Shown: positions 1 to 64,000 of the stretch, in pieces
Layout: each line of letters opens with the position of its first letter
Position numbering within the stretch: the first letter of the stretch is position 1
Source of the DNA: Polaribacter ponticola
GTDB taxonomy: Bacteria > Bacteroidota > Bacteroidia > Flavobacteriales > Flavobacteriaceae
NCBI RefSeq assembly: GCF_026191475.2
Contig: NZ_JAOSLC020000003.1
Location: 682,001-746,000 of the forward strand
Direction: 5' to 3'
DNA length: 64,000 nt
Made by a program: the position numbers and the translations under genes
Notes under the pieces: model-generated
The model's database searches: none
What the model was told of the DNA's origin: nothing
Seen by the model: only the letters and a program-made list of their open reading frames with translations

Positions 1-1480
1 CAGAATTAATGGTTTCTTCTGCTTCTACTTTTCAGTTGATAACAGGCATATTTTCATGGATTATTATTTCTTTTATTTTCTTAAAATTATACAATAAAAT
101 TCACCTTATAAACAGTAAAAAACTCAACTTTGGCGGTTGGTTAGAAATTCCGCTTTTTTTGGTGATGACAGCCGCTTTAATTATACCAATTAGAGGCGGA
201 TTCCAAACAATACCTGTAAACCAAAGTAATGTTTATTTTTCTAGTAAAATGTTCGCAAATCATGCAGCAGTTAATTTTATCTGGAATTTCTTTAACACAA
301 TTACACACAAAGAAAACGATACGAATCCTTATATCGCTTTTGATGATAATACTGCGTTAAACATCATCAATAAAACAAAAAATCAACTTTTAAAATCTGA
401 TACAGATTCTATTTTAAATACTTCTAAACCTAATGTAATTTTAATTCTTTGGGAAAGTTTACCTGCAAAAATAGTTGGCTCTTTAGGTGGCGAACCCAAT
501 GTAACACCTAATTTAAATAGACTTTCTAAAGAAGGAATATTGTTTACCAATTTTTATGCAAACGGAGACCGAACGGACAAAGGAATTCCTGCTGTTTTAA
601 GTGGTTATTATCCGCAACCTATTAAGAGAATTATGAGAATGCCTAATAAAACTAGAAGTTTGCCAATGTTACCTAAAAAGATGATAGATTTAGGGTATAA
701 AACTTCTTTTTATTATGGTGGCGATTTAAATTTTGGCAACATGAATACCTATTTACATAATGCAGGAATTACAGATTTTGTGGATGGTAGCGATTTTGAT
801 AAAAGTGATTGGAACTCTAAATGGGGTGCTTATGACGATGTTTTTATGAAACGTTTCGCTAAAGATTTATCCGAAGAAAAGGAACAACCTTTTTTAAAAT
901 TGCACTTACATTAACAAGTCATGAACCTTACGAAATAAAAGGAGAATACAAGTTTGGAAAAGATACAGAAGACAATCAATTTAGAAGCGCTCACTATTAT
1001 ACAGATAAAGTTATTGGCGATTTTATAGTTGCTGCCAAAAAACAAGAATGGTACAAAAACACCTTAATTGTTATTATGTCTGACCACGGACACAGTTCTC
1101 CTAAACACGAAGGGCCTTATTTTTCTCCTAAGAAATTTAGAATACCTATGCTGTGGTTAGGTGGCGCAGTTAATAAAAATAAAACTGAAATACACACAAT
1201 TGCTAGTCAAGTAGATTTCTCTTATACTTTATTAGATTTGCTAAAAGCAGATAACAGCGATTTTGTTTTTAGTAAACATCTTTTTAATACTTCAGATAAT
1301 CAATTTGCACATTATACATTTAACAAAGGTTTTGGAACACTTAATAAAGAGGGTGTATTTTTATACGATTACATTAGTAAAAAACCAATTTTAGAAACTG
1401 GTAAAAACACAAAAAAACTAGACTCTTTAGGAAAAGCAATTACTCAAAATTCTTATAATGATTTTTTAAGTAGAAAATAA
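1..1480 (+). pseudogene. LTA synthase family sulfatase/phosphoglycerol transferase, left-truncated and frameshifted
   Basis: The gene enters from the left edge, so its N-terminus is missing. Reading from base 9 gives a hydrophobic segment, then an alkaline-phosphatase-fold domain with NVILILWES (first metal site), GDRTDKGIP (nucleophile Thr region) and, in another frame after base 896, SDHGHSSPKH (metal-binding Asp-His). The first frame stops at 912-914. Adding one T to the six-T run at 890-895 joins the halves as QPFFKIALTLTSHEPY, which fits the family. Members are inner-membrane enzymes with an extracytoplasmic domain that transfer phosphoglycerol or hydrolyse phospho- or sulfo-esters; the substrate here is unknown. 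The break may be a true mutation or a sequencing undercount. Confidence 0.82.
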
Positions 1481-1597
1481 TTTCGTTTGCTTCTAAACTA
1501 AAAAAAACAGAAATTCGCTATTGTTGAATACCTAACATCGAAACGTTATATATTCTTAGACACATTGCCTACAAGCTGAAAAAAAAACGAACGTAAA

Positions 1598-2170
1598 ATG
1601 AAAATTGAGTTTAATGAAGAACAAAAATTTACACAATGGTGGTTATGGCTGATTTTAATCGGAATCGGAATTTTACCGATTTTCGGAATTTATAAACAAT
1701 TTATTCTCGGAGAAAAATTTGGAGACAAACCAATGTCTGACTTCGGACTTATAATTTTCTGTGTTTTTATTTTTGGTTTAATAGCAATGTTTTGGTTTAT
1801 GCGACTGAAAACCGAAATTGACCAAAATGAAATCCGAATGATTTTCTTCCCTTTCGTTAAAAAACAAGTAAATTGGAATGAAATAAAATCCGCTGAAATA
1901 GTGAATTACGGATTTGTTGGAGGATGGGGAATTAGACCTTGGACAAAATACGGAACTGTATATAATATGAAAGGAAATAAAGGTTTAGCGATTGAGATTC
2001 TTAATGGAAAAAAATTTCTTATCGGAACTCAAAAAGAAACTGAATTAAATAAATTAGTGGAAAAAGCCAGTTGGCAACAAAGTATAAAATTAATGGCTAG
2101 TTCTAGCTTGCTTACGAAAAATCCTCGCGGATTTTCTATTCGACTTGTATTTGCTAAATTAGTGGTTTAA
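1598..2170 (+). CDS. Two-helix membrane protein of unknown function with a repeat-encoded C-terminus
   Basis: No named family recognised. There are two membrane segments (about residues 15-31 and 48-67) and a cytosolic part containing FFPF, a W-x-E-I-K-S-A motif, a GGWG motif and KKFLIGTQKETE. This matches the 166-residue protein at 5523-6023 closely in order and motifs (KLKT-ID, W-x-EIKSA, GGWG, LIGTQKE-E), so the two are paralogues. Homology ends near residue 156. The last 35 residues are translated from a hairpin-rich repeat and have no counterpart in the paralogue. Codon use is richer in C and G (frequent ATC, GGA, CTC, CCG) than in neighbours. I infer that the gene was acquired as a cassette and that its original end was replaced. 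Confidence 0.7.
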   Translation: MKIEFNEEQKFTQWWLWLILIGIGILPIFGIYKQFILGEKFGDKPMSDFGLIIFCVFIFGLIAMFWFMRLKTEIDQNEIRMIFFPFVKKQVNWNEIKSAEIVNYGFVGGWGIRPWTKYGTVYNMKGNKGLAIEILNGKKFLIGTQKETELNKLVEKASWQQSIKLMASSSLLTKNPRGFSIRLVFAKLVV

Positions 2171-2204
2171 ACACGCCACTAATCATACACCAAACGTTAG
2201 CGAA
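2074..2204 (+). repeat. Hairpin-rich repeat, cassette end
   Basis: The stretch holds successive inverted repeats: GTTG-G-CAAC near 2074, CTAG-TT-CTAG near 2098, AAAATCC-TCGC-GGATTTT at about 2118-2135, and ATTAGTGG with CCACTAAT around 2158-2183. It ends with AAACGTTAGCG. AAACGTTA also occurs at 1541-1548 before the gene, giving an 8-base direct repeat around it. The layout resembles an integron attC site or a mobile repetitive element. It does not match the attC consensus exactly, and no integrase gene is in the window. Confidence 0.5.
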
Positions 2205-2224
2205 ATGCAAAAATTTAGGTAAAA

Positions 2225-2250
2225 AAATCCCAAGTTAAAACTTGGGATTT
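2225..2250. terminator. Bidirectional terminator hairpin
   Basis: A perfect 12-base stem (AAATCCCAAGTT / AACTTGGGATTT) with a 2-base loop is flanked by A-rich and T-rich runs. It lies between the cassette gene (+) and the thioredoxin-family gene (-), so it can end transcription from both. Confidence 0.85.
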
Positions 2251-2287
2251 TTATTCATAAAAACTAAAAAGCGAAGTCTATTAAATA

Positions 2288-2902
2288 TTAACCTCTATCA
2301 ACTTTAATAGAACAACCTATAGCTCTTGTTTCTGTTTTAGTTGGTTTTTCACCTGCTAATAAAGCATCTACAGCGTTTTCTACATATTTTTCTGAAACAC
2401 TTTCTGGGTTTCTAGAGCTATTATCAATTGCGCCAATATATTCAACTTTCATGGTAGCTTTACTTACAATATACACATGAGGCGTTTTTGTTGCTCCAAA
2501 CTCTGGATACACTTTTTGACCTTCATCAAATAAATAAGGAAACGTAAAACCTTTTTCCTTTGCTCTCACTTTCATATCTTCAAAACTATCTCCTCTAGAA
2601 GCATTTGGGTCGTTTGGATTAATTGCAATTACAGGAAATCCTTTAGATTTATATTTTGCATCTAAAGCATTAATTCTATCTTCATTTGCAACAGAATAAG
2701 GACACATATTACATGTAAAAACAATAATAAAACCTTTTGCTTACTTATAATCTGATAAAGAAACCATTTTATCATCATTGTTTTTAAGGCTAAAATCGGT
2801 AATTGTATCACCAACCTTATAACCGTCTGCAGTTTTTACTGTAAAGGCAACCGTAGAAATTCCTATAATTGCTAGCATTAATATTGTTTTAAATGTTTTC
2901 AT
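2288..2902 (-). pseudogene. Thioredoxin-family (AhpC/TSA-like) secreted protein with in-frame TAA
   Basis: Read from the ATG at 2902 the gene gives a signal peptide (MKTFKTILMLAIIGISTVAF), then VGDTITDFSLKNNDDKMVSL, then a TAA at 2741-2743 (codon 54), then AKGFIIVFTCNMCPYS with a peroxiredoxin-like C-x-x-C and the rest of the fold (PYLFDEG, TPHVYIV). Frame is kept throughout, so this is one base substitution and not an indel. Downstream initiation would make a 139-residue product lacking the first redox Cys and the export signal. Family members are periplasmic thiol redox proteins. The gene follows the TlpA-like gene by 6 bases, probably one operon. Confidence 0.82.
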
Positions 2903-2908
2903 TGTCTT

Positions 2909-3337
2909 TTATTTTATAAAGGTTTTTAATTCGTTCTCTAAAGTTTTATAATCAAATGATTGCTCGTAAAATTTTCTATTACTACTATTGTAAATAATAG
3001 TTGCAGGTATTGCTCCACTCCAACTTTCATCAATTGCTTTTATCCAAACATCTTCGTTTACATCATCTAATAAAATAACTTCAGATTGTAATTTTTTCTT
3101 ATTGATAAAAGGAATTAATTTCTTTTCTACCTGTTTAGGAAAATCTAAACTTACTAATAAAACTTCTACATTATTATCTGCATATTCTTCTTTAATTTTT
3201 TCAAAATAAGGCAATTCTTTTACACAAGGTGCGCACCAAGTTGCCCAAAAATTAATTACATAAGTTTTACCGTCTTCTTTTTCTAACAATGGTTTTAACT
3301 CATTGTAAGTAACCGTTTTTACTGCAGAAACTTGCAA
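2909..3337 (-). CDS. TlpA-like thioredoxin-fold lipoprotein; signal peptide out of frame
   Basis: The domain carries FWATWCAPCVKELPYF, the classic W-C-x-x-C thioredoxin site, and a cis-Pro region (GAIPATII). This type of periplasmic protein reduces disulfides. The open frame reaches back only to a TTG codon. Upstream the same frame reads KKIFFLLLVSIAFISCKKE, an obvious lipoprotein signal with lipobox Cys, but no start is in phase. The ATG at 3432 enters that frame only if the seven-base run at 3421-3427 (or the eight-base run at 3411-3418) gains one base. The true gene is therefore probably 2909-3432 with a one-base deletion in the signal peptide. It leads a pair with the downstream thioredoxin-family gene. 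Confidence 0.8.
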   Translation of the reverse strand: MQVSAVKTVTYNELKPLLEKEDGKTYVINFWATWCAPCVKELPYFEKIKEEYADNNVEVLLVSLDFPKQVEKKLIPFINKKKLQSEVILLDDVNEDVWIKAIDESWSGAIPATIIYNSSNRKFYEQSFDYKTLENELKTFIK

Positions 3338-3489
3338 AACTTCTTGTTTTACTACTGTTTCTTTAGCAACTTCTTTTTTACAAGAGATAAAAGCAATAGA
3401 AACTAACAGTAAAAAAAATATTTTTTTATCATTTTATAAATTTACATATTTAAAATTTGCACTAAAAATAATTAACTGATTCTTAACAA

Positions 3490-3521
3490 AAAACCTCATA
3501 AAAATAACTTTATGAGGTTTT
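3490..3521 (-). terminator. Terminator after S1/P1 nuclease gene
   Basis: AAAACCTCATAAA pairs with TTTATGAGGTTTT around a 6-base loop, just past the nuclease stop codon, with a U-rich tail in the minus direction. Confidence 0.8.
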
Positions 3522-3542
3522 ATTGTATTGTTTTACAAATAG

Positions 3543-4283
3543 TTAATCGTAAATTTCGTTTAAAATTTTTGCTAAACGAATTCCTCCTTTTTGCAATTGA
3601 GATCTTACAGTTCCAAAATGATTATAAGAATATCTGTAACGCAAATTCTCTCCTTTTTTAACAGAGTTATAAACTTTATTTGTTAGTTTATGTACTTCAT
3701 TAACCCATTCTACAACTGTACCTTTTTCAATTGCTTCTATTTGCTTTTTTGATAAATCATCTGCATTATCAGCTAATTCAATATAGCTCATTTCCCAATC
3801 GTCTATCATTTTACTATCCCAAACACTATGCAAGTTAGTTCCTTTACCAAACCATTGCACTTGTATATCATTTGCTCCTTTATCTTCTTTTCTACCAATA
3901 TGTAATGGTTGATGTAAATCGCCCACAAAATGAACTAACATTTTTAAATGAAAATTCTTTTCTTCTTCTGTACTTTTTTTATCTTTTAAAACTTTAATAC
4001 AAGTATTTATACCTGTAACTAAATCGCCTTTAGGATTTTTTTCTGCCTCTTCATAGGTTTCATCTAAATCCATATTTACATAATGCCACGAATAGTATTT
4101 ATTAAAACTTCTATCCGATTTTATTTCATCTGCAAAAGTAGAAACAAAGGCTAAACTCTGCCCTTTCAATATTTTATCTATGCATTTTTTAGCTTTTCTA
4201 GTTAAATGCTTTTCAGCTATTTTACCAGTTGCTCTATGACCATTTTTTCCCCAAAAAAATACTTCATCAGAAGAAGATTTCAT
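3543..4283 (-). CDS. S1/P1-type zinc nuclease; signal peptide out of frame
   Basis: The sequence has the zinc-cluster ligands of the S1/P1 nuclease family: mature-end Trp and His in FFWGKNGHRATG, SWHYVN, HFVGDLHQPLH and NLHSVWDS. The family cleaves single-stranded DNA or RNA in the periplasm or outside the cell, in part to gain phosphate and nucleosides. Members need an export signal with the Trp near the mature N-terminus. Here the open frame starts at an internal Met, while ATG at 4324 reads MKFKLLLLIPFLF and then stops. One more base in the seven-A run at 4284-4290 fuses the two into a normal signal peptide. As written, the product would be cytosolic. Confidence 0.88.
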   Translation of the reverse strand: MKSSSDEVFFWGKNGHRATGKIAEKHLTRKAKKCIDKILKGQSLAFVSTFADEIKSDRSFNKYYSWHYVNMDLDETYEEAEKNPKGDLVTGINTCIKVLKDKKSTEEEKNFHLKMLVHFVGDLHQPLHIGRKEDKGANDIQVQWFGKGTNLHSVWDSKMIDDWEMSYIELADNADDLSKKQIEAIEKGTVVEWVNEVHKLTNKVYNSVKKGENLRYRYSYNHFGTVRSQLQKGGIRLAKILNEIYD

Positions 4284-4378
4284 AAAAAAAGAAACGGAAT
4301 TAATAACAGTAGTTTAAATTTCATCAGAATAATTTATAATTAATTTTTAGCTAAAGTATAAAAATATTTACTCAAAAA

Positions 4379-4430
4379 TTTGTTAAATCGTAAAAAAATA
4401 GTATATCTTTGTGATATCATTTTAATATCA
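4379..4430 (+). promoter_or_regulatory. Promoter and inverted repeat upstream of SPFH operon
   Basis: TTTG at 4379-4382 and TATCTTTG at 4404-4411 fit the Bacteroidota -33/-7 pattern with a 21-base gap. Immediately after, TGATAT (4412-4417) and ATATCA (4425-4430) form an inverted repeat that could bind a regulator. The Arc-like protein at the operon's end is a candidate; this link is speculative. Confidence 0.6.
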
Positions 4431-4447
4431 TAAAAAATCTAACATAT

Positions 4448-5308
4448 ATGGAAGCAGAAAAAATTATTAAACCAGCAAATGGTTATTTAATGTTACTAGT
4501 AGTTTTAACATTATTCTTTGGCGGAATTACAATGTCTATAATACAACAAACACCTCTTTACATACCTTTAATTATTATTGGTTTTATTGGTTTCTTTGGT
4601 TTTATTTTGGTAAACCCAAACACTTCTAAAGTAATTTTACTTTTTGGTAAATACGTTGGTACTATTAAAGACAATGGTTTGTATTGGGCAAATCCTTTTT
4701 ACACAAAAAAGAAAATATCATTAAGAGCTAGTAATTTTGATAGTGAACGATTAAAAGTAAATGACAAACTAGGTAATCCAGTAATGATTTCTACTATTTT
4801 AGTTTGGAGAGTTACAAACACTTACAAAGCTGCTTTTGATGTAGACAATTACGAAAATTTTGTACGTGTACAAACAGATGCTGCAGTTAGAAAACTAGCA
4901 AGTATGTATCCTTATGATAATTTTGCTGATGAAGGTCATGCAGAAGACATAACATTACGATCTAGTGTAAATGAAGTTTCTGAAGCTTTAGAAAAAGAAT
5001 TGGAAGAGCGTTTATCTATTGCTGGTATTGAAGTTTTAGAAGCTAGAATTGGTTATTTAGCCTATGCACAAGAAATTGCATCTGCAATGTTAAAAAGACA
5101 ACAAGCAACAGCTATAGTAGCCGCAAGACATAAAATTGTACAAGGTGCTGTAGATATGGTAGAAATGGCTATAGATGAATTAAATAAAAAGCAAATAGTA
5201 GAATTAGACGAAGAACGTAAAGCTGCTATGGTTAGTAATCTATTAGTTATTTTATGTGGTGATAAAGAAGCTTCACCAGTTGTAAATACCGGTACTTTAA
5301 GTCATTAA
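4448..5308 (+). CDS. SPFH/Band 7 membrane scaffold protein
   Basis: Two N-terminal membrane segments (about residues 15-33 and 36-54) precede an SPFH domain: VLLFGKYVGTIKDNGLYW, the strand NPVMISTILVWRV, then a long helical region (AVRKLASMYPYDNFADEG; EELEERLSIAGIEVLEARIGYLAYA). The end is charged and coiled-coil-like. Such proteins form membrane microdomain scaffolds similar to slipins and flotillins; no enzymatic role is known. A good promoter lies just upstream and the gene leads an operon that runs to the Arc-like gene at 7175. Confidence 0.9.
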   Translation: MEAEKIIKPANGYLMLLVVLTLFFGGITMSIIQQTPLYIPLIIIGFIGFFGFILVNPNTSKVILLFGKYVGTIKDNGLYWANPFYTKKKISLRASNFDSERLKVNDKLGNPVMISTILVWRVTNTYKAAFDVDNYENFVRVQTDAAVRKLASMYPYDNFADEGHAEDITLRSSVNEVSEALEKELEERLSIAGIEVLEARIGYLAYAQEIASAMLKRQQATAIVAARHKIVQGAVDMVEMAIDELNKKQIVELDEERKAAMVSNLLVILCGDKEASPVVNTGTLSH

Positions 5309-5363
5309 TATAAAGAATATAATAAAACATAATTATCTTATAGAAACAAAAAAAAGAACAAAA

Positions 5364-5522
5364 ATGAAAGAATATAAAGTAGTACAACCCAAAATAGGTT
5401 TTAGAAATAGGATTGAAAAATATGAAGACTTTTTAAATCAATATGCCAGAGAGGGTTGGGTTTTAAAAAATATAAATATAAATACGGGCACGGTAATTTT
5501 TGAGAGAGAAAAAAACAGATAA
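5364..5522 (+). CDS. DUF4177-like microprotein (52 residues)
   Basis: The ORF runs from ATG at 5364 to TAA at 5520-5522, and the next gene's ATG starts on the very next base. The product reads MKEYKVVQPKIGFRNRIEKY, then DFLNQYAREGWVL, then VIFEREKNR. The pattern of a short beta-strand, a helix with L-N-x-x-A-x-E-G-W, and a closing strand is that of DUF4177 proteins, whose function is unknown. Tight coupling to the neighbouring membrane gene supports real translation. Confidence 0.75.
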   Translation: MKEYKVVQPKIGFRNRIEKYEDFLNQYAREGWVLKNININTGTVIFEREKNR

Positions 5523-6023
5523 ATGAAAATTTTTAAAGAAGTACAACGTTTTACTCAAACTTGGTTAGTTGTTCTTATAATAATTAGTGGAATTGTACCT
5601 ATTGCAATAATAGTAAAAGAATATTTTGAAGAAAATACAACAATGTCTACTAATGAATTTATTCTCACTTTAGTTGGTATAACAGTTTCATTAACATTTA
5701 TTCTGTTCTTTAAACTAAAGACAAGAATCGATGAAAAAGGAATCCATTATCAATTTTTTCCTTTTCACTTTTCTTTAAAAACAATTTTATGGTCAGAAAT
5801 TAAATCTGCCAAAGTAAGAACATATGATCCTATTGGAGAATTTGGTGGTTGGGGTTTAAAAGGTGGTGCTTTCTGGAACTCTGGAAAAGGAAAAGCAATT
5901 AACGTTTCTGGAGATATTGGTATTCAACTAGAGTTAAAAAATAATAAAAAATTATTAATAGGAACCCAAAAAGAATCTGAAGTAAAAAGAGTTTTAAAAA
6001 CTTATAAACTAAAAATCAACTAA
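5523..6023 (+). CDS. Two-helix membrane protein, paralogue of the gene at 1598
   Basis: The protein has 166 residues, two membrane helices (about residues 14-31 and 46-63), then a soluble part with FFPFHFSLKTILWSEIKSAK, GGWGLKGG and KKLLIGTQKESE. No named function recognised. It resembles bacterial PH-like membrane proteins in layout but I cannot assign it. It starts directly after the stop of the DUF4177-like gene and ends 2 bases before the hydrolase gene, so it belongs to the SPFH operon. Codon use is AT-rich like its neighbours, which suggests this is the native copy of the pair. Confidence 0.75.
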   Translation: MKIFKEVQRFTQTWLVVLIIISGIVPIAIIVKEYFEENTTMSTNEFILTLVGITVSLTFILFFKLKTRIDEKGIHYQFFPFHFSLKTILWSEIKSAKVRTYDPIGEFGGWGLKGGAFWNSGKGKAINVSGDIGIQLELKNNKKLLIGTQKESEVKRVLKTYKLKIN

Positions 6024-6025
6024 TT

Positions 6026-6949
6026 ATGACACGAGTTATTATTTATTTAATTATTTCGATTTTCGGTATTGCTGTTTCATTAGCTCAAGTAAAATCTGAA
6101 GAAATTACAATTAAAAATAACGAAATAGAACTTCCAGGTACTTTAACCTACTCTCAAGAAAAATCTCCTTTAATAATTTGGGTACATGGTTCTGGTAACG
6201 TAGATAGAGATGGGAATCAAGAGCCAATGATAAAGGCTAATTACATAAAACAATTTAGAGATAGTATTACTAAAAACGGCGTTTCTTTTTTTAGTTACGA
6301 TAAAAGAACTGCCAATAAAAAAAACATGCCTAGTCTATTAAAAGGTGTACATTTTAGTGATTATGTTTCTGATGTAAAAAAAGTAATTAATCATTTTAAA
6401 GATGATAAACGATTTACAAAAATAGTTTTATTGGGGCATAGTCAAGGTTCGTTAGTAGCAATGTTAGCTTCTAAAAACACTCAAAAATTTATATCTGTTG
6501 CAGGGCCTAGTTTAAGTGCAGACAAAGCAATTATAAAACAAATTCATGACAAAGCGCCTTTTTTAGACTCAATTACAAAAGCACACTTTAAAGAGCTTTC
6601 TAAAACAGGAAAAGTTGAAACCATAAACCCAATGTTACTGTCTGTATTTGCGAAACCTAATCAATCTTTTCTAAAATCGTGGATTCAATACAATCCTACA
6701 GAAGAAATTAATAAATTAAATATCCCTGTTTTAATTATTAATGGTGATAAAGATTTACAGGTAAAAACAGAAGAAGCTTTGGCATTGAATTCTGCAAATT
6801 CAAAATCTAAATTGGTAATTATAGAAAACATGAACCATGTTTTAAAAGACATTCAGAAAGATGAAAACAATATGAATTCTTATTATTCCGCAGAATTCCC
6901 GCTTTCAAAAAAATTAATTAAAACCATTGTTTCATTTGTAAAAAAATAA
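6026..6949 (+). CDS. Secreted alpha/beta hydrolase
   Basis: The signal peptide is about residues 1-20. The alpha/beta-hydrolase core has an oxyanion-loop motif IIWVHGSGNVDRDG, the nucleophile elbow LLGHSQGS (Ser139), an acid candidate at Asp241 or Asp243 (INGDKD) and His271 (NMNHV). Substrates of this group are esters or peptides; the specific one is unknown. The gene sits 2 bases after the membrane-protein gene and 1 base before the Arc-like gene in the SPFH operon. Confidence 0.85.
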   Translation: MTRVIIYLIISIFGIAVSLAQVKSEEITIKNNEIELPGTLTYSQEKSPLIIWVHGSGNVDRDGNQEPMIKANYIKQFRDSITKNGVSFFSYDKRTANKKNMPSLLKGVHFSDYVSDVKKVINHFKDDKRFTKIVLLGHSQGSLVAMLASKNTQKFISVAGPSLSADKAIIKQIHDKAPFLDSITKAHFKELSKTGKVETINPMLLSVFAKPNQSFLKSWIQYNPTEEINKLNIPVLIINGDKDLQVKTEEALALNSANSKSKLVIIENMNHVLKDIQKDENNMNSYYSAEFPLSKKLIKTIVSFVKK

Positions 6950-6950
6950 A

Positions 6951-7175
6951 ATGGCTAAGAAAAAAGCTTTCGCATTGCGAGTTAATGAAGATATGATTAA
7001 AGCCATCGAAAAATGGGCTGCAGACGAATTTCGTTCTACAAACGGACAAATAGAATGGATGTTAATGCAAGCTCTAAAAGAAGCTAAACGTGAGCCTAAA
7101 AAAAGGAAGAATAATTTTCGGGGCGTTACCTTTCAGGTCGCGCTTTCACTACTCGCTTTTTTATCGTTCCTCTAA
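6951..7175 (+). CDS. Arc-like ribbon-helix-helix protein with repeat-encoded tail
   Basis: Residues 1-50 (KKKAFALRVNEDMIKAIEKW, then ADEFRSTNGQIEWMLMQAL) match Arc-type ribbon-helix-helix proteins, which bind DNA as dimers through the N-terminal strand. In Flavobacteriia a small Arc-like gene often follows an SPFH gene. From about residue 57 the frame runs into an interspersed repeat, and the last 18 residues (RGVTFQVALSLLAFLSFL) come from it. A normal gene would probably stop soon after the KKRK basic stretch. It may be an autoregulator of the operon; this is inference. Confidence 0.75.
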   Translation: MAKKKAFALRVNEDMIKAIEKWAADEFRSTNGQIEWMLMQALKEAKREPKKRKNNFRGVTFQVALSLLAFLSFL

Positions 7176-7209
7176 AAAGAGCTCAAACAAACCGTTCAAT
7201 CGCTAACGC
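7120..7209 (+). repeat. Interspersed repeat overlapping the Arc-like gene
   Basis: This stretch is richer in G and C than its surroundings (GGGGCGTTACC, AGGTCGCGC, ending CAATCGCTAACGCA) and contains a CTCT-AAAA-AGAG hairpin. Its terminal CGCTAACG is the reverse complement of the CGTTAGCG ending the 2074-2204 repeat, which suggests related mobile repeats. Only one copy is in this window, so the repeat call rests on composition and memory of similar flavobacterial sequences. Confidence 0.45.
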
Positions 7210-7225
7210 AGGCTAATCCGCAAAG

Positions 7226-7293
7226 GTCATTGCGAGGAACGAAGCAATCTCTTAATTAACTAACAGATAGCTTCGTCATTTTCTTGGTAATGA
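7226..7293. repeat. Palindromic repeat of the GTCATTGCGAGGAACGAAGC type
   Basis: The arm ACGAAGCAATCT (from 7239) pairs with AGATAGCTTCGT with one mismatch, and the outer GTCATTG pairs loosely with GGTAATGA. GTCATTGCGAGG...GAAGCAATCTC is a widely scattered intergenic palindrome in bacterial genomes. It fills most of the gap between the SPFH operon and the VPS10 gene and may act in transcript termination or as a miniature mobile element. Confidence 0.6.
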
Positions 7294-7388
7294 AAATTTA
7301 CAAATATGTTAAAAAACGCTCAATTTATATTCAGCGTTTTCTATTTTGTATATTGTTCCCATCAAACTTAATTCAAACAAACTTTAAG

Positions 7389-10300
7389 ATGAAAAAATTA
7401 TTTACACTACTTTTTTTATGCACAACTACGCTCCTATTTTCTCAAGAATTTTCTATGGAAATGGTAAAAAACATGAAACCTAGAAATATTGGTCCTGGCG
7501 GAATGTCTGGTCGTGTAACTTCTATTGATGTTGTAGAAACGAATCCAGAAATTATGTACGTTGGTACAGCTTCTGGTGGTATTTGGAAATCTACTTCTGG
7601 TGGTGTAAAATGGAAACCTATTTTCGAAAAAGAATTAACAGCTTCAATTGGTGCAGTTGCCATTCAACAATCTAACCCAAGTGTAATTTGGGCAGGAACA
7701 GGAGAAGGAAATCCAAGAAATAGTTTAAATGGTGGTTTTGGTATTTATAAATCTTTAGACGCTGGTAAAACTTGGAAAGCGATGGGTTTAGAAAAAACGC
7801 GTCATATTCATAGAGTTATTATTCATCCTACAAATCCAGATATTGTGTATGTTGGCGCAATTGGTTCGCCTTGGGGAGAACATAAAGAACGTGGTGTTTA
7901 TAAAACAACTGATGGCGGAAAAACTTGGAAACAAATTTTATATAACAATATAAAAACAGGTGCTGCAGATTTAATTATGGACCCTAAAAATCCTAATAAA
8001 TTAATAGCTTCTATGTGGGAACACAAACGTGATCCTTGGTTTTTTAAATCTGGTGGAAAAGGAAGTGGTGTTTATATTACACACGATGGTGGAGAAAACT
8101 GGAAACAAATCACCGAAAAAGAAGGTTTTCCAAAAGGTGAATTAGGTAGAATTGGGGTTGCAATTGCACCTAACAATCCTGATGTGATTTACGCTTTAGT
8201 TGAAGCCAAAAAAAATGCATTGTACAAGAGTGAAGATGGCGGATTTAAATGGAAAAAAATTAACGATAAACCGGGTATTGGAAACCGTCCTTTTTACTAT
8301 TCAGAAATTTATGTAGATCCGCAGAATGAAAATAGGTTGTATACCGTTTTTACTTATATAAATGTTTCGGAAGATGGTGGTAAATCTTTTAAACAATTAA
8401 TGCCTGCGTATGGTGTAGATAATGGTGTGCATCCAGATCATCATGCTTGGTGGATTCATCCTAAAAACGGAAAATTCATGATTGATGGTAATGATGGCGG
8501 ATTAAACATTACCAAAGATGGTGGTAAATCTTGGCGATTTATTGGTAATATTCCCGTTGCACAATTTTATCACATAAATGTGGATAATGAATATCCTTAT
8601 AACGTGTATGGCGGAATGCAAGATAATGGTTCTTGGCGTGGTCCAGCATATGTTTGGAAAGCACAAGGAATTAGAAATTCTTATTGGCAAGAAATTAGCT
8701 TTGGTGATGGTTTTGATGTTGTCCCAGATAAAGACGATGCTCGTTACGGATGGACAATGAGCCAGCAAGGTTCTGTTTCTAGATTTGATTATTTAACGGG
8801 TAATAATTACAACGTAAAACCTACACATAAAGATGCAAACGTAAAATTACGTTTTAATTGGAATGCTGCTATTAATATTGATCCTTTTGATAATTCAACC
8901 TTATATTTTGGAAGTCAGTTTGTACATAAATCAACAGATAAAGGATTAACTTGGAATGTTATTTCTCCTGATTTATCTACCAATAATCCAGAAAAATTAA
9001 AACAAGCAGAAAGCGGTGGTTTAACAATGGATGCAACAGGTGCAGAAAACCATTGTACAATTTTGGTAATAGAACCAACTGTTTTAGAAAAAGATGTTTT
9101 GTGGGCAGCTACAGATGATGGACAAGTACATATTACTAAAAATGGTGGCGCAGTTTGGACCAATGTTGCAAAAAACATAAAAGGATTACCAGAAAATAGT
9201 TGGATTACTCAAATTAAAGCATCTAACAAAAACAAAGGAGAAGCCTTATTAATTGCCAATGATTATAGACGTTTTAATTATACTCCTTATGCTTATAGAA
9301 CTAAAAATTACGGAAAATCTTGGGAACGTATTGTTGATGAAAACGATGTACAAAGCTATACTTTGTGTATTATAGAAGATCCTGAAAATGAAAACTTACT
9401 ATTTTTAGGTACTGATGATGGATTGTACGTTTCTATAAACGCAGGAAACAAATGGACAAAATGGACAGAAGGTTTCCCAACGGTTCCTGTTAAAGATTTA
9501 GTAATTCATCCAAGAGAAAACGATTTAATTATTGGAACTTTTGGTAGAGCTGCTTGGGTTTTAGATGATATTCGCCCATTAAGAGCTATTGCGAATGGTG
9601 CTATTACTTCTAAAAAACTTGCATTATTTGCTCCTCCTGTAGCGTATCAAACAGCATCGCAACAACCAACAGGAAGTAGATTTGGTGCAGATGCAATGTA
9701 TCAAGGAGAAAACAGAAAACGCGGTGCACAAATTTCTTTTTATATTAATAAACCGAAAGTTGAGAAAAAAGAAGCAAGAGGAAAGAAACAAGATAAGACT
9801 CTAAAACAAATTCAGAGTGACACTAAAACCAGTGTCAAATATGATTCTATAAAACTAGAAGTCTTTGATGGAAATAGGAAAATTAGAACTCTAAAATTTA
9901 AAACTCCTAAAGAAAACGGAGTTCATAAAACAACTTGGTATTTAAGAGAAAAAGGAGTTGCAAGAGCTTCTAGAAGTATTAGAAAATCGAAAAGGGAACC
10001 AAGCGGAGTTACAGTAAAACCAGGAACATATCGTTTAAAAATGACTTTTGGAAACGACGTTTCTGAACAAAATATAAAAGTTGAATTTGACCCTAGACTT
10101 CAAATTTCTGAACAAGCGATTACTCAAAAATACAATGCTAGAAAAGAGCTTGAAAAATACCAAGAAAAAATTGCAAACATTGTAAAACAATTGGTAGAAA
10201 GCAAAAATACTGCAACATCTTTAAAATCTAAATTAAGTAAAGGAGACAAGAAAAAATATAAAAATGAGATTAAGTCTTCAACTAAAATCATCAAAAAAAT

Positions 10301-10595
10301 AGATACTTTAATTGCTATTTATCTAGGTACAATTGATAAAAGACAAGGAATTACTAGAAATCCAGAAGTTACTGTTAATAATCGTTTTGGAACTGCAAGT
10401 TGGTATGTAAGCTCTCGTTTTGGAGAACAAACAGCCACAGAAACGCAGTTGATAAATCAATTTAAAAATGCTTTTAAAGATGCAGTCTCTAAGACAAATT
10501 CATTTTTTAATAAAGAATGGATAAATTATAAATCATTAACAGAAAAGATATATATTTCGCCTTTTAAAGAAACTAAAATTTATTCAACAAACTAA
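7389..10595 (+). CDS. Secreted VPS10/BNR beta-propeller protein (sortilin-like, glycosyl-hydrolase-like)
   Basis: I chose ATG at 7389, which gives a clean signal peptide (MKKLFTLLFLCTTTLLFSQ); the frame stays open 35 codons further up without a better start. The body holds many Asp-box/BNR-type repeats (SLDAGKTWK, TTDGGKTWK, THDGGENWK, SEDGGFKWK, TKDGGKSWR), forming one or two propellers. A helical coiled region follows near the end. Proteins of about 1,070 residues like this are common in Bacteroidota and are usually called exo-sialidase- or sortilin-like, without proven activity. It leads an operon with DUF2490 and DUF819 genes (8- and 6-base gaps). Confidence 0.85.
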   Translation: MKKLFTLLFLCTTTLLFSQEFSMEMVKNMKPRNIGPGGMSGRVTSIDVVETNPEIMYVGTASGGIWKSTSGGVKWKPIFEKELTASIGAVAIQQSNPSVIWAGTGEGNPRNSLNGGFGIYKSLDAGKTWKAMGLEKTRHIHRVIIHPTNPDIVYVGAIGSPWGEHKERGVYKTTDGGKTWKQILYNNIKTGAADLIMDPKNPNKLIASMWEHKRDPWFFKSGGKGSGVYITHDGGENWKQITEKEGFPKGELGRIGVAIAPNNPDVIYALVEAKKNALYKSEDGGFKWKKINDKPGIGNRPFYYSEIYVDPQNENRLYTVFTYINVSEDGGKSFKQLMPAYGVDNGVHPDHHAWWIHPKNGKFMIDGNDGGLNITKDGGKSWRFIGNIPVAQFYHINVDNEYPYNVYGGMQDNGSWRGPAYVWKAQGIRNSYWQEISFGDGFDVVPDKDDARYGWTMSQQGSVSRFDYLTGNNYNVKPTHKDANVKLRFNWNAAINIDPFDNSTLYFGSQFVHKSTDKGLTWNVISPDLSTNNPEKLKQAESGGLTMDATGAENHCTILVIEPTVLEKDVLWAATDDGQVHITKNGGAVWTNVAKNIKGLPENSWITQIKASNKNKGEALLIANDYRRFNYTPYAYRTKNYGKSWERIVDENDVQSYTLCIIEDPENENLLFLGTDDGLYVSINAGNKWTKWTEGFPTVPVKDLVIHPRENDLIIGTFGRAAWVLDDIRPLRAIANGAITSKKLALFAPPVAYQTASQQPTGSRFGADAMYQGENRKRGAQISFYINKPKVEKKEARGKKQDKTLKQIQSDTKTSVKYDSIKLEVFDGNRKIRTLKFKTPKENGVHKTTWYLREKGVARASRSIRKSKREPSGVTVKPGTYRLKMTFGNDVSEQNIKVEFDPRLQISEQAITQKYNARKELEKYQEKIANIVKQLVESKNTATSLKSKLSKGDKKKYKNEIKSSTKIIKKIDTLIAIYLGTIDKRQGITRNPEVTVNNRFGTASWYVSSRFGEQTATETQLINQFKNAFKDAVSKTNSFFNKEWINYKSLTEKIYISPFKETKIYSTN

Positions 10596-10603
10596 ATAAA
10601 ATT

Positions 10604-11278
10604 ATGAATAAAGTAATTATCATTTTATTTTTAAGTCTATTCTCATTTACAATTTACGCTCAAAAATCTGCAGAAAATAAATTAGGTACATGGTATATGT
10701 ATAATGGTTCTCATAAGGTTTCAGAAAAATTCGCCTTAAAAACAATGGCACATTTTAGGTATTTTGAAGCTGCTAGTGAGTTTCAGCAAGAAATTTATAG
10801 ATTAGGAGTAAATTATTCATTTAACCCTAAAACAAATGTTACGGTTGGTGTAAGTTATGCAACTGCAGACATAGCTTATGATACGCCCTCTAATAATTTA
10901 TATGAATATCGTTTTTATGAAGATTTAAATTTAAAATCTAAATGGGGAAAGTTTAATGCTGGTCATAGAATTAGATTAGAACACCGCTTTATTCATAAAA
11001 ATATTACTGAAGAAACTACTCAAAGTTGGATTCGCTATAACCTTAACATTGGTTATCCGCTTTCAAAAAATTGGAGCGCATATGTTTTTAATGAATTGTT
11101 TTTAAATTTAGATAGAGGCAAAAGATTTGCTCAAAACTGGACTGGTGGTGGATTTATTCATAAACTAAACAATAGTATTAAATTTAAAATGGGATATTTT
11201 CAAATAAAATCTCCAAATAATGTTTTAAAAAGATTGCAATTAGGTGTTATTTTAAACACGAACCTCACAAAAAAATAA
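10604..11278 (+). CDS. DUF2490 family outer-membrane-type protein
   Basis: A signal peptide (to about residue 19, cut after YAQ) is followed by alternating amphipathic strands rich in aromatic residues (FRYFEAASEF, YRLGVNYSF, NAGHRIRLEHRF, WSAYVFNELFLN), typical of DUF2490. Such proteins look like small beta-barrels or beta-sheet shells in the outer membrane or periplasm. Function unknown. It lies 8 bases after the VPS10 gene. Confidence 0.85.
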   Translation: MNKVIIILFLSLFSFTIYAQKSAENKLGTWYMYNGSHKVSEKFALKTMAHFRYFEAASEFQQEIYRLGVNYSFNPKTNVTVGVSYATADIAYDTPSNNLYEYRFYEDLNLKSKWGKFNAGHRIRLEHRFIHKNITEETTQSWIRYNLNIGYPLSKNWSAYVFNELFLNLDRGKRFAQNWTGGGFIHKLNNSIKFKMGYFQIKSPNNVLKRLQLGVILNTNLTKK

Positions 11279-11284
11279 AATATA

Positions 11285-12592
11285 ATGACTGTACCCATTT
11301 TTACAAACGATGCTATAGTATTTGGTATTCTAATGCTTTCTTTAGGCTTTGTTTTTTATACAGAAAGTTTAAAATCTGGGTTTTGGCCTAAATTTTACAA
11401 AATTGTTCCTGGTTTATTTATGGCCTATTTTATTCCAGCCATTTTTACAACTGTAGGTGTAATATCTCCAGAATGGGAAACAACCAATTCTGTAGGGGAA
11501 ATTGTAAGTGGTAAATCTCAATTATATTATGTGTCTAGTCGTTTTTTACTACCAGCGGCCTTGGTTTTAATGACATTGAGTATCGATTTAAAAGCCATCT
11601 TTAATTTAGGTTCTAAAGCCTTAATTATGTTTTTTACCGGAACTGTTGGTATTATAATTGGTGGTCCTATTGCTATTTTATTGATATCAATATTTTCTCC
11701 AGAAACTGTTGGTGGTGCAGATTTTGATGCTGTTTGGAGAGGGCTTTCTACGCTTGCTGGAAGTTGGATTGGAGGTGGAGCAAACCAAACTGCAATGTTA
11801 GAAATTTATCAATACAATCCTCAAAAATATGGAGGAATGGTTTTTGTTGATATTGTTGTAGCCAATATTTGGATGGCAATTTTATTAATAGGAATTGGTA
11901 AAAAAGATAAAATTGATAAGTGGTTAGGTGCAGATACTTCTGCTATTGAAGAACTAAAAGATAAAGTATCTAAATTTACACAAGGAGTAAAAAGAAACCC
12001 AACATTAACCGATTTTATGATAATGCTAGCAATTGCATTTGGTACTGTTGGTTTTGGTCATTTTACATCTTCTTTTTTAAGTTCATTTTTTAATGGTTTA
12101 GTAGCAAGTATAGCTTCTGAAACTTGGAGAAATATATTTACATTTTTAGGTTCTGGTTTCTTTTGGTTGATAAGTATTTCTACAATTGTCGCAATTATTT
12201 TATCATTTACAAAGGCAAAAAATTATGAAGGTGCTGGCGCAAGTAAATTAGGTAGTATTTTTATTTACATTTTAGTAGCAACCATTGGTATGAAAATGGA
12301 TTTAGCAATGATTTTTGACAATCTGGGCTTAATTGCTATTGGTATTGTTTGGATGTCTATTCATGCAGGTTTACTAATTTTAGTTGCTAAATTAATTAAA
12401 GCTCCTTATTTCTTTTTAGCTGTTGGAAGTCAAGCAAACGTTGGTGGTGCAGCCTCTGCTCCTATTGTTGCACAAGCTTTTCACCCATCATTAGCAACTG
12501 TTGGAGTTCTTTTAGCTGTATTTGGTTATGCCATTGGAACTGTAGGTGCAATTTTATGTACTATTTTAATGGAATTATCTGCTACTTTATAA
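11285..12592 (+). CDS. DUF819 family integral membrane transporter-like protein
   Basis: The 435-residue product is mostly membrane helices (about ten). It has the glycine-rich motifs of DUF819, such as GSWIGGGANQTAM in the middle and VGSQANVGGAASAPIVAQ near the end, which suggest a duplicated transporter fold. Substrate unknown. It is the third gene of the VPS10-DUF2490-DUF819 operon, so it might import something released by the propeller protein; that is speculation. Confidence 0.87.
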   Translation: MTVPIFTNDAIVFGILMLSLGFVFYTESLKSGFWPKFYKIVPGLFMAYFIPAIFTTVGVISPEWETTNSVGEIVSGKSQLYYVSSRFLLPAALVLMTLSIDLKAIFNLGSKALIMFFTGTVGIIIGGPIAILLISIFSPETVGGADFDAVWRGLSTLAGSWIGGGANQTAMLEIYQYNPQKYGGMVFVDIVVANIWMAILLIGIGKKDKIDKWLGADTSAIEELKDKVSKFTQGVKRNPTLTDFMIMLAIAFGTVGFGHFTSSFLSSFFNGLVASIASETWRNIFTFLGSGFFWLISISTIVAIILSFTKAKNYEGAGASKLGSIFIYILVATIGMKMDLAMIFDNLGLIAIGIVWMSIHAGLLILVAKLIKAPYFFLAVGSQANVGGAASAPIVAQAFHPSLATVGVLLAVFGYAIGTVGAILCTILMELSATL

Positions 12593-12630
12593 AAAAAACA
12601 GCATATTTGCATTCGAAAATTTCAATCAAA

Positions 12631-13335
12631 ATGAGAAAAATTACTGCGGTTTTAGCTTTATCAATATTACTTTTTGCATGTTCTTCTAAAAAAGAAGGAA
12701 ACATGATTGTTCAAGGGCAAATTAAAGGCCTTAAAAAAGGGACTTTATATCTTCAGAAAATGCAAGATAGTTTGCTAGTTTCTATTGATTCTGTAGCATT
12801 ATTAGGTAAAGACACTTTTACATTAACAGATTATGTAGAAGAACCGGTAATGTATTATTTAACTTTTGATGGAAATACAACAGATAAGAGAATTTTATTT
12901 TTTGGTGAAGAAGCAACAATTACAATTAATGATAAAGTAGACCAATTTGGTTTTGCTCCCGAAATTTCTGGATCTAAAAATCAAGAAATATTAGATAAAT
13001 ATAATGTAGTTAGTCGCAGGTTTCAAGATCAACGTTTAGAATTCATTAAAAAAGATTTTGAAGCTAAACGAGCAAATGACCCAAGTTTAGTAAAAAAAGT
13101 AGAAGAGGATTATAATAGATTAGTGAAAAGAAGAGTTCTTTTTACAACCAATTTTGCACTTAACAATGCTAATTTTGAAGTTGCACCGTATATTGCTTTA
13201 ACAGAAATGTATGATGCTAGCTTAAAAATGTTAGATACTGTTAATTTTTCTTTATCTCCTAAAGTTAAAAAATCTATTTACGGTAAACGTTTTCAAGAAT
13301 ATTTAAATAATATAAAAAATAGCGAGAATAAATAA
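12631..13335 (+). CDS. DUF4369 lipoprotein
   Basis: ATG at 12631 gives a lipoprotein signal (MRKITAVLALSILLFACSSK, lipid Cys17). The upstream extension overlaps DUF819 and is unlikely to be used. The body starts with VQGQIKGLKKGTLYLQKMQD and SVALLGKDTF, matching the DUF4369 beta-domain often found before thioredoxin domains in Bacteroidota. Here no thioredoxin domain follows: the rest is helical and the protein ends at 234 residues. The gene converges on the DUF255 gene with a 5-base gap. Confidence 0.85.
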   Translation: MRKITAVLALSILLFACSSKKEGNMIVQGQIKGLKKGTLYLQKMQDSLLVSIDSVALLGKDTFTLTDYVEEPVMYYLTFDGNTTDKRILFFGEEATITINDKVDQFGFAPEISGSKNQEILDKYNVVSRRFQDQRLEFIKKDFEAKRANDPSLVKKVEEDYNRLVKRRVLFTTNFALNNANFEVAPYIALTEMYDASLKMLDTVNFSLSPKVKKSIYGKRFQEYLNNIKNSENK

Positions 13336-13340
13336 TCGAA

Positions 13341-15452
13341 TTACTTATCGATACTATTTTTTGCTTTTTCTATATCTGTTACAGGTAATTTACAAGTTCC
13401 ATTTACACATACATAAATTAAGGTTTTATCTTCATTAAATTTATATGCCAACAATGGTAATGTAGTATTATCTTTAACTGTACCTGCTATAATAACATTT
13501 GGTATATAACTATTGAATAAATTCTTATTTACTAAATTGGCATTTTTGCCAGCAACAACTACCTCGTAAAAAGGTTTTGTAAAATTGGTCATTAAATTTA
13601 ACCAATTACTATAATTCGCAGGGTTTTTTAGAATATCTTCTTTTAAATTATTCAACATTTGTTCTGACGTTTTTAAAAATTTAGTATCAGAATAATAATG
13701 TCCTAACTTAAATAGAGAGTTTGCAATTATAGAGTTTGAAGCAGGTATTACACCATCAATTATTTCGTGTTTTCTGGCAATTAAAATTTCGTCTTCTTTT
13801 GACGTAAAGTAGAACATCTGTGTATTATCATCAAAGAAGTTGATAAACAAATAATTCATTAATTTTTTTGATGTTGATAACCATTTTTCATCTAAAGTAA
13901 CTTCATACAAAGAAATAAAAGATTTTATAACAGCTGCATAATCTTCAGAGTACCCATTTATATTACTTGTTCCGTCTTTAAAATTTCTATTTAAGCCATT
14001 GTCATTTCTTAATTGATTTTCAATTAAAAAATTAGCGTTTTTTAAAGCTATATTCAAATATTCTTCATCTTCAAAAGCCCTATAAGCATCAATATAACCT
14101 TGTAGCATTAAAGCATTCCATGAAGTTAATACTTTATCATCTAAATGTGGTTTACTTCTATTTTCTCTAACTTTTTTAAGTACGGTTTTCCAACTTAAGA
14201 TTTTAATATTTAAAGATTCTAAAGAAATATTTTTCTCTTTAGCAAAATCAATTTTGGTTTTATTTCTAATTAGCACATATTGATCTTTTTCCCAGAAACC
14301 ATAATCATTAACATTATAAAACTCTTTAAAAAGATTAAAATCGTTTTTAAGTAATTTCTTTAATTCTGATAATCTCCATTTATAAAAAGCACCTTCTTCA
14401 CTTTCTCCTTTATCATTTTTACTATCTGCATCTAATGAGGAATAAAACGCCCCGTTTTTAGCTGTTAACTCTTCTTTAATAAAGTTTAAGGTTTCGACTA
14501 CTGTACTTTTATATAAATTGTTATTATCGTTTAAATATGCTTTAGAATACAAACTCACAAGTTGCGCATTATCATATAACATTTTCTCGAAATGTGGAAT
14601 GTGCCATTTCTCATCTACAGAATATCTAGAGAAACCACCATAAACTTGATCGTAAATTCCACCAAAAGCCATTTTAGTTAAACTCTTTTTTAAATAAGAA
14701 TTTACAGAAGCATCTTTAAACTGATAATTATATCTTAATAAAAAATCTAAAGAAGTTGGCATTGGAAATTTAGGAGTTCCTTTAAACCCGCCAAAAACAG
14801 TATCCATTTGCTCTTTTATCAAATTAACAGAAGTTAAAATTTCTTTATTTGTAAAACTAGGCTTCTCTTTTTTTAAAGTTATTAATTGACTCTCTTGCAT
14901 TCCTTTTGTTAGATTTTCTGCAAATTCAATCGCTTTTTTAGGATTTTCTTTATACAACTTAGATATTCCTTTTAAAACTTCTGACCATTGCTTTTTTGTA
15001 AAATAAGTTCCTCCAAAAACAGGTCTTCCATCTGGTAACGTTATACAATTTAATGGCCAACCTCCACTACCAGTCATTAACTGTACAGCATTCATATATA
15101 CTTTATCTACATCGGGTCTTTCTTCTCTATCAACTTTAATATTAATAAAATTTTCATTCATTAATTTGGCTATTGAATCGTTTTCAAAACTTTCCTCTTC
15201 CATTACATGGCACCAATGACAAGCAGAATAACCAACAGAAACTATAATTAACTTATTTTCCTTTTTTGCTAATTCTAATGTTTCTGAATTCCACGCCTTC
15301 CAATTTACTGGGTTATATGCGTGTTGCAATAAATACGGACTTGTTTCATGTATTAAGTCATTACTTATTTTATCAGAAGCTATTTCCTTATTAGAACAAC
15401 CGAAAAGAGCAAAGAATAGAAGAACTGTTAAATATTTAATATGAGTTTTCAA
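13341..15452 (-). CDS. DUF255/YyaL-type thioredoxin-domain lipoprotein
   Basis: A lipoprotein signal ([12 protein letters not shown], Cys19) is followed by a DUF255 thioredoxin-like domain with [42 protein letters not shown]-type and GSGGWPLN motifs. A large alpha/alpha-barrel region resembling N-acylglucosamine 2-epimerases follows ([38 protein letters not shown]). Length 703 fits the family. Biochemical role is unproven. A terminator hairpin upstream isolates it from the neighbouring glucan locus. Confidence 0.9.
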
Positions 15453-15534
15453 TTAAGAGTTTAATTTTATTTCTATAAAGATATTAATTTCCTTTTATGT
15501 GCTTTATTAAATTCTAAAAAAAGAGCATAAAAAA

Positions 15535-15563
15535 AAACGCTCAAAATAAAATTTTGAGCGTTT
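15535..15563 (-). terminator. Terminator after the module-only glucan-binding gene
   Basis: AAACGCTCAAAAT pairs perfectly with ATTTTGAGCGTTT around a 3-base loop, 25 bases past the stop of the gene at 15588, with A/T runs on both sides. Confidence 0.85.
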
Positions 15564-15587
15564 AAATTTAAAAAATATAAAATGTAT

Positions 15588-17972
15588 TTACTTCTTAATA
15601 AATTTTACTGTTCCAACTGCTTTATCAATAGTATATTTAATTAAGTAAACACCTTTTGATAAACCAGAAACATCTATAGTTTCGTTATTTTTATTAATGT
15701 TTAAACTCATAACTTGTTTACCTAACATATTATAAACAACTGTATTCTTAATAGTACTTTGAGAAGAAATATATAATCTATTCGAAGTAGGATTTGGGTA
15801 AATAGAGACATTTAATAGTACATTATCATTTATACTCGCAGTTGCTCCGTTAGAAAAATAAAAGTTATCTATATAAACAGGATTTGTTGCTCCAGTTGCA
15901 CTTAATACTAATTGACCTAAATCGTTAAACATAATAGCTGTATCTGCTGATGAAAATTCAGTTAAAGCAATACTAACTCTTTCCCAAGATCCTGTTGTTA
16001 TTGCTTTGGTAATTTCTACTTCTGTATTATCACTTCCCCAAGCGCCATCTCCTTTATAATCTACTAACTTAATTTTTAATTCTGTAGCATCACTTGTCCA
16101 ATAATCAACATTTATGTGAGTCATAGATGAAGCATCTATTGTTGAACCTGTTGGTTCTACTCCAGAAAATGTAAAACTAGAATATTTTTTAACCGCATTT
16201 CCTGCAATTGTAACATCCTCTAAAACTGTAGATTGACCCCAAGAAGGATTCCAAGTTGCTTCTACATCTGTATAAGCATCACTAAAAAGTGAAATTGAAT
16301 TTTCTGCTGTAGTTGTTGGTGCTTCTGGCGCTGTAGTTGGTAATGTTACCGCAGCTGTTGAACCATTAGAAAAGTAAAAATTATCTATGTAAACAGGATT
16401 TGTTGCTCCAGTTGCACTTAATACTAATTGACCTAAATCGTTAAACATAATAGCTGTATCTGCTGATGAAAATTCAGTTAAAGCAATACTAACTGTTCCC
16501 CAAGATCCTGTTGTTATTGCTTTGGTAATTTCTACTTCTGTATTATCACTTCCCCAAGCGCCATCTCCTTTATAATCTACTAACTTAATTTTTAATTCTG
16601 TAGCATCACTTGTCCAATAATCAACATTTATGTGAGTCATAGATGAAGCATCTATTGTTGAACCTGTTGGTTCTACTCCAGAAAATGTAAAACTAGAATA
16701 TTTTTTAACCGCATTTCCTGCAATTGTAACATCCTCTAAAACTGTAGATTGACCCCAAGAAGGATTCCAAGTTGCTTCTACATCTGTATAAGCATCACTA
16801 AAAAGTGAAATTGAATTTTCTGCTGTAGTTGTTGGTGCTTCTGGCGCTGTAGTTGGTACTGTTACCGCAGTAGTTGAACCATTAGAAAAGTAAAAATTAT
16901 CTATGTAAACAGGATTTGTTGCTCCAGTTGCACTTAATACTAATTGACCTAAATCGTTAAACATAATAGCTGTATCTGCTGATGAAAATTCAGTTAAAGC
17001 AATACTAACTGTTCCCCAAGATCCTGTTGTTATTGCCTTGGTAATTTCTACTTCTGTATTATCACTTCCCCAAGCGCCATCTCCTTTATAATCTACTAAC
17101 TTAATTTTTAATTCTGTAGCATCACTTGTCCAATAATCAACATTTATGTGAGTCATAGATGAAGCATCTATTGTTGACCCTGTTGGTTCTACTCCAGAAA
17201 ATGTAAAACTAGAATATTTTTTAACCGCATTTCCTGCAATTGTAACATCCTCTAAAACTGTAGATTGACCCCAAGAAGGGTTCCAAGTTGCTTCTACATC
17301 TGTATAAGCATCACTAAAAAGTGAAATTGAATTTTCTGCTGTAGTTGTTGGTGCTTCTGGTGCTGTAGTTGGCGCAGCAGCATCATTACTATTATCATTC
17401 CCAGCAGATTTTGTTCTATTTGCACTCCATTGTACATTATCAAAATAAGTTATATTATCTGTTGTTCGTTCTGACCATTCAGGAAAAATTACTAATTGAT
17501 CAATATTGTGGTTTTCACCGCTAGCTATAAAGCTAGAAATATCATAAGTCAAAGTTTCCCAAGCATTGATTGTAGCATTCGCTTGTTTTAATTCGAAAAC
17601 TGTTCCACTTGTTGAGTTAACAAATTTAACACCAACATCACTAATAACTGTTTTATGAACCATTATTGATATTGTATTATTCCCAGATTCTAAAATCCAT
17701 TCACCTAAACCTCCATGACTGGTTTCTGCTCCTGCCCAAGGTTTTCCTGATTGCAATGAAGTAAATTTTGCGACTTTATCTGATGTATTGTTTCCTGTAG
17801 TATTTGGATTAGTAACAATTTCGACTCCTGGATTAGTATCGTTCTCAAAAGTATTCCATATAGAAGCTAAACTTCCATCTGTATCAGTTTCAAAACTGAC
17901 AACAAATGTTTCTTGTTGTGCATACCCTATTGATGCAGCAAGTAATAAAAGTAAAAGAGTAATTTTTTTCAT
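15588..17972 (-). CDS. Type-IX-secreted multimodular beta-glucan-binding protein without a catalytic domain
   Basis: Signal peptide 1-19; one module (call it A) about 20-182 (FETDTDG, TNPNTTGNNTSDKVAKF, WAGAE); three module-B copies about 214-365, 386-537 and 558-709 (ISLFSDAYTDV, NPSWGQSTV, HINVDYWTSDATEL, PVYIDNFYFSNG) joined by TTAPEAPTTTA linkers; and a C-terminal type IX sorting domain about 721-794 (SIYPNPTSN, GVYLIKY). No glycosidase fold is present. Both module types recur in the surface lipoprotein at 31909, so glucan binding is likely, and they may belong to recently described laminarin-binding module families. The gene has its own promoter region, shared in motifs with susC, and its own terminator. 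Confidence 0.85.
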   Translation of the reverse strand: MKKITLLLLLLAASIGYAQQETFVVSFETDTDGSLASIWNTFENDTNPGVEIVTNPNTTGNNTSDKVAKFTSLQSGKPWAGAETSHGGLGEWILESGNNTISIMVHKTVISDVGVKFVNSTSGTVFELKQANATINAWETLTYDISSFIASGENHNIDQLVIFPEWSERTTDNITYFDNVQWSANRTKSAGNDNSNDAAAPTTAPEAPTTTAENSISLFSDAYTDVEATWNPSWGQSTVLEDVTIAGNAVKKYSSFTFSGVEPTGSTIDASSMTHINVDYWTSDATELKIKLVDYKGDGAWGSDNTEVEITKAITTGSWGTVSIALTEFSSADTAIMFNDLGQLVLSATGATNPVYIDNFYFSNGSTTAVTVPTTAPEAPTTTAENSISLFSDAYTDVEATWNPSWGQSTVLEDVTIAGNAVKKYSSFTFSGVEPTGSTIDASSMTHINVDYWTSDATELKIKLVDYKGDGAWGSDNTEVEITKAITTGSWGTVSIALTEFSSADTAIMFNDLGQLVLSATGATNPVYIDNFYFSNGSTAAVTLPTTAPEAPTTTAENSISLFSDAYTDVEATWNPSWGQSTVLEDVTIAGNAVKKYSSFTFSGVEPTGSTIDASSMTHINVDYWTSDATELKIKLVDYKGDGAWGSDNTEVEITKAITTGSWERVSIALTEFSSADTAIMFNDLGQLVLSATGATNPVYIDNFYFSNGATASINDNVLLNVSIYPNPTSNRLYISSQSTIKNTVVYNMLGKQVMSLNINKNNETIDVSGLSKGVYLIKYTIDKAVGTVKFIKK
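15840..17375 (-). repeat. Three tandem 516-bp coding repeats
   Basis: The same landmark (AACAGGATTTGTTGCTCC) recurs at 15876, 16392 and 16908, a period of exactly 516 bases or 172 codons. Copies are almost identical; differences include GSWERV in the C-terminal copy against GSWGTV in the others, and small changes in the Thr/Ala linker. Near identity at silent sites indicates recent duplication or ongoing gene conversion. Confidence 0.95.
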
Positions 17973-18044
17973 AATTATAAATAATTTAAAACGTTGTGAA
18001 CAATATTAATCATAAACTAGACTATATTAATATTTTACACCACT

Positions 18045-18196
18045 ACAAAAAACATACAGATTTAAAAAAACCTTTATTTAACAGGAAAAAACGAATGATA
18101 ACAATAATTTTATTACTATTTTTCCTTTAAAAGAAAAAACAATTTATATCTAATGTTTTATATTTGTATGGGTAATGTATAGGTAATTTAAACACC
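18045..18196 (-). promoter_or_regulatory. Putative glucan-responsive control region of the module-only gene
   Basis: ACAAAAAACATACA lies at 18045-18058, 73 bases before the start codon, and TTGTATGGGT at 18164-18173. Both strings recur upstream of susC, the first at nearly the same distance (72 bases). Here the second element is doubled as an 11-base direct repeat, TGTATGGGTAA then TGTATAGGTAA (18165-18186), which is one helical turn per unit, followed by AAACACC. Confidence 0.6.
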
Positions 18197-18223
18197 TGAT
18201 TTCTAAAAATTTATTAAAAATAA

Positions 18224-18255
18224 AAAAAGGGCTTCTTAAAACAGAAACCCTTTTT
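18224..18255 (-). terminator. Terminator at the end of the glycosidase operon
   Basis: AAAAAGGG (18224-18231) pairs with CCCTTTTT (18248-18255), extended by a weak inner CTTC/GAAA-like pairing. It sits 16 bases past the stop of the cytosolic GH17 gene. Confidence 0.7.
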
Positions 18256-18270
18256 GAATATTAATATTTT

Positions 18271-19185
18271 TTAATACTTTAATTTTTCGTATTTATCCCA
18301 TAAACCCCAATAAGCTCCAACATCTCCCTCTGCCCCAACTTTCCAAGATTCATCAAAAGAAGAAAAATAAAACATCTCTACATCATCTACCTCAGACCAC
18401 ACTTGTGAGTTTACAAAATATTTCATAGCGTTTGCAACTCCAGAATGTGCACCTCCTAAACTACTACCTTCACTTGGCCAACCAGTTTCTGTAATGATTA
18501 CTTTTTTACCATTAGCGGCATCTTTTGCTTGGTTGTACATCTGCTGCATGTGATTTAAAGAATATTCTATACTACAACCTTCCCAATAGGGATAACAATT
18601 TGCCAAAATAACATCGCAAACTTCCGTAATTGCTGGTCTTTTAGAAAACTCATAATACGCATCTACATAACCAACTTCTATATTTGGAATTGCTTTTTTA
18701 ACTCTATTTATATATGCCAATAATTCTTCTTCTGTTAACTCTTTACGATATAAAACTTCATTCCCAACTGCTGCAATATCTACATAGCCTTCTTTAGCAA
18801 GTTGAATTAATCCTTCTATTTCAATTTCGTTTTTTTCTAAATCATCACCTAACCAAGCTCCAACCAATGTTTTAATCCCTTGTTTTTTAGCAATTTTAGG
18901 AATATTTTCATTGCCCTCAATACAAGAAAAAGAACGAATCCATTTTGTATAAGGTTTTAAAATTTTTATTCTTCTTTCTACTTGTTCTTCTGTAATAGTA
19001 TCTCCTGGTTCTTGTCCATCTTCATATATACTAAAACAAATACCATGCATTCCACTATCTAAAGTTTCTCTCCACAGTTTTTTTAAATCTTCTTCTTTAT
19101 ACTGATTAAATTCAACTCCTATATTTTCTTTATATAAAGACTTTGCTTTACTAACTGAAAGATGTTGTTCTTTTCTATAAGACAT
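18271..19185 (-). CDS. GH17 family beta-1,3-glucanase/glucosyltransferase, probably cytosolic
   Basis: A TIM-barrel protein of 304 residues with the GH17 acid/base in AAVGNEVLYR (Glu143) and nucleophile in VIITETGWPSEG (Glu233). There is no signal peptide or lipobox at the N-terminus (MSYRKEQHLSV), unlike the second GH17 at 22151, so it should act in the cytoplasm on imported oligosaccharides. It is the last gene of the run 28732-18271, 3 bases after the transporter, and a terminator follows. Hydrolysis of beta-1,3 links is the family's usual activity; transglycosylation is also possible. Confidence 0.88.
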   Translation of the reverse strand: MSYRKEQHLSVSKAKSLYKENIGVEFNQYKEEDLKKLWRETLDSGMHGICFSIYEDGQEPGDTITEEQVERRIKILKPYTKWIRSFSCIEGNENIPKIAKKQGIKTLVGAWLGDDLEKNEIEIEGLIQLAKEGYVDIAAVGNEVLYRKELTEEELLAYINRVKKAIPNIEVGYVDAYYEFSKRPAITEVCDVILANCYPYWEGCSIEYSLNHMQQMYNQAKDAANGKKVIITETGWPSEGSSLGGAHSGVANAMKYFVNSQVWSEVDDVEMFYFSSFDESWKVGAEGDVGAYWGLWDKYEKLKY

Positions 19186-19188
19186 TTT

Positions 19189-20616
19189 CTATTTAATATT
19201 TTGTTTTCTTTCTTGTAATTGTAACCTTATTTCATTTGCTCGTTTTTCATCAATATCATAATCCCACATAATATACATTGCTAAAACAGTACCTAGAACT
19301 GGGAAAAAACAAAAGAAAGTATGTAAACCATCTACTGCAACTTGCTGATCTACTGTTGCAAGATCTGGGTTAAAACCTACAATAGCAATTATAACACCAC
19401 TTAAAGCACCTGCAATAGCAAAACCTACTTTAACCATCCACCAATAAATAGCACCAAATATTCCTTCTCTCCTTTTTCCTGTATTTAGTTCGTCAATATC
19501 AATTATATCTGCTGTCATAGACATCATAATTGTAAATAAACTTCCAATACCAAAAGAGAAGAATGGTAACGCAATTATATACATCCAAGGTTTACCAGGT
19601 ACAAATAAAAACCACAACATTAAGTAACCAATAATAGATATTCCTTGTGCTACTAAAAAAGCTGTTTTTTTGCCCCAAATCTTAGACATATAGGTAATAA
19701 TTGGTATTACTAAAAATGTTGTACCTAATGCTCCTAAACAACCAAATAAAGAAACCCAAATACCACTTTCTGCTGCATCTCCATTAAATAATTTGTAGAC
19801 AATTACAAAAAATGTTAAAGCTGCAACTGTATTAAAAGCATTGTAAATTAAAAATGTAGCTCCACATAATTTTCTAAATACTTTTATTCTAAAGGCTTCT
19901 TTAAAACTAGTAAATATCTTTGTTAAACTACCTCCAATATTTGCTGTATTTAAAGGCTCGTAATCTTTATCTAAGGTAGATTCACTTTTAATAAAAATAG
20001 CAGGAACTATAGCACAAATTGCACAGGGTATAGCTACCCAAATAGATAATTCTCTTACTGCTATTTCTGCTGATGGAAACCATTCTGGATCATACATAAT
20101 AATCCAAAACCATGGTGCAATAACCCAAGCCCATTGACCAATCCATTGTGCAATAGCCATAATACTTGTACGTTCATGAAAATCATCACTCATTTCATAA
20201 CCCATAGCTACATATGGAACACTAAAAAAAGTTAATCCTAAATAGAAGATAATAGACCATAAGAAAAAATACCAAAAGTTAAATTGTAAAGAATTTTCTT
20301 TAAAAAGTTGCCACATAAAAATGTAAGCAATTCCCATTATAATTCCGCCAATTACAACATATTGTCTACGTCTTCCCCATTTAGATTTCGTATTATCAGA
20401 AATAAAACCCATTATTGGATCTGTAATAGAATCAAAAATTCTTGGAAAAAAATAGATTAAAGACCACATCCAACCTGGAAAGCCTAAATCTTGAACCAAA
20501 ACAACCATAAATATCCCTAAAATAGCAGGAAACATCTGATTCGCAAACATGCCTATACCAAAGGCAATTTTTTGTCCCATTGGTACTTTTGCTTTTATTG
20601 TTATATTTTTTGACAT
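19189..20616 (-). CDS. MFS sugar:cation symporter (GPH type)
   Basis: About twelve membrane helices and the GPH (glycoside-pentoside-hexuronide) layout: FGIGMFANQMF at the start, RIFDSITDPIMGFISDNTKSKWGRRR (quoted in part; residues about 60-86) with the conserved Asp and RRR loop, and ADIIDIDELNTGKRREG in the second half. It should import glucose or laminari-oligosaccharides across the inner membrane. Its place between GH30 and the cytosolic GH17 supports that role. Confidence 0.88.
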   Translation of the reverse strand: MSKNITIKAKVPMGQKIAFGIGMFANQMFPAILGIFMVVLVQDLGFPGWMWSLIYFFPRIFDSITDPIMGFISDNTKSKWGRRRQYVVIGGIIMGIAYIFMWQLFKENSLQFNFWYFFLWSIIFYLGLTFFSVPYVAMGYEMSDDFHERTSIMAIAQWIGQWAWVIAPWFWIIMYDPEWFPSAEIAVRELSIWVAIPCAICAIVPAIFIKSESTLDKDYEPLNTANIGGSLTKIFTSFKEAFRIKVFRKLCGATFLIYNAFNTVAALTFFVIVYKLFNGDAAESGIWVSLFGCLGALGTTFLVIPIITYMSKIWGKKTAFLVAQGISIIGYLMLWFLFVPGKPWMYIIALPFFSFGIGSLFTIMMSMTADIIDIDELNTGKRREGIFGAIYWWMVKVGFAIAGALSGVIIAIVGFNPDLATVDQQVAVDGLHTFFCFFPVLGTVLAMYIMWDYDIDEKRANEIRLQLQERKQNIK

Positions 20617-20648
20617 ACTTTGTTTTGTTTTAGTTTGGTTAGCAATTT

Positions 20649-22145
20649 TTAATTTGGAACAACAATTGTTTGAATTGCTTGCCCTTGAATTGAGATTGCT
20701 ATATTCTTTTCATTTAAGACCAAGTTTAACGTTTTAGCTTTTGTTCCTTCATTAAATGCAACAATTGCAATTGTACCATCAGGATTTTGAGCTGCTGTTA
20801 CCATTAACTCGTTATCTGAATTTTCTAAACCAATAACTTTAGCTTCCGGTCTAATAAATTTGCTAAAATGTGAAAGTGTGTAATAAAGAGGTGTTAAATA
20901 AACTTCATCTTTAGCTGGATCTACAATTACTGGAGCAACACACCAATTCTCGAACCAATTTGGACCTCCTTTGGTATCTAAAACCATATTCCAATCAATC
21001 CAACCATCAACATAATTATTTAAACAACCAATAATATCTCTTGCGTATCTGTTTACTGGAGCATATTTAGGATGCAAATGTTTGTCTTTTTCAGGAGCCC
21101 AATCCCAACCCCAATCTGTTGCTTCTTTTCTCCAATACCAAGCATCATCTTGCCATTTTGGAATTTCTGAATCTACACAGGCTTCTGACTGAATTAAGTA
21201 TTTGTTAGGTGCTTTGTTGTGAGCATATTGTAATTCTTTTGGAAAAACCTCATAAGTACTTGCATACCAATGAATGGCTGTTCCATCAAAATACTTAGAA
21301 GTTGCTTCGTTTTTAAATTGAGAATCTACCCATTCGTTTAAGTGTTCTCTGTTTTGATCGTAACCTAAAATTTTAGCTTTATGACCATCTGCTTCTAGTT
21401 TGGGGCCTAAATGATTTTGCACAAAATTGGTCATTTCATCAGGAGAATAATGCATACTTTCCCAATTATTACCATTTCCTAGAGGTTCATTTTCTACAGT
21501 AAAACCCCAAATATCTATTCCTTCTGCTTTGTAAGCATCAATATATTTAGAGAAAAATAACGCCCAAGTATCATAATATTCTGGCAATAATTTACCTCCA
21601 ACCCATTTTTTGTTATCCTTCATCCAAGGTGAAGCTGTCCAAGGAGATGATAAGATTTTAAAACCGTCTTTAGATACTTTCATAGCATCTTTTATCATTG
21701 GTATAATATCATCTTTATCTTCTTCTATCGTAAAATGTTTTAACTCTTTATCTCCTTCAACTGGCGCATAAGAATACTGACTGATAGAAAAATCACATGA
21801 ATTCATATGTGTTCTTGTTAAAGAATATTTTGCTCCAGTTTCTCCAAAATAAGCTTCAATAATAAAATCTCTTTTTTCTTTGCTTAACTGGTTCAATAAA
21901 GAAGCAGAAGATTCTGTAAAAGAACCTCCAAAACCTGTTATAGTTTGTCTTTTTTGTGCTGGCAATAATTTTACTTGTATTAAATTTTCATCGTTTTTAT
22001 CTGAAGAAAAGTTTTCTAATTTTGTTAAACTATTTCCACTTGCTGAAGTTTCATACACTTCTACAATTAATTTATCTTGTTTTGTTTGACAACTTAAAAT
22101 CATAAAGGATAGCAAAAAGTACAGTAAGTAGTTTATTTTTTTCAT
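20649..22145 (-). CDS. GH30 lipoprotein, likely endo-beta-1,6-glucanase
   Basis: Lipobox Cys19 (FMILSCQTK) indicates membrane anchoring. The GH30 barrel shows ITGFGGSFTESSA near residue 70, LSSPWTASPWMK, the acid/base Glu220 (or Glu218) in GFTVENEP, and nucleophile Glu321 in YLIQSEAC. A small beta-domain closes the protein (VTAAQNPDGTIAIVAFNEG). In laminarin loci GH30 enzymes usually remove or cut beta-1,6 side branches. The same fold also includes beta-glucosylceramidases. It lies within the glycosidase operon. Confidence 0.9.
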   Translation of the reverse strand: MKKINYLLYFLLSFMILSCQTKQDKLIVEVYETSASGNSLTKLENFSSDKNDENLIQVKLLPAQKRQTITGFGGSFTESSASLLNQLSKEKRDFIIEAYFGETGAKYSLTRTHMNSCDFSISQYSYAPVEGDKELKHFTIEEDKDDIIPMIKDAMKVSKDGFKILSSPWTASPWMKDNKKWVGGKLLPEYYDTWALFFSKYIDAYKAEGIDIWGFTVENEPLGNGNNWESMHYSPDEMTNFVQNHLGPKLEADGHKAKILGYDQNREHLNEWVDSQFKNEATSKYFDGTAIHWYASTYEVFPKELQYAHNKAPNKYLIQSEACVDSEIPKWQDDAWYWRKEATDWGWDWAPEKDKHLHPKYAPVNRYARDIIGCLNNYVDGWIDWNMVLDTKGGPNWFENWCVAPVIVDPAKDEVYLTPLYYTLSHFSKFIRPEAKVIGLENSDNELMVTAAQNPDGTIAIVAFNEGTKAKTLNLVLNEKNIAISIQGQAIQTIVVPN

Positions 22146-22150
22146 ATTTT

Positions 22151-23439
22151 TTATCTAGGATATTCTGTATTAGGCACTAAAACAGTTTTCATTAATGCTG
22201 TTTTATTTCCGTTAAAAGTTTTGATAATTTTATTTCCACCCTTTTTAAATCTTTAAAAGCACCTTTATCTACTAAATTCCAAAGAGGATATTTAGCTTCA
22301 CCTTTTAAAGTAAATAAACCAAAGTGATTTTCTGAACCTTCAGGATTTTGTGCATCTTTCCACTATTCGTCAAAGGCCTCAAAATAGAAACAAGAAATAC
22401 CCTCTTTTTTAGTCCAATCTCTTAAGTGATTATAATACAACCCTTGTTTATATTCATCTGTTGCTCTAGAACCATTTACTCCATAATGACCACTTGAAAC
22501 TGTTGCCCATCCTGTTTCTCCAATATGAATCGTTTTGTTAGAATCTATACTTTTAACATAATCAGAAACATCTTTATATTGCCTTTTTGCAAAGTCTAAA
22601 GCACGTATCATGGCTTTGTCTATCTTTTCTTTATCAGATAAATGCTGTTCATTATCTGGTACTTTCCAAAATCCAGGGTTATAATGTGAGTTATGGTATG
22701 CATAAGTATGCATAGAAACATAATCTACCGCTTTTATTAAATCTTCTAAATCTTTAACTCTATAACTTGGGTCTCCACCACCCCAAGAAGCAAAATCGTC
22801 TGAACAAGTAATCCATAAATCCTTAGAAAGTTTGCCTTCTTTTTTTAAGTTCTGTAAATAGTTTACATATTTTAAAATTATATTAGGTCTTACAAAATAA
22901 CTAGTTGCCCAACGAATCATAGCTTCATTACCAACTGCAATTACTTTTACTATGTCTGGGTATTTATTAGCCAAAACAACTGCTCTTTCAATTTCCCCTT
23001 CATTTTGGTCGCTTTCAACTTCATGATTTGGTTCTTTATCTGTCCAAGCATTTAAACAATCTATCCAAGCGCCTAACATTACATACATTTTAAAAGTTGC
23101 ATCTTCTTTTTTAAGTTGATGAATAGCTTCTAAAATATTTGCAGCATGTGGTAATTCTGGTTGTACATTATAGGTTCTAATAATTCGAATTCCCATGGCA
23201 TGCATCAACTTTAAATCTTCTTTAAGTTCTGGAATTGTAGGCTGATTATCTTCTCTTGATTTCTCTCTATATCCTCCATAAGAAATTGCTAAATAATCTG
23301 GATTTCCTAAAATTTTGGCTGCTGTCATTTCTTCTTTAATTTCTTCCTTTTTGTTTTCTTTACTAGAACTACATCCAAAACCAATAATAGATACTAATAC
23401 AAGTATTGTTACTTTTAAGTTTGATTTTACCTTTTTCAT
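22151..23439 (-). pseudogene. GH17 lipoprotein broken by TAG and a frameshift
   Basis: Lipobox Cys23 (IIGFGCSSSK), acid/base Glu172 (IAVGNEAMIR) and nucleophile Glu308 (HIGETGWA) are intact. The frame stops at TAG (22363-22365) in EAFDE-stop-WKDAQNPEGSEN, where the reading continues in the same frame with family-like sequence (HFGLFTLKGEAKYPLWNLVD). A second break follows at 22239-22246 (AAAAAGGG on the coding strand), after which another frame gives GGNKIIKTFNGNKTALMKTV to TAA at 22151. As written, the product loses about 70 C-terminal residues including barrel strand 8. The catalytic pair survives, so activity cannot be excluded. Confidence 0.88.
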
Positions 23440-23470
23440 TTTTAAAATGATTGTTCTTATTCTTTTATTT

Positions 23471-25273
23471 TTAATAGGTTAAACCAAATCCGTAAGGAAA
23501 TAATGGTTTTATTGTTTTATCCCAAAAATTAGGGCCATATTTTCCTTTAAAATCTTCTACAGATTTTGGCCAAGAATGAGGTAACTTACCAGAGAAATTA
23601 GAATCGCCAAAAAGCACTTCTGCAACTCCATCTCCTTCAGAACCTAATAACCAAGCTGCTACAAAAGCATCTGATTTTTCTATCTGATTTGTTACCACTA
23701 ATGGTCTACCTGAAACTAAAACAACAACCGTTTTAACTCCTTTTTCTTGATAGATTTTTATATATTTCTGATGAGTTTCTGATAAGGTTAATTTCAGTTG
23801 ATTAGATTCATGACCAACATCTCCCATAAATTCTGCATACGGTGTTTCTCCAACCATAATAATGGCAACATCAGCATCAAAGTGATTTTGAGTTGCTGTA
23901 GAATCATAGACAACTTCTCCTTTTGCTTGCTGTTTTATTCCGTCTAAAATGGTAGTTGCTCCTTTGTAGCTTTCTTTAGTTCCTTGCCAATTAATTGTCC
24001 AACCACCAGATTGTAAACCACTATTATTTGCATGCTCACCAACTACAACAATTTTCTTTGTTTCTTTTGATAAAGGCAAAGTTTTATCCTTATTCTTTAA
24101 TAAAACCAAAGATTCTCTTACCGCTTGTTTTGCTATTTTTCGATGCTCTTTACTACCTACTTTTGTTACTAAACTTGTATCGGGAAAAGGATTTTTAAAC
24201 AAGCCTAATCTATATTTTTGACGTAATATTCTTTTTACTGCATCATCAATTCTAGCAATAGAAACTGTGCTATCTTTAACGCCGTTTTTTAAACCGTTTT
24301 GAAAAAATTCTAAATCTCCATCAACAGCCATAATCATATCTACACCTGCATTTACAATATCATTTCCTCCAAATCTAGAATAGCCTTTCCAATCAGAAAC
24401 TACAATACCATTAAAGTTCATACCAACTTTTAGAGTGTCTGTAATTAATGCTTTATTAGCATGCATAGAAACATTGCCTATTTTATTAAATGAAGCCATT
24501 ACTGCACCAATACCTTCGTTTACAGCAACTCTATAAGGTGCAAGAAGTCTATCATTTATTTCAGCTGCATTTAAAGAAGTATTACCACCTTCTACCCCAA
24601 AATCTGTTGCACCATCACCTATAAAATGTTTAGCGGTTGCCATAACAGTTGTAGGATCTTTTAAATTTCCTTGATGACCTTTAATAGATGCTTTTGTTAG
24701 TTTTGTTGTAAACTCTGTACTTTCTGAAAATGCCTCATAAACTCTACCCCATTTTTCATTAAAAGGAATTGCAACACAAGGAGAAAACACCCAATTAAAA
24801 CCAGTTGCTTGACTTTCTATTGCAGTAATTCTTGCAATATTTTCAACCAATTTTTCGTTTCTAGTAGCGCCTAAACCTATATTATGAGGAAAAATAGTGG
24901 CGCCTTCATAAGTGTTTTGCCCATGAACAGCATCAACAGCAAATAACAAAGGAATACCCAATCTTGTAGAAAGTGCTTTCTTTTGAAGTGCTATAAATTT
25001 GTTTTGCCATTCTAAAGCAGTTTCTCCAGGAAGTGGACCTTGTGTATGAATAATAGAACCTAAAAATTTAGACGTAACAGATTCTTCAGCAGATTTTTCA
25101 AAATGAATAATTTGAGTCATCTGACCAATTTTCTCTTCTAAAGTCATTAACTTTAAAAGAGAATCTATTTTTTGTTCTACAAGTGGCTTGCTACTACTTT
25201 TCATATCATTACAACAGATAATGCATATCAATACTAAACAACAAACCACATATGCAATATCTATTCTTTTCAT
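23471..25273 (-). CDS. GH3 family beta-glucosidase lipoprotein
   Basis: An N-terminal hydrophobic stretch ending in CC (Cys20/Cys21) suggests a lipoprotein. The GH3 domain shows DAVHGQNTYEGATIFPHNIG, ATAKHFIGDG (Lys-His pair) and the nucleophile Asp294 in IVVSDWKGYSR. The second alpha/beta domain starts near residue 385 (ESLVLLKN) and the protein ends at 600 residues without an FnIII domain (LFPYGFGLTY). It should release glucose from short beta-glucans in the periplasm. It starts one base before the GH149-like stop, so the two are translationally coupled. Confidence 0.92.
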   Translation of the reverse strand: MKRIDIAYVVCCLVLICIICCNDMKSSSKPLVEQKIDSLLKLMTLEEKIGQMTQIIHFEKSAEESVTSKFLGSIIHTQGPLPGETALEWQNKFIALQKKALSTRLGIPLLFAVDAVHGQNTYEGATIFPHNIGLGATRNEKLVENIARITAIESQATGFNWVFSPCVAIPFNEKWGRVYEAFSESTEFTTKLTKASIKGHQGNLKDPTTVMATAKHFIGDGATDFGVEGGNTSLNAAEINDRLLAPYRVAVNEGIGAVMASFNKIGNVSMHANKALITDTLKVGMNFNGIVVSDWKGYSRFGGNDIVNAGVDMIMAVDGDLEFFQNGLKNGVKDSTVSIARIDDAVKRILRQKYRLGLFKNPFPDTSLVTKVGSKEHRKIAKQAVRESLVLLKNKDKTLPLSKETKKIVVVGEHANNSGLQSGGWTINWQGTKESYKGATTILDGIKQQAKGEVVYDSTATQNHFDADVAIIMVGETPYAEFMGDVGHESNQLKLTLSETHQKYIKIYQEKGVKTVVVLVSGRPLVVTNQIEKSDAFVAAWLLGSEGDGVAEVLFGDSNFSGKLPHSWPKSVEDFKGKYGPNFWDKTIKPLFPYGFGLTY

Positions 25274-28200
25274 CTATTTACTTAATACAGATACTTTAAT
25301 GTGATTAATTTCGCCTGTTCTATCAAACATTTTTTCGCTAATTTGTTTATCTATAGTTAAACTATCAAAACCTATTTTCTTATCATCATTAAAAATAATT
25401 TCAATAGAATTTACATCTGATAAACTATAAATAATTGGTACTTGACAATACGTAAAACACAATTGGTTTTTACTAATATTTAAATGCTGTTTTTTACTAT
25501 TAACATCTATATAGTTAAATACTTGCGAAGCACTTAAAAACTCAGATTTTTTTAATAAACGAGGATTAAAAACAACTTTACCATCTTTAACAAAAACACC
25601 TAGCTCACCAAATCTACTTAACAAGTCTTCTTTTACTTGACCTGTCATACCTGGTTGTTGTGCTCCTTTTGTTGCTGGTGTATGAGAATATGCATCCGTA
25701 GGAAAAGCACCATATAATTCTGGTGATTTATGCACACCAATTCCTGCATTTATTTCGTAATAATGATCAAATAATAACCCAATTACAGTTTCACTTTCTC
25801 CAGATTTTACTGCTAATAAACAGTTTTCTTGCACAGCCAATAATAACTTAGAAACCATGTGCCAATAAATAGAACCTAAACCTTCATAACCAAAGAAAGT
25901 TCCAGAACGACCTGTAAAAGATTTATGATCAAAAATTTCTTCGAAAATTGCTAAAATTGATTCAGAATCTTCAGTAACTAAATCTTTATAATTAGCAGAT
26001 AAACTTTCTAATGCGTCTTTTACGCTGTTTGCATTATTAAAATTTCCGTTAAAGTGATAATTTCCTAAAACGTCTTTTTCAATAATTTCTTTATTATTGT
26101 CATTTACTAATTGTTGTAATAATTTTGAACTTTCAACTTTATTAGGAGCAATATTATTTTTATCAGTAAATCTTGGTAAATTTTTATTCGGATATAAGAT
26201 ATAACTGTATTGATCTTCTCTAAACAAGGCAGAAGCTTTTAAGCCATCTAACAAAGCTAAAGCCTCTTTTGGCGATAAATAACCAGAACTTAAAGCAGCA
26301 ACTTGCCCTTCTAACATTTCTGATAAATACGAAACAGAAACTTCTTCAGAATTTTCTATCGTCATTAAATTATATGCATGATACATATTATCAGAACGTT
26401 TATTAGCTCTAATACTATGCTCTAAATAATTATTTGTGACTGCAAAAAAGTCTAATAATGTTTCTTTTGTAACTACTGTTTTATTTGTAGAAAATCCGTT
26501 TTCATAAATAAACGCTCTATAATTACTTGCAGGATTTCCTAAACCATCTAAAACTGTTTTTCTAGATTTATCAGAAACTTTACCCTCTAAAATAGATTTG
26601 TTTGTATTTAATGTTTTTAAAATTTCATTAAACAATGAGGCTACTTCATCAGAAATTTGAATTTCATTTACATCAGAATTTTTTACTATACCTTCAAAGA
26701 AATTAATAAATCTTCTTAGGTAATTTAAAGTTACCATAGAAACTCCATTACCAACTAAAGCGTTGTTAGCATCGTTCCATTCTGGTCTTTGTGTATTTAA
26801 CCAAATTCCGCCTTCAGGAATAAAATTAGATACTTTAGCCAACACAGTAACTAACAGTTTTTCTATTAAATTTACTTTATAAGGATTGTTATTTTTATCT
26901 CTTAACAAAGAACCATCTGCACCAACTTTAGCTCTTCTATCTTCGATTTCTATTTGTAATTTATGATCAAAATCGATAGTATCTTTAGAGTTTTTTAAAA
27001 TATCTGAGTACGATTTTATAACATAAGGCACATTTGCATACACAAAAACTTCATCTGTAAACAATTCTGATAATTTTGCTGGATAATGCTTTTCTATAAA
27101 TTCTAAGAATTTTAAAAGGTAAATTATTTGATGATCTCCCCAATAACCAATGTAAGACCAAGGATCGTGTTCTTCTATAACTTCCCAATCGAAACCACCT
27201 TTTGTAACTCTATAAGGATTGTAACCTTCAAAAGTAGTTGCGTTTAAAAATTTATGAATCATGCTCTCAATAAATTGAGGATATGAATGCGCTAACGTTT
27301 CCCAGTTTTGAAAAATATCTCTCCAGTTACCTTCGTAATCTAAAATTTTAGAACCGTCAATTTCACTTTTTGTATTGATAGAAAACTTGTTCCAAGGTCT
27401 ACTTGGATCTCCATGTCTTCTACTAAATTTTAAAGGTAAATATTCTAAACAAAGTCTTTTAAAATCTTTGTTGTCATCGTTTTCTGCTATGTTCTTAATA
27501 AAGTTTAAAGTAAATTTATTTGGCAAATCATGCAATAAACCTTCTTTAACTGCAAACAACTGTTTGTTAGCTTTTGATAAATAAGTTACAAAATCATCTT
27601 TTTCAATCGTGTAATTATCATCAAAAATACCACCTCTCATAATATTAAAAAGGGTATTAGAAAAGTGTCTTGTATTTATTAACGGATCATTTGAAAGTTG
27701 TAATCCGTCTGAAGCTGCTACTAAATTGATTAGGTTTTTTGTACCATCTTCAATATTCTCTTGTAACAATGCTTCTAAATTAGAATCATTTTTTATCAAC
27801 TCAGAAATACGAATTACATCTGAAACTGTTTGATTTACATTTGCAACTTGCAACCATTTTTGTTCTTCGCCAGCAACTAAAGAAATTTCTGCATTTACAA
27901 AATATGCTCCTTTTTCTGCTTTTATATCTACTTCTTGCTCTAATTGAATACCTCTTCTAAAATTATTTAGTTGAGTAGAAGACAATAAATAAGTAGGATT
28001 ATCTAAACCTAAAGACCAAACTAAATTTGCTTTTAAAGCTTCACTTGGTTCTGCTTTATCAACAATTATGGCACTTAAAGCGTAAATTCCTAAACCAGAA
28101 TTTGCCTCTAATTCGCATTTTTTATAAGCATCAACTAAATTACTTCTAATACCTTGTATATCTGAACCAACTCCATAAGGAATAACATCTTGAAAACCGT

Positions 28201-28732
28201 CTAAAATTGAAATATCTAAATTTTCATCAGAATTATTAGATAAAGTCGCTTTTCTAACAAACCCAAACTGATCGCTAGAATTCCATTGATATTTAAAAGT
28301 TACTCCTAAATCTTCATTAATTTCTTCAAAAATAACTTTGTTTCCAAATTCATTTTTATAAACATTTCTAACGATATTATAAATACCTGCTTGTCTTTCA
28401 GAAAATGGTTCCCACAAAAGTGTTTTACCGTTTTTATTTATTCTAAAGATTGATTTACAACCTGTAGTTTCTGCTAGTTCTGTTATTTTATCATCTGTGT
28501 AATAAGGAAAAATAGCGTATTCAGCATTTTTTCTACCAGCAGTTAAACCTCCATTACTAGAAATAAACATCCAATGATTAGAGTCTGATACGATGGTCAT
28601 AAAAAAAGGACGCATTGTATGACTATTAGAAATCTTATAATAAGATTCATTTTCTATTGTAACTATATCTCCAGAAATTTTATTTGAAGAATTTATTTTT
28701 ATGCCTTCTTTATAAGAAACTGTTGTACTCAT
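25274..28732 (-). CDS. GH149-like beta-1,3-glucan phosphorylase
   Basis: A 1152-residue protein without export signal. The N-terminal beta-sandwich contains SSNGGLTAGRKN and FPYYTDDK, like the GH94/GH149/GH161 phosphorylase group. The helical barrel holds NWRDIFQNWE (about 469-478, Asp472) and YIGYWGDHQI (about 527-536, Asp533); one of these Asp residues is the likely general acid, but I cannot decide which. The length fits GH149 better than GH94. Such enzymes split beta-1,3-gluco-oligosaccharides with phosphate, giving glucose-1-phosphate in the cytosol and saving an ATP. GH161 is the alternative family. Confidence 0.82.
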   Translation of the reverse strand: MSTTVSYKEGIKINSSNKISGDIVTIENESYYKISNSHTMRPFFMTIVSDSNHWMFISSNGGLTAGRKNAEYAIFPYYTDDKITELAETTGCKSIFRINKNGKTLLWEPFSERQAGIYNIVRNVYKNEFGNKVIFEEINEDLGVTFKYQWNSSDQFGFVRKATLSNNSDENLDISILDGFQDVIPYGVGSDIQGIRSNLVDAYKKCELEANSGLGIYALSAIIVDKAEPSEALKANLVWSLGLDNPTYLLSSTQLNNFRRGIQLEQEVDIKAEKGAYFVNAEISLVAGEEQKWLQVANVNQTVSDVIRISELIKNDSNLEALLQENIEDGTKNLINLVAASDGLQLSNDPLINTRHFSNTLFNIMRGGIFDDNYTIEKDDFVTYLSKANKQLFAVKEGLLHDLPNKFTLNFIKNIAENDDNKDFKRLCLEYLPLKFSRRHGDPSRPWNKFSINTKSEIDGSKILDYEGNWRDIFQNWETLAHSYPQFIESMIHKFLNATTFEGYNPYRVTKGGFDWEVIEEHDPWSYIGYWGDHQIIYLLKFLEFIEKHYPAKLSELFTDEVFVYANVPYVIKSYSDILKNSKDTIDFDHKLQIEIEDRRAKVGADGSLLRDKNNNPYKVNLIEKLLVTVLAKVSNFIPEGGIWLNTQRPEWNDANNALVGNGVSMVTLNYLRRFINFFEGIVKNSDVNEIQISDEVASLFNEILKTLNTNKSILEGKVSDKSRKTVLDGLGNPASNYRAFIYENGFSTNKTVVTKETLLDFFAVTNNYLEHSIRANKRSDNMYHAYNLMTIENSEEVSVSYLSEMLEGQVAALSSGYLSPKEALALLDGLKASALFREDQYSYILYPNKNLPRFTDKNNIAPNKVESSKLLQQLVNDNNKEIIEKDVLGNYHFNGNFNNANSVKDALESLSANYKDLVTEDSESILAIFEEIFDHKSFTGRSGTFFGYEGLGSIYWHMVSKLLLAVQENCLLAVKSGESETVIGLLFDHYYEINAGIGVHKSPELYGAFPTDAYSHTPATKGAQQPGMTGQVKEDLLSRFGELGVFVKDGKVVFNPRLLKKSEFLSASQVFNYIDVNSKKQHLNISKNQLCFTYCQVPIIYSLSDVNSIEIIFNDDKKIGFDSLTIDKQISEKMFDRTGEINHIKVSVLSK

Positions 28733-28760
28733 TAATTTTTTCTTAATTATATTTTTATTC

Positions 28761-28790
28761 TAATGTTGATATTATTAACACCCAACATTA
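28761..28790. promoter_or_regulatory. Inverted repeat upstream of the phosphorylase operon
   Basis: TAATGTTG (28761-28768) and CAACATTA (28783-28790) form an 8-base inverted repeat with a 14-base spacer, 29 bases before the phosphorylase start. There is no U-run, and the spacer is long for a terminator, so an operator is possible. Confidence 0.35.
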
Positions 28791-28799
28791 ATTTATGAT

Positions 28800-30101
28800 C
28801 TATTTAAAATCAACTTTGTTTTTAGCTGATAATCTTAAAGCGTCATCAATATTAATTTTATTGAAATAATTTGCCACAAAAGCTGTTGTAACTTCTTTTT
28901 TATATGGATTTAGCTTATGGACTTCTTTTAATGCATAATACGCAGCTCTTGGATACAATTTATATGTTCCGTTTGACTTAGTTGCATCTTTTGCGCAAAC
29001 ACCAAACCATTCTTCATTCATATTATTTGTTCCTTTTTCAAAATCTAACTTATAACCTCCATTTGCCCAAGAAGAACCTTTATCATGTACGTTTAAATTT
29101 TTTGTTTGACCTAGTTTCCACCAACCATCACTAAATTGAAATGTAAATCCACCAATAGAATTATTTGCCTTTCCAAGACCTGCTGCATTTAGATAAATTT
29201 CTTTCCAATTCTCTTTCATATAATAAGCTTGCATTTTTTGATCTTCTAAATTAGTTTGCGAGTTAAATGCATCTGCTCCGAACTCTGTAAATAATATTGG
29301 CATCTTCAATTGCATTTTCACTTTAGTAAAAACATCTCCAAACGAAGCTCCTCTATACATATTTGTTCCAAAAATGTCTACATCAGGGCATTCATCAGCT
29401 ATCATATCTAGAAACAATAAATCTCCATTACAAATTGCTACTGGGTGATTTGCATCTATTAATTTCATTTGTTTAGCTGCTTCATTAAACAGCTTATACA
29501 TTGGTCTACCTCTTTCTTCTCCTAATTTTCTTTTTTGATTTTCATCATCTGGAAAGTCTTCAGTTTCTGCACCAGCCCAAAAAAGTCCATAATTATTCTC
29601 ATTCCCAAGAAGGAATAAAAGTAATCCTGGAGTATTTTTATAAGTCTTAGCCATTTGTGTAACTTCTGATAATAAAACCTTTTGAACCTCTAGGTTTCTG
29701 TAATCTGTAATAGGTGTCCAACTACCATTTAAAGCAACACCATATCTACCAAAAGAATGATTGAGCATTGTGTAAATTCCGTAATTTTCGTAGATATAAG
29801 TAATCCATTTTGGTTGTATACCTGCATAAACACGAATAGTGTTTACCCCCATGTTTTTGAGCAAAGTCATTTCTTCATCTAAAGCAAGTTTTATAAACTC
29901 ATCAGACTGTTTCCAAAGGCTATATTCAAAATTAGTTCCTACAGGAAAATAATCCCAATTCATTCCATTAATCATAAAACCTTCTCCGTTTACAACTAAC
30001 TTTATTCCTTGTGCATTGTTTAATACAGTTACTTTATGCTCTTGCTTACAAGAACCTAAAATAAATATAGCAAGCATTAACCCTAAGATAATGTTCTTCA
30101 T
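28800..30101 (-). CDS. Clan GH-A glycoside hydrolase lipoprotein, family unresolved
   Basis: Lipobox Cys18 (FILGSCKQEH). The barrel starts with FMINGMNWDYFPVGTNFEYS and NMGVNTIRVYAGIQP, typical of GH2, GH5, GH72 or GH158 clan GH-A enzymes. Acid/base candidate in LLGNENNYGLFW and nucleophile candidate in ILFTEFGADAF, spaced as in clan GH-A. I cannot fix the family. GH158 endo-beta-1,3-glucanases are the functional match expected in a beta-glucan locus, and a GH72-like transglycosylase is the other option. It lies between the susCD-GH16 terminator and the phosphorylase operon. Confidence 0.8.
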   Translation of the reverse strand: MKNIILGLMLAIFILGSCKQEHKVTVLNNAQGIKLVVNGEGFMINGMNWDYFPVGTNFEYSLWKQSDEFIKLALDEEMTLLKNMGVNTIRVYAGIQPKWITYIYENYGIYTMLNHSFGRYGVALNGSWTPITDYRNLEVQKVLLSEVTQMAKTYKNTPGLLLFLLGNENNYGLFWAGAETEDFPDDENQKRKLGEERGRPMYKLFNEAAKQMKLIDANHPVAICNGDLLFLDMIADECPDVDIFGTNMYRGASFGDVFTKVKMQLKMPILFTEFGADAFNSQTNLEDQKMQAYYMKENWKEIYLNAAGLGKANNSIGGFTFQFSDGWWKLGQTKNLNVHDKGSSWANGGYKLDFEKGTNNMNEEWFGVCAKDATKSNGTYKLYPRAAYYALKEVHKLNPYKKEVTTAFVANYFNKINIDDALRLSAKNKVDFK

Positions 30102-30146
30102 TATTAGATAAATTTATAATTATAAAATTCAGTAAAGATTATTAAA

Positions 30147-30183
30147 AATAAGATCAGGCAAGTTTAATAAACCTGACCTTATT
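30147..30183 (-). terminator. Terminator after GH16
   Basis: AATAAGATCAGG and CCTGACCTTATT form a 12-base stem with one mismatch and a 13-base loop, 25 bases past the GH16 stop. It marks the end of the susC-susD-binding protein-GH16 operon. Confidence 0.7.
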
Positions 30184-30207
30184 AGTTAATTCAAATAAAG
30201 TTACTAT

Positions 30208-31890
30208 CTATTGAAATACTTTTACATAATCTATTTCCATTGAATCTTCTGTAAATGCAGGATCAATAGTTCCTCCTAAAGAACCACCCATTGCTACATT
30301 AAGAATTAAGAAAAAATCTGCATTAAAAGGTAAGTCTGCATTATTAGTTAATTCGTAAAACTTAACATCGTCTACATAAATTTTAATTGCAGTATCGGTC
30401 CATTCTAAAGTATATAAATGAAATTCTGAAGAAGCATTTGAAACTGATGTAGTTTCGCCATAATCAGCTTTTGTTCCACTAGCAGTATCAAACCAATGAC
30501 AAGTACCTAGTGTTGTATTTTTATCAGCTCCTGTTTGTTCCATGATATCTATTTCACCAGATTGAGGCCAACCAACAGTAGGGAAATTAGAACCTAACAT
30601 CCAAATTGCTGGCCAAGTGCCTTGAGCAGCAGGTAATTTAGCTTTAACTTCTACTCTACCATAAGTAAACTTATACAATCCTTGAGATTTTAATCTTGAA
30701 GAAGTATAATTACCACTAGCATCTTTCTTTGCTGTAATTTTTAAAGAACCACCTTCAACAACTGCATTTTCAGTTTTGTAGTCTTGTAATTCTCCATTTC
30801 CCCAGCCACCTGCACCAAGGTCATTTGTCCATTTTGTAGCATCAGGAGCTCCATCTGTATTAAAATCATCTTCCCAAACTAAATTATTGTAGGTATAATT
30901 AGCTCCCTGAGTAGGCTTTGTTGATGTAAATTTATGATACCAAGCAGCGCCACTTCCCGAAGCTGGATCTTCAATAACTCTAACAATTAATTCATCATTA
31001 GTAATTGAAATAATATCGTAAGTACTTGCTCCAACATACCATCCCATAAAGCCTCCATCTGAAATTTTGAATGAAGTTCCTTTATAAGGTTCATTATTAT
31101 ACGAACCTACTGTTGCAGCTTTTGAGGTTGATGGTGCAAACGAAACATTTTTTACTCCAAACATTGTTGTAGCCACATTATCATCATGACATTGATCTCC
31201 GCCAACTCCAATATGACCAGCATAAGTACCAGGAATAAAAGCAGGTCCAATTGTTTGCTCAAAAGTTAAACCATCTGCAGTTTTAGTAAAAACAAACTCA
31301 TTATCATACATACATCCTTTTTCTGCATCCCAAGCTTTAATACCATTCCACCATGCTTCGTAAGCAAATTCTCCATTTCCATAATCATCTTCCACTGGTC
31401 CTAAACCAACATGAACATCTTTGTCTGCTTGCCAATACCATTTTTTACTATCTCCAATATTAGAACCACTTAAAAAATTTTCTGAATCTGGGTCTGAAAA
31501 AGCACTATATACTTCAATATTAATTGAAGCTGTAGAAGAAGCTCCACCTGTACCATTAGCTTTAACCACAACAGTATAAGTGTTTATACCAGATTTAGAT
31601 AAAACTTTGTTATTATATATACCAGAAGGTCCATTATCAGTATCAACAACTCCATCAAAATAATACACAAAAGAAGAGGCATTAGTAGCTGAAGCTGTAA
31701 AATTTACTTTTCCACTACCATCACCATATACTAAAGCAGGATCATTAACATCTTGCCCAACAATTTCTGCAGTGATTACTATATTTGAAGGAGTTACAAT
31801 ATCTCCAAAACTACTATCATTTTCCTGACATCCGTAAAAGGCTATCAACATAGAAAATAATACTATATAAATATTTTTAAAATTTTTCAT
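30208..31890 (-). CDS. GH16 endo-beta-1,3-glucanase (laminarinase) lipoprotein
   Basis: Lipobox Cys21 (LIAFYGCQEND). A PKD-like domain lies at about 35-128. A domain I do not recognise lies at about 135-325 (KKWYWQADKDVHVGLGP, GDQCHDDNVATTMFG). The GH16 domain covers about 335-560 with WGNGELQDY and the catalytic box GEIDIMEQTG (Glu446, Asp448, Glu451), as in laminarinases. It should cut laminarin at the cell surface. Fourth gene of the operon led by susC, 18 bases after the binding-protein gene. Confidence 0.93.
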   Translation of the reverse strand: MKNFKNIYIVLFSMLIAFYGCQENDSSFGDIVTPSNIVITAEIVGQDVNDPALVYGDGSGKVNFTASATNASSFVYYFDGVVDTDNGPSGIYNNKVLSKSGINTYTVVVKANGTGGASSTASINIEVYSAFSDPDSENFLSGSNIGDSKKWYWQADKDVHVGLGPVEDDYGNGEFAYEAWWNGIKAWDAEKGCMYDNEFVFTKTADGLTFEQTIGPAFIPGTYAGHIGVGGDQCHDDNVATTMFGVKNVSFAPSTSKAATVGSYNNEPYKGTSFKISDGGFMGWYVGASTYDIISITNDELIVRVIEDPASGSGAAWYHKFTSTKPTQGANYTYNNLVWEDDFNTDGAPDATKWTNDLGAGGWGNGELQDYKTENAVVEGGSLKITAKKDASGNYTSSRLKSQGLYKFTYGRVEVKAKLPAAQGTWPAIWMLGSNFPTVGWPQSGEIDIMEQTGADKNTTLGTCHWFDTASGTKADYGETTSVSNASSEFHLYTLEWTDTAIKIYVDDVKFYELTNNADLPFNADFFLILNVAMGGSLGGTIDPAFTEDSMEIDYVKVFQ

Positions 31891-31908
31891 ATTATAAAAC
31901 TTTATTTA

Positions 31909-33945
31909 TTAATTAGTTAATGCTAATTCATCATAATAATAGATAGAATCATCACCTGAAACATCCCAATCAAAGAAAATTACAATTCTATCATAAGTAA
32001 TTGCTGGTAAAGCACTAGATATATCAAAAGTTAACTCTTCCCAAGCATTTGCTGTTGTAGTAACTGCATCTACTTCTACAAATTGAGTATTATCTGCTGC
32101 ATTTTCTATTTTAAACCTCACAGTAATTCCAGACTTTGGAGAATAGGTTTTAACAACTACTTTACCATAATTTGCAACATCTAAAGAAGACGGCATATCA
32201 AAAAATGCACCTGCCCAAGTTTCAGAACCGCTACTTTTAACAAATTTAGCAACCATACTCGTTGTATTAGCTCCAGAAGTATCTGGATTTACAACAATTT
32301 CTATGGGTGCCATATTTCCAAAATCTGTAAATGCAGGAGCTGTTCCTTCAAAATCTTGAAATAATACTGGAGTTGCTGCACCAACATCATTTACTAAAGT
32401 AATCTCATCATAATAATATACAGAATCATCACCTGAAACATCCCAATCAAAGAAAATTACAATTCTATCATAAGTTACTCCTGGCGCTGCACTAGACATA
32501 TCAAAAGTTAACTCTTCCCACTCATTAGTTTTAGATGCTGTTGCATCAACTTCTACAAACTGTGTATTATCTGCTGAATTTTCTACTTTAAATCTTACAG
32601 TAATTCCAGCTTTTGGAGACCATGTTTTAACAGTCATTTTATTATTGTTTGCAAAATCTAACGAAGTAGGAATATCAAAAAATGCACCTGCCCAAGTTTC
32701 AGAACCATTTGATTTAACAAATTTTGCAACATTACTTGTTGTATTTAAACCAGATACATCTGGGTTAGCAACTACTTCTATTGGCGCCATGTTTCCAAAA
32801 TCTGTAAACGTAGGAGCAGTTCCTTCAAAACCCTCTACAACAGTAGATACACTACCTGAAGGAGCTTTATAGAAATATAAGTTATCTATAAAAACTGAAC
32901 CTGAACCAACAAATTTAAATTGATGTAAATCGTTAACAGATAAACCTTGATCTGTAAAATCTGAAATAGGTATATCTATACTTGTCCAAGCATCTTTAGT
33001 TAATGTTGATTTTACTAATTTTTCTCCACTAGCAATACTAATTAAAAAAGTTTCAAGCTCTGTAGCATCTGCAGTCCAAACATCTAAGTGTAAATATTCC
33101 ATTGTAGAAACATCTTGAGTAGACCCTATTTGAATACCTTGATAGTTTAAATTACTATATTGAATTATTGCATCTCCATTTAAATCGAAAGGTGTATAAA
33201 TAGTAGATTGCCCCCAATTTGGGTTAAAATCTGTACCCGCAACATCTGTATAAGAATCACTAAAAATAGAAATTACATCTGTATCGTTTCTAGATGGAGC
33301 TGCTGCTGCTGAAGCAATTGGTGCTAAAATTTCTGTTACTTCAAAATCTGCTGTGAATTCTGTTGTTTCAATAGCACCACCTTTTGCAATTACTTTATAA
33401 GTATAAATTCCTGCATTTGCATAAGCATAAGAAATTGATTCTCCAATATTACCAGACATTACTGGTTGAGTAACGCCATCTTCTCCTGAATAAAACTCAA
33501 AAGTAACAGCAAAATCTGCATCGGCTAAAACATTAACTTGTTTTGATATTGCTGCATCATTATTTATAGTTACAACTAAATTTTGAGGAGCTTTAAAAGA
33601 AACAAATAAATCTTGTGTTGCTTCTGCAGTATCCCCATTAGTATTGTATGCTACAACTTTTACTTGATAAGTTCCTTCTGCATATTTATGCTGAATATTC
33701 TTACCAGATTCTACATTTTCTGGAGTTGTAGTTGCATCTCCAAAATAAACATCAAATGAAATAGCTCCATCTGCTGTTGGTGTAATTGTTACCAAACCTG
33801 TATTATCTTGCGTAATATTATATATTGCAGAAACATTTGAAGGTACTGATACTGTGTCTAAAAAATCTAAACTTCTTTCGTCTGTACAAGCAATTATTAC
33901 AAAAAGTATAAGTAATGCTTTATAAATTGTTTTTATTTTTTTCAT
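31909..33945 (-). CDS. Multimodular surface glycan-binding lipoprotein (SGBP-B/SusE-like position)
   Basis: Lipobox Cys20 (FVIIACTDER). Two PKD-like domains cover about 38-115 and 118-205; module B covers about 222-360 (ISIFSDSYTDV, NPNWGQSTIY, VFIDNLYFYK); two module-A copies follow at about 368-520 and 528-678 (FTDFGNMAPIE, NPD-SG-NTT, WAGAFFD, VIFFDWDVSGDD). No catalytic domain is present. The position right after susD is where surface glycan-binding proteins lie in such loci. Modules A and B are shared with the secreted protein at 15588, in opposite order. It should hold laminarin at the surface. Confidence 0.87.
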   Translation of the reverse strand: MKKIKTIYKALLILFVIIACTDERSLDFLDTVSVPSNVSAIYNITQDNTGLVTITPTADGAISFDVYFGDATTTPENVESGKNIQHKYAEGTYQVKVVAYNTNGDTAEATQDLFVSFKAPQNLVVTINNDAAISKQVNVLADADFAVTFEFYSGEDGVTQPVMSGNIGESISYAYANAGIYTYKVIAKGGAIETTEFTADFEVTEILAPIASAAAAPSRNDTDVISIFSDSYTDVAGTDFNPNWGQSTIYTPFDLNGDAIIQYSNLNYQGIQIGSTQDVSTMEYLHLDVWTADATELETFLISIASGEKLVKSTLTKDAWTSIDIPISDFTDQGLSVNDLHQFKFVGSGSVFIDNLYFYKAPSGSVSTVVEGFEGTAPTFTDFGNMAPIEVVANPDVSGLNTTSNVAKFVKSNGSETWAGAFFDIPTSLDFANNNKMTVKTWSPKAGITVRFKVENSADNTQFVEVDATASKTNEWEELTFDMSSAAPGVTYDRIVIFFDWDVSGDDSVYYYDEITLVNDVGAATPVLFQDFEGTAPAFTDFGNMAPIEIVVNPDTSGANTTSMVAKFVKSSGSETWAGAFFDMPSSLDVANYGKVVVKTYSPKSGITVRFKIENAADNTQFVEVDAVTTTANAWEELTFDISSALPAITYDRIVIFFDWDVSGDDSIYYYDELALTN
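31940..32840 (-). repeat. Two tandem copies of module A (period 477 bp)
   Basis: The landmark CACCTGAAACATCCCAATCA occurs at 31953 and 32430, 477 bases or 159 codons apart. The copies are similar but less identical than the 516-base repeats at 15840, so this duplication is older. Confidence 0.85.
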
Positions 33946-33956
33946 ATTTCTATGTT

Positions 33957-35438
33957 TTAGTAATTAGAATTTTGTGACCAATTACCTTGAGAAAATTGAA
34001 TTTCTTCTAATGGAATTGGGAATACTTCGTTTTTACCAGATGTAAAACCAGTAATTTGAGTACCTCTGCCAGTTCTTACTAAATCGAAAAACTGATGCCC
34101 TTCTCCAACTAGTTCAACTCTTCGTTCATGATAAATTGCACTTGTTAAATTAGAACCAGAAGAAGTAACATCGTTCGCTGCTCCAAAAGCTCTTGCTCTT
34201 ACCCTATTTAAATACACTTTAGCAATACCATCATCTGGATTTGATCTTCTATTAAAAGCTTCTGCTGCCATTAATAATACATCTGCAAAACGAATTGCCC
34301 TGTAATTATTAGGATTTGTAAGATTTAAATCTCCAGCTGCCTCTGTGCTTCTTTTTCTTGGAATGTATTTTCTATTGAAAAAACCTGTATGCTCGTATCC
34401 TGTTGTAAAAGATGCTCCTGTAGAAGCTGCCCAAGCATCAATATCTAAAATAGCTACATCTTTACGGTTATCTCCCGGCTCAAACTCATCTACCATTTCT
34501 TGAGTTGGTACATTAAAACTAAAGCCTGATGTAAATAAATCTCCGTCATAACCTCTAACTCCTTGGAAACCTACTGCTACATTACCTTCACTACACTGTA
34601 AACACCCAAATCCTGCTCCTTGAATATCTGTATACTGAACTTCGAATACTGATTCTACTCCATTTTCACCAGCATCTTCAAATATTGAATTGTAATCAGT
34701 TACTAAATCATAAGGTCCAAAATCAATTAAATTTTTAAGTACAGTTGAAGCTTCTTGAAATTTATCTTGATATAAATAGACTTTACCTAATAATGCTTCT
34801 GCAGAACCTTTTGTTGCTCTACCAACTTGTGGTGCTACATAAGTAAGGTTTGCTACTGCGTATTTTAAATCTGCTTCTATTAAAGCGTAAACTTCTGCTT
34901 TTGGAGATCTTGGTATTGATTTTTCATCACCAAAAACGAAACGTCCTTCTGGTTTAATAGGAATATCTCCAAACCATTTTACTAATTCAAAATTATAATA
35001 TGCTCTTAAAAAACGTGCTTCTGCAATGATAACTTCTTTACCTACAAAATCTGTTTTATCTTGAAATTCGATAATGTAAGCAGCTCTATTTACACCACCA
35101 AACATCCAACTCCATAGGTTTTGAAGTTGCGAATTTACTGGTGAATGGGTCATATCATCTACTTGTTGGTATCCTGGAACATCAGTTGCACTTTCTCCAC
35201 CACATAATGTGTTGTTTGATGCAATTTCTCCCATTAAAACATTTATAAATGTAGATTGCAAAGGATCGTATGCTGCAACAAGTGCATTATAATAATCTGT
35301 TTCTGAATTAAAGAACGATTCTGTATCTATTGCGTAGATTTTTGAATTATCTAAATATTCATCTGCACAAGAGTTTAACAACAACATACTTGCTACAAAG
35401 ATGAATCCTAATTTTATTTTTTGATTATATCTTTTCAT
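33957..35438 (-). CDS. susD: SusD/RagB-like outer-membrane glycan-binding lipoprotein
   Basis: Lipobox Cys23 (LLLNSCADEYLDN). Typical SusD features: TPR-like helices with EARFLRAYYNFELVKWFGDIP, RATKGSAEALLGKVYLY, RFADVLLMAAEAFNR and the closing YHERRVELVGEGHQFFDLVR. SusD caps the SusC channel and captures oligosaccharides. It follows susC by 10 bases and precedes the multimodular binding protein. The surrounding glycosidases point to a beta-1,3-glucan ligand. Confidence 0.95.
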   Translation of the reverse strand: MKRYNQKIKLGFIFVASMLLLNSCADEYLDNSKIYAIDTESFFNSETDYYNALVAAYDPLQSTFINVLMGEIASNNTLCGGESATDVPGYQQVDDMTHSPVNSQLQNLWSWMFGGVNRAAYIIEFQDKTDFVGKEVIIAEARFLRAYYNFELVKWFGDIPIKPEGRFVFGDEKSIPRSPKAEVYALIEADLKYAVANLTYVAPQVGRATKGSAEALLGKVYLYQDKFQEASTVLKNLIDFGPYDLVTDYNSIFEDAGENGVESVFEVQYTDIQGAGFGCLQCSEGNVAVGFQGVRGYDGDLFTSGFSFNVPTQEMVDEFEPGDNRKDVAILDIDAWAASTGASFTTGYEHTGFFNRKYIPRKRSTEAAGDLNLTNPNNYRAIRFADVLLMAAEAFNRRSNPDDGIAKVYLNRVRARAFGAANDVTSSGSNLTSAIYHERRVELVGEGHQFFDLVRTGRGTQITGFTSGKNEVFPIPLEEIQFSQGNWSQNSNY

Positions 35439-35448
35439 CTTTTATTTT

Positions 35449-38400
35449 TTAAAATTCAACATTTAAACCTAAAATAAACTGTCTTGCGGATGGGTAATTA
35501 CCAGAGTCTATACCTGCTCCTATTGCTCCACCGTTAATTGTAGGATCATAACCAGAATAATCTGTAATAGTAAAAACATTATTTACAGTTGTATATAATC
35601 TTAATTTAGATAAACCTACTTTTTCTAAAACATCTGTTGAGAAATTATACCCAACTTGTACATTTTGCATTCTTATGAATGAACCATCTTCTACAAAAAA
35701 ATCTGAGAACAATTTATTATTTGTAGCGTCATTTGTTAACCTTGGCACAGAGTTACTTGTTCCTGCTCCTGTCCATCTATCTAAATAATAAGCTGGCTTG
35801 TTAACATTAGGTAAAAAACGTTCGTAATTTCTTACAATCTCTTTTCCCAATTCTGAATATAAATAAGTACTAAAGTCCCAATTTTTGTATTTTGCTGATA
35901 TATTGAATCCCATATAGAAATCTGCTTGAGGTTTTCCTATGTTTGTTCTATCATCAAAATCTACAACACCATCTCCGTTTACATCTTTATATCTAATATC
36001 TCCTGGTGCAGTAATACTAGCACCTAAATCTGATTGAGAAGGGTGCGCATCTACTTCTGCTTGTGTTTGAAAAATACCATCTGTTTGTAATCCGTAGAAA
36101 TAACCTATTGGTTGCCCTACTTCCATTCTAGACGGAGGTAAATTACCAATTGCAAAATCACCACCTCTAACTATTGCATCATCTAATACTTCTGTAACAT
36201 TATTCTTTACATAAGTAACGTTGTAAGATAAGTTTAAAGATGCATTATCAGATTCATAAGCCGTATAACCAATTGCTAATTCTGCACCTGTATTTTTAGA
36301 TGTACCAGCATTTACTGTTGGACTTGAGCTTCCTGGAGAAGCAATACCTAACAAACCTGATACTGGAAAATCTTGAATTAATAAATCTTTTCTTGTTTCT
36401 TCAAAATAATCTGCAACTATAGTTAATTTATCATCAAAGAAATTAATATCTAAACCAATATCTAATTTTTCTGCTGTTTCCCATGTTGCAATTGCATTTG
36501 AAAGTCTACCTTGAGCTTCACCAGAAACTAAAGCACCATCAAAAACATATTCTGCTTCACCATTTAATAATGATCTATATAAATTGTCTCCAACTAGGTT
36601 ACCTAAAGTACCATAACTTGCTCTTAATTTTAAAAAGCTAATAGTTTCATTATCTTTTAAGAAATCTTCTTCTGATGCTTTCCAACCTGTAGTTACAGAC
36701 CAAAAGTTATCAATTCTTTGATCTGCAGCAAAAACTGATGCCCCATCTCTTCTTAATAAACCAGAAAATAAATATTTACCTTTATAATCATATTGAACTC
36801 TTCCGAAATAAGAAGTAAGTCTAACATCTCCATTACCTGTATTTAAACTTCTCTGTAAACTTTGAGAGTTTGTTAAACTAATATCTGCAAATTCATAAGA
36901 ATTGTTAGGTACATCAAAACCTGTAGTATAAATACCGTCAAATAAATCATTCTGAACACTAGTTCCTAGCGTAAAAGCAGTATTATGATTTTCTCCAAAA
37001 GTTTTTTCATAAGTTGCAAACGTTTCCCAATTTACTCTTGTAGAAGTAGCTTTAAATTGATAAACAGAACTTTGTGTTTGATTATATACTTTAGAGTTTC
37101 CGTAGCTCTGAATTGGCGTAAAACTTCTTTGTTTTTCGTTATAAATTTTATATCCTAGACGAGATGTTACTGTTAAACCATCTATAGGTTTGTAACTTAA
37201 TTTAAAGTTACCTTCTAATCCGTTTCCATTATTCTCTCCAAAAGTATTTTTTAATAATGATAAAGGATTTACAACTTCAATTCCTAAAAAGTTAGTTGCA
37301 TCATCTTCATTAACTCCAAAAGTAGGAGCATAATTTAATCCATTAAATAATAATGAACCTGTAAAACTTTGTGAAGCGCTTGTATAATAGTTAGCAATTA
37401 CAGAAAAATTTAGTTTATCACTAATATCAACACCTAAATTCATTTTGATATTATTTCTAATAAAATTAGATTTCTCTTTTGCAATAATACCATCTTGCTC
37501 TGTTCGAGAAGCACTAATAAAATATTTTACATTTTCTCCACCACCAGATAAACTAATATTATGATTAATTAAAAAAGCATCGTTAAATAATTGATCTTGC
37601 CAATCTGTACCTCTACCTAGCGAAGATACATTTGTAAACGGTAAAGATTGCCCACTTGCCGAATACGCCTCATTTAAAACCAATGCATACTCAGTAGCAT
37701 TTAAATAATCTAATCTACGAGTAGTTTGCTGTATTGCTGCATAAGTATCGTATTTAACTGTAGGAACTTTGTTCTTTTTACCAATTTTAGTAGTTACCAA
37801 AACTACACCATTTGCTCCTTTTATACCATATATTGCAGCTTGTGCATCTTTTAATACGGTAATAGATTCAATATCGTTTGGATTAATACTATTTAAATCC
37901 CCTTCATAACCATCTACAATTGTTAAAGGTTGATTATTTGTATTTGAACTTACCCCTCTTATTAAGATATTAGCTTTAGCACCTGGAGCTCCAGATGATA
38001 AATTTACCGCTACACCTGAAGTTGTACCTTGTAAAGCTGTTGTTGCATCTATAGGTTTTAAAGCTTCTAAAGTTTTTTCACCAACTAAAGAAACAGAACC
38101 CGTAACATCTTTTCTTTTTTGTTTACCATAACCTACAACTACTATTTCATCTAATGACTCAGCAGACTCTTCTAATGAAACATTAATTTCAGAAAAACTA
38201 ACTGTAACTTCTTTAGTTTTCATACCTAAATAGTTAAAAACTAAAATAGCACCTTTTTTTACATTTGATAAATTGTAAATACCATCAAAATCAGTTTCGG
38301 TACCTGTTGTAGTACCTTTAACAACAACACTAACTCCTGGCAAAGTATCACCGGTAGTTGCGTCTTTTACAACTCCTTTTACATTTATTGTTTGAGCTGT

Positions 38401-38451
38401 AAAGCAAAAACTTGCAAACATAAATAGCAGTAATGTAATCTTTTTTCTCAT
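35449..38451 (-). CDS. susC: SusC/RagA-like TonB-dependent transporter
   Basis: Signal peptide about 1-19 (ending CFTAQ), carboxypeptidase-D-like regulatory domain (VKGVVKDATTGDTLPGVSV), TonB box and plug (DEIVVVGYGKQKRKDVTGSV; ALQGTTSGVAVNLSSGAPG), then a beta-barrel ending in RQFILGLNVEF with a terminal Phe for BAM insertion. 1000 residues is usual. It imports oligosaccharides with energy from TonB. First gene of the susC-susD-binding protein-GH16 operon. The regulator gene lies upstream on the same strand, separated by a 202-base control region. Confidence 0.95.
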   Translation of the reverse strand: MRKKITLLLFMFASFCFTAQTINVKGVVKDATTGDTLPGVSVVVKGTTTGTETDFDGIYNLSNVKKGAILVFNYLGMKTKEVTVSFSEINVSLEESAESLDEIVVVGYGKQKRKDVTGSVSLVGEKTLEALKPIDATTALQGTTSGVAVNLSSGAPGAKANILIRGVSSNTNNQPLTIVDGYEGDLNSINPNDIESITVLKDAQAAIYGIKGANGVVLVTTKIGKKNKVPTVKYDTYAAIQQTTRRLDYLNATEYALVLNEAYSASGQSLPFTNVSSLGRGTDWQDQLFNDAFLINHNISLSGGGENVKYFISASRTEQDGIIAKEKSNFIRNNIKMNLGVDISDKLNFSVIANYYTSASQSFTGSLLFNGLNYAPTFGVNEDDATNFLGIEVVNPLSLLKNTFGENNGNGLEGNFKLSYKPIDGLTVTSRLGYKIYNEKQRSFTPIQSYGNSKVYNQTQSSVYQFKATSTRVNWETFATYEKTFGENHNTAFTLGTSVQNDLFDGIYTTGFDVPNNSYEFADISLTNSQSLQRSLNTGNGDVRLTSYFGRVQYDYKGKYLFSGLLRRDGASVFAADQRIDNFWSVTTGWKASEEDFLKDNETISFLKLRASYGTLGNLVGDNLYRSLLNGEAEYVFDGALVSGEAQGRLSNAIATWETAEKLDIGLDINFFDDKLTIVADYFEETRKDLLIQDFPVSGLLGIASPGSSSPTVNAGTSKNTGAELAIGYTAYESDNASLNLSYNVTYVKNNVTEVLDDAIVRGGDFAIGNLPPSRMEVGQPIGYFYGLQTDGIFQTQAEVDAHPSQSDLGASITAPGDIRYKDVNGDGVVDFDDRTNIGKPQADFYMGFNISAKYKNWDFSTYLYSELGKEIVRNYERFLPNVNKPAYYLDRWTGAGTSNSVPRLTNDATNNKLFSDFFVEDGSFIRMQNVQVGYNFSTDVLEKVGLSKLRLYTTVNNVFTITDYSGYDPTINGGAIGAGIDSGNYPSARQFILGLNVEF

Positions 38452-38522
38452 AAATTATGTTTTAATTAATATTATTGTAAAACTAAGGTACATTTATTAG
38501 TAAATCACTAAAAAGCACCTCA

Positions 38523-38645
38523 ACAAAAAACATACATAACAATAAAAAAGCTTTAAAACCCCATTATCACTAATGTTAGAGAACTGTTAATTTTTTTTCA
38601 AAAAAACAAATGTTGTGGTATTGTATGGGTGTTTTACACCTATGT
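38523..38645 (-). promoter_or_regulatory. Putative glucan-responsive control region of the susC operon
   Basis: ACAAAAAACATACA (38523-38536) is 72 bases before the susC start, and TTGTATGGGT (38621-38630) runs into the palindrome GGTGT-TTT-ACACC (38628-38640). Both strings also occur before the gene at 17972. A TAGTTTTA-like sequence closer to susC may be the -7 box. The regulator next door is the obvious binding candidate. Confidence 0.6.
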
Positions 38646-38653
38646 TGTAGCAA

Positions 38654-41488
38654 CTATATTTCCAAAATATAACTTGTTAAGTTCTTATCGTGTAACAAGT
38701 TCATCTTTTTCCTTAACCTATACCTTTTTACCTCAACACTTCTTGGAGATATATTTAATAGTGGTGCTATTTCTTTTGAAGATAAGTTTAATCTAAGGTA
38801 AGCACATAATCTTAAATCGTTTGGAGTTAACTCTGGATGTTTAGATTTAATTTTCTTTAAGAATTTTTTATCAGCATTATTAAATGCTTCTTGAAACATT
38901 TTCCAATCATCTGTATTGTTTAGGTTTTTATCAATAATCTTAACAACATTAGCTAGACTTTGTTTTCCTCCTTCTGCTAATTCATTTTTAATGGAACTTA
39001 AGAACTCATTCTTTTTAATAATACTCATTGTAGATGTAGCTAATTCTCTATTTTTACTAGCAATATCGCTTCTTAACTTATCATTATTAAGTTTAATTAT
39101 TTTTTGCGAACTCTCTAATTCTTTTAATTCTAATTCCTTTTGCGCTTTTTCAAGTAACTTTTCTCTTTGATTTCTGTAATAATTTCGATGTAAAACATTT
39201 GTTACATAACCTAATATTAAAAAACCAAGGATATAAATAACCATCATAAAATTACTTATATACCATGGTTTAGCTATATTAAAAGAGTATTCAGCTATAT
39301 TACTGCTTAACTTATTATCCATGGTAGCTCTAACTTTAAAGGTGTACTCTCCAAAAGATAAATTTTTAAACAAAAGTGAGTTCGAATTCGAAAATTTACT
39401 CCATTTTTCATTCAATCCCTCCAATTGATATTGATACTTTACAGAAGAAGTACTATTATAATTGGGAACACTGTAAAAGAATTCTAAATTATTTTCATTA
39501 CTATTAAAAAAAGCATTGTCTAATAAACTCATCATTTTATGCTCACTGTCAAGAACATTATTATAAACCTTGTTTATATTTACTTTAAAATCATTTGGTT
39601 CCTTTAAATTATTTAAATCAACAACCAAATAACCATCTCTAGCACCAATAAGGTATTTTTCTTCACTTAAATACACTATATTTTCATAACCTGAAGCTCC
39701 TTTATGAACAGATCCTTTAATAGGAATTATTTCTAAATCTGGTTTATTACTTAACTTACCAGGAGTAAAAAAACGAATATCATCTTCAGTAAAAGACCAT
39801 AATTTATTATTAGTGTTATCAGAAAGTAGTTTTGCAGAAAGAAACTTTTCTGATGGTATTAATTTACTGTAAACGGTATCTATTTTAAAATCATTTATTT
39901 CTTCATTGTATTTGTAAACTCCTTTTTTACTAGAATAATAAATATCACCTTGATAATTAATTAAACTTGAATGAATTCCTTTTTCAATAGATTCATATTT
40001 ATGAATCTTTAAAACTTTAGTAAAATCTTTATCTACATCTAATTTAAAAACGCCTTTATATTCATGATTAACAAAAATTTCAGTTTCTCCTTTTAATACA
40101 AAGTATCTACTGGACGTTGAAAACCCTTTTATTTTATTTCTTACACTCCAAGTATTACCTTTTTTTGAAAACACTATTAAACCATGGTAATTTCCTTGTA
40201 TTAAGGTATTTTTATCTTTTTCAACCATTCCCCAAGCACCTCTAATATTGCTAATATTATTGGCTTTATCCTTATTTATAATAAAAGTTCCGGTATCATG
40301 CCCGCAAAATAAAACGTTATTTATTACTTGTAAATTCCAAACTTGACCTTGTGTGTTTTTAATAAACTTAAAAACATCTCCAGAATTATTTTTTCTATAA
40401 TATAAGCCCTGATTTGTACCTAAATACAAATAATCATTAAAAACAATTGATGCATAAATAGTTCCCCAAAAATTATTTTTCTCCACATAAAGACCAAATG
40501 GAGAAGAAAGGTTTATAGAATTAATACCGTTATCCAACCCTAACCATATGTTATTATCTATATCTTCAAAAGTACTTAAAACGGTGTTATTACTTAGCCC
40601 TAAACTTTGAGTTATCTGATAATTAAATTCACCTTTACTATTTAGAACAATTATACCATTTGAAATTGTACCAAGTAAAATATCGTTGTTTTTTAATTGT
40701 TTAGCACTGTAAACTGTTTTATTAGATAAAAATTCATCAGATGTTATTTTCCAAGGGTTTAAAATAGCATCTTCTAAAATATAAAAACCTGCTTTTTGTG
40801 TTAAAAACAACAATTTATTGTTCTTTTTAAATATTTCTACAATAATATTCTCTTTTAAAACTTTATCTTCAGAAATTAATTTTGGAACTCCATTTTCAAT
40901 CCTATAAACACCCTTATTATTTTCTTGAAAGTAAATTACACCATCAACTTTTGATAATTTATGAATTCTGTATTCTGCGTTTATAATTTTTATTTCATCT
41001 TTTTTTAAATTATATAGATAAATTCTTTCTAGTGATTTAAAAATCATCCAACCGTCTAACTCTTCAATTTCCCAGATTTGTTCATCTTCAAGCATTTTAA
41101 TTTTATTAGTATCTGCAATAGACACATATTTTAAAACACCAAATTCGTCTTTTTTCCAATATCCAAAATCCATGTAAAAACCTGTATAGACCTTATTATC
41201 AAAGTTTTTAACAGACCTCATAATCGATTCATTTGGAGTAGGATACAATTGCCAGCTAGAACCATTATACTCTAATAAACCTTCATTGTTAGCTACATAA
41301 ATAAATTTATTATTTCCTTGAGAAATAGCCCAATTTTGATTTTCTGCTCCGTAATCTTCTGTGGAAAAAATATTTATTGGAGGAACTTCTTGAGAAAAAC
41401 AAGAAACCGTAAATAAATAAATAAAAAAGAAACTGTAAAGTAAATTATTACGCATATACATGAATGTTTGGGTAACAATATAATGCAA
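38654..41488 (-). CDS. Membrane-spanning one-component regulator: propeller/Y_Y_Y sensor with LuxR-type HTH
   Basis: After a signal anchor (YSFFFIYLFTVSCFSQ) come two-component-regulator propeller repeats (YVANNEGLLEYNGSSWQLYP, NIWLGLDNGINSINL), then a Y_Y_Y domain (YQYQLEGLNEKWSKF; LSFGEYTFKVRA), one membrane helix at about 742-763, a coiled coil at about 770-815, and a C-terminal HTH at about 889-935 (LTPNDLRLCAYLRLNLSSKE, then SPRSVEVKRYRLRKKM). There is no histidine kinase or receiver domain. The signal probably passes straight through the membrane to the HTH. The start could also be the Met at 41461 or 41455. Likely activator of the adjacent locus. Confidence 0.9.
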   Translation of the reverse strand: MHYIVTQTFMYMRNNLLYSFFFIYLFTVSCFSQEVPPINIFSTEDYGAENQNWAISQGNNKFIYVANNEGLLEYNGSSWQLYPTPNESIMRSVKNFDNKVYTGFYMDFGYWKKDEFGVLKYVSIADTNKIKMLEDEQIWEIEELDGWMIFKSLERIYLYNLKKDEIKIINAEYRIHKLSKVDGVIYFQENNKGVYRIENGVPKLISEDKVLKENIIVEIFKKNNKLLFLTQKAGFYILEDAILNPWKITSDEFLSNKTVYSAKQLKNNDILLGTISNGIIVLNSKGEFNYQITQSLGLSNNTVLSTFEDIDNNIWLGLDNGINSINLSSPFGLYVEKNNFWGTIYASIVFNDYLYLGTNQGLYYRKNNSGDVFKFIKNTQGQVWNLQVINNVLFCGHDTGTFIINKDKANNISNIRGAWGMVEKDKNTLIQGNYHGLIVFSKKGNTWSVRNKIKGFSTSSRYFVLKGETEIFVNHEYKGVFKLDVDKDFTKVLKIHKYESIEKGIHSSLINYQGDIYYSSKKGVYKYNEEINDFKIDTVYSKLIPSEKFLSAKLLSDNTNNKLWSFTEDDIRFFTPGKLSNKPDLEIIPIKGSVHKGASGYENIVYLSEEKYLIGARDGYLVVDLNNLKEPNDFKVNINKVYNNVLDSEHKMMSLLDNAFFNSNENNLEFFYSVPNYNSTSSVKYQYQLEGLNEKWSKFSNSNSLLFKNLSFGEYTFKVRATMDNKLSSNIAEYSFNIAKPWYISNFMMVIYILGFLILGYVTNVLHRNYYRNQREKLLEKAQKELELKELESSQKIIKLNNDKLRSDIASKNRELATSTMSIIKKNEFLSSIKNELAEGGKQSLANVVKIIDKNLNNTDDWKMFQEAFNNADKKFLKKIKSKHPELTPNDLRLCAYLRLNLSSKEIAPLLNISPRSVEVKRYRLRKKMNLLHDKNLTSYILEI

Positions 41489-41689
41489 ATAACTTAAAAT
41501 TAGCTTATTAAAATATATTAGTATGGGAGTTTAATAGATAATACTTCTTCTACAAAAGAGATAATAACTTTACATTTAACATTTTAAATAAAAAAATAAA
41601 GCTTATAAATAAAAAATGTATTATTTAAAATAAATAGAAAAGTTAAATTCAAATACTAAAATTTATTAATAACTTACAAATAAAATAAA

Positions 41690-42823
41690 CTATAAAAGCT
41701 CTCTTAATTTAGCAACAGTAAAATCTATTTCTTCTATTGTAGTAAACTTCGAAAATGAAAATCGAATTGAAGTTTTATCAGCTTCTTTATCAAGTAAAAT
41801 TTCAGAAAGTACATGTGAACCTTTGTTACTTCCGCTCTGACATGCAGAACCTCCAGAAACAGCTACACCAAGCATATCTAAACTAAACAATAACATATCA
41901 TTATTCACAGGAAAACGCACACTTAAAATTGTATAACTACTTTTCTCTAAGTCTGAAGACACGCCATTAAACCTTATTCCATTAGATATTTTTTTTAATT
42001 CCGAAATAAAATACTGTTTAAGATTTATTAAATTCTCTTTATCAATTAATATATTATCTGAAGCAATTTCTAGTGCCTTTTCCATACCAAGAATAGAATG
42101 TACATTTTCTGTACTAGAACGCGCACCTCTTTCTTGATCTCCTCCATAAAACATAGGTAAGACACCAAAACCTTTCTTAAAATAAGCAAAACCTACTCCT
42201 TTTGGCCCATGAAATTTATGTGCACTTGCTGCAATAAAATCGATTTGAGTTTTCTTTAAATCTAAATTATAATGTCCTATTGCTTGTACAGTATCTGAAT
42301 GAAAAAGAGCATTATATTGTTTACATAAAACGACCACTTCGTTAACATTTAAAATATTACCTATTTCGTTATTAATAAACATTAAGCTAACTAAAGTTTT
42401 AGCTTCGTTTTTAGATAATAGAAATTCTAAATGCTTAAAATCTATATCGCCAAATTCATTAACTTTAACATATTCTACATCAATATTATACATTTTTTTT
42501 AAAAACTCACAAGTATGAAGAATCGCATGATGTTCTATTTTTGAAGTAATAATTCTTCGAACACCTAAATTTAAAACGGCGTTATTTAAAACTAAATTAT
42601 CTGCTTCTGTACCTCCAGCAGTAAAAACAATTTCGCTAGCTGTAACATTAAAATGTTTAGCTATATTTTTTCTTGCAGTTTCAACAGCTGTTTTTGCTTT
42701 CCTACCAATTTGATGTATTGAAGATGGATTACCAAAGTTTTCTTGCATTGATAAATTCATTAATTCTAAAACATCAAAATCAATTTTGGTAGTTGCAGCG
42801 TTGTCTAAATATATAGCTTTCAT
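41690..42823 (-). CDS. Cysteine desulfurase, NifS/IscS-like
   Basis: ATG at 42823 starts MKAIYLDNAATTK, the family's usual beginning; the frame extends to a TTG upstream, which I reject. The PLP-binding Lys203 is in SAHKFHGPKG, His near 99 in KIEHHA, and the persulfide Cys328 in SGGSACQSGS. The enzyme takes sulfur from cysteine for Fe-S clusters or thiolated RNA. 377 residues is normal. It lies directly after the Smr-domain gene; a -7 box overlaps the junction. Confidence 0.92.
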   Translation of the reverse strand: MKAIYLDNAATTKIDFDVLELMNLSMQENFGNPSSIHQIGRKAKTAVETARKNIAKHFNVTASEIVFTAGGTEADNLVLNNAVLNLGVRRIITSKIEHHAILHTCEFLKKMYNIDVEYVKVNEFGDIDFKHLEFLLSKNEAKTLVSLMFINNEIGNILNVNEVVVLCKQYNALFHSDTVQAIGHYNLDLKKTQIDFIAASAHKFHGPKGVGFAYFKKGFGVLPMFYGGDQERGARSSTENVHSILGMEKALEIASDNILIDKENLINLKQYFISELKKISNGIRFNGVSSDLEKSSYTILSVRFPVNNDMLLFSLDMLGVAVSGGSACQSGSNKGSHVLSEILLDKEADKTSIRFSFSKFTTIEEIDFTVAKLRELL

Positions 42824-42827
42824 ATAG

Positions 42828-42835
42828 CAAAAATA
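42828..42835 (-). promoter_or_regulatory. -7 box close to the cysteine desulfurase start
   Basis: TATTTTTG matches TAnnTTTG exactly and ends only 4 bases before the ATG, so a transcript from here would be leaderless. I see no clear -33 element at the right distance. It may be chance in AT-rich DNA. Confidence 0.35.
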
Positions 42836-42838
42836 CAA

Positions 42839-43383
42839 CTAATTAGAGTTCTGATAAACATAAACTTCAGTTGCTCCTAACCCGTATTTCTTATATGAAG
42901 CGTCATAATACTTTACTGAGTATTTATTTAATAAACTTTGTAATTCAGATTTTAAAACCCCTTCGCCTACTCCATGAATAAAAACTATTTTAGGTATCTT
43001 TTTACTTATTGCATAATCTACTTTTCTCTTTGCAGTATCTAATTGAATATTCAACATATCGTAATTATCTAACCCTTTTACAGACTTAACTAATTTATTT
43101 ATATGTAAATCCACTTCTAGTATTATTTCGTTTTTTTCTTTTTTAAAAAGACTTTTTTAGATTTATTTAAATTTGTTTTCTCTTTTAATAACGGGTTATT
43201 AATATCGGAAAACTTCGTTAGTTCATGCTGTTCTTTCTCAATTTTAACTAATTCTGAAGCTGTAAAATTAAAAATCATTCCGTCTAATGTTTCAACAGAA
43301 ATTAAGTTGTCTTTAATATTGACAACAACTCCTTTTAAAACATCATCTAAAACAGCAACTTTATCACCAATTTCTAAACGCAT
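42839..43383 (-). pseudogene. Smr-domain protein split by a one-base deletion
   Basis: The upstream part (from 43383) reads MRLEIGDKVAVLDD and VSVETLDGMIFNF-like beta-strands, as in DUF2027 proteins, and ends in a Lys-rich stretch. The downstream part reads VDLHINKLVKSVKGLDNYDM with IVFIHGVGEGVLKSEL, the Smr motifs (D-x-H and H-G-x-G). One more base in the seven-T run at 43131-43137 (A7 on the coding strand) joins them as KNEIILEVDLHI. Smr domains bind or cut branched DNA or RNA. The separated Smr part could start at a GTG (43114). Confidence 0.88.
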
Positions 43384-43443
43384 TCTTAACTTTTTAATAA
43401 TTTACAAAAGTACTTTAATTAGTTAACTTGCAAAAAAACTCAA

Positions 43444-44076
43444 ATGCTTAAAACTCCAACTATTACAACAAAAAAATTTTTTGAACATGTTTGTAAAAAC
43501 TCATTTATTAATAATGAAAGAAAAAGCATCTTGCTTAAAGTTTCTAAAGCCATAATAAATGAATTAAGAAAAAATGGAGTTGTAAATATTAATTTTATTT
43601 GTACTAATAACTCTAGAAGAAGCCAGTTTGGACAGATTTGGAGTTATTTTATTGCAGAATATTATAATTTAAATATTAATTCTTTTTCTGGAGGGATAGA
43701 TGTTACTGCTTTGCATAGAAATACAATTAAAACTTTACAAAAAGCGGGATTTACCTTTCAATTAACAGATTTTTCGCATCAAAACCCAAAATACCAAATC
43801 ACTTTTGAGGGTAGTAAAGAATCTATTATTGGTTTTTCTAAATTATACTACAACCCAATTAATAACGAGCCTTTTATAGCCATAACTACGAGCAATAGCG
43901 CTAATAAAAATTGTCCTTTAATACCTAAAGCAAACTATAGGTTTCATTTACCATTTATAGATCCTAAGAGTTCTGATAGAACAAAACTTCAAAAAGAAAC
44001 GTATTTAAATACAAGTAAACAAATAGCAGCTGAAATTAATTTTATCTTTTTTGAAGTTAAAAAGATGCTTTTTTAA
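43444..44076 (+). CDS. Low-molecular-weight protein-tyrosine-phosphatase-like protein
   Basis: The motif INFICTNNSRRSQ fits the C-x5-R-S phosphate loop of LMW phosphatases and arsenate reductases. A conserved ITTSNSANKNCP region and an Asp in LPFIDPKSSDRTK follow. 210 residues is longer than classic LMW-PTPs but normal for this flavobacterial group. Whether it acts on phosphotyrosine or arsenate is unknown. Its stop overlaps the convergent PPK2 gene by 4 bases. Confidence 0.75.
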   Translation: MLKTPTITTKKFFEHVCKNSFINNERKSILLKVSKAIINELRKNGVVNINFICTNNSRRSQFGQIWSYFIAEYYNLNINSFSGGIDVTALHRNTIKTLQKAGFTFQLTDFSHQNPKYQITFEGSKESIIGFSKLYYNPINNEPFIAITTSNSANKNCPLIPKANYRFHLPFIDPKSSDRTKLQKETYLNTSKQIAAEINFIFFEVKKMLF

Positions 44077-44858
44077 ATTTCTAAGCTTTTATCGTAAGGT
44101 ATACTTTTTAAAATATGATTGATTACATTAATTCTAGCTTCAGTTTTTCTATTTGCTCTTATAATTTTCCACGGAGAATTTTCCTTATGAGTTCTATCGA
44201 ACATCGCTTTCTTGTAAACTGTGTATTGATCCCATAAGGCTTGTGCCTTTTCATCTAGTTTTGTCATCTTCCATTGCTTTAATGGATCACTTTTAATATC
44301 TGCAAATCTTTTGGCTTGTTCTTTCTTTGAAATTGACATATAAATTTTAACCAAATGAATTCCAGACTCTAGAATCATTCTTTCAAAGTCATTTACTTGG
44401 TTCATAAAAATCTCGTACTCTTCTTGAGTACAAAAACCATTTACAGGTTCTACGACTGCTCTATTATACCAGCTTCTATCAAAAAAAACCATTTCTCCTG
44501 CTTTAGGAAATTGCTCTACATACCTTTGAAAATACCATTGTGATCTTTCATCTTCGTTAGGCTTAGGCAATGCAACAATTCTCATATGCCTTGGATTAAT
44601 TCTCTCTGTAACTCTTCTTATTGCACCTCCTTTTCCTGCAGCATCTCTACCTTGAAAAACTACAATTATACGTTCGTCATTATTAATAGCCCAAGTTTGT
44701 AATCTAATTAACTCAATTTGTAACTTCTCTAGTTTTTTTTCATAATCTACAAATCTTAATGCTCTCTCAATATTTAAAGGTTCTTTAGACAACAAAGCCA
44801 ACATCCCTTTTTTAGAGTTCAATTTTTTTACTTCAGATTCTGTTAATTTTTTCTCCAT
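44073..44858 (-). CDS. ppk2: Polyphosphate kinase 2 family protein, copy 1
   Basis: Walker A VVFQGRDAAGKGGAIRR, the lid and base-binding segments IVALPKPNEDERSQWYFQRY, Walker B EMVFFDRSWYNRAVVEPV, and MSISKKEQAKRF. PPK2 enzymes use polyphosphate to phosphorylate nucleotides (NDP or NMP), or run in reverse. The single-domain length of 261 is standard. It follows the second PPK2 by 3 bases, so they are one operon. Confidence 0.93.
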   Translation of the reverse strand: MEKKLTESEVKKLNSKKGMLALLSKEPLNIERALRFVDYEKKLEKLQIELIRLQTWAINNDERIIVVFQGRDAAGKGGAIRRVTERINPRHMRIVALPKPNEDERSQWYFQRYVEQFPKAGEMVFFDRSWYNRAVVEPVNGFCTQEEYEIFMNQVNDFERMILESGIHLVKIYMSISKKEQAKRFADIKSDPLKQWKMTKLDEKAQALWDQYTVYKKAMFDRTHKENSPWKIIRANRKTEARINVINHILKSIPYDKSLEI

Positions 44859-44861
44859 TAC

Positions 44862-45722
44862 TTAATCTATTTCATTATTAATTGAACGATAATAACGCAT
44901 TACAATATTTGGATCTGGGTTTAAAATTGTACCAGCTTCAGATTTACCCTCATAATCGAACTGAGATAAAACATGCCTTATAGCTTCTAATCTTGCAATT
45001 TTCTTATTATTAGTTTTTACAATCATCCATGGACTGTAAGTTGTATGAGTTTTAGAATACATTTCTGACTTATAGTGCGTGTATTTATCCCATAAATTCT
45101 GACCTTGCCTATCAACCGGACTAAATTTCCATCTTTTTAAAGGGTCTTCATTTCTACCCTCAAACCGTTTTAACTGCTCTTCTTTTGTTATTGATAACCA
45201 AAACTTAATAATTATTACACCATCTTCATACATCATATGTTCAAACTCTGGTACTTGAAGTAAAAAATCTTTATATTGTCTATCAGAACAAAAACCCATT
45301 ACTGGCTCTACAACTGCTCTATTATACCAACTTCTATCAAAAAAAACTATTTCTCCAGGATTAGGTAACTCCTTAATATATCTTTGAAAATACCACTGAC
45401 CTTTCTCTACATCTGTTGGTTTATTTAAAGCCACCAATCTACTAGATCTCGGATTTAAATGCTCCATAAACCTACGAATATTACCTCCTTTACCAGCTGC
45501 GTCTCTACCCTCAAAAATTATAGCAACTCTTTTCTTTTGGCTAGAAACATAACGCTGTAATTTAACCAACTCTATTTGCAACAAACGTAGTTCATTATTA
45601 TACGACAGAGTTCTTTTTACTTTATTATATGAAATGTTTTTTTTATCTAATAAAGAGCGTAAATCTTGATTGCTTGTTAAGCTTTCAAAATCTTCTGCAG
45701 TTATTGTTACTTTTTTATTCAT
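44862..45722 (-). CDS. ppk2: Polyphosphate kinase 2 family protein, copy 2
   Basis: Walker A AIIFEGRDAAGKGGNIRR, LNKPTDVEKGQWYFQRY, Walker B EIVFFDRSWYNRAVVEPVMG and LSITKEEQLKRFEGR. It differs clearly from copy 1, with an added C-terminal stretch (TILNPDPNIVMRYYRS), so the pair is an old duplication or two subclasses with different substrates (for instance NDP against NMP). It leads the two-gene operon and is divergent from the LpxR-like gene. Confidence 0.93.
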   Translation of the reverse strand: MNKKVTITAEDFESLTSNQDLRSLLDKKNISYNKVKRTLSYNNELRLLQIELVKLQRYVSSQKKRVAIIFEGRDAAGKGGNIRRFMEHLNPRSSRLVALNKPTDVEKGQWYFQRYIKELPNPGEIVFFDRSWYNRAVVEPVMGFCSDRQYKDFLLQVPEFEHMMYEDGVIIIKFWLSITKEEQLKRFEGRNEDPLKRWKFSPVDRQGQNLWDKYTHYKSEMYSKTHTTYSPWMIVKTNNKKIARLEAIRHVLSQFDYEGKSEAGTILNPDPNIVMRYYRSINNEID

Positions 45723-45801
45723 AGAGGTAATTTAATTTGACTAAAATAAAACCTTTTTCTGATAAATCTTAGAAAAAAATACCATTTTAAATTAGTTCAT
45801 T

Positions 45802-45809
45802 TATATTTG
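45802..45809 (+). promoter_or_regulatory. -7 box close to the LpxR-like gene start
   Basis: TATATTTG fits TAnnTTTG and ends 6 bases before the ATG at 45816, implying a very short or absent leader. No clear -33 TTG is visible about 20 bases upstream. Confidence 0.4.
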
Positions 45810-45815
45810 TTAATT

Positions 45816-46769
45816 ATGAAATATAAATTCTTCTTTTTTCTTTTATTTATTAGTGTTCACCTCACTTCACAAGAAAAATACTCTAAAGAAATTAGCTTTA
45901 AAAACGATAACGACTTATATGTTTCTACATTTAAAGATAGCTATTACACAAATGGAATGTTTTTAAGTTATAAATATATTTCAAAATTCAAAAGTAAAAA
46001 TCAAGAAAAAAAGATATTAGAATGGAAAATTGGTCACGAAATGTTTACTCCATATAAATCTATTGTACAAAGTATAGTTGAGCACGATAGACCTTTTGCT
46101 GGTTATTTATTTGGTAGTTTTGGAATTAATCGAGTTTATGAAAACAATACTACGTTAAAAACAGCGATACAAATTGGTGTTATTGGCCCTAATTCATTTA
46201 GTGAGGAATTACAAGATTTTATTCATGATATTTATGGTTTCAAAAAAGCTGTTGGATGGAAACATCAAATAAGAAACGCATTTGGGCTAAATTTTAATGC
46301 AAATTATAATAAATACATTACTAAAATTAGTTCTAATTATTTTGATACTCATTGGGTAAATCAAACTAAATTAGGTACAATTTACACAAACATTTCTTCT
46401 GGTTTTTATACTAGAATAGGATTTAAACCGCTTCAAAAAATTATTAACACTATAGCATTTAACACAAATTTAAACAACAAAAACACTAACGGTGTAAGAG
46501 AAATTGAAAACTTTATGTACCTAAAACCAACTTTAACCTATGCTATTTATGACGCCACTTTACAAGGAAGTTTTTTAAACACAACTAGCGAGGTTACTAA
46601 AGAATTAAATCCAATTATTTTTGCTTTAGAAGTTGGTTTAAAATTTACGGCAAACAGATTTAATTTTGGCTACACATATAATTACAACACAAACAAGACT
46701 GATAATTTAAGATTTAGAAATGGTCATAAATATGGAACAATAATAATTAATTATTTAATTAGTGATTAA
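45816..46769 (+). CDS. LpxR-like (DUF2219) outer-membrane protein, possible lipid A deacylase
   Basis: A signal peptide (MKYKFFFFLLFISVHLTSQ) is followed by the DUF2219 pattern NDNDLYVSTFKDSYYTNGMF, EMFTPYKS, DRPFAGYLFGSFG and GPNSFSEELQDFIHDIYG, then barrel strands and a terminal strand with YGTIIINYL. LpxR removes the 3'-acyloxyacyl chain of lipid A in the outer membrane. Activity here is inferred from family only. The frame upstream of 45816 offers only a TTG. The 3' end overlaps the convergent helicase gene by 11 bases. Confidence 0.85.
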   Translation: MKYKFFFFLLFISVHLTSQEKYSKEISFKNDNDLYVSTFKDSYYTNGMFLSYKYISKFKSKNQEKKILEWKIGHEMFTPYKSIVQSIVEHDRPFAGYLFGSFGINRVYENNTTLKTAIQIGVIGPNSFSEELQDFIHDIYGFKKAVGWKHQIRNAFGLNFNANYNKYITKISSNYFDTHWVNQTKLGTIYTNISSGFYTRIGFKPLQKIINTIAFNTNLNNKNTNGVREIENFMYLKPTLTYAIYDATLQGSFLNTTSEVTKELNPIIFALEVGLKFTANRFNFGYTYNYNTNKTDNLRFRNGHKYGTIIINYLISD

Positions 46770-48182
46770 AAAAATCATCTTTAAAACCTATTAAATACAA
46801 TTTTTCTTGTGCTCGAGTGATTGCCGTGTATAACCATCTAAAATACTCTTTAGAAACACCATCTGGCAAATATGGTTGTTCTATAAAAACAGTTTTCCAT
46901 TGTCCTCCTTGAGATTTATGACAAGTCATCGCATAAGAAAACTTTACTTGTAAAGCATTAAAGTATTTATTTTTTTTAATTGCTAAAAACTGTTTATACT
47001 TAGATTTTTCATGTGTATAATCCTCTTTTACGGCCTGATACAATTTATTTGATTCTTCATAACTTAAAGAAGGACTTTCGCTAGTTATTGTATCTAACAA
47101 CAAAACGGTTTCGAAAGGTTGCATCTCTGGATAATCAATCATTCTTAGTTCTACTTCTGCAAACTTAAACCCATACAAATCCTTTATAGAAAAAATTCTT
47201 AAAACCTCACAAATATCTCCATTGGCAATGAACCCGGCTTCTGAAGATTCCTTTAACCAAAAATAATTATTTTTAACTGCCATAACAAAGTCTCCTGGTG
47301 AAATTTCATTTTCTTGCCCACGAATTTGCATTCTTATTTGTTGATTATATTGATTGGCTCTTTTATTCGACCTTACTATAAATGCAGTATCCTCTACACC
47401 ATCATTATCATAGGCAGAAACAAGAGCATCTTCAATATCGTAACCATCTATTAATCTTTTAATATCGGGATAATTTAAATCGAATTTAAAATCCTTATTT
47501 GCGTTTTGAATTAAGAATCTTAATTGAGTTGCATTTGCCAAAACACCAGAACTTTCATGCTGTCGCATAACTTCATCTAACTCAATTTCTATAACATTTT
47601 TAAGATAATCATAGGTTAGAGTATCTGCCTCTAAAGCCGGACTTACATCTAACTTTACAGGTGGTAATTGTGCAGTATCACCAATAAAAACTAATTTACA
47701 ATTCGTTCCAGAATACACGTAAGACAATAAATCGTCTAATAATGAAGTAGAATCAAAAAACTTTTGATTTTGTCTACCATCGGGTATCATAGAGGCTTCA
47801 TCAACTAAAAAAATGGTGTTTTTATGCTTATTAGGTTGTAAAACAAAATCGACAGAACCATTTGTTTGTTTTTTGGAAAATATATTTTTTTATGAATTGT
47901 AAAAGCAGGTCTTTTAGAATAAACAGAAATAACCTTAGCAGCTCTACCTGTTGGAGCTAATAATACTGCTTTTTTTCCAATAGAAGATAAAGCATTAACA
48001 AATGTACTTATTGTAGTTGTTTTACCTGTACCAGCATATCCTTTTAATAAAAATAAGTTATTTTTATCATTATCAAAAACAAAATCACTTAATAATTTTA
48101 ATAATTGACTTTGTTTATTTGTAGGACTATGTGGAAACTTTTTTTGAAGTTCTTTGTAAAAATCAACAGGTAATTTTATCAT
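46759..48182 (-). pseudogene. RecD-like ATP-dependent DNA helicase split by a one-base deletion
   Basis: The N-terminal part (from 48182) has Walker A FLLKGYAGTGKTTTIS and LLAPTGRAAKV. The C-terminal part (46759-47790) has GDTAQLPPV, VMRQ, a UvrD-like C-terminal AMTCHKSQGGQW motif and WLYTAITRAQEKLYLIGF. Between them another frame supplies TNGSVDFVLQPNKHKNTIFL and VDEASMIPD (Walker B DE-A). One more base in the seven-T run at 47885-47891 restores a 475-residue protein. As written, Walker A and Walker B lie on different products and neither could be active. Confidence 0.9.
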
Positions 48183-48198
48183 ATATAAATTAAAACAT

Positions 48199-48206
48199 CA
48201 AAGATA
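48199..48206 (-). promoter_or_regulatory. -7 box for the RecD-like gene
   Basis: The minus strand reads TATCTTTG, a TAnnTTTG match, 16 bases before the start codon. No clear -33. Confidence 0.45.
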
Positions 48207-48249
48207 CATTGAATTGTAAATAAAAATTTTTATCATTGTAAAAAAATTG

Positions 48250-48257
48250 TAGATTTG
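48250..48257 (+). promoter_or_regulatory. -7 box for the operon starting at 48289
   Basis: TAGATTTG fits TAnnTTTG, 31 bases before the ATG at 48289. It is divergent from the helicase promoter. Confidence 0.5.
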
Positions 48258-48288
48258 CGTTAACACTATTAAAAAAAACAAATTAAAA

Positions 48289-49023
48289 ATGAATTTATTA
48301 CTAATGATTTTAGGAGCTGTTTTAGCATCAGTTCTTGTAGCCTTTATTATAGTTAAATATTTACCTTTAAAGTTAAGATGGATTCCTTCTATACTTTTAT
48401 TGGTTTTAGCAGTGTTTTTAGGCTCTAAGATTTACAATGGAATTATGGAACCAATAAAGTTCAGTAAAGAAAAAATTGAAAAATTTGCTCCAGTAATTTC
48501 TAGTTTAAAAATTATTAGAGATGCAGAAGTTAAATTTTTTGAAGCTAATGGTAAATATACTAAAGACAAATCTGCTTTAATTCAATTTATTGATACTGCT
48601 CAATTGGCTTTAACTGAAACAAAAACTATTGTAGAAAAAGTTAATAAAGGTGGAGGTATTATTGTTGATGAAGAGAAAAGAGTTACAGATACAATTGGTT
48701 ACGAACCTGTTTTAAAATATTTTAAAGACAGAGACTATAAAAACATGTTTAAAGTACCTAGTTTAACTGGAACAGAATTTGAATTAGAAGTTGGTGAGGT
48801 TGAAAAAGTACAAGGCTTATTAGTACCTACTTTTAGAGCAAGAACTCCTAAAAAAGATGTTTTAAAAGGAATGAATGAGTCTTTAGTTAAGATAGAAATA
48901 GAAGCTATTGAAACAGATCAAATTAAAGGCGAGTTTATTTCTGTAGGATCTTTAGAAGAAGTTAGTACTGGTGGAAATTGGCCTCCTTCTTATGATAAAA
49001 GAGACAGTGCAAAAAAAGAATAA
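48289..49023 (+). CDS. Membrane-anchored protein of unknown function with pilin-like region
   Basis: Two hydrophobic segments (about 2-24 and 33-49) lead into a soluble part. SSLKIIRDAEVKFFEANGKY (about 71-90) resembles the start of prepilin globular domains (I-R-D-A-x-x-x-F, then GKYT), but there is no prepilin cleavage motif. The rest includes GTEFELEVGEVEKVQG and ends GNWPPSYDKRDSAKKE. I do not recognise a function. It overlaps the DUF3822 gene by 32 bases and precedes rsmD. Confidence 0.75.
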   Translation: MNLLLMILGAVLASVLVAFIIVKYLPLKLRWIPSILLLVLAVFLGSKIYNGIMEPIKFSKEKIEKFAPVISSLKIIRDAEVKFFEANGKYTKDKSALIQFIDTAQLALTETKTIVEKVNKGGGIIVDEEKRVTDTIGYEPVLKYFKDRDYKNMFKVPSLTGTEFELEVGEVEKVQGLLVPTFRARTPKKDVLKGMNESLVKIEIEAIETDQIKGEFISVGSLEEVSTGGNWPPSYDKRDSAKKE

Positions 49024-49825
49024 CAACATTTCTTTAAAGAATACAAAAGATAGAGAATTATCCATCCAATTTAGTTTGGATGGATTTTCTTTTTGTGTTT
49101 TAGATATAAACACTAAAAGAAATGTTTACTTTAAAGAATACCTTTTTGAAGAAACAAAGAAAACACCCGAAGATTTATTAAGTGAAATTGAGTCTATTTT
49201 TAACAGAGACCCAAATTTACAGCTAGAATTTTCTTCTGTAACTGCTATTCATCAAAATGAATTATCATCTCTTGTTCCTACTAAATACTTTGACAAAAAC
49301 TCATTATTAGCATATCTAAATTTTAATATAAAAACATTAAAAACAGATTTTATAACTTTTGATGAAATAAAGAATATTGAAGCCAAAACAGTATATGTTC
49401 CTTATGTGAATATAAATAATTATCTATTTCAAAATTTTGGTGAATTTAATTACAAACATCACAGCACAGTATTATTAGAAAAACTACTAAGTATTGAAAG
49501 CTCCCCTAGAAAAACAATGTATGTAAATGTAGATAAACATACATTTAACATTGTAGTTTTAGAGAACAAAAAATTAATTTTCTCTAATACTTTTTCTTAT
49601 TATACCAAAGAAGATTTTATCTATTATATTTTATTTACTGCAGAACAGATGCAATTAAAAACAGAAAAATTTAATTTATTTTTTATGGGAAAAATTGATC
49701 AAAATTCTGAAATTTATAAAATATCATATACTTACATTAAAAACATCTATTTTCTTAAAAGTAGAAATCCATTATTTAAAGAATTAGAAATTGCTAATCA
49801 CTCTAATTATATATTATTAGGCTAA
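48992..49825 (+). CDS. DUF3822 family protein (actin/hexokinase-like fold suspected)
   Basis: I chose ATG at 48992 over the GTG at 48971; homologues begin shortly before ISLKNTKDRELSIQFSLDGF. Other landmarks: ISYTY-like core strands, FNYKHHSTVLLEKLL, TMYVNVDKHTFNIVVLENK and LLFFMGKI-type strands. DUF3822 is conserved in Bacteroidota beside rsmD and has no proven function. Its stop and the rsmD start share one base (TAATG-type junction), which suggests coupling. Confidence 0.82.
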   Translation: MIKETVQKKNNNISLKNTKDRELSIQFSLDGFSFCVLDINTKRNVYFKEYLFEETKKTPEDLLSEIESIFNRDPNLQLEFSSVTAIHQNELSSLVPTKYFDKNSLLAYLNFNIKTLKTDFITFDEIKNIEAKTVYVPYVNINNYLFQNFGEFNYKHHSTVLLEKLLSIESSPRKTMYVNVDKHTFNIVVLENKKLIFSNTFSYYTKEDFIYYILFTAEQMQLKTEKFNLFFMGKIDQNSEIYKISYTYIKNIYFLKSRNPLFKELEIANHSNYILLG

Positions 49826-50388
49826 TGAGAATTATATCTGGAAAACTAAAGGGAAGACGTTTAAGAGCTCCTAAAAACCTACCTGTTCGCCCAACTACAG
49901 ACATGGCTAAAGAAGCCTTATTTAACATATTAAACAACCTATACTATTTAGATGGTATAGCTGTTATAGATTTATTTGCTGGTACTGGTAATATAAGTTA
50001 TGAATTTGCTTCTAGAGGAACCAAAAGCATTTATGCTATTGACGCAGATTACAATTGCATAAAATATATAAATAATACTTCTAAAGAACTAGAACTAGAC
50101 ATAAACACATATAAAAATGATGTTTATAAATTTTTAGAGAAAACTTCATTAAATGCAGATGTAATTTTCGCCGACCCTCCTTATGATTTTACTACTGAAA
50201 AATTTTTAGAAATTGCAGATACAGTTTTTACAAAAAACATGCTAAAAGATGATGGTGTTTTAATTATTGAACATTCCAAACACACTAATTTAACTACCCA
50301 TAAAAACCACAGCTACGATAAACGTTATGGAGGCAATGTATTTAGTTTTTTTGAACACACTACTTTAGAAGAAAATGATGAAAATTAA
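49825..50388 (+). CDS. rsmD: 16S rRNA (guanine-966 N2) methyltransferase
   Basis: MRIISGKLKGRRLRAPKNL and VRPTTDMAKEALFNIL at the start, the SAM-binding IDLFAGTGNISYE and the catalytic FADPPYDF (N/D-P-P-Y) identify RsmD. It methylates G966 of 16S rRNA. 187 residues is standard. Its 3' end overlaps the convergent MoxR gene by 4 bases. Confidence 0.95.
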   Translation: MRIISGKLKGRRLRAPKNLPVRPTTDMAKEALFNILNNLYYLDGIAVIDLFAGTGNISYEFASRGTKSIYAIDADYNCIKYINNTSKELELDINTYKNDVYKFLEKTSLNADVIFADPPYDFTTEKFLEIADTVFTKNMLKDDGVLIIEHSKHTNLTTHKNHSYDKRYGGNVFSFFEHTTLEENDEN

Positions 50389-51338
50389 AGTAAAGAATTT
50401 ATAATATCTGAAATAGAAACACCTTCTGCTTCTGCTTTATAATTTTTAACGATTCTATGCGATAATATTGGTATAGCTACAGCTTTTACATCCTCTATAT
50501 CAGGAGAATATTTACCATGAACTGCAGCATGAGCTTTTGCAGCTAAAATTAAATTCTGAGAAGCTCTTGGTCCTGCTCCCCAATCTAAATAGTTTTTTAC
50601 CAACTCTGTAGCTTCGTTAGATTTTGGTCTTGTTTTACCAACTAAACCAACAGCATACTCAATAACATTATCTGTAACCGGAATTTTACGAATTAACTTC
50701 TGAATTGCTACAATCTCTTCACCAGAAAAAATTGCATCTACAGTTTGCTGAATGCTACTTGTAGTAGCTTTTACAACTTGTACTTCTTCTTTAAAAGTTG
50801 GATATTCTAAATTAATAGAAAACATAAATCTATCTAATTGAGCTTCTGGCAATGGATAAGTTCCTTCTTGCTCAATTGGGTTTTGTGTAGCTAAAACAAA
50901 AAATGGTAATTCTAATTTATAATGATTTCCTGAAACCGTAACAGAACGTTCTTGCATTGCTTCTAATAAAGCTGCTTGTGTTTTTGGCGGAGTTCTATTT
51001 ATCTCATCAGCAAGAATTATATTAGAAAATATTGGTCCTTTTATAAACTTAAACTGTCTATTTTGATCTAAAATTTCACTACCTAAAATATCTGAAGGCA
51101 TTAAATCTGGCGTAAATTGAATACGTTTAAAGTTTAACCCTAACGCATTAGAAACGGTATTTACAAGTAATGTTTTTGCTAAACCCGGTACTCCAATAAG
51201 TAATGAATGGCCTCCACAAAAAACAGACAAAAGTGTAAAATTTACAGCTTCTTCTTGACCAATAATTACTTTTCCTATTTCAGATTTTAATGAGTTGTAT
51301 TGATTTACTAACTCATTTACAGCTTTAACATCAGACAT
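50385..51338 (-). CDS. MoxR family AAA+ ATPase
   Basis: Walker A LLIGVPGLAKTLLV, Walker B NIILADEINRTPPKTQAALL, sensor 1 FVLATQNPIEQEGTYPLPEA and sensor 2 in WGAGPRASQNL. MoxR ATPases act as chaperones for metalloenzyme or von Willebrand-domain partners. No such partner is adjacent here; the upstream neighbour is a SurA-like protein 3 bases away, on the same transcript. Confidence 0.93.
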   Translation of the reverse strand: MSDVKAVNELVNQYNSLKSEIGKVIIGQEEAVNFTLLSVFCGGHSLLIGVPGLAKTLLVNTVSNALGLNFKRIQFTPDLMPSDILGSEILDQNRQFKFIKGPIFSNIILADEINRTPPKTQAALLEAMQERSVTVSGNHYKLELPFFVLATQNPIEQEGTYPLPEAQLDRFMFSINLEYPTFKEEVQVVKATTSSIQQTVDAIFSGEEIVAIQKLIRKIPVTDNVIEYAVGLVGKTRPKSNEATELVKNYLDWGAGPRASQNLILAAKAHAAVHGKYSPDIEDVKAVAIPILSHRIVKNYKAEAEGVSISDIINSLL

Positions 51339-51341
51339 TTT

Positions 51342-52721
51342 TTATTTTGTTTCCTTTTTCCAATTTTTATTAAAAGTACACTTACTATGTGTAGCAGACA
51401 TTTTAATATATGTATCTTTTATTTTTTCTTTAGACCACTTTGTAATGGTTTCTTCTTTCTTTTTTTGTAAAGCTAATTGCTGGATTTTAACATAATCTTG
51501 AACCAACTCAGCTGTATGAGTATCTGTCCTATCATTCATTAGAATAAACTTATACATTTTTGCTCCTCCACGAGTCTCATCATAAAAAACATCGGTAAAC
51601 TCACCTTTTTTAAGATCATTTACCCTTGCATATAATGCTGGGTCCATTCTAGTTAAATCAAACTTAGACTCACCTGTATAACCGTTAACAATTAAGCCTC
51701 CATTATTTTTAGTATCCTTATCTTCAGAATACTTTTTTACAGCTTCTTTAAAAGTAATAGTTCCTTCTTTTATCTCTTTTAAAATTTTTTCAACTTTTTC
51801 TTTTGTTGTCTTTAAAGTAGCTTCAGGAATAACAGATTGCATTAAAATATGAGATGCAACTCTAGTATTACCCTTAATCTCATGCAATTGCATTAAATGA
51901 TATCCAAATTGCGATTTGAAAGGCTTAGAAATCTGGCCAACATCTAAACTAAAAGCCATTTCTTTAAATTCTTTTATAAATTGAGATTCTTTTGTTACTG
52001 TATATTTTCCTCCATTTTGAGTTACACCAGGATCTTCTGAATTAATAATAGCTTTCATTTTAAAACTAGCTCCTTCTTCAATTTGCTTTTTTAAATCATT
52101 TAATTTGTTTACAATTCTTTCATCTTCTTCTGCAGAAGGTTCAGCATTAATAACAAGTTGCGCTAATTCTATTTCTGCAGGAAATTCTGGCAAGTCTCCT
52201 TTTTCTTTTAAACCATTAAAATACAAACGTACTTCTTCTGGCGTTACATTAATCTTCTCTGTTATCTTAGCTTGTTCTTTTTCTATTAAAACATTTTCTG
52301 TCTGAACAGTAAATAACTCTTTCTTTAAATCATCTAAATCATTAAAACCATAAGCTTTAATAACCTTATCTACACTACCATATTGTTTTGTAAAATAGCT
52401 AACACTTTTATCTACCCTACTTGTAATCTCAGGATCTGTTACAATTACACTATCAATTATAGCATGATGAGCAAGAAGTTTTTGCTGCATTAATTCTTCT
52501 AGCATTTCACAATCTGAAATTGTAACTTTACCTTCTGACCTTACCTCTACTTCTTGTTTAAATTTTTCTATATCAGAATCTAAAACAATATTTTTTCCTA
52601 TAACTACTGCAACACCATCTATTTTCACTTTTTGTGCAAAAGTTGAAATACTCATCAACCCAAAAAAAGCTGTTATAACAGTTAATTTAGTATACTTTAA
52701 AATTGTTGTTCTTTGTTGCAT
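51342..52721 (-). CDS. surA: SurA-like periplasmic chaperone/peptidylprolyl isomerase
   Basis: Signal peptide (about 8-30, ending STFAQ), an N-terminal SurA-type helical domain (VIGKNIVLDSDIEKF, EELMQQKLLAHHAI), then two PpiC domains: the first about 170-275 (IELAQLVIN, GQISKPFKSQFGYHLMQL), the second about 285-390 (VASHILMQS, LKKGEFTDVFYDETRGG). It assists outer-membrane protein folding. It is the last of three consecutive chaperone-like genes; its start overlaps the lipoprotein gene by 35 bases. Confidence 0.9.
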   Translation of the reverse strand: MQQRTTILKYTKLTVITAFFGLMSISTFAQKVKIDGVAVVIGKNIVLDSDIEKFKQEVEVRSEGKVTISDCEMLEELMQQKLLAHHAIIDSVIVTDPEITSRVDKSVSYFTKQYGSVDKVIKAYGFNDLDDLKKELFTVQTENVLIEKEQAKITEKINVTPEEVRLYFNGLKEKGDLPEFPAEIELAQLVINAEPSAEEDERIVNKLNDLKKQIEEGASFKMKAIINSEDPGVTQNGGKYTVTKESQFIKEFKEMAFSLDVGQISKPFKSQFGYHLMQLHEIKGNTRVASHILMQSVIPEATLKTTKEKVEKILKEIKEGTITFKEAVKKYSEDKDTKNNGGLIVNGYTGESKFDLTRMDPALYARVNDLKKGEFTDVFYDETRGGAKMYKFILMNDRTDTHTAELVQDYVKIQQLALQKKKEETITKWSKEKIKDTYIKMSATHSKCTFNKNWKKETK

Positions 52722-53535
52722 CTTTTACTAATATTTTTTCTATATCTCTAATTAATTCAATTTTACGTTTATGTAAAATCATTTGTTTTATCTTAGGTTT
52801 AATATAACTTAAAGGCGCTGTATCATTCCTAATTAAAACATCTTTTATAGCCACCAAATATAAACCTATTGAATCTTGTTTTTGAAGTAATTTTGTTTTT
52901 TTTAACAGATTTTCCTTAGAAAAAGGCAGTTTTAACAAAACCTTATCTAATTGGGTCCAAATAGAGTCGTTTAAATGATGAAACTTAAAACTTAATTGCT
53001 GTTTTTCTAAAGCTTCTAGGTCTTCTATATCGTAAGACTTAAATAAATTTTCTAATTCTTTTTTATTAATAATATTGTTATCAAAATGAAGGTATTTAAT
53101 TTTAACTAACTCTTCATTTAATCTAAAATTATCTTTACTTTTTAAATAAAAATCTTCTATCTCAAAATCATTAATTACTGTATCTAACTGCTGTTTAATC
53201 AGCATTTCTTTGTAATTATTAATTAGTAAACTCTCTTTATAATCTTTTACAAGCGTATTAATTTCACTTACTTCTTCTAAAGTACTATTATTTTCTGCTT
53301 TTTTTAATAACAATTGTTTTATTGCCCAATCATTTATATAACTTCTTACCAATACTACACTATCTTCTTTACTTATATTTGTTGGTAAAGCACTTTTTAA
53401 ATCTTCTTTAAATAATTTTTCTGTATTAACAATAGCTACAATTTCTGATGTTTTTTCAACTTTCTCTTGAACATTAAAATAGTTGCATGAAGAAAGACTT
53501 AAAGCAATAAAAAGTAGAATTGAAAATTGTTTCAT
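52687..53535 (-). CDS. Lipoprotein of unknown function, SurA/PpiD-like helical domain without PPIase core
   Basis: Lipobox Cys17 (IALSLSSCNYFN). The protein is helical and rich in Lys, Glu and Leu; TEKLFKEDLKSALPTN and YINDWAIKQLLLKKAENN resemble the N-terminal peptide-binding region of SurA/PpiD proteins. The rotamase core (H-I-L; G-x-x-G-Y-H) seen in its neighbours is missing. The stop shares its last base with the start-side boundary of the PpiC gene, in one operon with two SurA-type genes. I infer a periplasmic chaperone role. Confidence 0.78.
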   Translation of the reverse strand: MKQFSILLFIALSLSSCNYFNVQEKVEKTSEIVAIVNTEKLFKEDLKSALPTNISKEDSVVLVRSYINDWAIKQLLLKKAENNSTLEEVSEINTLVKDYKESLLINNYKEMLIKQQLDTVINDFEIEDFYLKSKDNFRLNEELVKIKYLHFDNNIINKKELENLFKSYDIEDLEALEKQQLSFKFHHLNDSIWTQLDKVLLKLPFSKENLLKKTKLLQKQDSIGLYLVAIKDVLIRNDTAPLSYIKPKIKQMILHKRKIELIRDIEKILVKDATKNNNFKVY

Positions 53536-55171
53536 TATTTCTTTTTATAATATTTAACTAATTTCTTTAATTGCTTCTTATTTACTTCGATAGTACTCTT
53601 TCTCTTTAAATCTGCAATCCAATTTTTCTCCAAGAAAAGCTGATAATCATTCATTACTTCTCCTTTTATTTTTTTTAATTCTTTAGTTTTATAAGAATTT
53701 AGATTAGCTTCAAAAAAGTTTTTTAACCCTAAAGTATCTTTAGAAGATTGGTTCCATATTTTTTGTTGCATTAATTCAAATAACAACAGACCGTCTTTAT
53801 ACTCTTGTAATGTGTAGGCAAATTCTGGTTCAACTTTTTCTAAATTATCTTTATAGTACGATAAAATTTCTTTGTCTTTAAATTCTTCAAAAAGCTGAAA
53901 CACAGGAATATTTTTTTCCTTTGAATAAAATGAACAAATTCTTCTTGAGTACTGTTTTGGCCATTAATTGTTAAAATTATAGCCTTAAGAGAATCTTTTG
54001 GCATTACTCTTATATCTTTTCTACTAAAAATGCTCTTAGCATTTTCATTTTCTGTAATTACATATTTCTTTTTTAATTTATCTATAACTACTTTTTGAGA
54101 CAATTGTGCTCTTTCACTAGATCTTACTTTATTCTTTAATTCTCTTTCCAATTCTTCAAAAGATTGAACAGGATATTTTTTGATCAACTGAACAATATGC
54201 CAACCAAAACGAGTTTTAAATGGCTTAGAGTAAGCTCCTTCTTTCTGCAAACTAAAAGCTACATCATCAAAAGATTTTACCATAACTCCACTCCCAAACT
54301 TCCTTAACTTACCTCCTTTAGATTTAGAACTTACGTCTGTAGAATATTTTCTAGCCAAAGCTTTAAACTGCTCATCACTTTCTAGTTTTTGATAAACTGT
54401 ATTAATTAATTCTTCACCTTTAGCAGTTTTATCATTTATTAAAATATGTGCAACTTCCACTTCACCTCTAGAAAGTCTAAAAGCATCTACTTTTAAAATA
54501 TGATACCCAAAACGTGACTTAAATGGCTTAGAAATCTCACCTACTTTTGTTTTGTAAGCATTATCTTCAAAAGCGTAAACCATTCTAAAAGCAGAAAAAT
54601 ATCCTAAATTACCTTTATTACCAGGTCTTCTTGTTTTTGGATTGTCTCTAGCAGAAGGATCTTCAGAAACTTCTACAGCAATTTTTTCAAAATCCTCACC
54701 AGCTACAATTCTTTTTCTAATTTGCACTATTTTATTATATGCCTCTAAAGTATCTTTTGGCGTTGCTTCTTTTGGTGTTCTAATTAAAATATGCTTTGCT
54801 TTTACCTCATTTTTTGTTCTAAAATAAGCATCTTTTACCAATTTATTAATAAATGAAGAATCTTGCATATATGGTGCAGAAAGTTGATTTCTATAACCTT
54901 CCATCTCTCTTTTATAAGATAAAAGCGTATCCAACTTTATTTTATATGCTTCTTTAACTTTTAATTTATAACTAATAAAAAGTTCTAGATTTTTCTCTAC
55001 ATCTTTTGCTTCATCATTATCTAGAGCATCTAAATTTTTTTCATAAACTCTTTTAAATTCTGAAACCGTTGTTTTTTCATCATCTATAGTTAATAAAACT
55101 TTACTCTTTTTTTGCGAAAAAAGAGAACTTACACTACATAAAACTACTAATAATAATAATAACTTTTTCAT
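53535..55171 (-). pseudogene. PpiC-type peptidylprolyl isomerase split by a one-base deletion
   Basis: ATG at 55171 gives a signal peptide (MKKLLLLLVVLCSVSSLFSQ). Two PpiC cores follow: KAKHILIRTPKEATPKD with SKPFKSRFGYHILKV, and EVAHILINDK with SKPFKTRFGWHIVQL. The frame then slips at the seven-T run 53911-53917 (A7 on the coding strand). One more base restores FIQRKKNIPVFQLFEEFKDK and about 120 further residues. As written, the second part could start only at GTG 53903. First of three consecutive chaperone-like genes. Confidence 0.9.
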
Positions 55172-55175
55172 AAAC

Positions 55176-55457
55176 TTATAATGATATAATTCCTTTAATT
55201 TTTTCAGCTTTTTTATAATATTCAATAACCGAACTTGCACTATCAATTTTTAAAACAATAGAAATACTAACATATTTACCTGTTTTAGATTTCTTCGTTT
55301 TAATTACTGCTCCTGTGTTATTAAATAGATTTTGTACTTCATTTACCTGATTTTCGTCTGAAGGTACAATAAACTTATACATATAATCTGCAGGAAAACT
55401 AGTTGTGTCTTCTAACTGAACTTTTAATTTACTATAAAAAGCATTTTTATCACTCAT
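55176..55457 (-). CDS. DUF493 (YbeD-like) small protein
   Basis: 93 residues with FPADYMYKFIVPSD, an internal KTKKSKTGKYVSISIVLKID core and a C-terminal helix. It fits the DUF493/UPF0250 ferredoxin-like fold. Role unknown, possibly regulatory. A TAATTTTG -7-like box lies on the minus strand at 55499-55506. The PpiC gene follows after 4 bases, so they may be cotranscribed. Confidence 0.88.
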   Translation of the reverse strand: MSDKNAFYSKLKVQLEDTTSFPADYMYKFIVPSDENQVNEVQNLFNNTGAVIKTKKSKTGKYVSISIVLKIDSASSVIEYYKKAEKIKGIISL

Positions 55458-55538
55458 AATAATTGAATATCTTTTTTACTATTTTAAATAGCAAGCTACA
55501 AAATTACATTAAAAATTAGTTTTATAAAGCGAATGATT

Positions 55539-55546
55539 TATTTTTG
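55539..55546 (+). promoter_or_regulatory. -7 box for the P-loop ATPase-recQ unit
   Basis: TATTTTTG fits TAnnTTTG. Its position inside the longest possible reading frame argues for a start downstream of 55560. Confidence 0.45.
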
Positions 55547-55601
55547 TGATTTGCTTTACAAAACACTTAAGCAAAATTATAATAACTCTAAGACAAAGTA
55601 C

Positions 55602-56153
55602 TTGCAAAAAAATCAGCAAAAAATCGTTTTAATCGGTGGCCCTGGAACAGGGAAAACAACTATTATTAATAATTTGAAAAAGAAAAATTTTTTCTGTTTC
55701 GATGAAGTATCTAGAGAAGTAATTTCTAAAGCACAAGAAAAAGGTATTGAACAATTATTTTTAACTGAACCTTTATTATTTAGCGAAATGCTACTTGAAG
55801 GTAGAGAAGAACAATTTTTAAACGCCGATAAAACTAAGGAAAATATTGTTTTCTTTGATAGAGGAATTCCAGATGTTCATGCTTATATGAATTATTTTAA
55901 AACCAAATACCCTAGTTTATTTATAGAAAAAAGTTTAAAATACAAATACGATCTAATTTTTCATTTCTCTCCTTGGAAAGAGATACATGTAACAGATAAA
56001 GAACGTTATGAAACTTTTGAAGAATCTACTATTATAGATGAATTTCTAACAAAGGCTTATACAGAATTAGGTTATAAAATAATAAATGTTCCTTTTGGTT
56101 CTATAGATGAAAGAACCAACTTTATTCTTAATTCGCTTTCTTGCGAAATATGA
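55602..56153 (+). CDS. AAA ATPase/kinase-like P-loop protein
   Basis: Walker A IVLIGGPGTGKTTIINNLKK, then CFDEVSREVISKAQEKG and NIVFFDRGIPDVHAYMNYF identify the AAA_28 group of small NTPases, related to NadR-like or thymidylate-kinase-like proteins. Function unknown. The frame is open from ATG 55533, but a perfect -7 box (TATTTTTG) lies at 55539-55546, inside that extension. I therefore prefer the TTG at 55602, just before QKNQQKIVLIGG. The stop overlaps the recQ ATG (ATGA). Confidence 0.8.
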   Translation: MQKNQQKIVLIGGPGTGKTTIINNLKKKNFFCFDEVSREVISKAQEKGIEQLFLTEPLLFSEMLLEGREEQFLNADKTKENIVFFDRGIPDVHAYMNYFKTKYPSLFIEKSLKYKYDLIFHFSPWKEIHVTDKERYETFEESTIIDEFLTKAYTELGYKIINVPFGSIDERTNFILNSLSCEI

Positions 56154-58036
56154 CTACTCCAAAAGAAATATTAAAAGAGTATTGGAATTTTTCTTCATTT
56201 CGAAGTCCACAAGAAGAAATTATTAACGCTGTTTTACAAAATAAAGATACAATAGCACTTTTACCAACTGGAGGAGGAAAATCTATATGTTTTCAGGTTC
56301 CTGCACTAATAAAAGATGGCGTTTGCATTGTTATATCTCCACTAATAGCATTAATGCAAGATCAGGTAGAAAGCTTAAACAAAAAACATATAAAAGCAAC
56401 AACCATAAAATCTGGTTCTTCTCAAGATGAGATTATTACACTTTTTGACAACATTAAGTTTGGGAACTTTAAGTTTTTATATATTTCTCCCGAAAGACTA
56501 CAATCTACTTTTATTCAACAAAAAATTAAAGAATTAAACATTTCTTTTGTAGCTATAGATGAAGCACATTGCATATCTGAATGGGGACACGACTTTAGAC
56601 CCTCTTTTAGAAACATTAAAATATTAAGAGAACTTATTCCTAATCTTAATTTTATAGCGCTTACCGCAACTGCAAACAATAGAGTTTTAGAAGACATTTC
56701 TAAAAACCTTGAATTAGAAAACCCTTCAGTTTTTAGAAAATCTTTTGAAAGAGAAAATTTAGCATATCAAGTTTTTTCTGTTGAAGATAAATTATTGCGG
56801 TTAGAACAAATTTTTACGAAGACAAAAACACCAGCTATTGTTTATGTAAACTCAAGAAAAAAAACAGTAGAAATTTCTAGTTTTTTGAATTCAAGAAAAT
56901 TTAAAAGCAGTTTTTATCATGGAGGATTAACGTCTAAAGAAAAGCAGAATTCTTTTAAAAATTGGATGACAGAAAAAACACCAATCATGATTTCTACAAA
57001 TGCATTTGGAATGGGAATTGACAAATCGAATGTTGGAATTGTTGTCCATTATGACCTTCCTTTAAGTATAGAAAATTACATACAAGAATCTGGAAGAGCT
57101 GGCAGAAATAATAAAAAATCTTTTGCTGTATTATTAAAAAATGAAAACGATATTTTTGTTTATAAAAAACAGGTAGAAAAATCATTACCAAGTATCATAG
57201 AAATTAAAGAGGTGCACAAAAAATTGTATCAATATTTTAGAATCTCTAACGGAGAAATTACAGAAAAATTCTACGCTTTTAACATTTTAGAATTCTCAAA
57301 AATATATGGTTTTTCAGTTTTAAAGGTAGATGCAATTTTAAAAATACTATCCAACAACGGCATCATAGAACTAACAAATACTTATAATCAAAAATCTACA
57401 GTATTTTTTAAAGCAACTAGTAAAAATGTTGTTTTACACGCCATAAGAAATATCTATACAAAGACATTTATAAACTCACTACTAAGAACTTACACAGGTC
57501 TATTTAAACAAGAAGTTAAAGTAGATGAATTTCTACTTGCTAAGAAATGTAACATCACTTCAAAGCAAGTAATTGCAAATTTAGAGCGTTTAGACCAAGA
57601 AGAAATACTAACCTACAAGAGAGTAAAAACAGATTTAGAAATTTGTTTTCTAGAACCAAGAGAAGATGATAAAACCATCAATAGATATTCTAAAGAAATT
57701 ATAAAGTTTCTAAAACAGAAAGAAAAAAATCAAGCGATTTCTTAGAATATATTCAGAACAAATTCACTTGCAGAAACATTCAAATATTAGAATATTTTGA
57801 TGAAAAATCAACAAAAAAATGTGGCATTTGCGATGTATGTTTATCCCAAAAGAGAAAAAAATGAAGACATTTCTTTTAAGATTATATCACTTTTAAAACT
57901 TAAAAAAAGTTGTAATTCTCAAGAAATAAATCAGCATTTAGAAGCAAATGAAAAAGACATTTTAATACATTTGCGTAAACTTTTATCTGAAGATAAAATA
58001 GAAATCAACAACCAAAACAAGTACCAACTTAAATAA
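56150..58036 (+). pseudogene. recQ: RecQ-type DNA helicase with two compensating frameshifts
   Basis: Helicase motifs are intact: LLPTGGGKSICFQVP (I), AIDEAHCISEWGHDFRP (II), FIALTATAN (III), STNAFGMGIDKSNV (V) and QESGRAGRN (VI). The frame breaks at the A7 run 57723-57729. Up to the A7 run at 57855-57861 the meaningful reading is in another frame, carrying the zinc-binding TCRNIQILEYFDE, KCGICDVC. The first frame then resumes with NEDISFKIISLLKLKKSCNS. One base missing and one extra would explain it. As written, the helicase loses its zinc site and end. RecQ unwinds DNA in repair. Confidence 0.92.
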
Positions 58037-58042
58037 AAAAAC

Positions 58043-58987
58043 ATGAAAGATTTACGTATTATTTTTATGGGAACACCAGATTTTGCTGTTACCATTTTAA
58101 AACATTTAGTAGATAATAATTACAATGTAGTTGGTGTAATAACTGCTGCAGATAAACCAGCAGGAAGAGGAAGAAAACTAAATGAATCTGCAGTAAAAAA
58201 ATACGCTTTATCAGAAAACCTACCAATTCTTCAACCTACAAATTTAAAAAGCGTAGCGTTTCACAAAGAATTAAATGCACTCAAAGCCGACTTACAAATT
58301 GTTGTTGCTTTTAGAATGTTACCTAAAGCTGTTTGGAAAATGCCTGCTTTTGGTACTTTTAATCTGCACGCTTCGTTATTACCAGAGTATAGAGGAGCTG
58401 CTCCTATTCATTGGGCAATTATAAATGGAGAAACTAAAACAGGAGTTACTACTTTTTTTATTGATGATAAAATAGATACCGGTGAGATTATATTACAAAA
58501 AGAAATACAAATTAATGATATAGAAACTGTAGGTTCTTTGCACGATAAATTAATGTATTTAGGTGCAGATTTAGTTGAAGAAACTGTAAATTTAATTTCT
58601 AATGGAGATGTAAAAACTAAAAAACAGCCGGAATTAGAAGAAAAATCTGCCCCAAAATTAAACCCAGACAATACAAAAATAGACTGGAACGATTCTTTAG
58701 ATAATATTTATAATAAAGTTAGAGGGCTAAATCCATTTCCTACAGCTTGGACTGTCATAAAAAATGATACGGAAGAAATAACAGCCAAAATCTATGCATT
58801 AACAAAAGAGAATAATGATCATAAATTTAGTGTAGGAAAAATAATTACCACTAAGAAAGAAATGAAAGTTGCCGTAAATGGAGGATTTATTTTTATAAAT
58901 GAAATTAAGCTTTCTGGTAAGAAAAAAATGGACATTAAAAGCTTACTAAATGGTTATACTTTCTCTTTAGATTCAGAAATGCTATAA
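58043..58987 (+). CDS. fmt: Methionyl-tRNA formyltransferase
   Basis: RIIFMGTPDFAVTIL at the start, ITAADKPAGRGRKL, the catalytic FNLHASLLPEYRGAAPIHWA (His and Asn of the formyl site) and GVTTFFIDDKIDTGEI (Asp). The C-terminal OB-like domain is present (NKVRGLNPFPTAW). 314 residues is standard. It formylates initiator Met-tRNA. It lies 6 bases after recQ. Confidence 0.96.
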   Translation: MKDLRIIFMGTPDFAVTILKHLVDNNYNVVGVITAADKPAGRGRKLNESAVKKYALSENLPILQPTNLKSVAFHKELNALKADLQIVVAFRMLPKAVWKMPAFGTFNLHASLLPEYRGAAPIHWAIINGETKTGVTTFFIDDKIDTGEIILQKEIQINDIETVGSLHDKLMYLGADLVEETVNLISNGDVKTKKQPELEEKSAPKLNPDNTKIDWNDSLDNIYNKVRGLNPFPTAWTVIKNDTEEITAKIYALTKENNDHKFSVGKIITTKKEMKVAVNGGFIFINEIKLSGKKKMDIKSLLNGYTFSLDSEML

Positions 58988-59091
58988 ACCCTTTATTGGT
59001 AAGGATTTTAGAGTTTTTTGATTTATCACCCTACCTTTATCAACAATTTGAGCCTATTTATTAACAAAAACATACTTTTTAGGGTGTCAAA

Positions 59092-59122
59092 TTTGCGTGA
59101 GCCCTTAATCCGTCTATATTTG
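59092..59122 (+). promoter_or_regulatory. Promoter of the HU gene
   Basis: TTTG (59092-59095), a 19-base spacer and TATATTTG (59115-59122) match the Bacteroidota consensus exactly. The leader before the ATG is about 45 bases and AT-rich. Confidence 0.85.
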
Positions 59123-59175
59123 TTAAGCTTAATAGCAAAAAAATAATATTCAATTAATTTTAAAATCTATTTATT

Positions 59176-59448
59176 ATGAACAAGTCAGATTTAATCGACG
59201 CAATGGCTGCTGATGCAGGAATATCTAAAGTAGCTGCTAAAGCATGTTTAGAATCTTTTACAGGAAATGTAACTTCTGCTTTAAAAGGTGGTGGTAAAGT
59301 TGCTTTAGTTGGTTTTGGAACTTTTTCAGTTTCTAACAGAGCTGCAAGAACTGGTAGAAACCCACAAACAGGAAAAACTATCCAAATTGCTGCTAAAAAT
59401 GTAGCTAAATTTAAAGCTGGAGCTGGATTAAGCGACGCTGTAAACTAA
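59176..59448 (+). CDS. HU-type DNA-binding protein
   Basis: [40 protein letters not shown] and [13 protein letters not shown] are the HU/IHF signature regions. Length 90 is typical. HU bends and compacts DNA. It is a single-gene unit with a consensus promoter upstream and a strong terminator downstream. Confidence 0.97.
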
Positions 59449-59470
59449 AACATATAGTTTAAAGTATTTA

Positions 59471-59498
59471 AAAACTCTCTTTTTAAGAGAGTTTTTTT
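59471..59498 (+). terminator. Terminator of the HU gene
   Basis: AAAACTCTCTT (59471-59481) pairs perfectly with AAGAGAGTTTT (59485-59495), followed by more T. Confidence 0.9.
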
Positions 59499-59525
59499 AT
59501 TCCTATATTTTCTTTATATTTACTT

Positions 59526-60083
59526 ATGCCCCATTTAAAACCTCTTAAAGGAAGATTATTAATTGCTGAACCTTCTATTTTAAATGATAGTTCTTTTAAT
59601 AGAGCAATTATTTTAATAACTGAGCATACAGACAGCAACTCTATTGGCTTTATATTAAATAGGCCACTAGAATATACTATTCAAGATTTATTACCTGAAA
59701 TAGAATGTAATTTTAGAGTTTACCAAGGAGGTCCAGTAGAACAAGACAACCTATACTTTGTTCATAAAGTACCAAACCTTATACCAGATAGTATTGAAGT
59801 TGATAATGGTATTTTTTGGGGAGGTAATTTCGAATCTTTAAAATTTTTACTAAACAATGGCACGTTAGAAAAAACTGACATTCGCTTTTTTCTTGGATAT
59901 TCTGGCTGGAGCAAGCATCAACTTGAAGATGAAATAAACATAAACTCATGGTTTGTTTCTGAAAACGACATAGAAAATACTTTTTCAGAAGAAAACTCTA
60001 CACTTTGGAAAAATAAAATACTTCAAAAAGGTGGAGATTACAAACTTTGGGCAAATGCACCAAGTGATGTTAATTTAAATTAG
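59526..60083 (+). CDS. YqgE/AlgH family protein (UPF0301)
   Basis: LKGRLLIAEPSILNDSSFNR, NSIGFILNRPLEYT, VYQGGPVEQDNLYFVHK, FFLGYSGWSKHQLEDEI and WFVSEND match the YqgE family. Molecular role unknown. 185 residues is normal. Its stop overlaps the convergent aminotransferase gene by 4 bases. Confidence 0.93.
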   Translation: MPHLKPLKGRLLIAEPSILNDSSFNRAIILITEHTDSNSIGFILNRPLEYTIQDLLPEIECNFRVYQGGPVEQDNLYFVHKVPNLIPDSIEVDNGIFWGGNFESLKFLLNNGTLEKTDIRFFLGYSGWSKHQLEDEININSWFVSENDIENTFSEENSTLWKNKILQKGGDYKLWANAPSDVNLN

Positions 60084-60912
60084 ACAGAAGTAACCTCTAA
60101 CACTTTAAGACTTTTTGCAATTTTAGCAGAAAAATCAGTTTTAAAAGACTTCTTTTTATAATTAGTAACACCTTGCACTCCAATTATTGCATTAGATATA
60201 AAAACTTCATCTGCTTTTTGGATTTCGAAAGGCGAAATATTTGTTTCCTCTAAAGTAAAATTTTCATTTTTAGAAATTATATCTATCACCTTACCTCTAA
60301 CAATACCTTTTATACAGCCTTCTGCTAAAGCTGGAGTTTTTACAACATTACCTTTTAAAATAAAAATATTTGCATTTGTTACTTCTACAACTCCTTTTTT
60401 TCATTGATTAGAACACAATTATCCAAATCGTTTTCTTTAGCATAAATACTTGCCAAAGTATTTACCATCCTATTATTTGTTTTAATAGTAGATAATAAAC
60501 CCGAATAATTATAAAAATCTTTAAAAACATCAACCGTATACTTTTCTTTTTCTTTATAAGTATTGGCTTTTACATCTACCAAATAATCAATTTCATTTGT
60601 TTTAGGTGTATATAAACCTCCATCTTTTCTATAAACATTTAATCTAACACGAAAAGAATCCGATTTATCTTGAATAGCTACAGTTTTTAAAATTTCTTGC
60701 TCTAAAAACTCTAAAGTAAATTGCATTGGTATTTTCATACGCAACATTCTCATAGAAGCCATTAATCTAAAATAATGATCTTCCCAAAAAACAACTTTAC
60801 CACTATTAACTTTTACAGTTTCAAAAATTGCATCTCCATATTTAAAACCTCTATTTTCTATAGTTAAGTTTATGTTTTCTTCCAGCAATAATTCCCCATT
60901 AAAATTAATCAT
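60080..60912 (-). pseudogene. Class IV aminotransferase (BCAT/ADC-lyase-like) split by a one-base deletion
   Basis: INFNGELL, ENRGFKYGDAIFETVKV and STIKTNNRMVNTLAS (the PLP Lys lies in STIKTN) identify the class IV PLP fold. The frame ends in INEKKEL at the seven-T run 60395-60401. One more base gives INEKKGVVEVTNANIFILKG and continues to DIISKNENFTLEE and FISNAIIGVQGV, a normal family end. Members transaminate branched-chain amino acids or form p-aminobenzoate; the substrate is undecided. As written, the product loses part of the active-site domain. Confidence 0.9.
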
Positions 60913-60966
60913 ACATATGTTTTTAGAAATGCAAAATTACTATATTTATAAGATTTTTAGCATAAA

Positions 60967-60991
60967 AAAACTCAGCAAATTGCTGAGTTTT
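60967..60991 (-). terminator. Terminator after the START-like gene
   Basis: AAAACTCAGCAA and TTGCTGAGTTTT form a long stem 25 bases past the stop of the gene at 61016. In the minus direction a T7 run follows. Confidence 0.85.
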
Positions 60992-61015
60992 ATATATTTT
61001 TTAAACTTTAACCTA

Positions 61016-61399
61016 TTAAGCTCCAATTGTATGTTTTAATTCATCAATTTGGTTCTCCCAAAGTTGTTTAGCTTCGTCTACCTCATCTTCATCATCTGCA
61101 AAATCGGTAACTATTAAAGAAACATCTTTAGTTAAAGCATCTACTTGAATTTTTATTTCAAAAAAACTATCATCATCTTCGCTTTCTAACCATTTAAATC
61201 TAACTCTTTCACCAGATTTTTTTGTGATTAACTCTGCCTCTTCTTCCTCTCCATCCCATGAAAAAGAAAAAATTTTACCTCTTGAGTTAACTTTATCTGC
61301 AAACCATTCTTGTAAATTAGAGGGTGATGAAATGTACTGATACAGCATATTTGGTGATGCATGTATAGGAACTTCTATTTCGTATTTTACTTTATCCAT
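61016..61399 (-). CDS. START-like domain protein
   Basis: 127 residues: KYEIEVPIHASPNMLYQYIS, NLQEWFADKVNSRG, FSWDGEEEEAEL and a C-terminal helix WENQIDELKHTIGA, the SRPBCC/START helix-grip fold common in Bacteroidota. Such folds hold hydrophobic ligands; none is known here. Very acidic (runs of Glu and Asp). Single-gene unit with its own terminator. Confidence 0.88.
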   Translation of the reverse strand: MDKVKYEIEVPIHASPNMLYQYISSPSNLQEWFADKVNSRGKIFSFSWDGEEEEAELITKKSGERVRFKWLESEDDDSFFEIKIQVDALTKDVSLIVTDFADDEDEVDEAKQLWENQIDELKHTIGA

Positions 61400-61462
61400 T
61401 GTTAAAAAACTTAAGCCGACAATATAGGTATTAATTCTATTTAAAAAAATTAAACACTCAAC

Positions 61463-61492
61463 TTGCTAGTTTGTAAAAATCGATTATATTTG
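61463..61492 (+). promoter_or_regulatory. Promoter of tRNA-Met
   Basis: TTG (61463-61465), 19 bases, TATATTTG (61485-61492) match the consensus. The tRNA starts 16 bases later. Confidence 0.8.
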
Positions 61493-61507
61493 CAGCCTCT
61501 AACAAAT

Positions 61508-61581
61508 GGCGAGGTAGCTCAGTTGGTTAGAGCGCAGGATTCATAACCCTGAGGTCACGGGTTCAAATCCCGTTCTCGCTA
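61508..61581 (+). tRNA. tRNA-Met (CAT), probably elongator
   Basis: A 74-base cloverleaf: acceptor GGCGAGG pairs with TCTCGCT (G-T wobble at 1-72 and 7-66), D stem GCTC/GAGC, anticodon loop TTCATAA with CAT at 34-36, T arm ACGGG-TTCAAAT-CCCGT, discriminator A. The 31-39 pair is A-C. No CCA is encoded. The paired first base and the absence of three G-C pairs in the anticodon stem argue against the initiator. tRNA-Ile with modified CAT is not fully excluded. Confidence 0.95.
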
Positions 61582-61603
61582 CAAATTCAAATTACTTTAA
61601 AAC

Positions 61604-61634
61604 AACAGTTTAGTTAGCTCTAAACTGTTTTTTT
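61604..61634 (+). terminator. Terminator of the tRNA gene
   Basis: AACAGTTTAG and CTAAACTGTT form a 10-base stem with a 6-base loop, followed by T5. Confidence 0.88.
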
Positions 61635-61745
61635 ATGCTTAAAAAGAAAGAATCTACTATCTTAATCTCTAAATTAAACATCATTTAGAAAACAAAATGA
61701 ATATTTGTTATTCTTATCACTTATAATTCTATTACAAACTTAAAT

Positions 61746-63117
61746 CTAATTCAAATCATTAAACTTTGCTTTCATAGTAGGGTTATTATAAGTGAGTTTT
61801 TTTATTGTTAAACTTTCTGTCTTATTATTAGCTAAACGCAAGTTATTTACAGATGAATTAAGAGCTTCTTTTACTTTTTCTAAATGTTTAATAGTGGCAT
61901 CTATTTCTGTAATTGCTGTTTTAAATTGTCTGCTCGCTAAATCATAATTTCTAGCAAAACCCGTTTTAAAATCGTTTATTTTATCTTCGAAAGTAGATAT
62001 ATCTACATTTTGATTACGCATTAAAGTTAACTCATGTTTATATTCTAAAGATTTCATTCCGGCATTTCTTAACAGTGTAATAATTGGAATAAAAAATTGA
62101 GGGCGGATTACATACATTTTTGGATATTTGTAAGATACATCTACAATACCTGTATTATAAAACTCATTATCGGTTTCTAATAAAGAAACTAAAACTGCAT
62201 ATTCACAACCTTTGTCTTTACGGTCTTTATCTAATTTTGCAAAAAAATCTTCATTTTTCTTTTTACTTGCTGTAGTATCGTTTTCGTTTTTCATTTCAAA
62301 CATAATCGATACTATTTCATTTTTATTCGTATCAGATTCTTTGAAAATATAATCGCCTTTAGTACCACGAGAAGCATCGTTGTCTTTTTCAAAATATGCA
62401 TTTTGAAAAGCGGTAGCTCTTAATTTATTAAACTCTATTTCGCAATGTTGCTCTAAAGACTCTCCCAACATTTTTGTTGATAGTTTTTGCTTAAAGTCTT
62501 TTAAACGCTCTATTTCTTCTTCTTTTAACTTTATAGCTTCCTCTTTGTGTTGTAATTTATTTTTAAATTGCTCGTTCAAAGATTTCTCTAATAATTCTTT
62601 TTCTGTGTCCTTGTTTTTTAAGTCATTAACTAGTTGATCTCTTTCTTTTTCGATTCCTCTAACAGAATTAGACAGCGATAATTCGTACTGAGTATCTGCT
62701 CTTTCAATTTTAGATTTTAATTGGTTTATTTCTTGGTTTTTTTCATCTTTTAAATTATTTAGAGCAACTTGTAAAGCCATTTTTTTCGGTTTCTACCAAA
62801 CGCAACCTAGCTTCTAAATCTTTTATAGTTGTTTCTTTTTTAGAAACTTCTTGTATTAAATCTGTTTTACTTTTTGCTTTTAGTAAATCTATTTCTCTTT
62901 GTTTTTCTGTAAGTTGTTTTTGAAAAGAAATATTTAACTCAGATTCTTTAAGTTGTAATGCAGATTTTTTTTCTTTACTAGCATTTTCTAATCGACTCTT
63001 TAATTCCTCTTGAAATTGTTGATCTCTAACTTGCTTAACAATATCTGTATAAACACTTTCATCTACTTTAAAAACTTCGTTACAATTGGGGCAATTTACT
63101 GTTGTATTCTTATTCAT
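61746..63117 (-). pseudogene. DUF2130 coiled-coil protein with zinc motif, split at a T7 run
   Basis: From 63117 the N-terminal part has a zinc knuckle (NCPNCNEVF), then a long coiled coil. The frame ends in LVETEKNGFTSCSK. The other frame (from 62780) resumes MALQVALNNLKDEKNQ, more coiled coil, then the DUF2130 domain with GDYIFKESD, SIMFEMKNEND and YAVLVSLLETDNEF. The E-x-K in FEMKNEND suggests a PD-(D/E)xK nuclease-like fold. The indel is in the T7 run 62780-62786; here the sequence has one base too many or two too few. Role unknown; a phage- or DNA-processing role is only suggested by the fold. Confidence 0.87.
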
Positions 63118-63490
63118 TTTCTAATTTTAATTTTTAAACAAAGTTTAATAACTATATTAAACAGAAAAGAAACTAAATTTAAAGCTTAGTTTCTTTTCTG
63201 TTTATGTAAATTTAAAATAAAATTCCCAATAAGCTTTATCATTTTTAAACTTCTATATATTATTTACAACTTTCTAATATAGGTTTATAAATAAATATCT
63301 AGAAATAGAATTAATAATTTTAGTTAATGAATTCCCTTTCTTCAGGTATTTATAAATCTTCAGTCTCTGAAATTTCTGTTTTTAAATCTCATACTTTTTA
63401 GGACTTGATTTTCTTACCTCTTAAATACTAATATTTTTAGGGCTTCGATAAAACTTTCTAACTTTCAGCTTCAATTTTTTATCCTAATAA
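63118..63490. other. 373-base gap with no gene seen
   Basis: Apart from the terminator hairpin at 63159-63203 I find no convincing reading frame, RNA or repeat. Bases 63300-63480 contain two loosely similar stretches around TTTTTAGG, too weak to call a repeat. Confidence 0.6.
63159..63203 (-). terminator. Long terminator-like hairpin
   Basis: AAACAGAAAAGAAACTAA (63159-63176) pairs perfectly over 18 bases with TTAGTTTCTTTTCTGTTT (63186-63203), loop 9. It lies about 290 bases past the stop of the gene at 63491, so that transcript may have a long 3' end, or the hairpin may shield the DUF2130 promoter. Confidence 0.65.
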
Positions 63491-64000
63491 TTATTCTTTT
63501 GGATACATACCAATGTCTTTATGTTGCCATAATAGATTAATAATACTCCACTTTCCATCAAGTTTTATCAATTGTAAATATTCTACCCAATTATCTGATA
63601 CTAATCTAACATTGGCTATTCGATTATAAATATCTAAGATTTTAACTTGATTATTAGGCTTTACAGGGAATTTGGTGTTCGATTTATTCCATGATGTAGC
63701 ATTTTCGATCATTCGTTTTTTAGAAATTGCTCTAGCAAATTCCTTTCTAGAATTTCTATCCCAACCTATAGTTATTTTATTTAAACTATCATTCATAACC
63801 TCTTTCATAAGGCTTGGTTTTAGATCTTGTAACGCAATTAAATACCCTAAAGATATTCTTTTAATTTCTGTAGAATCTGCTTTAGTAGCTCTAGAGGCAA
63901 GTTCTATTTTAATATTAGTTGGCACTTTTCTGCCTCTAATTCTTTTTTTATTGGTATCAAATTGCACTAAACCGATTTGATTACCAATACTATCATATTC
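63491..64000 (-). CDS. NTF2-like (lumazine-binding-like) protein, cut by the right edge
   Basis: The frame is open to the last base (170 codons), so the N-terminus is outside the window. The last 50 residues (KILDIYNRIANVRLV, WVEYLQLIKLDGKWSIINLL) match the cone-shaped NTF2-like/lumazine-binding fold common in Flavobacteriia. The part before (KLKPSLMKEVMNDSLNKITI-like) fits the same family's helices. Function unknown. Confidence 0.75.
   Translation of the reverse strand, partial: EYDSIGNQIGLVQFDTNKKRIRGRKVPTNIKIELASRATKADSTEIKRISLGYLIALQDLKPSLMKEVMNDSLNKITIGWDRNSRKEFARAISKKRMIENATSWNKSNTKFPVKPNNQVKILDIYNRIANVRLVSDNWVEYLQLIKLDGKWSIINLLWQHKDIGMYPKE

Follow-up and report, generated by a model that had tools for sequence, protein, structure and literature searches.

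The region analysed here (the window) is a stretch of 64,000 nucleotides of the Polaribacter ponticola genome, and the locus described lies on its - strand. Along this strand, the genes encoded a SusC-like protein (35449-38451) and a SusD-like protein (33957-35438), which jointly occupy 33957-38451 and which we presume to be such by resemblance, a SusE-like lipoprotein with the order PKD-B-A-A that carries both the A and the B modules discussed below (31909-33945), a GH16 lipoprotein (30208-31890; Pfam PF00722, 3.6e-23), a 433-aa lipoprotein with a GH2-type TIM barrel match (28800-30101; PF02836, 29.3 bits, cut-off 21), a GH149 beta-1,3-glucan phosphorylase (25274-28732; NF058639, 1817 bits, cut-off 1150), a GH3 enzyme labelled by resemblance (23471-25273), a GH17-like glucanase (22363-23439), a GH30 glucanase (20649-22145; PF02055, 1.1e-75), an MFS sugar transporter, also labelled by resemblance (19189-20616), a GH17 enzyme (18271-19185; PF00332, 2.7e-10) and, last, the putative non-catalytic binder that is the subject of this work (15588-17972). 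The gene at 22363-23439 had no family above cut-off in Pfam or NCBIfam, and we take it to be GH17-like by resemblance. The GH149, GH3, GH17, GH30, MFS and GH17 genes that precede the binder gene agree with the laminarin-type locus proposed in the original prediction. In gene content, the locus agrees with "variant B" of the laminarin loci of North Sea Flavobacteriia, which shares GH30 and at least two GH17 genes beside GH16 and GH3 and is homologous to the laminarin-induced locus of Polaribacter Hel1_33_49, while the accessible part of that description mentions neither a T9SS binder gene nor GH149 (PMC6298971).

The GH17 gene and the binder gene are separated by 298 bp. This gap contains a terminator-like hairpin (18224-18255) and another one follows the binder gene (15535-15563), both on the - strand and both pattern matches only. 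A stretch of 3 kb contained 3 terminator-like sites, little more than the 1.2 (sd 1.2) of shuffled sequences; sigma-70-like sites numbered 11, compared with 15.4 in shuffles. The TANNTTTG motif was absent from the 298-bp gap and present in one of six homologous gaps. An own promoter of the binder gene was considered and dropped, since the site counts were near or below those of the shuffles and TANNTTTG was not found. Because of the hairpin in the 298-bp gap and the absence of a TANNTTTG-type promoter there, co-expression of the binder with GH17 is putative.

The binder is a 794-aa ORF with an ATG start that occupies positions 15588-17972 exactly. It had been predicted to consist of a signal peptide, one module A, three copies of module B and a sorting domain, and the ORF, module and TIGR04183 results confirmed this plan. 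As read by eye from the translation, residues 1-18 (17919-17972) form a putative Sec-type signal peptide without a lipobox, with a hydrophobic stretch followed by an A-Q-Q site. Module A spans residues 21-184 (17421-17912). The B modules, CBM30/CBM11-like beta-sandwiches, span residues 208-368 (B1, 16869-17351), 380-540 (B2, 16353-16835) and 552-712 (B3, 15837-16319); B1 and B2 share one protein sequence over the module core, B3 has two internal substitutions relative to B1, and the copies are linked by AVTxPTTAPEAP. Residues 724-794 (15591-15803) form a T9SS type A sorting domain. The 794 residues include no cysteine, and for residues 19-723 a pI of 4.05 was calculated. The full-length model (pLDDT 80.7, pTM 0.33) is all-beta with five domains, and its low-confidence stretches are the linkers at residues 192-197, 366-369, 538-541 and 711-720. 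No catalytic family was above cut-off in the protein (Pfam matches with E up to 1; NCBIfam with E up to 0.01), so both the family scans and the predicted model support the claim that it contains no enzyme. SGBP_B_XBD of Pfam matched below its cut-off (E 9e-4, 19.8 bits versus 26.4), which is consistent with a binder.

Module A was compared with PDB entry 8QX6, which is titled "Novel laminarin-binding CBM X584". A profile built from 11 A modules matched 8QX6 at an E-value of 2.1e-18, and 8QX6 was also the top structural match for module A in the full-length model (Z 15.5, rmsd 2.6, 147 aligned). This entry may belong to the CBM102/CBM103 modules reported from Christiangramia forsetii (Zuehlke et al. 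2024); a search of 397 genomes of the family found no protein identical to it, the best reaching 72%. The A profile also weakly matched CBM4 of laminarinase 16A (1gui, 0.02), and Cas12i chains at 0.4 were regarded as noise. With the 794-aa binder alone as the query, phmmer missed 8QX6 and the sorting domain was the sole match at E up to 10, while the SusE-like protein of the locus as the query reached 8QX6 at 4.2e-10. The entry scored 68.9 bits against the A profile and 4.8 bits against the B profile, and the two profiles are remote relatives of each other (hhalign probability 94%); module B is thus only a remote relative of X584. Modules A and B were found in SusE-like proteins adjoining SusC, SusD and GH16 genes. 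X584-type modules adjoined such genes in all five loci fetched (18 genomes matched), and a SusE-type N-terminus was recognised in four of the five, whereas module A here is part of a T9SS cargo protein. Module A is a relative of 8QX6 in sequence and in predicted structure, and its binding of laminarin is putative. The original prediction of repeated binding modules is supported at the sequence level by this relationship to a laminarin-binding CBM of known structure and by a homologue in the genus (L139) that combines A and B with a GH16 enzyme.

The model of module B (pLDDT 93.2, from 39 sequences) matched CBM30 first in Foldseek (E 2.1e-6), followed by CBM11 (3.1e-6 to 5.3e-6), CBM29 and others. 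VIA-align gave Z scores of 12.5, 12.2 and 11.9 against CBM30 (2c24), 8QX6 and CBM11 (1v0a), respectively. Structures other than CBMs scored as high as CBM30, among them a complex I assembly intermediate (Z 13.0) and an agarase (Z 12.7), and B therefore cannot be assigned to a family by its fold alone. In the profile search, CBM11 alone was matched, weakly (0.009), and quinol oxidase at 0.16 was noise. No Pfam match to CBM_11 or CBM30 was found for the 794-aa binder at E up to 1. Two homologues taken as whole proteins passed the cut-offs of 27 bits, one with CBM30 (L039, 32.4 bits) and one with CBM_11 (L079, 37.6 bits), although no single stretch of them passes. W27, W112 and Y154 of module B were conserved in all 39 aligned modules. 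According to its predicted model, module B folds like CBM30/CBM11.

The B copies recur with a period of 516 nt and share 97.7-99.2% DNA identity over the module, so the repeat did not arise by chance. Three-copy B arrays were also present in Z022 and in Polaribacter Hel1_85, the latter with an intact A-BBB homologue (L040). The B copies of P. ponticola are about equidistant from every B of these two (67-73% protein identity), whereas the copies of Z022 and Hel1_85 pair by position, with 94-97% protein identity versus 82-85% otherwise. Since the copies of P. ponticola resemble each other and those of Z022 and Hel1_85 pair by position, recent amplification or gene conversion in the P. ponticola lineage is indicated. 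The positional pairs retain their 94-97% protein identity though 18-21 of 69-73 four-fold sites have changed, and the B modules of Z022 and Hel1_85 are, judged by these substitutions, under constraint.

Arrays were also compared between the genomes G001 and G021. The end of module A, B1-B3, the sorting domain and the sequence to just past the stop codon shared 93% DNA identity (L119 9305-11318, in reverse-complement coordinates, versus L123 9220-11237). The N-terminal parts with module A shared only 40% protein identity, and four other proteins of the locus shared 68-88%. Because the cassette is 93% identical in DNA next to N-terminal parts at 40% protein identity, a module cassette has apparently been exchanged between two species within one gene. 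The arrays found beside catabolic genes were A-B, A-BB, A-BBB, A-A-B, B-B, B-B-B-B, A-A-A and a single recognised B.

The sorting domain matched TIGR04183 with 53.5 bits (cut-off 23) and PF18962 at 2e-13, in agreement with the predicted T9SS cargo. Its model superposed on the RemA C-terminal domain bound in the T9SS (8gl6_D) with Z 11.3 and rmsd 1.6 over 73 aligned residues. SprA, GldL and PorV are encoded in the P. ponticola genome. SprA is spread over three frames in the assembly, and this split is likely an assembly error, given that short homopolymers are found close to the frame breaks and that further genes are split as well. Genes apparently split over frames were seen at 46759-48182, 53535-55246 and 61746-63117 of the window, at L159 675-7737 and at G000:C3:768366-769300; they include helicase-like, PpiC-like and DUF2130-like genes, SprA and a PorV-family gene, some of these names being our assumption. 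The assembly may carry many indel errors. Type A sorting domains allow static anchoring or release, with that of AmyB giving release and that of RemA giving anchoring plus release (PMC12618676, accessible text). Because type A domains support either outcome, the binder could be anchored or shed.

Matches to the 794-aa binder at 1e-15 were found in 62 of 97 genus genomes, a sample that includes one genome named Tenacibaculum (MAR_2009_124; locus L070, genome G045). GH149 was found at 1e-50 in 60 of the 97, and 57 of these were over the curated cut-off. T9-type matches were defined as tblastn matches that either start at residue 1 and reach residue 180, or end at residue 790 or later and begin at residue 675 or earlier. 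Such a match was present in 50 of the 60 genomes with GH149 versus 4 of the 37 without it (Fisher p 8e-13, uncorrected for relatedness and thus overstating independence because the species are related). The four include G095, with a 1021-aa ORF alone, and G056, with an A-GH16-B enzyme; omitting both leaves 2 of 37. Among the 60 genomes with GH149, the match lay within 20 kb of GH149 in 39, further away on the same contig in 5 and on another contig in 6, while 10 had no match. The second GH149 pieces of two genomes were excluded from this linkage count. A second, long ORF of 1019-1038 aa is present in four of the genomes counted. The binder is not essential in all GH149 genomes, because 10 of the 60 lack a match and 11 more carry it elsewhere or on another contig.

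Forty genus loci, a non-random sample hand-picked from the better matches, yielded 39 ORFs with A or B plus a sorting domain. Among the gene classes sought, the nearest same-strand upstream gene was GH17 or MFS in 26 of the 39, at 58-1229 bp; one further ORF, a fragment, had GH17 at 5112 bp, and 12 had none of the sought classes upstream in the stretch. Four of the 39 are fragments: L125, L126 and L136 run off the contig, and a gap of N interrupts L129. Locus L151 has the sorting domain only and is outside the 39, with its genome (G029) still counted as linked. In 11 of the 39 ORFs, one B and the sorting domain alone were recognised, the front part being unassigned or missing. A second set, based on the B pattern and on the best 80 of 259 relatives, gave 26 binder-type ORFs in 25 of 78 named loci. 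The hosts of these 26 ORFs were Polaribacter, Tenacibaculum, Lewinella, Neolewinella, Mesonia, Cloacibacterium, Flavobacterium and other Bacteroidota. In 10 of the 26 ORFs, the nearest upstream sought gene was GH17 (7) or GH16 (3), at 27-346 bp. Three loci are common to both sets (L038/L120, L041/L122 and L070/L124). The enzyme content of the relatives refers to comparison with the enzymes of the window, plus Pfam for 10 ORFs and L124, and long stretches without assignment persist in relatives such as L066, L106 and L127. A one-off protein was ruled out, as the binder recurs across the genus and in other Bacteroidota. Such a binder had been called unusual beforehand; this holds for the literature searched but not for genomes, where a large part of the genus has it at this gene position and other Bacteroidota have it too.

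Related modules were also seen in other settings. Locus L139 encodes, away from such catabolic genes, a T9SS protein with the order A-GH16-B (9179-11200), of laminarinase type with GH16 confirmed by Pfam, in genome G056, which has no GH149 match. A module A is apparently inserted within the GH16 match of lipoproteins at L043 11088-13196, L103 10490-12601 and L114 10490-12601. In Gemmatimonadota and some other phyla, B occurred mostly in multi-B ORFs without a sorting-domain profile match, often near GH16 and MFS genes. Five such loci from Gemmatimonadota-type and Zixiibacteriota MAGs (L048, L050, L052, L062 and L069) have 2-5 B copies with MFS and mostly GH16 or GH3 nearby.

The P. ponticola genome has a second glucan-type locus, L183 (G000:C3:419000-438900, 213-18941). 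It encodes an 842-aa protein with A-A and a sorting domain, a 265-aa protein with A and a sorting domain, and a 656-aa protein with four A modules, a lipobox as judged by eye and a last module that passes Pfam CBM_4_9. It also encodes an MFS transporter in two pieces and a GH94-type 1,2-beta-oligoglucan phosphorylase domain. These sequences suggest that the binder plan, in which a lipoprotein array is accompanied by a short T9SS binder, serves a second time for beta-1,2-glucan. Because A-like modules also occur in this putative beta-1,2-glucan locus, the ligand does not follow from the module family.

Known systems share parts of this plan. SGBP-B/SusE-like proteins are outer-membrane lipoproteins, and gut Bacteroides reportedly have SGBPs for laminarin. 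Like the binder, SGBP-B/SusE-like proteins consist of non-catalytic tandem CBM-like modules and are encoded in the locus of their own glycan, but the binder has no lipobox and no cysteine and carries a T9SS sorting domain instead. To our knowledge, remA does not belong to a polysaccharide locus. RemA of Flavobacterium johnsoniae is, like the binder, a non-enzymatic T9SS type A cargo protein with a sugar-binding domain and the same sorting-domain fold, but it is a gliding adhesin (PMC12618676, accessible text). CHU_1279 of Cytophaga hutchinsonii likewise has CBM-like domains, two of them, without an enzyme and is needed for cellulose use, and its presence weighed more than its binding ability; it differs from the binder in being found in the outer membrane fraction and in having two modules, and the accessible part of that paper does not mention a T9SS sorting domain (PMC12016534). 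Among the top-ranked records of the literature searched, which consisted mostly of openly accessible text, we found no T9SS-exported non-catalytic binder in a laminarin locus. The binder is apparently a widespread T9SS variant of surface glycan-binding proteins that this literature does not describe.

Given its anatomy, its folds, the homology of module A to a laminarin-binding CBM and its strong linkage to the laminarin locus across the genus, we consider it probable that the binder is secreted and binds beta-1,3-glucan (laminarin) in a multivalent manner, as the T9SS-delivered counterpart of lipoprotein surface glycan-binding proteins, with its ligand, valency, anchoring and effect on uptake inferred. 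After Sec export and T9SS transfer, as its sorting domain implies, the binder would be placed beyond the outer membrane. The four beta-sandwich modules on flexible linkers could then bind laminarin avidly and reach further from the membrane than SusD and SusE. Captured glucan would be imported through the GH16/SusCD machinery and then reach the GH17, GH30, GH3 and GH149 enzymes, as the locus suggests. Since import is what the locus is built for, we rank an anchored or partly shed binder first. By analogy, a capture role fits the selfish laminarin uptake of Formosa, the loci of which are induced by laminarin, although this protein is not named there (PMC6246565, accessible text). The roles proposed beforehand, namely tethering of laminarin particles, scaffolding or retention of glucan for selfish uptake, are all reasonable candidates.

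Alternatively, the binder might be released into the medium, where it would coat or cross-link glucan or algal debris and thereby allow enzymes or cells to attach to it; we regard this as somewhat unlikely. The sorting domains of AmyB and, in part, RemA provide precedents for release (PMC12618676, accessible text), several like modules could cross-link, the calculated pI is 4.05 and no cysteine is available for a lipid anchor. However, competitors would profit from the substrate held by an enzyme-free binder once it is shed, and the locus is built for import (SusCD and MFS, labelled by resemblance). The superposition on the sorting domain of RemA, which partly anchors, is a weak point against release, since type A domains generally share this fold.

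Less probable still is that the binder is an adhesin or scaffold that attaches cells to algal particles, its modules recognising other surface glycans or partner enzymes and laminarin uptake being a by-product. Adhesins often vary in module array between species, and the binder gene at this site does encode different arrays in different species. RemA, a type A cargo protein with a lectin domain, serves as a gliding adhesin (PMC12618676, accessible text). The strong link of the binder to GH149 genomes and the sharing of A and B with the SusE-like protein of the locus and with the GH16 enzyme of L139 speak against this role. Module amplification without function, in which the B copies would have arisen by recent tandem duplication and be subject to neutral drift, would be in line with the near identity of B1-B3 in DNA, but it is very improbable given the three-copy arrays of Z022 and Hel1_85, in which the copies differ from each other (82-86% protein identity) and each is conserved between the two. 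Hidden catalysis in one module or in the junctions is hardly credible and was rejected on the family scans, the structural matches and the full-length model: glycan-active enzymes do occur among the structural matches, but their matched ranges (exo-beta-agarase 44-236, xanthanase 652-814) are presumably accessory domains, no catalytic family passes in Pfam or NCBIfam, and five domains with short linkers fill nearly the whole chain.

Laminarin is a major marine carbon pool on which flavobacteria of this kind feed during blooms, and models of selfish uptake are built on SusCD and lipoprotein binders. If T9SS-exported binders are widespread, glycan capture would gain a step outside the SusCD and lipoprotein layer, and the question would arise of why an import locus keeps a protein that may be shed. 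We tentatively propose that the binder forms a second, so far unrecognised shell of glycan capture in marine Bacteroidota beside membrane-bound SusD and SusE, a T9SS-exported flexible CBM array that keeps its place among the genes of laminarin loci while its contents can be exchanged. Cassette swaps between species might then tune valency and specificity to local laminarins, as a fast-evolving glucan bait, with the same plan reused in the putative beta-1,2-glucan locus. The exchangeable arrays would offer a series of natural variants that differ in valency and specificity.
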